Origin: Trichobilharzia szidati
Lineage: Eukaryota; Platyhelminthes; Trematoda; Strigeidida; Schistosomatidae
DNA length: 64,000 nucleotides
Direction of reading: 5' to 3'
Assembly: GCA_944472155.2 (NCBI GenBank)
Contig: OX235272.1
Location: 90,960,020 to 91,024,019 of the forward strand
The notes below the pieces were generated by a model, which was given only the letters and a program-made list of their open reading frames with translations, was not told where the DNA came from and ran no database searches. Below are positions 1 to 64,000 of the stretch, piece after piece. A program made the position numbers and the translations under genes. Positions within the stretch are counted from its first letter, which is position 1. Each line of letters starts with the position of its first letter.

Positions 1-236
1 TGTGCTATCAGTGTGATGGTGGTTTACTGGTAACATACTCGCTAGCAACGCATGTGATCTGGGTTCGATTCCCGTTCAATGGATTCCTAGACCTCACCTA
101 GTTTACTAGCCTACTGTTGGCTCAAAAAGAGGGAAGATTGCGCGTGAGGTTAGCGATGCCATGCCACATAAAAACAACCGCTACTGTGACTTGAAAAATT
201 TAATGCCTTATGTTCCATTCCTAGAGTAAAGAAAGT
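1..236 (+). mobile_element. SINE-A copy 1 (tRNA head plus RTE-derived body), diverged
   Basis: A tRNA-like head with a B-box-like GGGTTCGATTCCC (about 54-66) is followed by a body with AAGAGGGAAGATT and GCGTGAGGTTAGC. It ends in CCTTATGTTCCATTCCTAG, the same order of blocks as the younger copies at 16.9 and 36.4 kb. The stretch from CACCTAGTTTACTAG onward also matches the 5' end of the RTE LINE at 39.5-42.8 kb. The start may lie left of the window. Confidence 0.65.
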
Positions 237-281
237 TTTAGAAAATGTTCTTCATATGATGTTCCTTTTTAATTTTATTCC

Positions 282-505
282 TTTGTGTTCCGGGTGAAAC
301 GCAGAGCTTCAAGCTATAGCTTTGAAGTCTCTGTAGCAGTGGTGTTTATTTTTGCCGGGTGGGCTCTGCTAGCCTCATGCCCAGCCTTCCCTCTTTATGG
401 GCTTTATTATCAGTTGAATGAGGTTTAGGAGTACGTTGGCCGAGGACTGAACCCTGGATCACGTGAGGCATGGATGGTGAGCATTCCCCCACTGAACCAC
501 CGACT
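282..505 (-). mobile_element. SINE-A copy 2, diverged
   Basis: Read on the minus strand this has the tRNA-like head (ending near 505), the GGGAAGGCTGGGCATGAGG block, and the 3' tail related to GAAGCCCTATGTTCCACTGG. It is clearly diverged, and the B box (about 445-455) is damaged. Confidence 0.6.
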
Positions 506-2214
506 TACAGTCATTCGTATGACTGAGTTGTTTATTCAACGAATACATAAATCATTTGTACGCTAACTTTTACTCCTAATCACTTAGCCTCTGACCAGTT
601 GTCAATTATTTTTTTGTTTCAGAAAGTATTCAGTGATAAATTTATTTGATTGACAGATTTTTGTTGTAGAATTGAAATTTGTAGTCATTGAGTTATCGGT
701 GTAGTTCAGTCAACTTAGTATCTGACCTTAACTAAAGGCATGAAAATAGTTCAGTGAGGCGAAATTAGCAAAGCCAATTGATTGATGGAATGTGGACATA
801 AGGTGTGAATGCTTTACAGTATACAAAAAGCTTTGGCTTTCTTATTTCGATGGTTAAATCTTCAGTGATATGGAAAGGTGGTGGACATAGAATAATTTGT
901 AAAAGGAAGACATATGGGATAAAAATGACCTCTTCGTGTCCACGTAGGGTAGCATTCGTGAGCCATGTTGAACGGCCGATGTACTTCACACACACAAACA
1001 CACATAAATTTGGTCAAATGGGTGATCTTGTTTTTTTGAATCACTTAAAAGTAATGGCCAACTGGAAAATATTATTTTTAGAGATTCTGCAACGAATATC
1101 CTTTACGGACGTTGTGAAGTCCTCCTTTTTATCGTATTAGCAGTTAGGTCACTTGCAGGTCCATACATAGAATTTTCTTGGGTGCATAAGACAAGTCACA
1201 TTTCGTAGGTTATGAAGAGTGCACGAAAGCCACTTTTGATCAGGACTTTTCTTATGGGATTAAACTCTTCTTTTAGGGCATCAAGGCTGCATATACGTCC
1301 CATTCAAGTGGAGAGTGATTGAACCATCTGTCTTTTGAAACGAATGATTGGGCAGCTGTGGAGAATTTTCAGATAACCATTCCATAATAGTTTTCTATGA
1401 ACCAATCTTCACATGCTTTCATTGCTCCTTTCTGATATTTTCATATCAATAACGAAACTTTTAGACTAGTTCTCCATTTCAAGTGTGAATTTTATCTCCA
1501 GACAGCTGATAGTTTTTGAATTTAATCTGTGATTCAAGTCTCAACTGCCATCATAAATAATGAAAGTGTATATCGCATACCTTTTACGCAATTGGCAACC
1601 CTTAGAATGCAGAGTTATTGAACGAATATATGTAAAAAATGTACATAAATGTGTACGTATATCTAGAGTAAATAAAGTTGCTGAAAGCGGTCTTTTCCAC
1701 TGAATTAGGTGTCTTCTTTCCCAAGACGTCTTAATACGGACTTTCCATGAATAGTTTCCACGACTACTAGAAGTGTGAAACTCAAAAAGGTATATCTAAT
1801 AGGATTACTGAGTGTTCAACCGAAAACCTATTCTGCAGTTTACTTCAATTAATAATTGTGACAATAAATCTTTTTGAATCTTTTACTTATAATAGTACGA
1901 TTAATTATCTAGATAGATAACTGTTTATTAATCAAGTCATGTTACTATATTTCCATAGATGAAAATCAAATATATTTCATGTGTTTAAATTGTTGTATGT
2001 TGTCAGCTGAATGACTGGCTGACTTTCCAAAGTAGAACTTTTCACAACAGTTTAAGTAGTTGCCACACTGCGTATAACACACAAAGTAGAGAAACGGGAA
2101 AAGCCAAAAGAACTCCAATGAACGTATATGTACGACAGAAAGAATAACTAAGCGGAGAGTAATGAGGATTCTATGAATCTAGGAGTTTCATAAAGAGAGA
2201 GTAAATACATCAGC
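506..2214. other. No gene recognised
   Basis: AT-rich sequence with only short ORFs lacking recognisable motifs and a short CA-rich run at 990-1005. I see no exon, RNA gene or named repeat here. Confidence 0.5.
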
Positions 2215-2520
2215 GCTATTGAGAATGATTTTGAGCCATATCACCAACAGTCTCAAGTCATTGGTTCTTCACCTGTTGAAGTCCCCAACCAAGAAGTCTA
2301 CATCTCCGTATGCAGTTCACTCCATCGGCCAAAGACTTCATAGATTGATGCCAGGTTTTGGTATGACCACCCCTAACTCTTTGACAACCTAATGCAATGT
2401 AGGATAACATTGCTTGACGAGAAAAGCGATAGCTTTACATGCGTGACATATATCTAAGACGTCTTAATCGGCTCAGCTTCCTAACCTCATTAACTGACCT
2501 CCCCTACGCCTTACCTCATT
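2215..2520 (-). mobile_element. RTE-type LINE 3' fragment (RTE-B family)
   Basis: On the minus strand, interrupted frames give RLLGWG, LETVGDMAQNHSQ and RGGHTKTWHQSMKSL. These correspond to the end of the RTE-B polyprotein, also seen at 22.8-23.0 kb as RLSGWCPRD and FETLSEMAKNRNQWR. Only the extreme C-terminal part is present, with stops and frameshifts. Confidence 0.55.
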
Positions 2521-3079
2521 ATTACTCACCGCATTATAAAATCTAACACAGGAGACAGAACACAAAGACATTTGGTCAAAAACAGTCTCGTGACTCATAT
2601 GAGATGGTTGTAGGATTGCACTGACAATAAACATTCCTTTTGTATTCTGTAAAAATACATTTTGAGGCTAATAATGGTAACAAGTCAAGTGTGAGGAATA
2701 TCTTCTGGAGAATATAACTGAATGCTCAAGCGAATATTCAGGAGGGATAAATCATGTGATAACTAAATGATAACGTTTCGAAAAGTGGGGTAATAGCAGA
2801 TGTAGAGAAGCTATACATGTAACAATAATTAAATAGAACCAAAAGTTTAATATGAAAATCTTACTTGGTTTTGATATGACAAAATAAATGTGGTGTATTG
2901 CTTTCGAACGCAAAGAACAGATCCATAATCGTGAATCGCCATAAGTTAACTTATAGAAAAGTGGAGTAGTCTCATTTATTTAACATGATGTCGGGGGACC
3001 CTATAGGTCTCGAAGCTCCTGATGCTCAGATATTACAAGATGCACCAGATTACAGCTATTAGTTCACATTTTCTTGCAC
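2521..3079. other. No gene recognised
   Basis: AT-rich spacer between an RTE scrap and a Penelope-like fragment. Nothing recognisable. Confidence 0.4.
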
Positions 3080-4875
3080 ACGGATTAACTAAACTGGGGA
3101 TACCTGATGCAACTCGGTTGACCAGATGTCCAATTTAGTAACTCAGCTGATAAATACTACTTCTAGTAGCAGATTACAGCGCAGTGTAGTGACAAAACAT
3201 GCCTCAACTCGTTTCAGCACAAAGTTGCACGTTGGCTTGCACAGAAATCGGAACTCATTCGTCAACAACGGTTAGCTGTGTGCACCATGAAAGATTCATT
3301 CCATTTCACCGAAAGCTTGAACCCCATAAATGTTTCCAGTATTTTCATGGTATCACTTGATGTGACATCCTTGTTCGCAAAGACCCCAGTCAGTGTAACT
3401 ATCGATATCATTTGTCGACATTCTGATCTTCTCCTATCGCTAGTGACAGAATCCAAACGCCCATTGCCAATGTGTACCGTGGTTGTACAACTCCAGTTTG
3501 ACAACACTCTTTACTGTCAAATAGTTCACTTGGCCGTAGTTTAGCAGACGTCTTTATGTCCAACCTTGAGGGAACAAAGTTAAAGCCTGCAGTCGACGTT
3601 CTACCTACTTGGATTATTCAATGACAAACAAGCAAATACTGAATTTATTATGGGACATGAAAATGATGAAAATTCCTATTTCCTTAACATTGCTATGCAA
3701 CGCCTGGAAGATGGAAGTTTACAGACTTTTTTTAACGAAAGCCTACATGGGATAGACATTACTTACATTTTAATAGTTTTTGTCCAAATATCTATAAAAC
3801 AGTACTGGTCAAAACTGCATTTTATGAAGCCACAAGTATTTTAGAGGAATAATTTCTGGTTCTTGAATAGATGTTGAAAAATGACGGCTTTCCTCAGAAA
3901 TCCATTTACAAATACGACAGATACAAATGTGACAATATTGCAGAAATATTAAAGAAAAGATTGGATACCTCACTAGGCAGAGTCTATCCTGCAGCTACGT
4001 TGGTTCCAGGTTATCGGACAACATGCTGTTTGGTATAATCGAAGGTCCACAGAAACCTTTCTCGTGTTAACTTTAACTATGTATACAGATTGATATGTAT
4101 CTGCTGTGGCGGTTACATTGAGAGAACAGAAAGAAGGGTATACGTTCAGTTTTCTGAGCATGCACATAAAAGCCTAAGTCTCAAGGTAACAAACGCTTAC
4201 AATAGTGCCATTGTCAGACGTCACCTTGATACAGGTTTTAAAGTAGACATTAGGAAATCCTTTAAAATCATCAGTAGACACAATAGCTCAATTCTCCTCA
4301 AGTTTGCTTAAGCAATAGCTATCAAACACCTGGAACTTGATTTATGTGTTCAAAAAGAAGCAGTTATCAGTCTTTCCTTTCCCTGATAACTGGATGTCTC
4401 TACTCTCGTTTTCACTTTGTTAAGTCATATTCGTCTGTAACCCTACCCCTTCACTATAACCTAACTTTACTTGTCTTTTAATTCTGATTTGTATTGAACT
4501 CACTAAATTATCACCCAGTTGATTAGATACTCTTCATCCTACTTACCTCTTATCCATATTAGGTAACTCTTTTGCCATTCTACCCAAGCATTTATTTTTG
4601 TTTAAACTTGAATTCCTTGAGTAGAAGCTATGCAAGTGTAACATCCAAGCACTGTTTATCAAGTATGGAGTCTCCTGTCAACTGACGCTGTGTAACATTT
4701 GCATGTATGTTGAAAAAATTGTCCTGTATATAAACTTAATCATTTCTTTAGGCTGTACTCAGCTGGATGAAAAGCCAACGAAATAAATGCTTAGCACCAT
4801 GTTATTCTGCACAGACTGTTGTTCTTGCTTTAAATCAAATTCATAAAGGGGAATAAGTGTATGAAGTTTCTGATG
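3080..4875 (+). mobile_element. Penelope-like element, family 1, decayed
   Basis: Frames broken by stops spell out a Penelope-type reverse transcriptase and its GIY-YIG endonuclease. FMVSLDVTSLF lies near 3345-3380, FLNIAMQRLEDGSLQ near 3680-3725, and HFNSFCPNIYKTVLVK near 3765-3815 in another frame. The endonuclease end (4090-4385) has a CGGYIERTER block where YIGRTER is expected, then KSFKII, SSILLKFA and DLCVQKEAVISLS, shared with the copy at 19.29-19.49 kb. From 4745 the sequence matches the outer inverted-repeat arm at 19.64-19.74 kb, so the element's terminal repeat seems to be included. It is a pseudo-copy; the 5' limit is approximate. Confidence 0.75.
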
Positions 4876-5142
4876 ATACAACAAAGCCTAATCATTACAT
4901 TCAAGCAGTACACTACTCTCAGCACTTAAGGTTAAACAGCTATTTTAGCCACCGACCAACAACAAAATCACACACATGAGGTCGGGCGTGAACCATCGAC
5001 TAGCTTAATTGCATCTACGGTCTTGGAGTTCACCATCACTTTACATAGGTCAGTAGCCTAGAGGGAACATGAATTTCTTCAGGAGGTAAGTAGATCCAAA
5101 ACCTCCAGTCTAATACCTGTGTGGCATGATGCACATTGATAA

Positions 5143-6935
5143 TAATAATAATATAATAATAATGGCTTTATTCCAAACAGTATTTGTGGTACAGGTATGG
5201 AATTTTCAGCGTGCATTACAATATTGCATCTAATTACCTCATAAATTTTATAAGAATTTAAAAATAAAAAGCAACAACATCAAAAGAAAAAGAAGAGAAA
5301 TAAAAGAAATAAAAAAGAACAGCATTGCATTCACATATTTAAACAGTGCACCACAGGATATGAAATATTAAATTAGTGTGTAATAGAATATATGAGCAAC
5401 AATATTATAGTAACAAAGAAAGGAGAACAAAAGCTAATGGGAACTATTTGTTAGAGTGCCGCAGTAAATTGATCATGTCATGCCTAACAGTTTTCTCATC
5501 ACATAACAGCTGTGCCAGATAAGGTATTGTGGAGTTTTTAAACTTGGTAGTCCTGGCATATAGCTTCCTATAGTTGCTTCTAGTTCTACCAGATGAAATG
5601 CAAGGAGAGAGCTGCGTATAGAGAGGGTGTTCGGGGTCTGACAATATAGAATTCGCTAGTTTCTTACATGACATTATATGTCTATCCACAACGGTGTTAA
5701 CCAGTTGGTTTGACGAAATCCCACTTGCCCTACTAACAGCTTGTAGTGCCCTACGCAGCAAAGCAAAGTCTTTCTTAAGTAGTCCAGGAGAGATTAATGG
5801 GGAGCAGTAAAGAGGGATGGGTAGAATACACGAATTTACAAACTGAGAAAGCAAAGACTGCTTTATACCTGACTGCCTAAACTTCCTAAGGTAGAACGTT
5901 AAGCGAAACATCTTTCTAGTAACTAGGAAGATGCGAGAGGACCAGGAAAGATCGGAGGAAATATTCAGTCCAAGGTACTTGACATGAGATGTAGTTTCGA
6001 CATCTATGCCGTCAATGATAGTGAGCTAGCTAGTTGTCGTAGGTCACGTTTTCGTCTGAAACTGAAACTGACTACCTGACATTTAGACGGATTCAGCTTA
6101 AGACCGTTTGAAGAAGACCACTGACTAATTTCCGAGAGAAAGTTATTTAATATGGAACAGTCTGACTGAGAGTTGACAGGCATGGAGACAGAGAGGTCAT
6201 CAGCATACTTAACAAAATTTGCTACATCAGAATGGGGCAAGTCATGTAAGAAAAAAGAAAACAGAAAAGGAGAAAGAACAGCACCTTGAGGAACACCAGC
6301 TAAAGTAAGTGAGGTAGTGGAGGACTTTCATTGTAGACAGTGTACTGCTTCCTATCAGAAAAGCAAGAATACAACCACTTATTTATCCAGCTCTCACTCT
6401 GTGTTGCAGCAAGCTTACTTAACAAGAGAGACCTAGGTACAGAGTCAAATGCAGATGTGTAATCGAGGAAGGCACACCTAACGTATTTAGCTCCTCTATC
6501 TAAACTAGAGACTATATTATGATATAGAACTACAGCGGCATCTAAGATACACCTACTATGTTTATAGGCAAACTAGTTGGGGTCATTAAAAGGCTTTAAA
6601 GAGGGTTCAAGATTAAGTAAAATAAGTCTTTCCATAACTTCTAAGAAAGGTGAGGTAATAACAATTGGTCTAAACTTGACAGTAGGTCCACTTGTTGATT
6701 TGGGCACTGGAACAACCTTGATATTTTTCCATGAGTCAGGAATAATACTTCTGGAAAAAGATTCATTGAAAATGTCGGTTAATGGGTAACATAAGATGTC
6801 AACACACTTTAAATTAATGGCTGCAGAGGTAGATGTGTTTATTCCTCAAATATGGATTTAGTTTACCTAATGGGTCTTGTGAAATAAGCTCATTGAACAA
6901 CCTGTTTAACGTTGAGCCAATTGTCCACCAATCAG
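5143..6935 (-). mobile_element. CR1/Jockey-type LINE, family 1, 5'-truncated pseudo-copy
   Basis: On the minus strand two broken frames carry a reverse transcriptase. The catalytic FVKYADDLSV lies near 6170-6215, followed by the conserved LNPSKCQVVSF. The C-terminal region (5911-5444) has SQFVNSCILPIPLYCSP, GLLKKD and SSGRTRSNYRK. Related copies lie at 20.6-21.9 and 31.0-32.4 kb. The 3' end (5205-5143) is TGCTGAAAATTCCATACC-like sequence, then GGAATAAAGCC, then a TTA-rich tail. The endonuclease region is missing, and a frameshift separates the palm from the C-terminal region. Confidence 0.8.
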
Positions 6936-7419
6936 AACAAATTATTCTCCTCTTAACCTAGCTGAATTTTGATGTGGTTAAGCGTCGTATAAATATGATG
7001 TGTATTTCCTTAATAAAGTTCCATTGCCAAGTCTCTTAACTTATCCCATTACACCTGTATCATTCGATCAAGAAGACATTATCTCAATAAGTTTAATTCA
7101 TTCATTAGTAATCCAAAATATCTCTATTAGAAGAAAAATTACTAGAACGTTAATTATTTGTCTACAATCAAGTATTTAAAGGATTAAGAGGTCATTCTAT
7201 GTCACACACACACACTCATGTCTGTGTATTGAATTTGGCACCGGCATTTTTTTTCTTCTGTCAATACTGTTAAGTAGATAAACTTGACGCTCTACAGCAG
7301 AAAATTTCAATTTGAACTTCAAGTTTTTTTCTATAAAGATTTTCTTTTTATTCAGTAATAAAAATGTCTCTTGATTTACATTTTTTAGAAACTAATGGTA
7401 TAATTTAAAAGATTGATTA
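6936..7419. other. No gene recognised
   Basis: AT-rich spacer with a short CA microsatellite near 7203-7215. No coding signal seen. Confidence 0.4.
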
Positions 7420-8836
7420 ATGAACAAAGAATATTCTTTGAACGTAGCATCTCCGTTTATAAATTTATCTGTAATTGAAACGGTTGATTACATCTGTGAA
7501 CAAATTAAAAAAGAGTGAGTAAATATTGGGATCCAAGAAGAAATCATTAAAGAATTATTTCTAAAGTGTACCATGAATGTGACTTTATATTTGACGCTGA
7601 ACTCTATAGACAGGTGGATGGAGTGGCGATGGGCTCCCTATCAGGTTTCATGTAAGCATGTTTCTTTCTGAATAAACTAGAAAGTGGTCATCTGAACAGT
7701 CTTATCAGAAAATTCTCATTTGATTGTCAGTATATGGATGATACCTTCATTCTTTGTGAAAATGATTTCAACAGGAACGCAATAATATCTCAATTCACTG
7801 AAGTACACTCAGCTATCAGATTCACGTGTGAAGAAGAATGCCAAAGTAGAATTGCCTTTTCAGACGTCCTACTGACAAGAAGACCAGACGGTAGTATGAA
7901 AAGGAATTTGCACAGGAAAAGTAGTTGGATCGGTCAGTGAATACACTTTCACAGCTTTGTTCCTCTCCGACATAAAATAAATTTGGTCAAGACCATCATC
8001 TATAAGGTCAGAGTTGTTTGTTGAGAAGATGCAATTGAAGATGAACTCAAGGTTGTACACGACATGTCGACTGAAAATAGCTACGCTGTGAAGTTCCTCT
8101 CTAGGCACAAAGCCGAGAAAGTTTAGAAGAACTCCCCTGTATATCTATGCACGACAACAATTCACAGGTGATACACGAAGTGAAATAATAACAAACAAGT
8201 TGAAAAATTCGACTCAGGGGACGTGTAATGCTGATGATCTGCAGTTTATATTTTCCACACAACGGGTTATGATCCTGAAACTGGAAGATGAAGTACCAAA
8301 TCTAGCCACCTCTAATTGTATCTTTCGATTCAAGTGCTCCTGTGGAGTCAGTCATATTGGCCGTTGGTTGATGAACTTAATTTTCCGTGCTCTGAAATAC
8401 CTATCAGTGTGGCTAAATGAAGGGATTGTTAAAACCAACAGCAGTTCTACATTAGATCACTTTGTCTAAACAAGGCACGAAGCTAGCAGCATGGAAGAGT
8501 CTTTCTTTGTCAGTGGTATCCGACAAGTTACCGAAGGCTTCTAGGAATCGAACACTCCAGAGAGCAGAGGTCATTGCAATTCACTTGAATCAACGGGATT
8601 TCTGTGTGAGAAAGAATCACGTCTAGCAATTATTGCTACCAGGCCTTCTGACCAGCCTATAAAATTCAATAAACGTCGTGTGACTCCTCTAAATTTATCT
8701 GATATTCAGTTTAGAGTTAGATTGTTGCATATTATCTGTCTCTTTCCTATGCCTTTGAAATGTAATCTGTTGATACTATTGATTGAGTGTGATTTAAAAC
8801 AGCAGTAATGTTGTTAATGACAATATTTCTTTAATT

Positions 8837-9020
8837 GTGCGTCGGTAGCACAGTACTTAGGACTCCTGCCGACCATGCACATGGTCCGGGGTTCGATTCT
8901 CTGCAGACGCACACCTGATATCTATGGTCGGCCTGCAAAATTGGGCTACCAATTTCATATGCTGAAAATTCCATACTTCTACCAAAAGAAATACTGTGTG
9001 GTTTCCAACTCTAATCAAAA
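8837..9020 (+). mobile_element. SINE-B copy 1 (tRNA-Gly-like head, LINE family 1 tail)
   Basis: The head GTGCGTCGGTAGCACAG and the B box GGGGTTCGATTC match the SINE-A head. The body (CACCTGATATC, TATGGTCGGCCTGC, GGGCTACC) and the tail (ATGCTGAAAATTCCATAC, then ATACTGTGTGG) differ from SINE-A. The tail resembles the 3' end of the CR1/Jockey LINE copies in this window. It is inserted in the 3' end of a Penelope-like element. Confidence 0.75.
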
Positions 9021-9029
9021 TCAATAAAT

Positions 9030-9074
9030 GTAGAAACTTATGAAGAGGAAATAATCGAGAATATTCTTCGTTCA
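9030..9074 (+). ncRNA. Hammerhead-like RNA motif at PLE family 2 terminus, degenerate
   Basis: GTAGAAA is followed by CTTATGA (canonical CTGATGA with one change), a 13-nt spacer, GAGA in place of GAAA, then AGAATATTCT and CGTTC. Same layout as 13123-13170 but with core substitutions that should abolish activity. Confidence 0.4.
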
Positions 9075-9211
9075 TTAAGAGTCTTTTAATTTCATATATG
9101 CTCAACTAGTTATCTTTTGGGAGACTAAAACACTTACTAATAATCTTATTTATTTGACAGATTTTAGATCTTTAGAAATAGGGTACAGGTTTCTCTGTCG
9201 TAATGTGAATC

Positions 9212-9475
9212 ATGAGTGGTCGTGGCAAAGACGTTAAGCCTTGCACCGCTGACAGTAATCTCTTGTTCCCAGTTGCTCGTGTGCATCGTCTGTTGTGCAA
9301 GAGTAACTACGCTGAACATATCAGTTCTGGAGTTTCCATCTCCTTGAAAGCCGCCATCGAATATCTTGCCGCTTAACTGCTCAGACTGGCTGGTAATGTT
9401 TGTCATCATAACAATATCAGTGATGAATGGCAAATGTTATCAAAGTGGTGTTGTTTTATCACTCATACATCAATC
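9212..9475 (+). pseudogene. Histone H2A pseudogene
   Basis: Histone H2A packs DNA in the nucleosome core. Translation from the ATG at 9212 begins MSGRGK, then continues with FPVARVHRLL, NYAEH, AAIEYLAA, a stop where glutamate is expected, and LRLAGNV. This follows the H2A order: N-terminal tail, alpha-1 (FPVGRVHRLL in the family) and alpha-2 (LEYLTAEILELAGN in the family). The segment before SDEW lacks the conserved IIPRHLQLA block, and a frameshift restores QSGVV-like residues near the docking domain (about 9440-9475). The acidic-patch region is disrupted. It is intronless like normal H2A genes, so I cannot tell a retrocopy from an ancient dispersed gene copy. Confidence 0.75.
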
Positions 9476-10243
9476 CTTTGTCATGGATTCGTGGACAGTG
9501 CTCTTTACCTTTCAGTGAATATGCAGCTGGTACTTTCAGCTTCTGATTTACATTATAAAAGAATTGGTGATTATCTAAGAAGTAACTGGCATCCTCTGAC
9601 AAGTCACGCAACAGCTCCCTACAAGATCTAAGATTATAATATGGATTGAATGATGTCATAATGACTGATACCGTTATATGATATTCCACAATTGTTTCTT
9701 CCATTGTGGAGCAATAATTAGCTTAATAAAAGCGTTAACAGTCAGAAGAGGAAATAATAATACTGATATCTGAATAAAAGCTTTTAAAACTATTTGTTAT
9801 ATTGTTGATGATAAAATAAAAGTGTTCAATTGTTGGTTTGGCACTAGTACTGATCACCGATTACTTCTCATCCCCAGATCCCACACAAATAAAGAAAGTA
9901 GACAGACTAGTCCATGGCGGTGAGAACAATTCAATTTTACCATGCAAAAATACATTATACACAAATAATACCTACCTTGAAAAACTAAACCAACAAATAA
10001 ACAATTATATTAGTTGCATAAGGTCGGGTTTCAAGGTTTCCCAATAGCGCTGTAATAAATAATCTATCTTAGCTCAATAAGTTGATTTGTCCAAACTGTT
10101 TTCCGCCTGTCTAAGCCTATTTTATCTAGTGTGAGTCTGTATGAGCTGGTGTTAGCTGCTTCCTATCCGTATTGTAAGGTGCAGTCCTTTATTCGACAGG
10201 TAACCACAACTAAAAGTTACGATGTACTTTTTTATTCTTTTTT
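9476..10243. other. No confirmed gene; one isolated 69-codon ORF
   Basis: An open frame at 9838-10047 (+) starts MALVLITDYFSSPD and contains GGENNSILPC. I recognise no family, and no splice or promoter context supports it. The rest is AT-rich. Confidence 0.3.
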
Positions 10244-10474
10244 TATTCCTTTAAGTTCCCAGTGGAACACATTGGCTTCAAGCTAGAGGCTTGAAGTTTC
10301 TGTAACAGTGGTGTTTATTTTTACAGGATGTAACTTCTAGCCTCATGCCCAACCTTCCCTCTCTACCAGTCTTATTACTGGCTTAGCGAGGTAAAGTAGT
10401 GCGTCGGCCGGTGATCCAACCCCGGACCATGTACATGGTTGGGCAGCATCCTAACCGCTGTTCGACCGACGCAC
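10244..10474 (-). mobile_element. SINE-A copy 3
   Basis: Minus-strand tRNA-like head GTGCGTCGGTCGAACAGCGG ends at 10474. The GAGGGAAGGTTGGGCATGAG body block and the TGTGTTCCACTGGGAAC 3' tail near 10250-10275 follow. Confidence 0.8.
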
Positions 10475-11460
10475 CACGATGTACTTGCTCATACTCTATT
10501 TAGTGTAGCATTGTTTGAATCTGTGATTTCATGATTAAAGGTCCAATGTCAGAAACAATACATCATTTATTTTGTCTAAATCTAGTCCTAATCAATAGTA
10601 TTATTCTATTGTGAGACGGCATAAGCCTTTAAAATATATCTCATTTTCTGTGAGGCTACTTATATGGGTTTTGAATACAATGAAGCTTGGATTTAAGGTT
10701 TCCTATTTCTTCACAAAATTATTCTCAATTCAACCGTATATAGACAGTGATGAGTTCTGTTTTTGGGAAACCATACACATCGGTGTAATTAATTCACCGA
10801 TAAATACCTCATAATCACAATTTCTTGTAAGAAAACGTAACACAAGATGAATATATTTCAATATGTTGATACCTAAGAGCCAACATATACTTATTCAGTC
10901 ATGTAGAAGCAGGGTGGAACAAGTGAAGATTTAATATATAAGAATCACAACTGTCTCGTGTTAACTGGACTTAACGCTACAATTAATTAGTCCTAGTAGT
11001 AGCGTTATATTTGATCAAACCGCCAATATCTTTTTTTAGAAAATATGCAGTGTTAGTTCAATAAGAAGCAGTGTAGGCGAATCATCACTACCACCTACAT
11101 GAAATATCTAAGGTTCATTTGAGTTACTAATTTTATCTTAGAAGAATATGCATTATGTATTGATTACATCATCTAAAGATCAAGCAGAAAATTATCAACA
11201 TTTATCTGATTATAGAAAACTACTATTGACGTAGTAATCAAGTAAATAAAAAACGCATGAATCGTTTTCTGTCATGCAAAAAATTTCATAAAAACAAAAT
11301 GAATAAATATTAAATAGATATCTGATCTCTTAAATTAACTTTCACCATCTTTAAGAGTGTTCATCATCCTATTTATATTATAGCTGGGTGTACTTCATTG
11401 AATTGAGATATTATTGCGTTCCTGTTGATTCATTTTCACAAAGAATGAAGGTATCATCCA
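10475..11460. other. No gene recognised
   Basis: AT-rich, with short ORFs only. The segment 11230-11455 holds PLE-like phrases on the minus strand (for example SFCENESTGTQ), too short and broken to call. Confidence 0.35.
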
Positions 11461-12835
11461 TATTATTATTATTATTGTTTCCTTCAATTCCTAGAGGAAC
11501 ATAGGGCTTCAGCCGTGCGTCTCCATTGCCTTCGGTTCTCTGCTAGTGTCTTCACCTGGCTCCAAGTCTACCCACACGTTTTCATCTCCTCTTCACATGA
11601 CCTCCTCCAAGTCACCCTTGCACTGACGACCAACTCGCCGCTTCCCTTTCGGTTTCCACTCAAGGGCTTGTCTAGTGATGTCACTTGGTGGTTTCCTCAG
11701 AGTATGGCCAGTCCATCTCCATTTCTTCCTGCCTATTTGTTGCACAATTGGTTCCTGCTGGGTTGGTTCGCTCCCAGAGATCTCTGTTGCTGATCTTTTC
11801 TGGCCGGCCATCTGATCTTGAGTATTGAGCGAAGACAACTGTTAATGAAGGTCTGTAGTTTGTTTGAGGTGTTCTTCATGACGCGCCAAGTCTCTGATCC
11901 GTATAATAGCACTGACTTCACATTGGAGTTGAAAATTCGGATCTTATTTTTCATGTTACGCTGAGTGCTGTTGACCTCCACACAGACTTGAGAGTAGTGA
12001 AAGCTTGTCTTGCTTTTCCGATTCTTGCTTTGACATCCTCGTCAGTTCCGTCTGCCTGTAGTTGAAACGATGCTTCTCAGGTAGGTAAAAGAGGTTGTTT
12101 CTTTCAGATTCCTTCCATTTATGCTGATCGTTGTCTGTTGTTGTTGTTCGTGTCCAGGAATTTTCATTACCTCTGTTTTCTCTATGTTCACCTGAAGTCC
12201 TATCTTTGATGCTTCTTCTGCCAACTTGTTGCCTTTCGCTTGCATATCTTCCAGTTTGTGGGAAATCAGACGCATATCGTCGGCGAAGTCCAGATCCTCC
12301 AAGTTTTTTGTGTGAGTCCATTTTATGCCTGTTTCCTCATTCCCCGCTGTTTGTCGCATTATCCAGTTTACTGCAATCAAGAAAATCATTGGCGATAGTA
12401 GGCAGCCTTGTCTTACTCCTGTCCTCACTTCGAAGGATTCTGTAAGTTTCCCGTTTTGGATTACTTGGCATGCAGCATTGTCTTACAGCTGTTGGATGAG
12501 ATGTATTATTGTCGGTGGCAACCCGTAGTAGAGAAGTAGTTGCCAAAGCACCTCTCGATCGACGATGTCGAAGGCCTTTTCGAAGTCGATGAAGTTGAGA
12601 TAGAAAGGTGACTGCCATTCCAAGCTTTGTTCAGTGATAATCCATAATGTGGCGGTCTGATCAATGCATGACTTGTTTCTCCTGAATCCAGCCTGTTCCG
12701 GTCGAAGTTTTTCATCCTGGGCTTGTTTGATTCTCTCCAGGATGTTGCGGCTTAGTATTTTGCTTGGGATGGACAGCAGCATAATTCCGCGCCAGTTCTT
12801 GCATTGACTTAAGTCTCCTTTCTCACTCACTCTTT
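11461..12835 (-). mobile_element. RTE-type LINE (RTE-A family), 5'-truncated pseudo-copy
   Basis: Reading on the minus strand from 12835: CKNWRGIMLLSIPSKILS, LRPEQAGFRRNKSC, FIDFEKAFDIVDRE (palm A), TGVRQGCLLSPMIF, the catalytic FADDMRLISH, VNIEKTEVMKI, SVLLYGSETW and KWRWTGHTLRKP. These are the RT and C-terminal blocks of the RTE clade, in three frames separated by frameshifts. The 3' end is GAACATAGGGCTTC in reverse complement next to a TAA-type tail at 11461-11475. The endonuclease is absent. Confidence 0.85.
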
Positions 12836-12879
12836 ATTAATTTATTCATAGATGTAGTCAACTGTTTCATTTAGGGGTA

Positions 12880-13200
12880 TGTTGGTAATTAGAGACGAGA
12901 TACAGTTGGCCAGGGTAGCTGTCGAGCCTATAAATTGATAAATTTTGAGTGACTTCCTCTAATTTATCTGATATTCAGTTTAGCATTCTATTGCTCCATA
13001 TTATTTCTGTCTTACCAATGCTTTTGAAATAGAATCTGTTGATACTATTGATTCAGTATTATTTAAAACATCCTTGATGTTGTTAATAGCAATATTTCTT
13101 TAATTATTACTGTCATATAAATGTAGAACCTGATGAAGAGGAAGTTATCGAAAAGAATATTCTTCGTTCACTAAACAGTCTATTAAACTGTAATGGGCAT
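12880..13200 (+). mobile_element. Penelope-like element, family 2, 3' end only
   Basis: Nearly the same 3' untranslated sequence as 8680-8836 (TTATCTGATATTCAGTTTAG, TGTTGATACTATTGATTCAG, GCAATATTTCTTTAATT). It continues without the SINE into the hammerhead-like motif at 13123-13170. It shows the uninterrupted form of the terminus that SINE-B split at 8837. Confidence 0.7.
13123..13170 (+). ncRNA. Hammerhead-like RNA motif in PLE family 2
   Basis: Helix I would be GAAC (13126-13129) with GUUC (13166-13169). The core CUGAUGA is complete (13130-13136). The helix II region is 13 nt with only GA/UC able to pair after one extra A. GAAA is complete (13150-13153). Helix III is the self-complementary AAGAATATTCTT (13153-13164), and C13165 sits at the cleavage position. 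Core and helix I/III are convincing; the weak helix II leaves activity doubtful. Confidence 0.5.
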
Positions 13201-13339
13201 ATTCAGTCAAAGGTATATTTACCAGAAGTAGTTATTGCATAGATTTATACTCAATATCTAATTTATTTTAAAGCTAGTATTCTTTTCACAGAATATTAAT
13301 GGAATCTATATTTAGAATTCACCTATGAATTTGGCTTCC

Positions 13340-14060
13340 AAAGGTCACTGAGGGGAAATGAAAGCTTGTAGTTAGTCGTGGAGCCAGTTGAATGTGGTGG
13401 CTTGCGTCCCGAGTGGAACAAAAGTGCCACAGTAGCACATCTACATTAAACTCCTTTCTCTGCCATGAGTTTCATCCGGCTCAACAACTGAGCACAAGCT
13501 TTCATTTATTCTTCACATGATATTCTTCATGTCACGCATGGACGATCTTTAGAGTTCCACTCGAAGGTCTGGCGTATGATGTTTCTCAGATATCTTTTCA
13601 TCGTATGTTCAATCCACCTCGATTTCCCTCTACATTTTTGTTGGTCAATACTTTACCACCTGCCAGAGTTCTGTGTCACTTCTCCTTCTCAGTGAACCAT
13701 CTGACTTTCAGCATCGAGTGAAGTCAACTGCTGATTACAGTCGTCAACCTGTTGAAAATGCTTTTCGTCACTTGTGCGTCAAGTATCTGAAATATACAGA
13801 AACACTGACTGACTTGACATGAGTGTTGAAAAAATTTGGATCTTGTTCCTCACCAGAGCGATTTCAGAGTGATGAACACTTTTCCTCACTTTCCCTGCTC
13901 GATCCATATCTCCTGTAATTGAAACAGCCTCCTTTAGAATTCTCCCAGTGATTGTGATCAGTGCTTGTTGGTGTTGTTGTTGGTTGGAGGTGTTTTCAGA
14001 ACCTCCGTTTTTTCTGTGTTCATCTGAAGTCTTGATTTCCCTGCCTCCTCTGTAGAAAAA
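13340..14060 (-). mobile_element. RTE-type LINE (RTE-A family) 3' part, strongly decayed
   Basis: Minus-strand sequence runs parallel to 39.6-40.3 kb: CAGACTTCAGATGAACACAG at about 14020, then the glutamine-rich region and the C-terminal domain down to about 13430. No frame is open for long. Confidence 0.6.
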
Positions 14061-14177
14061 AAAGGTACCACTCTAACACATAATTTCCTGTGAAATGTTT
14101 CCTTGAATTAAATGTTGATGATATCATCAACCGTGACGATAAAAAACATCACATGTCGAGTAAATCAGATGCTCAGA

Positions 14178-15185
14178 AAGCAGTAAATCATAATCATCCT
14201 GATTTTGAACTGCAAACTTTCTGTCGTAAATAGATTCAGTACTTTCAAAAGAATGGATACTGAGCAAAGAGTACTCTTTTCAATAACTTCATCATCAGGT
14301 TCTACAGTTATATATACATTATAGTGAATGAATGAATTTAGTGTTATGAACAACATTAATGTTGTTTAAATAACATCGAATCAATAATATTGATAGATTA
14401 CAGCTCAATAGCATCAACATAAAATAAGCTGAATGTCAGAAAAATTAGGAAAGATAATATTACAAATTCATGAGTTTATAGTTTCTACTGAAGGCCAGGG
14501 CAGTAGTAGGGGCTGGACTTGCTTCTTTTGCAATAGCCTCTGCTGTTTGGAGCATGTGGTGCTTCGATGATTTTGGCAATTTATTAGGCACTCGGTAGAT
14601 TATAGAGAAGGATTCTTCCATGCTGGCTTTGTGGCTGGTTTGCACCAGATGGTCGAATATCGAACTGTTAATGGTTTTCACTACACCTTTACTTAGCCAT
14701 AGTGGCATATGTTCTCGAGCACGAAAAATCAAATTCCTAGAGCAACGGCCAATATAACTCGCCCCACAAGCGCAGTTGAATTGGTAGATACAATTTGAAG
14801 TGGCTAGTCTAGGTACTTCATCTTCCAGTCGAGGTAGCACCATCGGTCGTGTAGAGAATAATACGTGTAGTTCGCCAGCATTAAAAGTTCTTTGAAATGA
14901 TTTTCTTAATTTCCTCGTAATTATCTCACTTGGTATATTGTCCTTGAATTGCAGTCGTATATAAAGTGGCTTCTTGTTTACGGATAGTGAGTATTCTTTT
15001 TCCGCTTTCTTTGTCAAATGTTTCTTGATAAATTTGTCGGGATAGCCATTTTCGATCAAAGTATCATATACAATGCTTAATTCATCTTCAATTACTTCTT
15101 TTGAGCATATAGCTGTAACTCTGTGGCTGAGGGTCTTCATTAAATTTCTTTTGTACTTGATAGGAACGAAGCTGTGAAAATGTGT
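14178..15185 (-). mobile_element. Penelope-like element, family 2, 3' half
   Basis: An open frame 15140-14460 (226 codons) encodes the C-terminal part of a PLE. The region includes NCIYQFNC (residues 116-123), CGASYIGR (125-132) and a REH motif (142-144), typical of a GIY-YIG endonuclease, then a conserved tail with TAEAIAKE. The reverse transcriptase is missing upstream, so the first ATG is likely internal. Downstream the 3' untranslated region reaches a hammerhead-like terminus at 14305-14260. This is the best preserved endonuclease of the PLE copies here; the product would nick DNA during insertion if the element were complete. Confidence 0.8.
14260..14305 (-). ncRNA. Hammerhead-like RNA motif in PLE family 2
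   Basis: Minus strand: GUAGAAC, complete CUGAUGA core (14298-14292), a 10-nt helix II region with poor pairing, GAAA (14281-14278), the self-complementary AAGAGTACTCTT (14278-14267), then U and GCUC. Helix I keeps three of four pairs. Helix III differs from 13153-13164 by a paired A-U to G-C change. Confidence 0.45.
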
Positions 15186-15437
15186 ATTTATGAAAATATC
15201 TTCAGCAAAATAAAGATGTTTTTTTATTCTGCGATTACTTATAGTCCTCTATGTAATAAAATTTCTTTGTAGCTAGAATTAATGTAGATGCGTAAGACTA
15301 TTTACTATAAATAGAAAGTGACTGAAAATCTTTATATTATTGCATATATGCATATTATTCAAATTAACAGAAAGAATGAATTCGGTATCCCTTCAAAATC
15401 TGAAGAACACTACAGTGTATTGGAGAATTTGAAATAA

Positions 15438-15566
15438 CATGCCCGGTGGGCGCGTACTGATGAAGAGTCCCAAACTAGGACGAAACAGCTGTCCAGTACT
15501 CCCAGGTTTTCCAGTGGTTCTCTAACTGATGTCAGCTCATGATGAAATCCTTCATGCAATTAAATG
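15438..15566 (+). mobile_element. Sm-alpha-like repeat, 3' part with hammerhead
   Basis: Contains the hammerhead at 15454-15499, then CCCAGGTTTTCCAGTGGTTC and CTAACTGATGTCAGCTCATG. The same end is found at 19006-19056 and, inverted, at 18580-18615. The tRNA-like 5' part is missing. Confidence 0.75.
15454..15499 (+). ncRNA. Hammerhead ribozyme relic (Sm-alpha type)
   Basis: Helix I is perfect: GUACUG (15454-15459) with CAGUAC (15494-15499). The core reads AUGAAGA where CUGAAGA is expected, so position C3 is changed. Helix II is GUCC/GGAC (15467-15470 with 15478-15481). GAAA is intact, and helix III is AC/GU with an AGCU loop. Cleavage would follow GUC at 15493. The C3 change probably inactivates it. 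Confidence 0.7.
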
Positions 15567-15948
15567 TCAATGAAGCAAGATTCAGCGAATTTATCGAAAT
15601 TCAAGGAAAAGTGTTTATGTCAGTCTACCACTCAATGGAGGATTGATTTACAAGAAGTAGTTAAACGAAGACAATCTTGTACTCTTTAAGACCACCAATG
15701 TGGGAGCTGCAACAATCTGGGAAAGACTAGTCACTAATATTCAACACTTCTAACTGTGTACATCAATTTGAGTGTGTCGGTTGAAGCAGATACACATAGG
15801 TCGTATGGAAAGGCGACTTTCTATTCGCATGATGGATCATTCGTTTAAATGGTTTAAAAATAACAGAAGTCAAGGTGCTAAAACGATCGATGACAAAGCA
15901 CCTTATAGTCTAATTGATATAAGTATAAAACTTGGGCACTGTGGTAGA

Positions 15949-16496
15949 GTGTAACTCCATTATGGATAAGATTTTATTTTGATAAATCACACAGTGTTAC
16001 ACAGTATTATTAACTGATGACGTTTCGAGCACAAATTATTGCTCATAATCATATCAAGTTACTCACACAACTTTTTCCTTCATTTATATATATGTATGGA
16101 ATTGACTAGATATTTGAATAAAAATCAATATGAGTGTTATTGATCAAATCAGAAGAGGATAATAAATAATCTCAAAATTCTATTTCAATTCAAGCAAATC
16201 ACAACATTCTAACAAGTTACTTATTATGACTATAAAAACACTCGTCTTATTTCCCATCTGATTGTATTTGATCAATAACACTCATATTATTTTCTCTGAA
16301 TGTACATTATCTCATATTGATTTTTATTCAAATATCTAGTCAATTCCATACATATATATAAATGAAGGAAAAAGTTGTGTGAGTAACTTGATATGATTAT
16401 GAGCAATAATTTGTGCTCGAAACGTCATCAGTTAATATTACTGTGTAACACTGTGTGATTTATCAAAATAAAATCTTATCCATAATGGAGTTACAC
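15949..16496. repeat. 186-bp inverted repeat with 176-bp spacer
   Basis: Arm 15949-16134 begins GTGTAACTCCATTATGG and is almost the exact reverse complement of arm 16311-16496, which ends CCATAATGGAGTTACAC. The spacer also holds shorter inverted pieces around TTGATCAATAACACTCA. Penelope-like elements are known for inverted terminal repeats, which fits the neighbouring GIY-YIG fragment. Confidence 0.85.
16388..16433 (+). ncRNA. Hammerhead-like motif in PLE inverted repeat (right arm)
   Basis: TTGAT can pair with ATCAG across the motif (helix I). GAGCA pairs with TGCTC (helix II) and is followed by GAAAC and GTC. The core is degenerate (ATGATTA for CTGANGA, plus one extra base). Helix III would be only AC/GU with no loop. 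The mirror copy is in the left arm near 16012-16058 on the minus strand. Confidence 0.35.
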
Positions 16497-16919
16497 CTTA
16501 TAGTCTGTTGACATAATGTTGATGCTGTCCTGTCATTCAATGTTGTCAGTAGACAAATAAACAGAGAAAAAGTGTTTGCGGTTGAGGAAGCTTGTGAAAT
16601 TGGAGTTTACAAAACCCGGTCTCTGTATACAGAAAGAAATAGTGCTCTCTTTGAATCTACTGCAGTAATATCTTCTACTTATTGGTTGTTGTTAATTATT
16701 ATTGATAATATTTTATTATGTCTTTTATTATTATTATTCTTGTCTCAATGAAAACTATTTTTATCAGTACTATTATCTTCATTCGACTCATTTTTTTTAT
16801 CATTACTGTTATTCAGTTTGCAATTCCTCAGGGTTTCAAGTTCTTTCTCTGTTAACTTAATGCTTATTACAGTAATGACAATGAACCATAATCCATTACA
16901 ATTTTAATTTAAAGTTTCA
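16497..16919. other. No gene recognised
   Basis: AT-rich spacer with a TTA-type microsatellite near 16722-16740. Confidence 0.4.
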
Positions 16920-16932
16920 TACACAATCCCCC

Positions 16933-17175
16933 GTGCGTCGGTGGCACAGCGGTTAGGACGCTCGCCGACTATGCACATGGTCCGGGGTTCGATCCCCGGC
17001 CGACGCAATACTTCAACTTGCTAAGCCAGTAATAAGACTGGTAAAGAGGGAAGGTTGGGCATGAGGCCAGCAACCCCATCCCGTAAAAATAAACTCTGCT
17101 ACAGAAACTTCAAGCCTCTAGCCTGAAGCCCTATGTTCCACTGGGAACGTGAAGGAATATTTCATTTTATTTATT
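16933..17175 (+). mobile_element. SINE-A copy 4, young, with 13-bp target-site duplication
   Basis: The head is tRNA-Gly-like. GCGTCGG and CCGACGC form a 7-bp acceptor stem, and the T arm is intact. The A box is TGGCACAGCGG (16942-16952) and the B box is GGTTCGATCC (16986-16995). The body has AAAGAGGGAAGGTTGGGC and GCCAGCAACCCCATCCCG, then GAAGCCCTATGTTCCACTGG and an AT-rich tail. TACACAATCCCCC flanks it at 16920-16932 and 17176-17188. Transcription by RNA polymerase III from the internal boxes is expected. Confidence 0.88.
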
Positions 17176-17364
17176 TACACAATCCCCCGTCTATCGACCT
17201 TTAACTGACCTGTAATACATTAGCACCTATTGTTCAGCATGATTGATCCACTGTTATTTATTTATCAATCACATAACTCCAAGAGTTAGTTTGTAGGGAT
17301 ATGATTTGCTTCAAGTTTCACCACGGATTGATATCAGTTAGAGAACCATTAAAAATCAGCAGGG

Positions 17365-17411
17365 AGTACTGGACAACTGTTTCGTCCTAGTTTGGGATTC
17401 ATCGGCGGCAC
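17365..17411 (-). ncRNA. Hammerhead ribozyme relic
   Basis: Minus strand: CCGATGA core variant, AATCCCAAACTAGGAC helix II region, GAAAC, AGTT loop, GTC and CAGTAC. Core U4 is changed to C, so it is probably inactive. Confidence 0.55.
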
Positions 17412-17522
17412 ACGACTTATTAGAAGTTAGAATTCATGGGCTATTTAATCGGCTACCAATAGCTGAATGGTTTGTGAGCTTACCTTGTAAACGGGACGTC
17501 CTAGATTCGAACTCCAGGTGGT

Positions 17523-17570
17523 GTGCACTGCCGATGAATCCCAGACCAGGACGATGCAGCTGTCCAGTAC
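17523..17570 (+). ncRNA. Hammerhead ribozyme relic
   Basis: GTGCACTG, CCGATGA core variant, helix II ATCCCAGACCAGGAC, GATG in place of GAAA, then GTC and CAGTAC. Degenerate. Confidence 0.5.
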
Positions 17571-17939
17571 TCCTTGTTGGTTTTCAACGGTTCACCAACT
17601 AATATCACTCCGTGGTCAAATTTGTAATAAATTATCTTTTAATGAATGTCTGATAGTATGTATATCATCATTGCATGTAGGGTTTTCAGTCCTACTGAAA
17701 TTTGATGAATCTACTAAATCCTGCTTTATTAACATTGTTACTTGTTTTAAATTTGTGTCGGGAAATAAAATGTACTCAATATATGTGGGAACAAAAAGAA
17801 ATAAGAGGAAGAATAATTTCCTTTCCATCATTAATTCTGAAACATTTAAGATATCTATTTATTTTTAATTCAGTTTAGATTTTCCCCCTTTGACTTACTG
17901 GACTGAAATGTTCGGCTTGTGTTGAATTAGAAAAACAAA

Positions 17940-18110
17940 AACTGATGCCTGTTGCACAAGAGGTGGTGGTGGATAACGCTGTAACGTTTGAGATGATGGG
18001 TACTGGGTTTGAGCCGTCACTCACTCATTGGGGAATGCAGGTACATCTAGGTGACGAGTGCCAAATAGGACGAAATGCACATCCTGGATTCCACTGCTAG
18101 TCACTAACCA
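17940..18110 (+). mobile_element. Sm-alpha-1-like repeat with hammerhead
   Basis: A tRNA-like part with GGTGGTGGATAACGC and TGGGTTTGAGCC is followed by the hammerhead (18045-18089) and its ATCCTGGATTCCACTGC 3' flank. This layout matches, as I recall it, the Sm-alpha satellite-type repeats of schistosomes. Confidence 0.7.
18045..18089 (+). ncRNA. Hammerhead ribozyme relic (Sm-alpha-1 type)
   Basis: Helix I AUCUAG (18045-18050) pairs with CUGGAU (18084-18089), one G-U pair. The core is GUGACGA (C3 changed to G). Helix II GUGC/GGAC has one mismatch. GAAA is intact (18072-18075), helix III has AU/AU pairs with a short loop, and the cleavage triplet is AUC (18081-18083). Confidence 0.65.
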
Positions 18111-18616
18111 CCAAATTATCTTAAACATCTATTCCGGTAACCATTCTTAATGAACTTGTTTCTAACATCTGTTTCAGTACGGTATTTCATTCACCTGTCA
18201 GGCTTGTTGAGTTGTCACCAGTGTTGTGACAAAAACGATGTCTTTTATAATAATTGCTAAAAAAAAGACGAAGGTTCGTGTTTGGTGCTATGTTGGAATT
18301 GTTCACTGATTGGAAACCACTGACTGTGACCATGTTCTCTTTCTGAAGTCTTCATGGTCACTACTGCAAAGTAGTGAAGCAAAGCGAAGCATGTATATGT
18401 CCAGTATCTATTGGTTTTCAATAGGTACTTAGTTGATGCCAGCTTAAAACAAAGCTTACTGTAAAAATAATGATTTTTGAACAAAGCAACAACTACAGTT
18501 TTAGCAGAATAAAATGGTATCATCTTTTATTTCGTCGCCTTCTCTTCAGCTGCTTACAGGGCAAAAACATTATTAAATGTGCTGACATCAGTTAGAGAAC
18601 CACTGGAAAACCTGGG

Positions 18617-18660
18617 AGTACTGAACAGCTGTTTCGTCCCAGTTTAGGACTCTTCAATGC
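18617..18660 (-). ncRNA. Hammerhead ribozyme relic
   Basis: Minus strand: GCATTGAAGAG core region (C3 changed to U), helix II GTCC/GGAC, GAAAC, AGCT loop, cleavage triplet GTT, then CAGTAC. Confidence 0.6.
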
Positions 18661-18959
18661 AATTAAACAAAACCCCTACCAAACCAATACTTGAAAATTA
18701 ATCTGATGCTCACTAGTGACTGGCCCTATTCAGGCAGTTAACCTGGGGTTCTAGTGGGAAGCCGTGACCAGTAGGGTACAGCAGATTGAAGATGAGACAG
18801 TAACTCATCTAAGAAGACATTGCGAAATGGTCGCGCTATGTCGTGAATTGGCTGAAGTTAGAATTCAAGGACCATTGGATCGGGTCCCAGTGGCTCAATG
18901 GTCCACGAGCTCGCCTTGTAACCAGAAGGTCCTGGGTTCGAACCCAGGTGGGTGGGTGC

Positions 18960-19005
18960 GTAGTGCTGAAGAGTCCCAAACTAGGACGAAACAGCTGTCC
19001 AGTAC
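18960..19005 (+). ncRNA. Hammerhead ribozyme with complete core
   Basis: The core CUGAAGA (18966-18972) fits CUGANGA. Helix II is GUCC (18973-18976) with GGAC (18984-18987), followed by GAAA (18988-18991). Helix III is AC/GU with an AGCU loop, and the cleavage triplet GUC ends at 18999. Helix I is GUAGUG with CAGUAC, five of six pairs. All invariant core bases are present, making this the copy most likely to be active. It directly follows the tRNA-like promoter segment, as in described schistosome Sm-alpha transcripts. Confidence 0.8.
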
Positions 19006-19272
19006 TCCCAGGTTTTCCAGTGGTTCTCTAACTGATGTCAGCTCATGATGAAATCCTCCATGCAATTAAACAAAGTCATTACCAAACCAATACTTGAAAA
19101 TTATTAAATATATCTACAAAAACAACTTTAACATACTTGCACAGAGTTCATTTTAAAGAGAAATCAATCGATCAATATACACATACACTAATAATATATA
19201 TATGCAATATTGAACACAATTCCGAGCAATGATAATCATACGCAATGAAAACTTTTCAGTATCTCGCATTCG

Positions 19273-19492
19273 GATGAAAAATATCCAGTTACCAGGGCAA
19301 AGAAAGACTGATAACTGCTTCTTTCTGAACGCACAAATCAGGTTTCAGGTGCTTGATGGAAATGGCTTCAGCAAACTTAAGGAGAATTGAACTCTTTTGC
19401 TTATTGATAATTTTGAACGACTTTTCGACGTCCACCTCATGACCCGTGTCAAGAAGATGCCTGGCGAATGCGAGATACTGAAAAGTTTTCAT
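19273..19492 (-). pseudogene. PLE family 1 endonuclease C-terminus
   Basis: The minus-strand frame 19492-19289 reads ARHLLDTGHEVDVEKSFKII, then SSILLKFAEAISIKHL and CVQKEAVISLSLPW. It is the C-terminal tail of a Penelope-type GIY-YIG protein, with the same blocks as 4205-4385. The catalytic GIY-YIG part is missing, because the sequence turns into the right inverted-repeat arm. An ATG start inside the arm is fortuitous. Confidence 0.7.
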
Positions 19493-19738
19493 TGTGTATG
19501 ATTATTATTGCTCGGAATTGTGTTCAATATTGCATATATATATGCATATATTATTAGTGTATGTGTATATTGATCGATTGATTTCTCTTTAAAATGAACT
19601 CTGTGCAAGTATGTTAAAGTTGTTTTTGTAGATACATTTAATAATGTTTTTGCCCTGTAAGCAGCTGAAGAGAAGGCGACGAAATAAAAGATGGTACCAT
19701 TTTATTCTGCTAAAACTGTAGTTGTTGCTTTGTTCAAA

Positions 19739-20579
19739 TTCATTAAGGGGAATAAATGTATGAAATAATGATTTTTCCTACTCTTTTCACTTTGCTTAGG
19801 ATGAAAAACGTCGATAAGTGCACTACATGCACATGCAAGTGTACTTGTCCGACTTAGATCAAACAATCGTTCTAAAGTCAAATCAAAACAACAAAATGAT
19901 TGACTGTCCAAAGTACGAAATATATATTTCGGTGACAGAAATACAAAGCGGTGATGTGAATAACTAAACGTAATGCAACAGCGTGGGTGTATTGACTACT
20001 CACCTTCACTACAACCAATCGATTTAAACAGTGAAGGTCAACACCGAAGGTCAATTGATGAAACCTATAGGCATATAATTTTGGAGAATTATTGTTGTTA
20101 TTATTATTATTATTTACCATCTCTTAATTTTTTTTAAAACATTGACTATTTCATAGTATGAAGTGCTATCAGACGAAGTCATTAACCTGTACATCAAAAT
20201 CACAAAATCAACTAAGATAGTTCCATTTTTATTCTTTATGATAATTTCATTAGATGATTGTAAGAATACATTTTTAAGTTCAATGTTACATTCGTAATTT
20301 TAAAGGCGAATTTCTTAAAAAAAAGGCGTAAACAATACCATTTGAGGAATAGTAATGATATAAAACACTTTTTGATTTTGTTTGTTTATTATTATTATTA
20401 TTATTACACAAGTGTGAATCATTTTATATGAACTTAACTCATTAGGCTTCTCGTAGCAGACAATGTTATCTCATTTTGAACCAGATAAGTATATAAAGTG
20501 AACTTTTGTTATATGGTTTTTACAGTAGACCTAAATTATGTAAATTATCTTCATATCTACATATTATCTCTACAAACAC
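19739..20579. other. No gene recognised; microsatellites
   Basis: AT-rich. TTA-type microsatellites lie at about 20093-20115 and 20384-20405. Confidence 0.5.
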
Positions 20580-21910
20580 TAGTAAGTTCTCATGATGCCT
20601 GCTGCATTGAGGAGACTAAAATTGAAACTAAGTCTAATGCAAAATACCTCGGTCTAGTTCTATCTTCCAACCTTACTTGGACATCTCATATCCTAACGAT
20701 TTCTAAGAAAGTGTTCTGTCTTACCTACTACATTAAGAAACTTAGACAATCTGGAATCGCCCAGCCTCTACTCTCCCAATTTGTCAACTCTTGTATCTTA
20801 CCTATTCCACTTTACTGCTCCCCGTTAGTTTTTCCTGGCCTACTGAAAAAGGACTACACCATCCTGAGAAGGATGTTGAAGGTAGTTAGTAGGACTAGTG
20901 GTGTAAAACTCAGTCATTAGTTGAAAGGCATTTGAATACATGTGAAAAATGGTCTAAAACCATACTCTCCGACCGCCCAAAACCCCCTCTATTCCCAACT
21001 CTCGCCTTGTATCTCATCAAGTAGAACCAGAAATCAGTATAAAATAATTTATGCTCTTATAACCAAGTACAGGAACTCAACGATACCATACTTGGCCCGT
21101 GTTCTAAGCGACAGAGACAATGTTAAGCGTGAAACCCATGACTTGCTTTGTTATTAATAACATAATTTTTAGGCTCTTTTATTTCTCTCTTATTCTGTAT
21201 TCTACAGTGAACTAATTCTTAAACATCCTTAGCTACTTCGTACTTTACTGTATTCCTTCTTTTGTGTACCTACTGATTCCGACCATATTAGCACTAAGAG
21301 TAGTACAAAATTTTCCTGTCATTACCATCATGTAATTATCAGTTTTGTGGTTGTTTTTTCTTATTTTTTAATTTTTTCGGCAATATTAAACTGACAATCA
21401 TTGGTTGTGAACGCCATTGTCACCACCTTAAAAATTTTGTATTATGCAGGATTACTCACACTACTACTACAAACACCGCATTAGACCTGATAAAAAAACA
21501 ACCCTGAAATGTTATTTTATGATTGTTTAGAGTTGTTTCAACCAAATTAACTGATCTACTTGGCGATAAACTTTCTTAAACATCATTTCATAACTTCTTG
21601 TATGACTATAGCTTTACTGTCACCATGCATAATCATATCGTTGCTTCCACTACCCAATACTGAGATATTATTATATGATGTTTATTTTCCTTTCTACTTC
21701 TTGATACTTTTTTGCATTTTAAAAAAAATTACTTTTGTGCTTTTCCTGTTTGTTTTTTTTGCTGTTGGTGTCTTTATATTTATTTTTTTTGAAATACTTT
21801 TTTTAAATGTTTGATAAAATTAGATGCAAATATTGTAGATATGTGCTGAAAATTCCACACTGTACCACTAGTACTGTTTCTGGAATAAAGCAAATTATTA
21901 TTACTATTAT
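20580..21910 (+). mobile_element. CR1/Jockey-type LINE, family 1, 5'-truncated
   Basis: Plus-strand frames 20580-20920 and 20942-21157 give TKSNAKYLGLVLSSNLTW, SQFVNSCILPIPLYCSP, GLLKKDYTILRR, then LYSQLSPCISSSRTRNQYK and NSTIPYLARVL. This is the C-terminal region of the reverse-transcriptase protein also seen at 5.4-6.2 kb. A stop or frameshift near 20920 separates the parts. The 3' end is TGCTGAAAATTCCACACTG, then GGAATAAAGC and a TTA tail at about 21892-21912. Confidence 0.82.
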
Positions 21911-22394
21911 TATCTTTATCGTCAATTGGATAAAACTAATACGTAATAGCGTACTACAAGAGTCTGTGTATACTCTGGGGTGACATGCAAATGGTTTTGT
22001 CTTTCTTAGCTAGTTGATTAGATATTTTTTTCTTGTCCATGTGAACGGTATAAAAACTTGCGATTGGTTTCATGCTTAAGACGCGTCTACAATGTTGTAG
22101 GGATTGATTTCCTTTGAGGGTATTAGAAACCACGCCAATCTCAGTGGTGCAATCACAGATGTTACGAATGATCTTATTGATTAGGGTGTAATGTTTAGAT
22201 TCTTTGGTCACTGGAGTGAAAACGAGGTTATTTGTTGATTGTTCTGACTGAACTCCTTGACACTGTGGTCACAAAGATGGGGACTCACTACTGCGGAGCA
22301 TTTTGAATTATAATTAGGTGGTTGGATGCAGTCCACAAGCAGCCATAGATTTATAGATATTGTCATTAACTTGGCTCTAATTTTCAATAGTTTG

Positions 22395-22660
22395 CACGCA
22401 TCTGATTTGTTTCAAGTTTGACCACGGATTGGTATCACTCAGAGGACTATTAAAAACCAACAAGAAGTACCAGACAGATGTTTCGTCCTAGTTTAGGACT
22501 CATCGGCAGTACCCTTCCACTGGGGTTCGAACGTGAAACAAATCGAATCCCTACAAACAAACTGTTGAAAATTAACCTGACGCTCGCCAGTCACTGGTTA
22601 CAGGACAAGGTTGCCTGGAGTTCTAGTGAGAAGTCGTGAACAGTAGGGTACAGCAGGTTA
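22395..22660 (-). mobile_element. Sm-alpha-like repeat fragment with hammerhead
   Basis: The minus-strand hammerhead (22512-22466) is preceded by a B-box-like GTTCGAACCCC. The flank 22570-22660 matches the middle block of the insertion at 18.58 kb (GGAGTTCTAGTGAGAAGTCG, CAGTAGGGTACAGCAGG). Confidence 0.65.
22466..22512 (-). ncRNA. Hammerhead ribozyme relic
   Basis: Minus strand: GUACUG pairs with UGGUAC (two G-U pairs). The core is CCGAUGA (U4 to C), helix II is GUCC/GGAC, GAAA is intact and the cleavage triplet is GUC. Confidence 0.6.
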
Positions 22661-22662
22661 TT

Positions 22663-24960
22663 ATTTTATTTTAAAAAACAAAAACTTGGTGCAATATGGC
22701 ACCAAGAAGATGCGCCACACAATAAATAATAAAACAACATTGATTAAAAGTAAAAGTATAGGTAGAGAATGGATAAAGTACTTCATCTGGACGGAAAGCA
22801 GTCATATTTAACAAGTTCAAACAGCATTCGTCAATTATTGTTGGAAAGGGAAGAAAGAAGGAAATTGCAGCACATTCGCCATTGATTGCGATTCTTGGCC
22901 ATTTCCGATAACGTTTCGAACCATCGATTCCAGCTATCTCTCGGACACCAGCCGGAGAGTCGTGACGCACCAATTGATGTTAACCTAACATAAATCTCCC
23001 ATCCCAGGGCTAGCGAACAGAGACCTGTACGGAAGCCTCTGGGATGACATTCGTAGAATATGTCCAAGTCACTGAAGCCAGTGTTTCCAGATGACAATAG
23101 TCAACGAATGCTGATCTCCACTGTGTCTAAACACACCGCCGGACCTCAGAATTACTCAAGCAATGATGCCATCGAACGCAAGCAATCCTACAGAGACAGC
23201 GATCGTCGAATACGCAGAGTCGCCTCACATCCTCAGCTCGGAGAGGCCAGCTTTTACAGGAGTAGAGCAAGATAGCACGCACCGAAACACTGTAAACCTG
23301 ACCTTTGACAGCCAGGCTGAACATCGCAACGGCGCCAGAAGTGGGTCAATTTGACGTATGCCACCCTAGCTTTCATGACACGGTTGGAAATCTCATCCGT
23401 CACGGCTCCACCAGCACTCACACAACTACCAAGATACACAAACTTAACGACAACTTCAGTCGGTTCACTTGCCAGAGTGCACTTGCACTTAGACGACGCA
23501 AAGCACATACCATATTTACAGACACTGATCGCAAAGTGATTAAATGCGATTTGGGCAGTCTGCGTACTACAACACAGTAAGACGATATCGCCTGAACACT
23601 CGAGGTCGAAAAGTCTCTCTCCAGGAGGCAGATCTACATCACCTACACGCACGTCCTTCAGAGCTGACTCCAGAATGTCATCGATGGCAAATTTAAAGAG
23701 AAATGGGGAGATTGGGCAACCTTGTCTAACTCCACTGTTGGTTAGGAACAGTGATGGTAGTCAGTTGTACGCCCTCACCCTACCTGAGGTGTTTCTTTAT
23801 AGGGCTTTCAGGATGTTCACAAAGTTCTCAGGCACACCCCTCTCTAACAGACAGTTCCAGAGCACAGTTCTGTCCAACAAATCGAAGGCAACCATAATAC
23901 CAAGAAACACAACTATTGTTGGCCTGCAGTACGTGTGGCGGTGTTGCAACAACTGATGAAGGGTGAACACATGATCAATGCATTCACAGCCTGAACGAAA
24001 CCCAGCCTGCTCTTTGAGAATCAATCCCTCACGTGTTTTGCACAGCCTTCGAAGCAAGACCGTTGCCAGTATTTTAGACGCAACTGGTAGCAGACTGATG
24101 GTTGTCACATGTGTTACGTCGACCCTTTTTAAAGATGGTGACGATAATGGCTTCATTCCAGATTAATGGTACATCCTCCTTGAATAATCCAGTTAAAGCT
24201 ATGACGAGAGTTTCGCCACCATCTTTAAAAAGACCCGAGGTGGGGTAGATTATCTGGGCCGGGTGTCTTATGGTGTTTCAGTACTTGGAGTTCCTTCCAG
24301 AACTCCGCTTCGATTGGTGGGTCGGTACTAACCGACCAAGGAGCACTGGAGTTGGTGGCCAGATAAATTGCTTCTCGAAGTGCTCTGCCCAACGTCCCAG
24401 GCTTCTTTCCAGGCTGGTAATTGGCGTGCCATCTGCCTCACAGACCGTCTCGTTAGCATCTTGTTTCTTGCTGCCAGTGGTGCAGATGAGCTGGAACAGC
24501 TCCCGACTGTTGCCAGATGCAGCGGCTGACTCCATCTCACACGCACGTTCTGACCACCAGGCTTCGCGGTCCTTACGTAAACACTGTCTAATCTTGCGCG
24601 TAAGCGCCTTTCGCACATTATTGTATTCGCCGCCAGCCGGAATGGACTGGCGTTCATCCAGGAGTTGCAAGGAACTCGCAGAAACCCAGTGGTTTTTAGC
24701 GGAGCATTCTTTTAAGCCACAAGCGGCTACACTCGCTATTTGCACGGCACTTTGCAGATGAAACCAATGTTCATCAATACTACTTGCGGGTTTGCTAGCA
24801 AGCATTGACTGCAACTCATTCTAGTATTTCAAAGAGGTAGCAAGTGCTAACAGTTTGCTCACATCAACATTTAGATGACGCTGTTTATGAACGCCATCAA
24901 ATCGCAAGACGAACCTGGCACACACTAACGCAGGTCGGTTGTGAGGAAAAATACTCGCCA
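22663..24960 (-). mobile_element. RTE-type LINE (RTE-B family), pseudo-copy
   Basis: In order on the minus strand: a linker frame (24814-24278) with DREAWWSERACEME and RWAEHFEKQF; then ISLLPVASKILATV, EQAGFRSGCECIDHVFTL and RPTIVVFLGIMVAFDLLDR (palm A region with the expected D altered). A further frame (23652-23254) has GERLFDLECSGDIVLLC, where the catalytic ADD motif is altered, then VYLGSCVSAGG. RAILLYSCKSWPLRAEDVRR and the C-terminal RLSGW and LSEMAKNRNQWR follow. The core catalytic motifs are mutated and frames are broken, so it is inactive. The 3' end lies near 22663. Confidence 0.82.
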
Positions 24961-26485
24961 ATGACATTGGCTAGAGGTTGCGCTACACAGTTAATCAGCA
25001 GTAATGACATATAAGTGCAGGTAATGGGCTACGAACCATACGTGAAATTCGTCCTTGAACCTGTTTAACAAGTGAACATGTTACCTAGCAACATAGACGA
25101 CTAGGTTGCTCAAACCTTCAACCTAATCGTTAAAAGTTGAGTACGTAGGCCGGTAATTTGCAGCTCTACTCATACTTACATTACGAAACACTGAACTTAA
25201 ATACAAAAACTGTCTGCAACGATCCATGAGGCACATAATAAAATTGACAAAAATCGACAACTGAACACTATTCACGAACGCCATATTGATAAGAAAGATG
25301 ACACCTAACTTTCATATTCAAACAGGCAGTTCTAATTCCGAAACTAGTTTTCTTTTTGTGTTATGCTATATGCCCTTAGCTGGACTGAAGCCTTAAATAG
25401 TTATTCCATATAATTCAATTTTTTTAAAAATAAGTCACATCACGTGATTTTAATCTTGAACTGTACGCCCAGAAATCCACTCTGTTAAGAGGGGAACAAA
25501 GTAACAAATATGCATTATACACAAGTGTTCATTCCCCTGTATTCATGCCAATCAATGGTTATGATAATTAATAATAATACATGACACAGGAAAAGAACAA
25601 GTGGGATAAGAAGATTGAATAATAAATAAATCAACAAATTTGGTATTTCAGCATACAATCAAAACTGATCATCTGTCTTACTTTTTGTGTTCTTCGTTCA
25701 CACTTTCTCCAGAATAGGTGATCAACGCACGTCGAGGAGGAAAGAGATGCAACAGCAACAGCAACAACAACAACATTATGGAGAACTTTGTAGAAGTACA
25801 ATCAAATAAGTAAACGTATAAGTAGTATATGCTGCCCACATTTACTGAGTATCATACACACACACACAGTGAAAATATCAACAGAACACACTTGAAAAAA
25901 GATTCCTCTCCGACAAGCGTCAAAGGAGTGTTCGACGAAACAATTAACTAGTCAATAACAAACGTAAGTAAACTAGGAAAATTGGCGCTAAACTAAATAC
26001 AAATATAAGTAAGTCAGCAACTGAATGAAATAAAAAGAACAGAAATGGATTCAAAAGAAAGAAAAATTAACAGTCTTATGTACACTTGTTTGTTGATTGC
26101 AAATAAAAATGTTGACGTATCTGTACTCTATATATGTAACAGTATATATGGCAGTAGATATAAGTAGACTAGGGAATAGTTCTAGATACACTTTAAATAC
26201 TATTATGTCCATCAGAGAGAGAGTGTGTGTGTGTGTGTGTTAAAGTAAAAGAGGATGAGAGTAAGAGATGAATACAGTTCAGATACACTAATCAATCGCT
26301 TATTTATAATTAAGTATATCATATTGTGTAGGAGTTTGACGATACAAATGGAGCACATCAAGGTAATGAGGAGTCCAGTAATACAGTATACAAATATTAA
26401 TTTTAGCCTTACTTACATAGGAATCACAGAAGTTATTGAATATAAACAGTAGATATTATAGGGGAAAAAATCCCGTTGTTATCCT
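24961..26485. other. Downstream flank of S6 kinase; microsatellites
   Basis: No ORF of note. A CAA/CAG-rich stretch lies near 25746-25775, a CA run near 25852-25868 and a GA/GT run at 26213-26241. It probably includes the kinase 3' untranslated region. I found no clear minus-strand AATAAA close to the stop codon. Confidence 0.45.
26213..26241. repeat. GA/GT microsatellite
   Basis: GAGAGAGAG followed by eight GT units, just beyond the S6 kinase stop codon. Confidence 0.9.
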
Positions 26486-34768
<8,283 letters not shown>

Positions 34769-36412
34769 ATCCCTTAACAAGGGAAACTAGTGAACAAGTC
34801 AACAAGGAGAGCCCATCTCTAAAAGCGCGCCTTCTGCAGAACTAAGCTGTAGTGACGCATATATTTATCTATAGTACTGAAATGTACAATGTTCTAATGA
34901 CTAGATAATGTCGAGCCAGTGGTCTCAAAACCACTTTTCCTTCTTGGCGTTAATATATTGATAAATAAAACTCTTTCAGTTCATTTTAGATGCTCTGTGA
35001 AGTGCCTACATACAACTGACGGGTTACCGTCTGTCGGAAAGTAAATTCAGTTTGCACTAGCACCTAGGCTCCACTTTTGTTGCTTAGCTGTGTACATTCA
35101 TGTAACCAGGTAACTAATACTAGATGATAATTCTAGTATCATGATGACTTTATATTACCAGTAACGCTAACAAACCATTTCGGAGGTAGGTAAATTAATA
35201 TCATCTTGTCATTAATTCATTCAGAATATGCCAGGGACTGCTTTAGAATATCGTTTCAACTTGCATTGTTAAATAATTCGAAAAATCACAAAACGCATGA
35301 AGCATGAGAAGTGAAAGACAAATATCACTGTTATCACACTACATCTGCTACCTCAGAGTTGCGTGACGACCACAGTCCCACTCGTTGCCAACATAACTTT
35401 CGGAAATGTTTCATTGATAGCGCAACCATAGGATTTTAATTTCAAGAAGAGATGCTTTAAGACTCATATGATTTCACTATAAGTAAGTAAGCTGCGGCCG
35501 TTTAGAATTTTATAAAAATCAGCTTCAGCATCTCACTCTGAATGTTGACCTTCAGTCGTTTTTTGGATTATCTCAAGCTAACTAAACACGCAACTCAGCT
35601 AAGAAAAAGTATGGATTCTGAGATATCTGCGAATACAAATTTGCTGTTCTCACCCAACTTACTGCTTCTTCTCGGCATCAAATGAGTAAAATTCAACTGG
35701 ATGTTAGCATATCCTTACCTTAGCTTTTAACGCCTAAACCATACACGCCCACTCATCATTTGTCTACTGAATAATTCGTTTGTGTTTGTAATCTAATTTT
35801 GTTCAGTTTGGTCAGTCACGTTTGTTGCTGTACGTATGGTAAATTTCCTAGATGTGAATCTGGGTGGATTTTAGTAGTTAGTCAAACTTACTCCCAATAT
35901 GGCGAAATGCGGTGAAAGTTGGGTTCTTAACTAGGAATCGTCTAAAAACCAATTATTTAATACGTTAAACAAAGTTACCTAAACAGTCGTACCCGAAAGC
36001 CTGCGAACATGAAGCGTGAAGTTTATCCCGAAACAAGATTAAAGCATACTCTGTGAACAGAAGACACTGGCCTTAGACCGAACAAATAGCCTGTGGATTT
36101 GTTGCACAAACCGCAGAAATGAGCCAGTAGTCCATTGAGTCGATTCATGAGCTTAAATTAAGTCACCACGAAGTTCAGAAATAAAGCTAAGTACTTTTTG
36201 CCATGCCTCCTTGGAAATGTTTCTACTCTCTACCAACTATATGACTCCAAGATCATTGCCTTTATGTCTATACTGAGTTCGTGCAGAAAACATCCTATCC
36301 TTATTGCAGCTGGATCATTCTCCACATCAGCCACATCTGCTGACTGCGAAATAATTGAAAACTAGTTCAAAGTCTAATTATGTACTATTATATAATGGTA
36401 TCATGTTTAATA
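34769..36412. other. Upstream region of S6 kinase; no gene recognised
   Basis: The kinase promoter should lie here, but no TATA box or other element stands out. A minus-strand stretch at about 36235-36355 reads SADVADVENDPAAIRIGCF, too short to assign. Confidence 0.35.
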
Positions 36413-36636
36413 GTGCGTCGGTGGCACAGTGGTTAGGACGCTTGCCGCCCATGCACATGGTCCGGGGTTCGATCCCCGACCGACGCACTCCTTTACCTCG
36501 CTAAGCCAGAAATAAAGAGGAAAGGTTGGGCATGAGGCTAGCAACCCCACCCTGTAAAATTAAACACTGCTACAGAAACTTCAAGCCACTAGCTTGAAGC
36601 CCTATGTTCCACTGGGGAACGTGAAGAAAAAAAATC
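36413..36636 (+). mobile_element. SINE-A copy 6, young
   Basis: Head GTGCGTCGGTGGCACAGTGG with B box GGTTCGATCC and matching acceptor-like ends (GCGTCGG/CCGACGC). The body has GGAAAGGTTGGGCATGAGG and GCTAGCAACCCCACCC. The tail CTTGAAGCCCTATGTTCC ends in an A-rich run. Well preserved. Confidence 0.87.
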
Positions 36637-37700
36637 ATATTTAATGGCCCCTCATATTTGTATAGTGATCAGCTAATTTCACCAATCTCCTGTACCCTTT
36701 TGTATATTTGTTCCTAATACTATTAAAGATTTTCTTCAAACACCATACTAGTATATATTACTCGAATTCTCAGTGTATTCGAAATGTTTCTTTTCCGTAC
36801 AGGATTTACAAGTAAATTATAGTCCGCACCTTATCACGTGACGTATTAGTGTTCTGTGTGCACAAAGCTCCTATTCCCTACGATATCCTTCCTACATTTC
36901 CCTCCAGAATTGCGTGGCGTTTTCTTGAAAACCAGTTGAACATACACGCGAGTACTTGTGGTGATTACTGAATAGTCTTATCGCCAAAACAATCAGCGGG
37001 TCATCGTTTTGGGATTTGGTTCATCAGTAGCTGGTGCCTTGACTGCCAATTGCCGTGACAAGATAGACATTTAGTTTGCTTGAATTCTGCCGTGCAAAAA
37101 ACTCAAGTGGTGCTGTGTTACCTGAGTCAAACAGGAGTTCACATACAGAAAACTTTGTTCTATTAGTTACCTTAAGTAGGTCTCATTTAATAACTCCAAG
37201 ACGTTTCGGTAGGCCACGATATCTTGTTGGTTTTTACCTGGAGTAACCACAAAACAGGTAGTTTTTGTAGTTTGATTGAATCTTTCTAGGAAAAAATTAT
37301 TTCTCCGAATCATTTTAAGATATTATTTAGTGATTCCGTTGAGAATAACTTGGACTATAGGCCTTAACTTTGGAATCAGCAAGTTCGTGTTTGCATACTC
37401 TCCGAGCACTTTGCATCCACAGGCATCAGCTACATTAGAAATTCTGATGAACTGCCGACTTGTGGCCCGTATTTAGCTGGGTCACTCGCTGTGACGTGCT
37501 TACCACGCTGACATACACTGTGACAATAGTTACACAGTTGTGGTAATAAAACACCAAAAGCATTTCCATATCTGGAGAACACAGTTTGTGTAAATGCATC
37601 AAATACGCACAGTATTTGAAATGTACCGTAGATAGTGATACCATAATATTCGAGGTCACCGGTGTGTTATCACGTCGATCGGTTAATTTTTTCTCTCTCT
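36637..37700. other. No gene recognised
   Basis: AT-rich spacer with short ORFs lacking recognisable motifs. Confidence 0.4.
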
Positions 37701-37799
37701 CATTAATATTCCGTTAAATTCAGGTTTATTGTTGTCTTCGTGAACAAGTTAAGACATCACGGACCAGGAGTATGAACACTTCAGTGACCACGAACGCAT

Positions 37800-38760
37800 G
37801 CCAGATGTTGACTAACGGGGACTACCGTTACTAATGGGCCAGTGTGAACAACATTCACCAATTAAAGAGTAATTTATATCCAGATCACCTTTTTAAGTTC
37901 CTTTTAGGCAATGGATTGCTAGCGTGTAGCCACAAATATTCTTGTGGTGCTTCCATGTATTTGCAACGGCGTTCAAAAGCAGATGATGTGCATTACTCAG
38001 GTGCACACAATATAGAAAACGAATGAGTGTTCGGACTGGTAAGGTGCACACTCGGTTCATTGTATTTTAGGTGCTTTCTTTGCTAGATCGAAACTAAAGC
38101 TGATGAATATCCTCTTTATGTGCCATTATTGAATATTAAAGGCTGGAGTGGGATCGACGGATGTGGAGACGGAAAATTACTAGGTATGAAATCTATTTAT
38201 TTTTTATTTATTTTATTATAGCTTGATTCCACACAGTATTTTGGTACAAGTATGGATTTTTCAGCATGTGGTATGGGTAGCCCAAATTTAGCAGGCCGAC
38301 CATTGATATCAGGTGTCCGTCGGCCGTAGATAGAACCCAGGACCATGTACATGGTCGGCGAGCGTCCTAACCACTGTGCAATGTTACCAGCACTGCAGAG
38401 AAATAGCGTCTTGGAAGTTGAGTACTGTTACACGTCTGTAAGAGTTGGTGTGATTTTTCGTATCGACGAAATAGTTCCTATAGAAAGAAATACAGTAGCG
38501 GTAGCCCTGAAGCAAACAACGTTCGGGTGTCGGGTATTAACGACACCGGACTTCAGAAAGGAATTATGGACGCTATTCCAGGTCGTAGTGCCAACACTCT
38601 TCTACCAGTCGTCTATAGCAGTGCTATTCACACTGAAAAACAGGCAGGACAGCCACCTACCAGACTGGGGATATATCCGTCATCAGGTTAACCATTCTGA
38701 TGATTTCGTCAACCCAATAACTAGCACTCATACCAATTCAGTCGACGGATTCTAGGGGTA
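37800..38760 (+). mobile_element. Merlin-type DNA transposon, transposase pseudogene split by SINE-B
   Basis: The N-terminal part (37844-38026) reads FLLGNGLLACSHKYSCGASM and LQRRSKADDVHYSG, resembling the Cys-containing N-terminus of Merlin/ISXO2-like transposases. After a possible 32-nt intron or deletion, GAFFARSKLKLMNILF follows (38070-38120). The C-terminal part (38390-38755) has GRSANTLLPVV in one frame, then WGYIRHQVNHSDDFVNP and THTNSVDG, matching the family's VNHS...FVDP...GAHTQ signature. A SINE-B lies between the halves. Frames are broken, so it is dead. Terminal inverted repeats were not located. Confidence 0.65.
38195..38380 (-). mobile_element. SINE-B copy 2, inside the Merlin transposase
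   Basis: Minus strand: truncated head TGCACAGTGGTTAGGACGC, an altered B box, body CACCTGATATCAATGG and TCGGCCTGC, then tail ATGCTGAAAAATCCATACTT and ACTGTGTGGAATCAAGC with an AT-rich end. The first 12 or so bases of the head are missing. Confidence 0.72.
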
Positions 38761-39531
38761 GAATGAGTAACGGGATAAGAGCAATAAATGGCTTGTGAAA
38801 TCAACGTATTTTGAGTCACCTTGATGAATATACGTAGAGAAATTGGTTCGACTTGAAAACTAACATTCCTCATTACGACTGGGACGTATTTTTCAGTCAT
38901 ATCGGAAGAAAATACTCCGTTTGTTGTGTTTTCATGCATTTTCTTGTGAACAAAGTTCTTTTTGTGTAAAGATCACTGATTTTTCTGATCAGTTGGCTCA
39001 AGGTCACTTGTACGTTTGCATTCCATGGACTCTGATACTTTAACTTTGCCGTTTGCGCGTCCTAACTTCCTTAAATCAGTATCTTTCGCTGTGAAGTAAC
39101 CGCGCTTACTTGGCGGCCGTTTAAATAGCTTTCGAAGATTTGCGAAAATTACAATTTGAGTTGTGTAGTGAAACACATCAGGTATTAGTGCTGCCTAAAA
39201 GTTTGGCGTAAACTTCAGTGTTCGACTAGTTATCAGTTGCGATTTCAGTGCTCATGGCACAAACAAACTTCGAAGCACACACAATCGCTGTAGAATCCTC
39301 AGAGTGCGTTAATAATGCTGCCTCCATTAAAAATAACACACAGTGATGGTAGTGCAGTTGCGTGTGCTGTTTCAGCATGATGACAACATGCAAAGGCATG
39401 TGTTTGTATAATGTTAATAATAATAATAGTATATTCTCATTTTTTTACATGAGGGACACCAGTTTACAGGCATCATCACTTCGATAAATTACACATACGA
39501 TTAGTAAATATAGTTAGTAATGATAATATAA
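38761..39531. other. No confirmed gene; minus-strand open stretch with one stop
   Basis: On the minus strand, 39176-38823 reads GYFTAKDTDLRKLGRANGK and, after one in-frame TGA, SDMTEKYVPVVMRNVSFQV, ending at a possible splice donor (AAG/GTGACT). I do not recognise it. It may be a broken exon. Confidence 0.3.
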
Positions 39532-39543
39532 TAGGGTACATAT

Positions 39544-42500
39544 TATTATTATTATTGTTCCCTTGGGTTCCTAGTGGAACATAGGGCTTCAACTGCACGC
39601 CTCCACTTGCTTCTGTCTTCTGCTGTTCTTTTCACTTGCGTCCATGTTATTCCATACTGTTTCATCTCCTCCTCACACGATCTCCTCCATGTCACCCTTG
39701 GACGTCCCACTCGCCGCTTCCCTTTCGGGTTCCATTCGAGCTATGGCCTGACGCGCGATGTCACCCAGCGGCCTCCTCAGCGAGTGTCCAATCCATCTCC
39801 ACTTCCTCCTGCATATTTGTTGGGCGATTGGTTCCTGTTTCGTTTGTTCCCATAGCTTCTTGTTTGTGATTCTTTCTGGCCATCTAATCTTCAGTATGGA
39901 GCGAAGACAGTTGTTGATAAAGGTCTGCAACCTGTTGAAAATATTCTTGGTGACCCACCAAGTTTCTGATCCGTAAAGCAAAATTGACTTCACGTTTGTA
40001 TTGAAAATCCGAATTTTGTTGTTGATGGTGAGTGACGAAGATTTCCAGATTGGTTTCAGGTTGATGAATGTGTTTCTCGCCTTCCCGATTCTCGATTTGA
40101 CATCCTCGTCCGTTCCTCCTGTGGTTGAGACAATGCTCCCTAGATAAGTGAAAGAAGTAACCTCTTTCAAATCCCTCCCGTTGATGGTGATTGGCACTGG
40201 ATGTTGCTGATGCTGTTGTTGGTTGGTTATTTTCATAACCTCCGTCTTGTCTATGTTCACCTGGAGTCCTGTCTTCTCTGGCTGCTTCTTCGACCAGTTT
40301 ACCGGTTTTCGCTTGTAAGTCTTCGATTTTGTGTGACATCAAACATAAATCATCCGCAAAATTCAGGTCTTCTAGGTTCTTCACGTCGGTCCAGGATATC
40401 CCTGTCTTCTCGTTTCCCACTGTCTGACGCATAATCCAGTCCACCACAATTAGGAATATCATTGGTGATAATAAGCACCCTTGTCTGACTCCTGTGTTTA
40501 CTCCAAACATCTCGCTGAGTTTTCCGTTGTGGATCACTTGACATGTGCCGTTGTCGTACAGTTGTTGAATAAGGTTGATGAATATTTGGGGTACGCCGTA
40601 GTACTCGAGTAGTTTCCAAATTACTTCGCGGTCAACGCTGTCGAAGGCCTTCTCAAAGTCTATGAAGTTGAGGTAGAGATTTGATTGCCATTCCATGCTT
40701 TGTTCGATGATAATGCGTAGAGTTGCAATTTGGTCAGAACATGATTTGCCTTTCCTGAATCCAGCTTGTTCTGGTCGGAGTTCTGTATCCAGTGCGTCCT
40801 TGATTCTCTCCAGGATGATGCGACTCAGGATTTTACTTGGCGTCGACAGGAACATGATTCCTCGCCAGTTCTTGCAGAGTCCCAGGTCGCCCTTCTTTGG
40901 TAGTTTCACCAGGTAACCTTTCCTCCAGTCAGTAGGCACCTTTCCCTCTTTCCAGATCTTTTGCAATAATGGAGTCAGCATATCTGCCGTCGTTTCTGGG
41001 TCCGCTTTCAGTGCTTCCGGGGGTATTCCATCTGGTCCAGCTGCTTTTCCAGCTTTCAGAAGCTTGATTGCATTCATGACTTCAGTTTTCGTTGGAGGAT
41101 TGGTGTCAACTTGCAGTTGTGTACGCGCTGTTGTTGGTATTACCGGACGGGTTGTAGGTGGTGGTCGGTTCAAGAGTCCTTTGAAGTGGTCCGCCCATTG
41201 TTTAATCTGTCTTTCTTCTTTGGTAATTGGGTTCCCTTGGCTGTCTTTTATAGATTTCACTTGTGTTGATCTCTTCCCGGATAGAGACTTGGTTATCTGA
41301 TATAGTGTCCTCAGGTCCCTTTTGCCTGCTGCCTTCTCAGCTTCAGTAGCCAGGTTGTCGTAGAATTGTCTTTTGTCCTTCCTGGCACTCTTCTTCACTT
41401 CTTTGTCCAGTGCTGTGTAAGTTGAGTTCAGCGTCTCTTTCTCTTGTCCATCTTTGCATTGAATCATTTTCTCTTTCACTTTTCTCCTCTCCTCTATTAG
41501 TTTCCAAGTGTCTGTTGAGAGCCATTCCTTGTCTTGTTTCTTCTTTCTTCCTAAAACCGTTGAGCACGTTTCGTTGAAAATTACCTTCAGAGAGTTCCAA
41601 TGGTCTTCCACGGATGATTCCTCAGTGGTGCCACGTAGTGTTTCCTGCTTTGCTCTGACAGTTGCAGTGAAAATGTCCTGTGTGATTGTGTCCTTCAGTT
41701 TGTGAGTGTTGAACTTGCATTGTGGCCTATCCCCAGGTATCCTCGAGGCTTTCAGCTTCACCTTGAAAGTCCCTTGTACCAGATAGTGGTCTGAACCGAC
41801 ATCTGCTCCTCTCCTCGATCTTGTGTCCAGTAGGCTCCGTCTCCACTTCCTTGAGATTGAAATGAAGTCTATCTGGTTTTTGGTGTGTCCATCTGGTGAA
41901 ATCCATGTTGCCTTGTGTATATCCCTGTGTTTGAACACACTGCCACCAATCACCAAATCATTGAAGGCGCAAAAGTCTGAGAAGAGTTCACCATTTTCGT
42001 TCATTTCACCGAGGGCCTCACGACCCATGGTGAGTTCTCTTCCTGTATTGTCTCCTCCCAGTTTCGCATTCATGTCGCCCATCAGGATTTTGATATCGCT
42101 CTTTGGGACGTTGTCCATTACTGTTTGTAGTTGACTGTAGAAGTCCTCCTTCTTCTCATGTTCTGAGGCGTTTGTAGGCGCGTAGCACTGAATGATTGTA
42201 ACCTTTTTTCCTTTTGAGTTGAACCTGGCTGTCATTATCCTGGAGGAGATTGATTCCCACTGCATGAGAGCTTTAGCCGCTGTTGGTGACATCATGATGG
42301 CTACTCCCTCGGTGTGCTCGTGATCGTCCTCTGGGTGACCGGAGTAGATTATTGTCTCTCCAGTTGATAGTTGGCTCCTTCCACATCCGTTCCATCTGCT
42401 CTCGCAGATTCCCAACACTTCTATTCTATATCTCCTCATTTCTGCGGCTACCTGAGCAGCCTTCCCAGCTTCGTACATTGTACGAACATTCCACGTCCCC

Positions 42501-42771
42501 ATCCTTATTTTCGCTTTCATCGAAAGAAGGCACATCGGCTGACTGGCTTCCCGAAGGCTTTCACCAGCCCGCGTCATTTCACTTCCCCGATTCCAGCGAA
42601 AAATAAGGTCACTATTTGTAATTTTAGAATCTTGAATATATTTGTGCGTTGAAGTTTTAGTAGCAATTTGGTTAAGTTTTGGGGGTGGAGTTGCTAGCAC
42701 CACGCCCCAACCCTCCCTCTTTATCCGGGCTTGGGACCGGCTAGAATACTAGTGACCTAGTAATCTAGGCG
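39544..42771 (-). mobile_element. Near-complete RTE-type LINE (RTE-A) with 12-bp target-site duplication
   Basis: 3228 bp flanked by AGGGTACATATT at 39532-39543 and 42772-42783. One reading frame (likely ATG at 42577) carries an apurinic-type endonuclease with WNVR, CESRWNG, GDMNAKLGG and GSDHYLV. The reverse transcriptase follows with AGPDGIPPE, EQAGFRKGKSC, NFIDFEKAFDSVDRE, GVRQGCLLSP and FADDLCLMSH. A single frameshift near 40280, after VEEAA, shifts the C-terminal region (DKTEVMKI, LLYGSETWW, KWRWIGHSLRRP) into another frame that ends at 39673. The 3' tail is TAA repeats. The 5' end matches the SINE-A body. Apart from the frameshift it looks recent. Confidence 0.9.
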
Positions 42772-42783
42772 AGGGTACATATT

Positions 42784-44149
42784 TGTTCATACAAATATAG
42801 GACACACAAGTTGTATAGGAATGGATAAGAATTATTTAAGTTACATATTTAAATTACATGATTTACGGTTAAATAACATGGTTGTTGTCATTTTATCTTT
42901 AGTTTGTGGGGAAAATCGGATAACTGGTGATTCAATGGAACACACCAACAAATATAGAGATAGTGACTTCGCATTAACAAAAAAAACCCAAGTATGAGTT
43001 GGATGGATTACATACACTTGGGAAAATAAATAAAGCTTGAAGTCAATTCCCTCATAAAACAATAAAATGCGTCTTACAATAATATATTCCCACTTTATGC
43101 ACATGAGGGACTCCAGTTGACAGGCATCAACAATATGGTAATAATGCACACATGGAGTAAACATGTTTAATATTTTTCACTAACACAAAATATATATACA
43201 AGGGAAGATAATGAAATATTGACCGTAAGTACACTCTGCATAAGTTAAAACAGTTTATATGGCATAATCCTAGGCACTATTATTGTTTGAATTTGTTGAA
43301 CATGAGCGGAACAACTGAGTGTTGCGTTACATTCGGTCGATATGGTGGGCTAGTCACAAAAGTATGAAAATGGCTTATAAAACGTTAGTTTACCGTAAAC
43401 GATGTTTTAAGCAATATAAACTGCAAAAGGCTCACCACAGCAGTTAGTATCCAGTTAAACATGCAGAGAAGTAATTGTAATTCAGCAACTTGTGAATTTT
43501 TATTCTTTTCTGTCTGGAACCTGAGTAACTGCGAACCAATCCATACAAAAATGTCGAAAGAGGCATGCAGGAGCAGAATTTCGCCATCGAATGAGTCATT
43601 GGGATCTGAGATGCAGCTATCAGCATATTTTCGTCATTTCATAGATATCCAGATTTATTGACGCTGTATAGGTAGTGATTTGGATTTGTCATCATGATCG
43701 ACATATGGACGAATATTCAAAATCGGAATACAACTTGTTTGCCTTTCGGATTTACTTAATTACATCGCGTGTTTGGTTTGATTACTCTGCGATTTTGATA
43801 TATTCCGCGGTGTCGCCGTGATTATGGGAAGTGTGCATATGCTTTAAATGCATTACTTTGTTGGCTGCAATCTCCACTGAGTGTATACAACGGGAACTGT
43901 GGATTTACGTATTTGCTCATAACTGTGGATAAAATACCGCCGCATTCCTTTTGGAAAGGAGACCAGTTGGTGGATTATCAATGATGTCCGAGTAACTTAT
44001 ATCCTTCCATATGATGTTGTGGTAAGTCTCGACCTTGTTTTCTCATATTTTATTCGTTTGTTGATTATGGTTCAGGCTTTGTATCAGGTAGACATAATTC
44101 GATCGACTCTTATTTGTATGAGTGTTATTTTCATGACTGCTGCTTGTTT
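42784..44149. other. No confirmed gene; one gelsolin-like exon candidate
   Basis: Mostly AT-rich. The sequence near 43090-43130 (ACATGAGGGACTCCAGTT, ACAGGCATCA) repeats that at 39447-39472 on the other side of the RTE insertion. Confidence 0.35.
43454..43605 (-). pseudogene. Possible gelsolin-domain exon
   Basis: After an acceptor-like CTGCATCTCAG, the minus strand from 43605 reads DPNDSFDGEILLLHASFDIF, then VWIGSQ and EKNKNSQVAELQ. Gelsolin-type repeats have the pattern D-hydrophobic-LLD...-(V/I)-F-V-W-(V/I)-G followed by an EK-rich helix. Only one block is visible, with no neighbouring exons. It could be a chance match, an exon of a gene extending beyond the LINEs, or a decayed copy. Confidence 0.3.
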
Positions 44150-47100
44150 GTCTGAAATTATAGATAAAGGCAAAAGAAACAACAGGTGTAGTCTCTAAGT
44201 TCATACATTAAATGGGCCTATAATTTCTGAAGCTCTTACATGGGAATTAGCACTGGTATCACTTATAAACCCACTTAGTGTGTCATTAAGAGCTTTTTCA
44301 AAGGACATTAGTGAGCTTGCTAGTCGCATTTCCTCAGGTAGTTTGTTCCATATTTGGGCATACCTAATCATGAAAAATTTTTGCCTGGTGGCTGTTTTAC
44401 ATTGTTCTATAGCCACCGTACCTTGAGTGTGTCTAAGGTTATATCCAGTGTCTTCTGAAAACCGAGTACAATTAGTAGGGGTATACACTATGTGGTTAAG
44501 TAGTTTATAGAAGAGTACCAGATTTAGCCGCAGTCGTCTTAACCATAATGTTTCTAGTCCTAGAATTTCACATCTGGTAGAGTAGTTTGTGCCGTTTTCG
44601 GTTCCGATTACTTTCAGCGTGAAGTACCTCTGTACTCCTTCTACTTTTAGTTTGTCTTCTATGCGTATACTACTAAATATGAATGAACAATAGTCTAGGA
44701 GTGGGCGCACACAAACCTTGTACAGTAGTATTCTGGATTCACTTCTGTAGAAGTTCCTGAGTAGGAAACCAATAAGCCTGCGTGATTTCGATACTTGTTT
44801 CGAGATATGTTCAGAAAATGATAGATTGTGTGAATATGTCAGTCCTAGGTCTAGCACAGATTTGAGTCTAGGGATTTTGTGGCCCTGAATTGCTAGGTCG
44901 AGTTCTAGGTTGGGACAGCCTATGCAGAGCCAGCCACACTTTTCGACATTAAACTCAAGTCTGCAGGTGTCACACCATATATCCATTTTTGTTAGTTCTT
45001 CATGTATGGAGTTCATAGTTGTACCGATATCTGTGTTTGTGCAGGTATATGTCACCTTTAAGTCATCTGCATACAGTATTGGCTTGCCTATACTAAAGCA
45101 CTCACATATACTGTTTATGTATATAATGAAAAGAAGGGGTCCCAATACACTCCCCTGGATAACACCACTGCTAATCGGCCTAGGCCTGGAGGTCATCGAG
45201 CCAATTTTTGTTGTCTGATTTCTGTCACTGAGAAATGATTTTATCCAGTTGTGGAGGGGGTTGCGTATCCCTAGTGAGCATAGCCTGCTGACTAACAGAC
45301 TATGTGGGACTCTGTCGAAGGCTTTCCTGATATCGAAATAGAGGATAATTACTAGTTCTCTCCTATCTCTTCTATAGGTGACTTCGTTGAAAAAGTCTAT
45401 ATGGCAAGTGACGCAAGATCTTTTCTTAAGGAACCCGTGTTGTGACTGGTTGATGAGTTTGTGTTTTAGAAAGTAGTCTGACATTTGGTCTTTGATTACT
45501 TTCTCCATGATCCTTGATATGACAGGTGTTATATTGATAGGCCTATAATTACATGCACTAGTTTTGGTCCCTCCTTTATGCTTAGGTAGTATATACGTGT
45601 TTTTCCAAGTTTCAGGGTAGGTCCCAGTCACTAGTGAGAGGGTGAATATTCTAAGTAATAGTACTATCATATCCGAGCCACCGTTTTTATAAATGATAGA
45701 TGGTATATCATCTATCCCACAACTACCGTTAGCTTTTAGTGTCTTTACCGCTGATGCTATATTTTGCATATTAAAGTTGATTTCACCTAACTCGTAGTTA
45801 TTTTTGCAGGTTATATCGAGGATTGGAGACGGATGCGCTTTGGTGTTATTGGAGAACCATTGGTTTAGGAGTTCACAAATAATCTGGGGATCATCATAAA
45901 TTATACCTTCATGCTCCAAGTGGCCAACATTATTTTCTTTACCCTTGTTTAGTCGTTTTTGCAGGATCTTGCAGAGTTCCTGAGTTTTAGAGGTGCCCCC
46001 TAGGGCTTTATTTGCCTCGAGTTGTGCCTTCATTTTATGTCTCTGCTCAAGATTTTTAAATGTTTCATGTATCTGGTGTAATGCAATAAATTCTTTATAC
46101 AAATAAAATTTCGTTTTCAATTTCCTTAGTTTTAATCGCGTTTTGCGGTCTATGAAAAGAGTTGGTGTCCTTAAGGCAGACTTTAGGGGTGTGATTGTAT
46201 CTCTTACCGAACTGACCGTCTTGTAGAAGGTATCAAGTGTTACTTCTAAGTTATCATTGGTAAAGTATTCATCCCAGTCAGAGCTTCTCAAGAGCGTTGG
46301 TAGGAATTCCCAGTCGGCATTTCTATAGTCCCTATATTGATAGTGAACCGGGGAATTTTTAGGTGTGTGTTTAGTTATTAGTTGAAGAGGTAGGGTGCAG
46401 TACAGTATGTTGTGATCACTGTTGTCGAGTTTATCCCCCACCTCTATCGAGATCGGCTCTATTTTGTGGCAGAGGACTAAGTCGAGAATATTGTTATGTC
46501 GTGTTGGGAGGCGTACACACTGCTTCCATCCTCCTACATCTATAGCTTCTAGGAGCTCGTCATAGATTCTAGGTCCAGTGCAGGTATCCCAGTTCACTCC
46601 GGGGAGGTTAAAATCGCCACAAATTATTTTGTAGTCGAATTCCAGGGTAGGTACATGCTCTAGTATTTCTGCGATAACCGTATCAGTCGTTTTAGGGCTG
46701 CTGGGGGCTCTGTATATACATCCCACTAGAATTTTATTTTCATTCGTGTGGATGCTTATCCACTTAGATTCTGGGAGTTTGTCGATAATTAGGTTTGTAG
46801 AAGTATTGGGGTCAGTAGATTTAGAAGCATATATTAGACACCCGCCTCCTCTTTTGTCCACTCTATCATTCCTGTGGATGTCATAGTTATCAATTATCAG
46901 CTTTGTGTCAGGTATATCATTAGTTAGCCAAGTTTCAGTTACCAGAATCAGTGTTGGCCGTCTCATGTATACCAAGCTGCGAAGGGAAGTTATTTTGTTA
47001 AGGAGAGATCGAGCATTTAAGAGCATAATTTTTAGAAAACCAGTTTTGTTGGGAGGGTAATTAGTGGGTTTTCTTGTTACTATCCCTAACTCCTGGTTGC

Positions 47101-47290
47101 CTATGTTATGTCCCGAGGGATTCTCAGATGAGACATTGTCAGTGTGTCTACTATTCCCTGAACAAATTGTGCTGCAAGAGGGGCTATTGTTTGCTGCAAC
47201 CGAAAATAATCCTGTTGCATATATTGGTTTCTGGCCTCATTACGTGGGTATCTGGAATAATTCCTTGAAAGTCTGCTAAAGTAATCACAG
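44150..47290 (-). mobile_element. CR1-type LINE, family 2, with intact 941-codon ORF
   Basis: The minus-strand frame 47026-44201 is uninterrupted. The endonuclease comes first: LLNARSLLNK (2-11), TETWL (30-34), GDFNLPGVNW (137-146), NSDHNILYC (202-210). The reverse transcriptase follows: YRPINITPVISRIMEKV (494-510), DIRKAFDRVPH (565-575), GVIQGSVLGP (621-630), catalytic YADDLKV (652-658). A C-terminal region with NKLPEEMR ends at FNV. Sequence just upstream (47290-47030) is open in another frame and may be the end of a first ORF. A long intact ORF argues for recent insertion. No target-site duplication was identified, and the outer limits are approximate. Confidence 0.85.
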
Positions 47291-50200
47291 TATCTGATAA
47301 ATTCATAAAGGACGCATTTTGCTCCTACAGATTCATTCTAGCACTATATATCTTAGTTGAACAATCTCAAAATCGTCTATAATTTCAAATTAACCGTCAA
47401 AAAAATAAACCATTCATTCTGAGGATGCTCAGGATCAATGCTAAAATTTAATTGATTGCGTTTATGCGCCTGCATGGGTTTCTGTTGATTCCTAAGCTAA
47501 AGGTCGTGAGGTCGTACAATTTACCAGCGTGTGAAACTTATAAATATTGGGATACTGTACGTGTAATAGCTTAAGGTAGTAAGTGGAAACAGAGGAGATT
47601 TTAGCGCATAAAGGATGTACGAAAATCGCCAACTCAGAGTTTTTATAGCTTAAAATAAAACTTCTTATTATACGACAGCGATTACAATTAAAGTCTAACG
47701 AATTCCTCAAAGGACCCTACTGAAGTCATGTTGGATCATAACATTCACGCTTATTTGGCATATGCTAGAGATCAGCGGAATGTAGCCGATAAATATTTAG
47801 CAAACAGGACGCAAATCGTCTTCATTCGTAACGGCCCCCTAACCCACTTTCCCAGTAAATGGCCGGCCTAAGTCTACGTGAAAGATTTGGTATTAGGAAT
47901 ACCAATCGAAATGAAGTATGACATAGGTAAGGGATATTCGTTTTCATTATTTAGGAATACGGTAAAAATAAAACAGTTTCAAATCAACACGTGACTAATA
48001 GCAGCCGCTTCAATTCGTGATGTATTCTGAGGCACATTTCGCGATAGATTGTCAAACCTCTTTATGATATCGTCCGCTTATCAACTACTTGGAACCGTGC
48101 ACTGTTGGTGAAGCGCATTCGTACTGCAGTAGTGACGTTTCATTGGGCCACATCTCTCGAATAAAGGACTTGGAGCAACCTCGTGTGAATGTCTGACTTC
48201 CTAAAAACCAATCAAAGAGTCATTTCGTGCTCCGTTGCGACTTGGTCCAAGTAAAAGAGCGGCCAGAAAGCATAATTCAGTGGAATATACAACCAGAAAC
48301 ACACAACACAGATTGGAAATTGCTTGAAGTTAACTCTGCAGGCTCACTTTGGGGTATCACGTAATGAGTACGTTTGGAATTATTATTGCGTTATGGGGCA
48401 TACCTCCTGCAAGATGAAAATTATTAATGAACACAATGTAAGGAAATGCACACTCAAGGAAGTGAGTGCGACAATTCACTTGAATGTTTATATACCACTC
48501 TAGTGTAGTGTGGGACTTCACTGATCTTCGTAATCACTTCAAAGACATTAGGGCCTGACTAATTCCTTGCACCTTCTTCCCGATGAAATTAAAAGCGCTG
48601 TTTAGGTCTCATGGTAAAAAACATGCACTCAGTCTATTCAAGCGCTTTAAAATTAATGAGTCAAAACTGTGCGCGATTCTTAATGCTAAATGTCAGGTGA
48701 ACTGGGGACGTCTGACAGTACAAGACATGTCGCTTAGTCCTAAACATAGCACAATAAGTGAACTGGAACTTCGACACATTTATTCTAATGTACTTGAACA
48801 TGCTGGGAAATGTAACAGAAAAATGTAACGACTAGATTTAGATGGTGCCAAGAGCAACCAAAAGCTGCCCTACGTCATGGTTGATTTGGTAATTTATTTA
48901 TAAAACATGATAACTGTCTATTAAAGGTTTTGTTGCCCTGTCAACAACTCTGCATGTAGCTTTGACGGCGGTACGAGAAATGGGGCAGCAACTTAATCCA
49001 GTAACTTAATAAAACACTGTCAAAAATAGTATTTTGGATAAACAAATAAGTAAAAATTGGTCTAAATATGGTTTCAATCACTAACATGTTGAGCAAAGTG
49101 ACTTTCAGTATACTGAGACTGAAGTTAGTTCTAATTTTTAAAGTTCGAGCCAACCTTAAGACTGAAAGAATATGTAAGACTATCCACAAGGAATCACCAC
49201 CTCATCTAGTCAGTAGCATGGATGTTAATCGAGGAATGATCTGTATCTTTGACAAGAGTTATTCACGCTTATTGGCAGCGTTGATTTTATTGGTTGCTTG
49301 AAAGCCATCTGTGTGTTCGTTCCTCTTTGATAACTTTTTGTAACTTTGCCTGTTTCGATTTGGTTATAGCCGTAAGTGATTCACCTGAATAATCTGTGTG
49401 GATAAGTATGAAGACAAGTACCACTTCTATGATAACACATATGAACAAGTATTTTTAGCTCAGTACGACACAGAGTCCTAAACATTAAAAAAATTTCCCA
49501 TGCATGTAACTTCAGAAGTGCGCAGAACGTAAAATGGTTTTCACATTAGTATTTATGACTTTACAGTATTTTCGCTTATAGTGTCACTGTTTTCTCTGTT
49601 TTATAGATACACTGATGACAGACAAGCTTCGGTGGCGTTTTTACTTTGACAGTGGAAATTTTCGAAGACCTGTTAGTATGAACTGGATCACATAACTCAG
49701 CCCGAATGCATTCTTTGTCTGTTGTGAACTTGAAAATGTCAACGATGTGGTGAGTGAAAGTCTCGATACAAATTCGTTTCTATGGAAGAATTTTCAATTG
49801 CCCAAACATTGATGAACATTCCAACATGAAGTAATTCAGAGGTTTATGAAGCAAGTTTGTGAAAGTGAACGAGACCAAAATGTTGTAAGATCATCTGGTG
49901 CTTGGCAGTGATTCGCCGCTTTTGAAAACATACCACTAGGATGTAAAATATTGCACCAAAAATCATGCCCAATTTCTACTGTATAAAGACCATTGAAGCA
50001 GGAAATTACCAACGTCACGATATCCGGGTTTGCCGCTGCACAACATGACTTACGTCGTTAGCTTGTCCACCACGCTTCAATTTAAAATTTTTTGGAGATT
50101 AGTTCGTGGGAAAGGTAGACCAAAGTGCAGACATTCTAAGAAAGAATAATGCCTTGTTATTAGACAAGAAGTTCTTCATGAAGGTCGTATATGATCCGAA

Positions 50201-50655
50201 ATTCTCCTTTAGACTATATATTCTTCAGAGAGGCAACATCATCACGATGACTGTATTCAGAAATATAGTCTGCTAAAGTAGAAACGATTCATAGTGACAT
50301 TATCAAGCAGGCTTGTCATGCCTAATTTTCATTTATTATTGTGCATTGGCATTTATATTTCAGGCTCACTTGAATGATGTAACTTTATGTAAAAGCTCAG
50401 TCGAGATGAAATCCCAATATCTGGAGCAGCTTGCGGAGTGGGTTAAACGTCACTAATTTAAAATAGCGGATTCTATAAGGGTCCCTTACGGATTACGTCT
50501 TCGGTCAAATAAACGGGAAAAACATGTAATGAGGCAGGTCGTGAAGAAGGCAGAAAAACTAGCATATGATATAATAACTTCGCAAATACTCCCGAAAGAA
50601 GCTGCTTTTGGTGATTAATAATTAGTCATGTAATATTCGATTGTCTCAGAATTGT
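47291..50655. other. No gene recognised
   Basis: Low-complexity and AT-rich stretches. An 81-codon ORF (48583-48828, +) starting MKLKALFRSHGKKHALSLFK has no recognised family. No repeat family was identified. Confidence 0.35.
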
Positions 50656-51620
50656 CAAATCAAGTTAAGTGGGAGATATTTGAAAGGGTGTTTTTGAAAA
50701 GCACAGATTTAAGTGCATATATTGAAAGGATTGCTACGAGGCCTCGCATACAGTCTCTGAATAGGCACTGCCAGAAATAAGCTATTTGCTGAATCATTGT
50801 CATCGTGCAAGAGGATATGTCTGGGTCTTTTGGAATGACTACAATAATAATGTCACTATAGTTTGGGTGAAAGGTGCACATAAACTTTAAGTCATCCGAA
50901 AGAACTGGTGTCCCACAATTGTCAAAGTAAATACATATATCAATCGTATATGTGAACGAAATCAGGATCCCCATGGTAGAACCTTGGATGACACCACCTG
51001 TAATACATCTGGGGTAGGAAGACTGCATGTGTTCTTAAGTCACGTGCATGCGATTTATTATAAGTTAGCTCAACCACCCATATAACATCCCACTTCTTCC
51101 TCACCGTTTTGGTAAGGAGGGGGACAAATGGTACTGAAATCTTGATGAAACTATAGTACAAGTCTATCACTGTTTTTTCAGCATACCTAGTTTGATTATG
51201 AAATTGACGAGTTTCAAGTAGTAGGGAGTTCGTGGTCACAGGTTTGAGTCGCTCATATCTGCTGAACAGCAGTATATATTTTGACGACCGAATATTTAAA
51301 CATGATTTTAGATTCTTTCCCTAAATAAGCACTATTAGCTGTCTAGATCTGAACGACGGATCACACCTTCCCTCCTACCCTTTTATTCAGCTTCTTGTCA
51401 AAATAAAGTCACATGGGTGGCACGCAGATCCCTGGAATAACTTACAGGCCAACATTCCCTACTTTTATAGAACTTAAAGAGCCAATTCTGACCAAAGCAT
51501 CGCTTATGTATTTCACATTAGTTTCTACTTGGACACCAATAAATTCCAGTACATATTATTTGTCCGAGGTCTTTGTCAAGTTAACGCCCACTCATTTCAT
51601 TCGTATTCCCTGCTAATTTA
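50656..51620 (-). mobile_element. CR1-type LINE fragment related to family 2, decayed
   Basis: The minus-strand frame 51028-50660 has PRCITGGVIQGSTMGI and PVLSDDLKFMCTFHP, corresponding to RPISSGVIQGSVLGP and ILYADDLKV in the intact element. The catalytic YADD is SDD here. The upstream minus-strand frame (51239-50940) covers the preceding palm region with stops. Confidence 0.6.
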
Positions 51621-51769
51621 GGGTCTGACTGTAGGGTAAGAAACAACGCCCTGCTCGAATAAAGTTATGTTTTCATTGTAACTTTCGTAGCTTTGATAGC
51701 GAGGTCAGTATTGCAAACATTATAAAAAGCAAGACGACGCCTCTAGTAGTTTGTAAGCATGCCAATTTT

Positions 51770-53480
51770 CTAGCCAGTCACAAGGCCAGAAAAAGAGAGA
51801 AGTTTGGGCTTGGGGCTAGAGACTCTACGCCGCAAATATTAAAAAGGCAAGAATAATAATAGACAAACCTATTCTTTGCTGGAATCGGAAAGGCTACATG
51901 ACACAGAGGGCTGGTGAAAACCAGTATTCGAGAAGCCAGTCAGTCAGCCGGTGTGTCTTCTCTCGATGAAAGCGAGAATATAAATGGGGAAGTGGAGTGT
52001 CCGTATAAATAGAAAAGCCGGCTGGGATGGCTGTCCGGGTAGACGAAGAAATGAGAAGATATGATGTAGAAGTGCTGCGAATCTGCGAGAGCAGATTGAA
52101 TAGATGGGTGGAATGAACTGTCAAAATTGTCGACCGGCAACTCAGTAGTCTACTCAGGTCACCACCCCATACGACAACAACAGGCACACTGAGGCACTGA
52201 GTGGCTGTCATGATGTCACCAGTGGCAGCCGAATCCAAAAGCAGTGGGAACAGGTCCCCTCATCGAGGATCACGACAGCAAGATTCAACTCAGAAAGAAG
52301 GGGGAAGGAATGAAGATCAAAATTATCCAATGCTACGCACAGTGCAACAGACATTCAGAACAAGAGGAGAAGGAAGATTTTTGCAGACAACTACAAACAG
52401 TCATCGACAACATCCCGAATGGCGACATCAAAATCCCTATGGGCGATGTGACTCCAAGCCGAACCGAGAACAGACAATACAGGGAGAGAAATCAACATGA
52501 GTCGAGAGGATGTGGCTCGGAGAAATGAATGAAAGCAGGGAACTCTTCATAGACATGTGCGCCTTCAATGATTTCATGATCAGAGGCAGCGTGTACAAGC
52601 ACAAAAATATGCACAAAGCAACATGAACTTCACCTGACGGACACACCACAAACCAGATAGACTGTATCTGAACAGTGCTCAAGAAAGTGGAGAAGCAACT
52701 GGCCTGTTGAACACAAAGTCGAGAAGGGGAGCAGATGTGGGCTCAGATCATCATCTAGTGCAAGTAATCTTCAAGGCGAAGCTGATATGCTTGAGAACGC
52801 TTGGAGGCAGTACACAGTTCAAGTTCAACATTCAAAAACTGAATGACAAATCTACGAAGGAAACCTTCACTGCAGGTCAGATCAGATCAAAGTCGAAGAC
52901 ACTGCATGGTATTGCTGAGGACACCTGCGTGGGAGAACTTCGGAACTCTCTGAATGTTGGTGGTGCTCGAGGAAACGTGTACAACCATTCTAGTAAGGAA
53001 GAAGAGACAAGACAAGGACTTCATCAACCTGAAAACAGTGTGGAAGTCTTTTGGACTCATCATAAAGAAAAAGATTCGGATTTTCAACACCACTGTGAAG
53101 TCAGTCACTGCCTCTATACGGGTCAGAAAATTGGCCAGCGTGTCACGAAAAGGATTTCCAACAAGTAACAGACTTTATCAACAGCTGCCTTCGCCGGGGC
53201 ATAATGAAGATGAAATGGCCAGCCGGCCGGTCAGAAAGAACTAGCAAAAATAAACCCTGGCTGGCACCAAACCAACGAAGAGCGGATTGCTCAAGAAATA
53301 TGTAGAAAATAGAGATGGATTGGGCATGCATTGGGGAGGCCGTCGAATGACGTCGCGCGCTAGGCCATCGATTGGGATCTCAATGGGAAGCAATGGGTGG
53401 GTCGTCGGTGTGAGGTGACATGGCATCTCGTGTGGCGAGGAGATGAGAAATTATAAGCAATCGTGGACCCAGCTGAAGAG
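51770..53480 (+). mobile_element. RTE-A copy with internal deletion removing the reverse transcriptase
   Basis: Plus strand: 5' untranslated sequence (GTTTGGGCTTGGGGCTAG), then endonuclease pieces MGDVTPSRTE-like (from GDMNAKLGG) and SRRGADVGSDHHLVQVIFK. VRKKRQDKDFINLKTVWKSF then shows the position after the endonuclease (RKKKQDKEWL) joined directly to the C-terminal domain (FINLKPIWKS). The reverse-transcriptase region is deleted. It ends with KIRIFNTTVKS and WPAGRSERTS-like residues. Many frameshifts. Confidence 0.75.
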
Positions 53481-54932
53481 GACAGTAGAAAACAAAAGAA
53501 AGTGGAGATGTGTTCCACTTGGAGACCAATGGAAAAGTAATGATATAATAGGAAATGCGCAGTGTCATTTTAAGGATTGTGGTGCAGCTTCTTGAGCGTC
53601 TTCTGTAAGTGGATTGCACATTTCTTTAACTGACTTCCTAACTTCCTTTTTATACTTCAGGAGTCTCCTGAGGCAGGTGAGTAAACATCTGTTCACCACT
53701 CAGAGCCAAGTATGACCCCACTTCACCGACGCGCTTTTGTGTATCCCGCTCGTGACAGCTGCTCACGTAGTTTCTTCCCCCAACTTATCCAAGTTTTTCC
53801 TGCTTTCTCATCACTAGGTTCTCGTTCAGTAAAGAAACCAAAGGCAATCAATCGGAAAATATTAGATAATCATCCTGTATTGGGAAACATGAATAGGACA
53901 CCGGCGTTTCGAACAAGAGGACAGAACCGTCGCCTCCTAACATCAAGATGTTCATGGCTTCAGGTCACAATTTTGATGTCTAGGAGTAGGTATGCACCAA
54001 TTTATAACTCACGCTATTGACTCTATCATATATGTACACTATTTGCATGAGGTCTAAAGTAGTTAGTTCTTCAGCGCAAACTCTGTAAGAGAATCGCAGA
54101 GGGTTGTTGGCCTTGCGTAATCATTATAGCATGTTCCCGTAAACCTTGAATACGATTTCGGAAGATGTACTCTTAACAGCACAATCAGTTTGCAGACACT
54201 AATTATTATGTTTAACGTGATGCATAAAACAGGAAAAAAATGATGACAATTTGGAGTAGGAACTCAACCTGTTCCTCACAATTGTATTATTCATATTCGG
54301 CAACCTGGTGCTTTCGAGATTTAAAGTCAACCAATGTCGTAGGCCTAGCTGAGCTTAATTCTGAAGTCGCCAAGCAGGGTCGAATACACCCACTGGTAAG
54401 TCCCAGATATATTTCCAAAATAAGGATTAATCGAACCAACACTCATCGGGAAGTCACTTCTAGAGAGAGGCTGATGAAGGATCTTTACAACACCTATACA
54501 ACGCTTATACAAAAATACACATTCAAAACCAACTACTGTCTTATATCACTATATGCGATATCGGTCGGTAATTCTGCATTCATTGGAGAGAATTGTTAAA
54601 CCCATTTGTAATGAAACTTAGAGCAAAATGCATAAGCTGTGACAATAAAAAAGTGAAATGCTCCCCTTTATTCTGATGATTTTTCACAGAAACCTCAAAT
54701 AGTCTCCATCAGCCACCGATACTTTCAGTTGTAAGAACCTTTTTATACCAACAGTAACAGTGTCTTGAGACCTTCCAGATCTCAACAGTGGAACCATAAG
54801 TGAATCCAAATAGCCAGCACCTCTGTGTGTCACCATGTATGGTTAAGTGACCAATTACCAAATGTAGTTTACCTGCCTACCAGGAAGTGTGTTTACTACA
54901 GTGAGCTCAACATCTCATCGTAAAACTTGATG
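53481..54932. other. No gene recognised
   Basis: Two plus-strand ORFs (53712-54020 and 54240-54599) have no recognised family or splice context. The region ends at the left edge of the tandem array. Confidence 0.35.
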
Positions 54933-57900
54933 CACCATATAGTTTCCAGACACCCTTTTTAACATGAGAAACAAATGAATGGACAAATATGGATGTATTA
55001 GTGCAACAAGAAACGAGATCTTTTTATGACATGGACCATTTCCTCACTATTATTCATCTTCAATCGAACTCTAGCACTGAATTAACCATACCACCTAAAA
55101 CATGGAAGCAATGTATATAAAACAAGGAGTTTCGTGGTTGTTGTCATCACTATCACTAATTTGGACTCAAAAACAGGAAGACTGTCGTTATAAATGGACA
55201 CTTTCTATGAGGAAGGAACACTGCCACGTGTACATTCAAACAATAAAGTTGTGCCTCATATACCATTTCACACTTTGTGTTGATTAGACCATTTGTAATT
55301 CATTGAACTGCTCTACGTTTTTGCCTGAATGTACGTTTCTGTTAACTGCAAGCTACATTGTGTTCAGTCATTGTGTTCTTGGTATTCGGATGCCTGATGA
55401 CCTCATAACTGAAGATTTGCACCTTCGTCTTTCAGCTAAACGTCCTTCAGAAGAAGGCTCAGATTCCATTTCCACAGATATTGTTTACGCCCAGAATATA
55501 CAGCAAAAATTCAAAAGATAATCCAAAGAGTACATTACTCGTCCGAACCAAAATTGCAGAACTTTTATGAATGACCAAACCAAATCAAAGAACGTGACGT
55601 TACATTCACCGTAAGAATAACACTCCGAAGATACGAGCTCTCAGTCTGCCACCAAAATCCGGAACGAAACCAAATTGTTCCAGGTAGAGTTATAGTAAAA
55701 CAAAATCTGCCGAAGAAACTGCAAGATTGAATGTTTTCGTCACGAGCTGACATCAGTTAGAGAGTGATTAATAATAATTTATTTCTGGAACAGAAACCAG
55801 CCATTTTTACAGGCATGAACAAATGTACACTAATTAGAACTTATAGAATATATATGATTTGTTAATCTAGAAATAGATTGAATACTGGTAAATTTGAGAG
55901 AAATATTTAAAAAGAAATGTACAAATAAGGCAATAGGTAATTTTCGAGATATGCTTTCAACTGAATAATTCATGAGAAATAGCATCAAATCAAAACTGTA
56001 ATTGAAAAAAAATACGGTATGTCAATTTCACGCGGGAATTATAAACGATTACGTTAATTGTGGAAGGTAAGTAGCATTTTTGTACAGGTGCTGGCGTGAA
56101 ATATAAGAGATGCGGAATGAACAGTAATTGTAAGTAAATGATTCATAGAGTGTTTGAAAGTCCATAAAACTTCAAATTCACCGGTAAGTACACCATAATT
56201 GTGACATTTCCAGTTGTATATGAGACCAACTTTGAACTTGTCGGCAGATTTCATGATAGAGGTGGTTCCGTTATTCACCAGGTGGGCTAGCAATATTCCG
56301 AGGATAGCGGCACTGTTTCAGTACCTTCGTTTAAGGCAGTACCTTTGAAAAGAGAAGAAGACACAAGGAAACCGACAGAGAGGTGCAGAAGTATATAATA
56401 GGTGTTAATAATTCAAAACATATGTAAAAAACATGGGTTCATCATTTTTTTGTTTTTTCTTCATTTAAAAAATACTATTTCCCCCTGAGATTTTCTAGTG
56501 ATGGAATTCTAGTCTTTCTTGCGAAAAGAAAATAAAAGTTTAAGTGAAAAAAAGATGATAATTTTACCTACTTATATAGGTTGAATAGGAGTTAAACACA
56601 AAAGTCAAAGTGCGTGAACTATGTAGAAGAAAAGCGAGGGCTTAATAATAACTACTGTTTTTCTGAAGTATACATTTAGGTGTCCTTCTGAAGTAGGGGA
56701 CTCATACCATGTACTTGCATTCGAGGAGTTTGTTATTTAAACTTCAGCTTTAGGCAAATTTTCAACTTCTGTTGTCTTTTTTTTAAATTTTATTTATTCT
56801 CTTATTCTGCAGAAGCCATTCGAACTCAGGAGCCTTAGCAATAGAGTGCTGTCCCACAGATAAGGGTGGTTCTCATATGTCCCCACCATCATATCCGCTG
56901 ACTAGCAATCACCATATAGTTTCCAGACACCCTTTTTAACATGAGAAACAAATGAATGGACAAATATGGATGTATTAGTGCAACAAGAAACGAGATCTTT
57001 TTATGACATGGACCATTTCCTCACTATTATTCATCTTCAATCGAACTCTAGCACTGAATTAACCATACCACCTAAAACATGGAAGCAATGTATATAAAAC
57101 AAGGAGTTTCGTGGTTGTTGTCATCACTATCACTAATTTGGACTCAAAAACAGGAAGACTGTCGTTATAAATGGACACTTTCTATGAGGAAGGAACACTG
57201 CCACGTGTACATTCAAACAATAAAGTTGTGCCTCATATACCATTTCACACTTTGTGTCGATTAGACCATTTGTAATTCATTGAACTGCTCTGCGTTTTTG
57301 CCTGAATGTACGTTTCTGTTAACTGCAAGCTACATTGTGTTCAGTCATTGTGTTCTTGGTATTCGGATGCCTGGTGACCTCATAACTGCAGATTTGCACT
57401 TTCGTCTTTCATCTAAACGTCCTTCAGAAGAAGGCTCAGATTCCATTTCCACAGATATTGTTTACGCCCAGAATATACAGCAAAAATTCAAAAGATAATC
57501 CAAAGAGTACATTACTCGTCCGAACCAAAGTTGCAGAACTTTTATGAATGACCAAACCAAATCAAAGAACGTGACGTTACATTCACCGTAAGAATAACAC
57601 TCCGAAGATACGAGCTCTCAGTCTGCCACCAAAATCCGGAACGAAACCAAATTGTTCCAGGTGGAGTTGTAGTAAAACAAAATCTACTGAAGAAACTGCA
57701 AGATTGAATGTTTTCGTCACGAGCTGACATCAGTTAGAGAGTGATTAATAATAATTTATTTCTGGAACAGAAACCAGCCATTTTTACAGGCATGAACAAA
57801 TGTACACTAATTAGAACTTATAGAATATATATGATTTGTTAATCTAGAAATAGATTGAATACTGGTAAATTTGAGAGAAATATTTAAAAAGAAATGTACA

Positions 57901-60900
57901 AATAAGGCAATAGGTAATTTTCGAGATATGCTTTCAACTGAATAATTCATGAGAAATAGCATCAAATCAAAACTGTAATTGAAAAAAAATACGGTATGTC
58001 AATTTCACGCGGGAATTATAAACGATTACGTTAATTGTGGAAGGTAAGTAGCATTTTTGTACAGGTGCTGGCGTGAAATATAAGAGATGCGGAATGAACA
58101 GTAATTGTAAGTAAATGATTCATAGAGTGTTTGAAAGTCCATAAAACTTCAAATTCACCGGTAAGTACACCATAATTGTGACATTTCCAGTTGTATATGA
58201 GACCAACTTTGAACTTGTCGGCAGATTTCATGATAGAGGTGGTTCCGTTATTCACCAGGTGGGCTAGCAATATTCCGAGGATAGCGGCACTGTTTCAGTA
58301 CCTTCGTTTAAGGCAGTACCTTTGAAAAGAGAAGAAGACACAAGGAAACCGACAGAGAGGTGCAGAAGTATATAATAGGTGTTAATAATTCAAAACATAT
58401 GTAAAAAACATGGGTTCATCATTTTTTTGTTTTTTCTTCATTTAAAAAATACTATTTCCCCCTGAGATTTTCTAGTGATGGAATTCTAGTCTTTCTTGCG
58501 AAAAGAAAATAAAAGTTTAAGTGAAAAAAAGATGATAATTTTACCTACTTATATAGGTTGAATAGGAGTTAAACACAAAAGTCAAAGTGCGTGAACTATG
58601 TAGAAGAAAAGCGAGGGCTTAATAATAACTACTGTTTTTCTGAAGTATACATTTAGGTGTCCTTCTGAAGTAGGGGACTCATACCATGTACTTGCATTCG
58701 AGGAGTTTGTTATTTAAACTTCAGCTTTAGGCAAATTTTCAACTTCTGTTGTCTTTTTTTTAAATTTTATTTATTCTCTTATTCTGCAGAAGCCATTCGA
58801 ACTCAGGAGCCTTAGCAATAGAGTGCTGTCCCACAGATAAGGGTGGTTCTCATATGTCCCCACCATCATATCCGCTGACTAGCAATCACCATATAGTTTC
58901 CAGACACCCTTTTTAACATGAGAAACAAATGAATGGACAAATATGGATGTATTAGTGCAACAAGAAACGAGATCTTTTTATGACATGGACCATTTCCTCA
59001 CTATTATTCATCTTCAATCGAACTCTAGCACTGAATTAACCATACCACCTAAAACATGGAAGCAATGTATATAAAACAAGGAGTTTCGTGGTTGTTGTCA
59101 TCACTATCACCAATTTGGACTCAAAAACAGGAAGACTGTCGTTATAAATGGACACTTTCTATGAGGAAGGAACACTGCCACGTGTACATTCAAACAATAA
59201 AGTTGTGCCTCATATACCATTTCACACTTTGTGTCGATTAGACCATTTGTAATTCATTGAACTGCTCTACGTTTTTGCCTGAATGTACGTTTCTGTTAAC
59301 TGCAAGCTACATTGTGTTCAGTCATTGTGTTCTTGGTATTCGGATGCCTGGTGACCTCATAACTGCAGATTTGCACTTTCGTCTTTCATCTAAACGTCCT
59401 TCAGAAGAAGGCTCAGATTCCATTTCCACAGATATTGTTTACGCCCAGAATATACAGCAAAAATTCAAAAGATAATCCAAAGAGTACATTACTCGTCCGA
59501 ACCAAAGTTGCAGAACTTTTATGAATGACCAAACCAAATCAAAGAACGTGACGTTACATTCACCGTAAGAATAACACTCCGAAGATACGAGCTCTCAGTC
59601 TGCCACCAAAATCCGGAACGAAACCAAATTGTTCCAGGTGGAGTTGTAGTAAAACAAAATCTACTGAAGAAACTGCAAGATTGAATGTTTTCGTCACGAG
59701 CTGACATCAGTTAGAGAGTGATTAATAATAATTTATTTCTGGAACAGAAACCAGCCATTTTTACAGGCATGAACAAATGTACACTAATTAGAACTTATAG
59801 AATATATATGATTTGTTGATCTAGAAATAGATTGAATACTGGTAAATTTGAGAGAAATATTTAAAAAGAAATGTACAAATAAGGCAATAGGTAATTTTCG
59901 AGATATGCTTTCAACTGAATAATTCATGAGAAATAGCATCAAATCAAAACTGTAATTGAAAAAAAATACGGTATGTCAATTTCACGCGGGAATTATAAAC
60001 GATTACGTTAATTGTGGAAGGTAAGTAGCATTTTTGTACAGGTGCTGGCGTGAAATATAAGAGATGCGGAATGAACAGTAATTGTAAGTAAATGATTCAT
60101 AGAGTGTTTGAAAGTCCATAAAACTTCAAATTCACCGGTAAGTACACCATAATTGTGACATTTCCAGTTGTATATGAGACCAACTTTGAACTTGTCGGCA
60201 GATTTCATGATAGAGGTGGTTCCGTTATTCACCAGGTGGGCTAGCAATATTCCGAGGATAGCGGCACTGTTTCAGTACCTTCGTTTAAGGTAGTACCTTT
60301 GAAAAGAGAAGAAGACACAAGGAAACCGACAGAGAGGTGCAGAAGTATATAATAGGTGTTAATAATTCAAAACATATGTAAAAAACATGGGTTCATCATT
60401 TTTTTGTTTTTTCTTCATTTAAAAAATACTATTTCCCCCTGAGATTTTCTAGTGATGGAATTCTAGTCTTTCTTGCGAAAAGAAAATAAAAGTTTAAGTG
60501 AAAAAAAGATGATAATTTTACCTACTTATATAGGTTGAATAGGAGTTAAACACAAAAGTCAAAGTGCGTGAACTATGTAGAAGAAAAGCGAGGGCTTAAT
60601 AATAACTACTGTTTTTCTGAAGTATACATTTAGGTGTCCTTCTGAAGTAGGGGACTCATACCATGTACTTGCATTCGAGGAGTTTGTTATTTAAACTTCA
60701 GCTTTAGGCAAATTTTCAACTTCTGTTGTCTTTTTTTTAAATTTTATTTATTCTCTTATTCTGCAGAAGCCATTCGAACTCAGGAGCCTTAGCAATAGAG
60801 TGCTGTCCCACAGATAAGGGTGGTTCTCATATGTCCCCACCATCATATCCGCTGACTAGCAATCACCATATAGTTTCCAGACACCCTTTTTAACATGAGA

Positions 60901-63680
60901 AACAAATGAATGGACAAATATGGATGTATTAGTGCAACAAGAAACGAGATCTTTTTATGACATGGACCATTTCCTCACTATTATTCATCTTCAATCGAAC
61001 TCTAGCACTGAATTAACCATACCACCTAAAACATGGAAGCAATGTATATAAAACAAGGAGTTTCGTGGTTGTTGTCATCACTATCACTAATTTGGACTCA
61101 AAAACAGGAAGACTGTCGTTATAAATGGACACTTTCTATGAGGAAGGAACACTGCCACGTGTACATTCAAACAATAAAGTTGTGCCTCATATACCATTTC
61201 ACACTTTGTGTCGATTAGACCATTTGTAATTCATTGAACTGCTCTGCGTTTTTGCCTGAATGTACGTTTCTGTTAACTGCAAGCTACATTGTGTTCAGTC
61301 ATTGTGTTCTTGGTATTCGGATGCCTGGTGACCTCATAACTGCAGATTTGCACTTTCGTCTTTCATCTAAACGTCCTTCAGAAGAAGGCTCAGATTCCAT
61401 TTCCACAGATATTGTTTACGCCCAGAATATACAGCAAAAATTCAAAAGATAATCCAAAGAGTACATTACTCGTCCGAACCAAAGTTGCAGAACTTTTATG
61501 AATGACCAAACCAAATCAAAGAACGTGACGTTACATTCACCGTAAGAATAACACTCCGAAGATACGAGCTCTCAGTCTGCCACCAAAATCCGGAACGAAA
61601 CCAAATTGTTCCAGGTGGAGTTGTAGTAAAACAAAATCTACTGAAGAAACTGCAAGATTGAATGTTTTCGTCACGAGCTGACATCAGTTAGAGAGTGATT
61701 AATAATAATTTATTTCTGGAACAGAAACCAGCCATTTTTACAGGCATGAACAAATGTACACTAATTAGAACTTATAGAATATATATGATTTGTTGATCTA
61801 GAAATAGATTGAATACTGGTAAATTTGAGAGAAATATTTAAAAAGAAATGTACAAATAAGGCAATAGGTAATTTTCGAGATATGCTTTCAACTGAATAAT
61901 TCATGAGAAATAGCATCAAATCAAAACTGTAATTGAAAAAAAATACGGTATGTCAATTTCACGCGGGAATTATAAACGATTACGTTAATTGTGGAAGGTA
62001 AGTAGCATTTTTGTACAGGTGCTGGCGTGAAATATAAGAGATGCGGAATGAACAGTAATTGTAAGTAAATGATTCATAGAGTGTTTGAAAGTCCATAAAA
62101 CTTCAAATTCACCGGTAAGTACACCATAATTGTGACATTTCCAGTTGTATATGAGACCAACTTTGAACTTGTCGGCAGATTTCATGATAGAGGTGGTTCC
62201 GTTATTCACCAGGTGGGCTAGCAATATTCCGAGGATAGCGGCACTGTTTCAGTACCTTCGTTTAAGGCAGTACCTTTGAAAAGAGAAGAAGACACAAGGA
62301 AACCGACAGAGAGGTGCAGAAGTATATAATAGGTGTTAATAATTCAAAACATATGTAAAAAACATGGGTTCATCATTTTTTTGTTTTTTCTTCATTTAAA
62401 AAAATACTATTTCCCCCTGAGATTTTCTAGTGATGGAATTCTAGTCTTTCTTGCGAAAAGAAAATAAAAGTTTAAGTGAAAAAAAGATGATAATTTTACC
62501 TACTTATATAGGTTGAATAGGAGTTAAACACAAAAGTCAAAGTGCGTGAACTATGTAGAAGAAAAGCGAGGGCTTAATAATAACTACTGTTTTTCTGAAG
62601 TATACATTTAGGTGTCCTTCTGAAGTAGGGGACTCATACCATGTACTTGCATTCGAGGAGTTTGTTATTTAAACTTCAGCTTTAGGCAAATTTTCAACTT
62701 CTGTTGTCTTTTTTTTTAATTTTATTTATTCTCTTATTCTGCAGAAGCCATTCGAACTCAGGAGCCTTAGCAATAGAGTGCTGTCCCACAGATAAGGGTG
62801 GTTCTCATATGTCCCCACCATCATATCCGCTGACTAGCAATCACCATATAGTTTCCAGACACCCTTTTTAACATGAGAAACAAATGAATGGACAAATATG
62901 GATGTATTAGTGCAACAAGAAACGAGATCTTTTTATGACATGGACCATTTCCTCACTATTATTCATCTTCAATCGAACTCTAGCACTGAATTAACCATAC
63001 CACCTAAAACATGGAAGCAATGTATATAAAACAAGGAGTTTCGTGGTTGTTGTCATCACTATCACTAATTTGGACTCAAAAACAGGAAGACTGTCGTTAT
63101 AAATGGACACTTTCTATGAGGAAGGAACACTGCCACGTGTACATTCAAACAATAAAGTTGTGCCTCATATACCATTTCACACTTTGTGTCGATTAGACCA
63201 TTTGTAATTCATTGAACTGCTCTGCGTTTTTGCCTGAATGTACGTTTCTGTTAACTGCAAGCTACATTGTGTTCAGTCATTGTGTTCTTGGTATTCGGAT
63301 GCCTGGTGACCTCATAACTGCAGATTTGCACTTTCGTCTTTCATCTAAACGTCCTTCAGAAGAAGGCTCAGATTCCATTTCCACAGATATTGTTTACGCC
63401 CAGAATATACAGCAAAAATTCAAAAGATAATCCAAAGAGTACATTACTCGTCCGAACCAAAGTTGCAGAACTTTTATGAATGACCAAACCAAATCAAAGA
63501 ACGTGACGTTACATTCACCGTAAGAATAACACTCCGAAGATACGAGCTCTCAGTCTGCCACCAAAATCCGGAACGAAACCAAATTGTTCCAGGTGGAGTT
63601 GTAGTAAAACAAAATCTACTGAAGAAACTGCAAGATTGAATGTTTTCGTCACGAGCTGACATCAGTTAGAGAGTGATTAG
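54933..63680. repeat. Tandem array of a 1977-bp unit, about 4.4 copies
   Basis: Units start with CACCATATAGTTTCC at 54933, 56910, 58887, 60864 and 62842 (the last partial). Spacing is 1977, 1977, 1977 and 1978 bp. Copies are almost identical; unit 1 differs most. Each unit holds two short plus-strand ORFs (61 and 72 codons) and an AATAATAATTTATTTCTGG stretch like an inverted LINE tail. Each also has a minus-strand tRNA-like piece with GAGTTCGAATGGC next to an A/T-rich tail. A CTGACATCAGTTAGAGA end shared with the Sm-alpha-like elements is present too. The last unit breaks exactly where a complete Sm-alpha-like sequence continues. Confidence 0.92.
55303..55521 (+). other. Unassigned 72-codon ORF repeated in every array unit
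   Basis: Repeated at 57280, 59257, 61234 and 63212. The C-terminal half has RPSEEGSDSISTDIVY and ends QQKFKR. Beyond the TAA the same frame stays open for about 30 more codons (SKEYITRPNQNC...) in all units. Unit 1 differs from unit 2 in the last 43 codons by four base changes, each altering an amino acid. I do not recognise a family; it may be a captured exon or chance. Confidence 0.25.
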
Positions 63681-64000
63681 AAAACCTGGGAGTATTGGAC
63701 AGCTGTTTTGTTACAGTTTGGGACTCCTCAGTACGCAACCACCGCCAGTGTTCGAACCCAGGATCTTCTGGTTACTAGGAGAGCTCGTAGACCATTAAGC
63801 TACTGGGACCCGATTCAATGGCCCATGAATTCTAATGCTCACTAGCGACTGGTCCTATTCAGGCAGTTACCTGGGGTTCTAGTGGGAAGCCGTGACCAGT
63901 AGGATGCAGTAGGTTGAGGGTGATGCAGCCACTCATCAAAGAAGACATTACGAATTGGTCGCGCTATGTCATGAATCGGCAGACGTTAGAATTCTTGGGA
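63681..64000 (-). mobile_element. Sm-alpha-like element with inverted layout, partial at window end
   Basis: Minus-strand hammerhead relic (63735-63691), then a minus-strand tRNA-like segment (B box GGTTCGAACACTGG reading, about 63745-63815). The plus-strand middle block (GGGGTTCTAGTGGGAAGCCG, GGTCGCGCTATGTCATGAAT) follows, as in the 18.58-kb insertion. It continues beyond the window. Confidence 0.72.
63691..63735 (-). ncRNA. Hammerhead ribozyme relic
   Basis: Minus strand: CTGAGGA core, GTCCC, an altered second strand of helix II, AAAAC in place of GAAAC, AGCT loop, GTC. Degenerate. Confidence 0.5.

Follow-up and report, generated by a model that had tools for sequence, protein, structure and literature searches.

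A SINE of Trichobilharzia szidati with a tRNA-like head combines both ends of an RTE LINE, its LINE-derived part beginning at or next to a predicted twister ribozyme cut

The SINE Bov-tA carries a tRNA head. Its partner is an RTE LINE (BovB), on which its movement depends (PMC8620236), and flatworm SINEs have been said to derive from RTE elements (PMC1291365); as far as the cited accounts go, both have an RTE partner in common with SINE-A, the family of short elements described here. R2 SIDEs and the trypanosomatid NARTc, RIME and SIDER elements are nearer parallels than Bov-tA and BovB, in that they keep a LINE 5′ ribozyme block together with the LINE 3′ end. The R2 SIDEs of Drosophila are internally deleted and consist of these two parts (Eickbush and Eickbush 2012, PMC3414825), the same arrangement of ribozyme block and 3′ end with the middle gone that SINE-A has, and the tRNA and snRNA stretches seen at the 5′ ends of R2 were interpreted in that paper as template jumps. 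R2 differs from RTE1, the partner LINE identified here, in its insertion into rDNA and its HDV-like ribozyme (PMC3774820), and the sections of the SIDE paper drawn on here (PMC3414825) mention no SINE that has both a tRNA head and a disabled ribozyme. In trypanosomatids, L1Tc/NARTc, ingi/RIME and SIDER likewise have a LINE 5′ ribozyme block, Pr77, in short internally deleted partners, and loss of ribozyme activity has been reported in some cases (PMC4035085). Unlike the SINE-A block, Pr77 is HDV-like and doubles as a promoter, and the cited sections of that account describe no tRNA head.

Twister ribozymes at RTE 5′ ends have been mentioned in a single sentence, as work 'in preparation' (PMC7761336), and twister variants have been described in LINEs of S. 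mansoni (Liu et al. 2021 NAR). RTE1 agrees with these twisters, as far as the two sources present them, in ribozyme class, LINE group and place; the present analysis adds the SINE, the trace that the cut position has left in the genome, and LINEs that carry a tRNA-like head. The schistosome SINEs Sm-alpha and Sj-alpha resemble SINE-A in being tRNA-related and linked to a ribozyme, and differ from it in that the ribozyme is a hammerhead and the head tRNA-Gln-like (PMC2770079). On that published description, rather than by sequence, we set them apart and rejected the identity of SINE-A with Sm-alpha. A hammerhead as a part of SINE-A was also rejected, the hammerhead matches of the window lying outside the SINE-A copies. 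In our searches of an open-licence library we recognised no SINE with a LINE-derived twister. Published accounts thus cover a twister in LINEs of schistosomes and, in flatworms, SINEs that derive from RTE elements; the link between them through SINE-A did not turn up in these searches.

The window, the whole stretch of 64,000 nt of T. szidati DNA analysed here (contig OX235272.1, positions 90,960,020 to 91,024,019), holds six SINE-A copies, at 14 (+), 510 (−), 10474 (−), 16933 (+), 28497 (−) and 36413 (+); the sixth body, at 14-238, was detected solely with the body block as query. The full-length copy at 16933 is laid out as follows.

16920..16934, plus strand: left target-site duplication, TACACAATCCCCCGT, a 15-nt perfect match to 17176-17190
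16933..17175, plus strand: SINE-A copy S16933, full length, from sequence matches and genome relatives
16935..17007, plus strand: tRNA-like head containing an A-box-like motif, TGGCACAGCGG, and a B-box, GGTTCGATCC, both identified in the window consensus
17008..17014, plus strand: 7-nt linker, ATACTTC in S16933 and CTCCTTT in a 30-copy consensus
17015..17113, plus strand: RTE 5′ block, a twister remnant and a downstream hairpin, homologous to RTE1 42776-42649
17026..17041, plus strand: changed catalytic hairpin (P4/L4), CCAGUAAUAAGACUGG against CCGGUCCCAAGCCCGG in the LINE
17043..17072, plus strand: the 30 nt with the highest conservation among the six window bodies, AAAGAGGGAAGGTTGGGCATGAGGCCAGCA, mean pairwise identity 0.88
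17124..17157, plus strand: RTE 3′ tail with hairpin GUUCC-ACUG-GGAAC, 29/34 to RTE 39591-39558
17176..17190, plus strand: right target-site duplication, pairing with the left copy at 16920..16934

The other five copies lie on both strands.

14..238, plus strand: oldest SINE copy, S14, with a diverged head; CCTCACCTAGTTTACTAG corresponds to the P2-P3 region of RTE1 at 16/18 positions
272..510, minus strand: old SINE-A copy with head; a target-site duplication was looked for and none seen
10240..10474, minus strand: SINE-A copy S10474 with head and an exact 11-nt target-site duplication
28296..28497, minus strand: SINE-A copy with head; a target-site duplication was looked for and none seen
36413..36632, plus strand: SINE-A copy S36413 with head and a 12-nt target-site duplication with one mismatch

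Target-site duplications were present in three of the five window copies tested and reached at least 8 nt in 12 of 30 genome copies, and full-length genome copies of the S16933 type were up to 96% identical (5,455 first-look candidates, 40 scored), so that SINE-A has both the target-site duplications and the many dispersed copies of a SINE. All six window bodies have heads, that of S14 being diverged, and no headless SINE was found in the window when body pieces were used alone as queries. A second SINE family combines the SINE-A head with another body (CACCTGATATCWATGGTCGGCCTGC...) at 8837-9060 (+) and 38391-38203 (−); heads and bodies seem to have been swapped between SINE families.

Type I hammerhead matches are scattered over both strands of the window (15454, 17366, 17525, 18045, 18618, 18960 and 22467); two of these seven fall short of the gathering score, and some form inverted pairs (e.g. 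17301-17413 with 17523-17635). The window also contains an inverted repeat with 186-nt arms that are 99% complementary (15949-16134 and 16311-16496). On its right side a 29-nt match recurs every ~1977 bp (55697, 57674, 59651, 61628, 63606), a spacing that points to a long-period tandem array; Tandem Repeats Finder, run for periods up to 500, reported nothing at 55697-63606.

The SINE-A head carries B-box and A-box-like motifs in the window consensus, in which TTTT is absent, and the S16933 head scored 23.8 bits against the Rfam tRNA model, below the gathering score of 29. ARAGORN at default settings detected no tRNA, neither in the window as a whole nor among five heads; at an 80% threshold it called these heads Val once and Gly twice, with no call for two. 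The boxes fit the tRNA-like character of the head originally proposed, the two tRNA searches fall short of it, and the assignment to Gly is insecure. The 7-nt linker resembles a Pol III 3′ trailer, from which we infer a putative Pol III RNA.

That the SINE body matches both the 5′ end and the 3′ end of an RTE LINE in the window was confirmed, in the form of two colinear blocks ~3 kb apart in the LINE. In S16933 the 5′ block is identical to RTE 42742-42649 at 68/94 positions (E 4e-11), and the match of the 3′ tail has an E value of 6e-6. With a 5-body window consensus, the 5′ block scored 43 against RTE1 42742-42649 (reverse complement 11; 300 dinucleotide shuffles, mean 13.9, maximum 24) and the 3′ block scored 34 against RTE1 39591-39540 (reverse complement 12; 300 dinucleotide shuffles, mean 12.2, maximum 17), both in the order and on the strand of RTE1. 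The two blocks with one large gap that the original prediction expected from aligning a SINE consensus to the RTE were thus obtained, here with a 5-body consensus and a single RTE copy (RTE1) rather than an RTE consensus. This two-block match supports the proposed fusion of an internally deleted RTE to a tRNA-like head, and the partner LINE is identified as the RTE copy at 42776-39540 or one closely related to it. SINE-A retains both LINE ends in colinear order with the middle gone, as a SIDE does, and, as in tRNA-derived SINEs, its 3′ tail is common to the partner LINE.

The homology with the RTE 5′ end starts at about 42776, not 42771, according to the twister register and the genome-wide LINE ends. 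The register of the SINE 5′ block was taken from the twister model, through S10474, and from the old copy S14, which matched the RTE 5′ end at a level reached by 3 of 1,000 shuffles (32 of 1,000 when the RTE was taken in full). Taken by itself, the SINE junction, in four versions of 20-24 nt, resembled RTE1 no more than chance allows. At the other end, the helix of the 3′ hairpin is paired in 97.5% of cells across eight sequences, a value equalled by shuffles, and in none of its pairs have both bases changed. As a non-autonomous partner of this RTE LINE, SINE-A is made up of a tRNA-like head, a U-rich linker, the first ~128 nt of the LINE and the LINE 3′ tail, and its LINE-derived part begins at or next to the predicted twister cut point. 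The partner LINE and its relatives in the window have these features.

39540..42776, minus strand: partner LINE RTE1, with a twister at the 5′ end, an EN-RT frame and an (AAT)n tail
39567..39580, minus strand: RTE1 3′ hairpin
39884..42703, minus strand: reading frame of 939 aa for the RTE endonuclease and reverse transcriptase, with a shift close to its end
42707..42781, minus strand: type-P1 twister match at the RTE1 5′ end, 52.3 bits
51750..53550, plus strand: RTE2, an older partial copy with a degenerate twister (12.3 bits, E 6.1)
11459..12803, minus strand: RTE3, a 5′-truncated copy

RTE1 has the endonuclease and reverse transcriptase, the short 3′ UTR and the simple repeat tail of RTE-clade LINEs; its name rests on this structure and on the original prediction. 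The closest relative of its protein is from Trichobilharzia regenti (91% identical), which together with the type I hammerheads of the window most likely indicates a fluke of the avian-schistosome kind. None of 23 stretches examined in viral contigs was confirmed as an RTE relative. Frames resembling those of LINEs were also met in sequences catalogued under bacterial names (Breoghania, Acidobacteria and others); host contamination is the probable cause.

The twister match at the RTE1 5′ end had an E value of 5e-11 in a short scan and 7.9e-9 across the whole window; the Rfam gathering score of 67.2 was reached neither by RTE1 nor by a second LINE with an EN-RT frame, which is encoded by the minus strand of L001, a contig catalogued with a bacterial MAG, and has a twister just 5′ of its frame (63.9 bits). 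An HDV-like ribozyme was considered for the 5′ block and rejected, the Rfam match being to twister. The pseudoknots T1 and T2, a cut 5′ of a conserved adenine and a dispensable P1 are given as twister features in the cited account (PMC5408937). RTE1 has P2 (4/4 pairs), P4 (4/4), T1 (3/3, CCC/GGG), T2 (2/2, GC/GC) and the cut dinucleotide, a full set that RTE2 lacks. The predicted cut falls between 42777 and 42776, and the bases upstream of 42776 are flank. When folded freely, RTE1 formed P2, P3 and P4 (z −2.8; 3 of 200 shuffles folded equally well), and the L001 twister region folded no better than its shuffles (z 0.02). No twister was found in the other 10 of 11 loci scanned, which were taken irrespective of whether they contain an element 5′ end, and the intact twister pattern was absent from viral contigs.

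We located LINE starts across the genome assembly (1.11 Gb in 907 contigs) with a pattern that required an exact 16-mer and barred G at its first, distant letter, obtaining 1,833 places against none with the reversed pattern. Among the 100 listed of these, AACC directly followed variable flank in 81 (73 of 90 after similar flanks were merged), ACC with a different first base in 10, and neither in nine. Information per column was 0.08 bit at −1 and rose to 1.16, 1.60 and 1.67 bits at +1 to +3. Most listed LINE 5′ ends coincide, to the nucleotide, with the predicted twister cut U^AACC, a position derived from alignment to the twister consensus. The linker CTCCTTT stood at the junction in none of the 100 listed starts (two were loosely flagged by the automatic search, neither at the junction by eye). 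A separate set of 28 LINE ends was skewed to the word CCCTCGCC, the usual start being AACCTCGCC, and was therefore left out of the boundary determination; in this skewed set the GTCCCAAGCC loop was intact in 19 ends and changed in nine. The target duplications of three LINE copies (L042, L071, L072) reach 5-7 nt into the element, ATTCACTCCCACCCTC being one example. A reading of the 12-nt duplication of RTE1 as a sign of 5′ truncation was dropped, since such overlapping duplications recur and are better accounted for by brief matches of the target with the end of the element, suggesting that the LINE 5′ junction is sealed through base matching of the target with the LINE end. Internally deleted LINEs also occur: in L067-L069, copies of one locus, RTE 2-113 is joined to 2691-3236.

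The tRNA-like head was not limited to the SINE. The B-box joined to the unchanged loop GTCCCAAGC had 17 matches in the genome and none for the reversed control, and 15 of these have a SINE-type head, a similar linker and an RTE 5′ end with the unchanged loop, which overturned the view that the head is confined to the SINE; the remaining two are an RTE without a SINE-A head (L081) and an unrelated match (L079). Five of the 15 continue into a long LINE body (L082, L083, L084, L094 and L095, the last interrupted), whereas in the other 10 the 5′ piece is short and is preceded by antisense RTE, which in six cases directly adjoins the head; L085-L087 appear to represent a single locus in several copies. 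The length of the linker preceding AACC differs by a few nucleotides (CTCCT, CTCTTT, CTCCTTT, CCTTTTT). Two heads occur in L080 and also in L090, where the first ends in CTCCTTT and the second follows it without a gap. Column 21 of the head is T in 12/15 LINE heads and C in 28/30 SINE heads. The presence of the head on 6/6 SINE bodies, set against the linker at 0/100 LINE starts, gave a Fisher p of 6e-10, one window being compared here with a genome list. Another LINE frame, L001:58-3270 (+), has a tRNA match of 30.8 bits upstream and is possibly a second headed LINE.

SINE-A is, we think probably, an internally deleted RTE that was joined to a Pol III tRNA-like RNA at a ribozyme-made end and amplified after the ribozyme had been lost. 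The twister would trim the LINE RNA, whose cleavage is predicted here, to 5′-AACC. During target-primed reverse transcription, whose start the 3′ hairpin would serve, the enzyme would sometimes jump from this end to a Pol III tRNA-like RNA ending in CUCCUUU and so produce headed copies, of which an internally deleted one would give rise to the SINE. A tentative alternative, to which we give well under an even chance, is that the LINE is natively headed and that its twister normally removes the head, SINE-A then being an internally deleted uncut LINE made with no template jump; the ribozyme would have been lost in the SINE just as in the template-jump proposal. A native head would account for the 15 headed LINE ends with an unchanged loop, five of them with a long body, and for the tendency of LINE heads to a type of their own at column 21, but it sits poorly with the 100 listed starts that have no linker at the junction. 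The variants of the linker before AACC also count against it, being what jumps to RNAs with U ends of uneven length would leave, although slippage in the T run could do likewise.

We examined what remains of the twister in the SINE bodies. The L4 loop reads AAU where T1 requires CCC (five bodies), T1 retains one of three pairs, counting wobble, in all five window bodies scored, and the T1 pseudoknot of a twister is not found; in S16933 the P4 stem of the changed hairpin is kept and its T1 partners are gone. The GTAATAA loop was present in 30/30 genome copies, one of which is S16933 itself and all of which were chosen as nearest to it, so that the sample is not neutral. P2 is complete (4/4) in four bodies and 3/4 in S16933, while two of the five bodies have a complete P4 (4/4), in one pair of which both bases differ from those of the LINE; in the other three P4 is lost. 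The twister-P1 model aligned S10474 in the LINE register (14.7 bits, E 0.64) and had no hit in S16933 or S14. Across the six window bodies, conservation was lowest in the 5′ half of the twister (0.51) and highest in the 30 nt that follow it, where the value was matched by 1 of 2,000 column permutations. Through these substitutions SINE-A has lost T1 bases that the majority of LINE copies retain and that are presumably required for the cut, perhaps because cutting would remove the element's own promoter.

Inverted LINE copies bear on the part of the 5′ block that was kept. In the skewed set, 16 of the 28 LINE ends are inversions with antisense RTE joined to a LINE 5′ end, resembling twin priming, and in 15 of these 16 the sense 5′ piece ends at nt 128-162, the SINE block ending at nt 128. 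As the query was RTE 1-132, the lower edge of this range is partly set by it and shorter pieces were possibly missed, whereas the upper edge is free. Junction overlaps in the inverted copies (L047-L066) were 0-5 nt. Six copies have a common junction at RTE nt 2600 (CCCTC) but differing outer flanks, which looks like a microhomology hotspot, and the outer flanks of 15 comparable copies contain no similar pair, so that the copies appear to have arisen separately. The common end point could also be due to an A-rich stretch at nt 128-162. The closeness of these ends to the end of the SINE block is in line with a need of the RTE protein for the 5′ block, the conserved remainder of which may be a putative binding site for that protein.

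In the template-jump proposal, the join of head and LINE would rebuild a twister cut site, CUCCUUU^AACC, between the Pol III promoter and the body, and on a headed element a functional ribozyme would separate the promoter from the body; spread together with the head would therefore be open only to lineages whose ribozyme is defective. Breakage of T1 would free the promoter-bearing RNA to be copied whole. Loss of the ribozyme may thus have been a condition for the birth of the SINE, the rest of the 5′ block being kept because the RTE protein would need it in the second half of integration; we put this forward with caution, at a little below even.

It is unlikely, by comparison, that the SINE twister decayed by drift in an old SINE in which the ribozyme never mattered. 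Decay did occur elsewhere, RTE2 likewise lacking T1 and nine of the 28 LINE ends having a changed loop, and the loop of S16933 did not diverge from RTE1 clearly faster than its surroundings (6/16 positions in the P4/L4 hairpin, 20/78 in the rest of the block). Drift is harder to reconcile with the strong conservation of the next 30 nt and with the loss of T1 in all five bodies scored and the 30 nearest genome copies, which, being common to every copy scored, is likely older than their spread. More doubtful still is that the SINE ribozyme remains active as a twister variant and removes the head from part of the RNA. The changed loop may leave some activity, variant twisters being known, among them those published for S. 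mansoni LINEs (Liu et al. 2021 NAR, as far as cited), and P2 and P4 are retained in S10474, as are the U-A dinucleotide at the cut and the greater part of the UAAA strand; the single T1 pair of three and the heads retained by all six window bodies speak against it. Chance similarity or common low-complexity sequence is barely conceivable, as neither block was reached by 300 shuffles.

The origins of SINEs are usually argued from their 3′ tails. In the present case the LINE 5′ end is marked with single-nucleotide precision by a ribozyme motif, and headless LINEs, headed LINEs and headed SINEs occur in one genome, with the joint at the predicted ribozyme cut. This makes the birth of a SINE, and the need for ribozyme breakage in it, directly testable.
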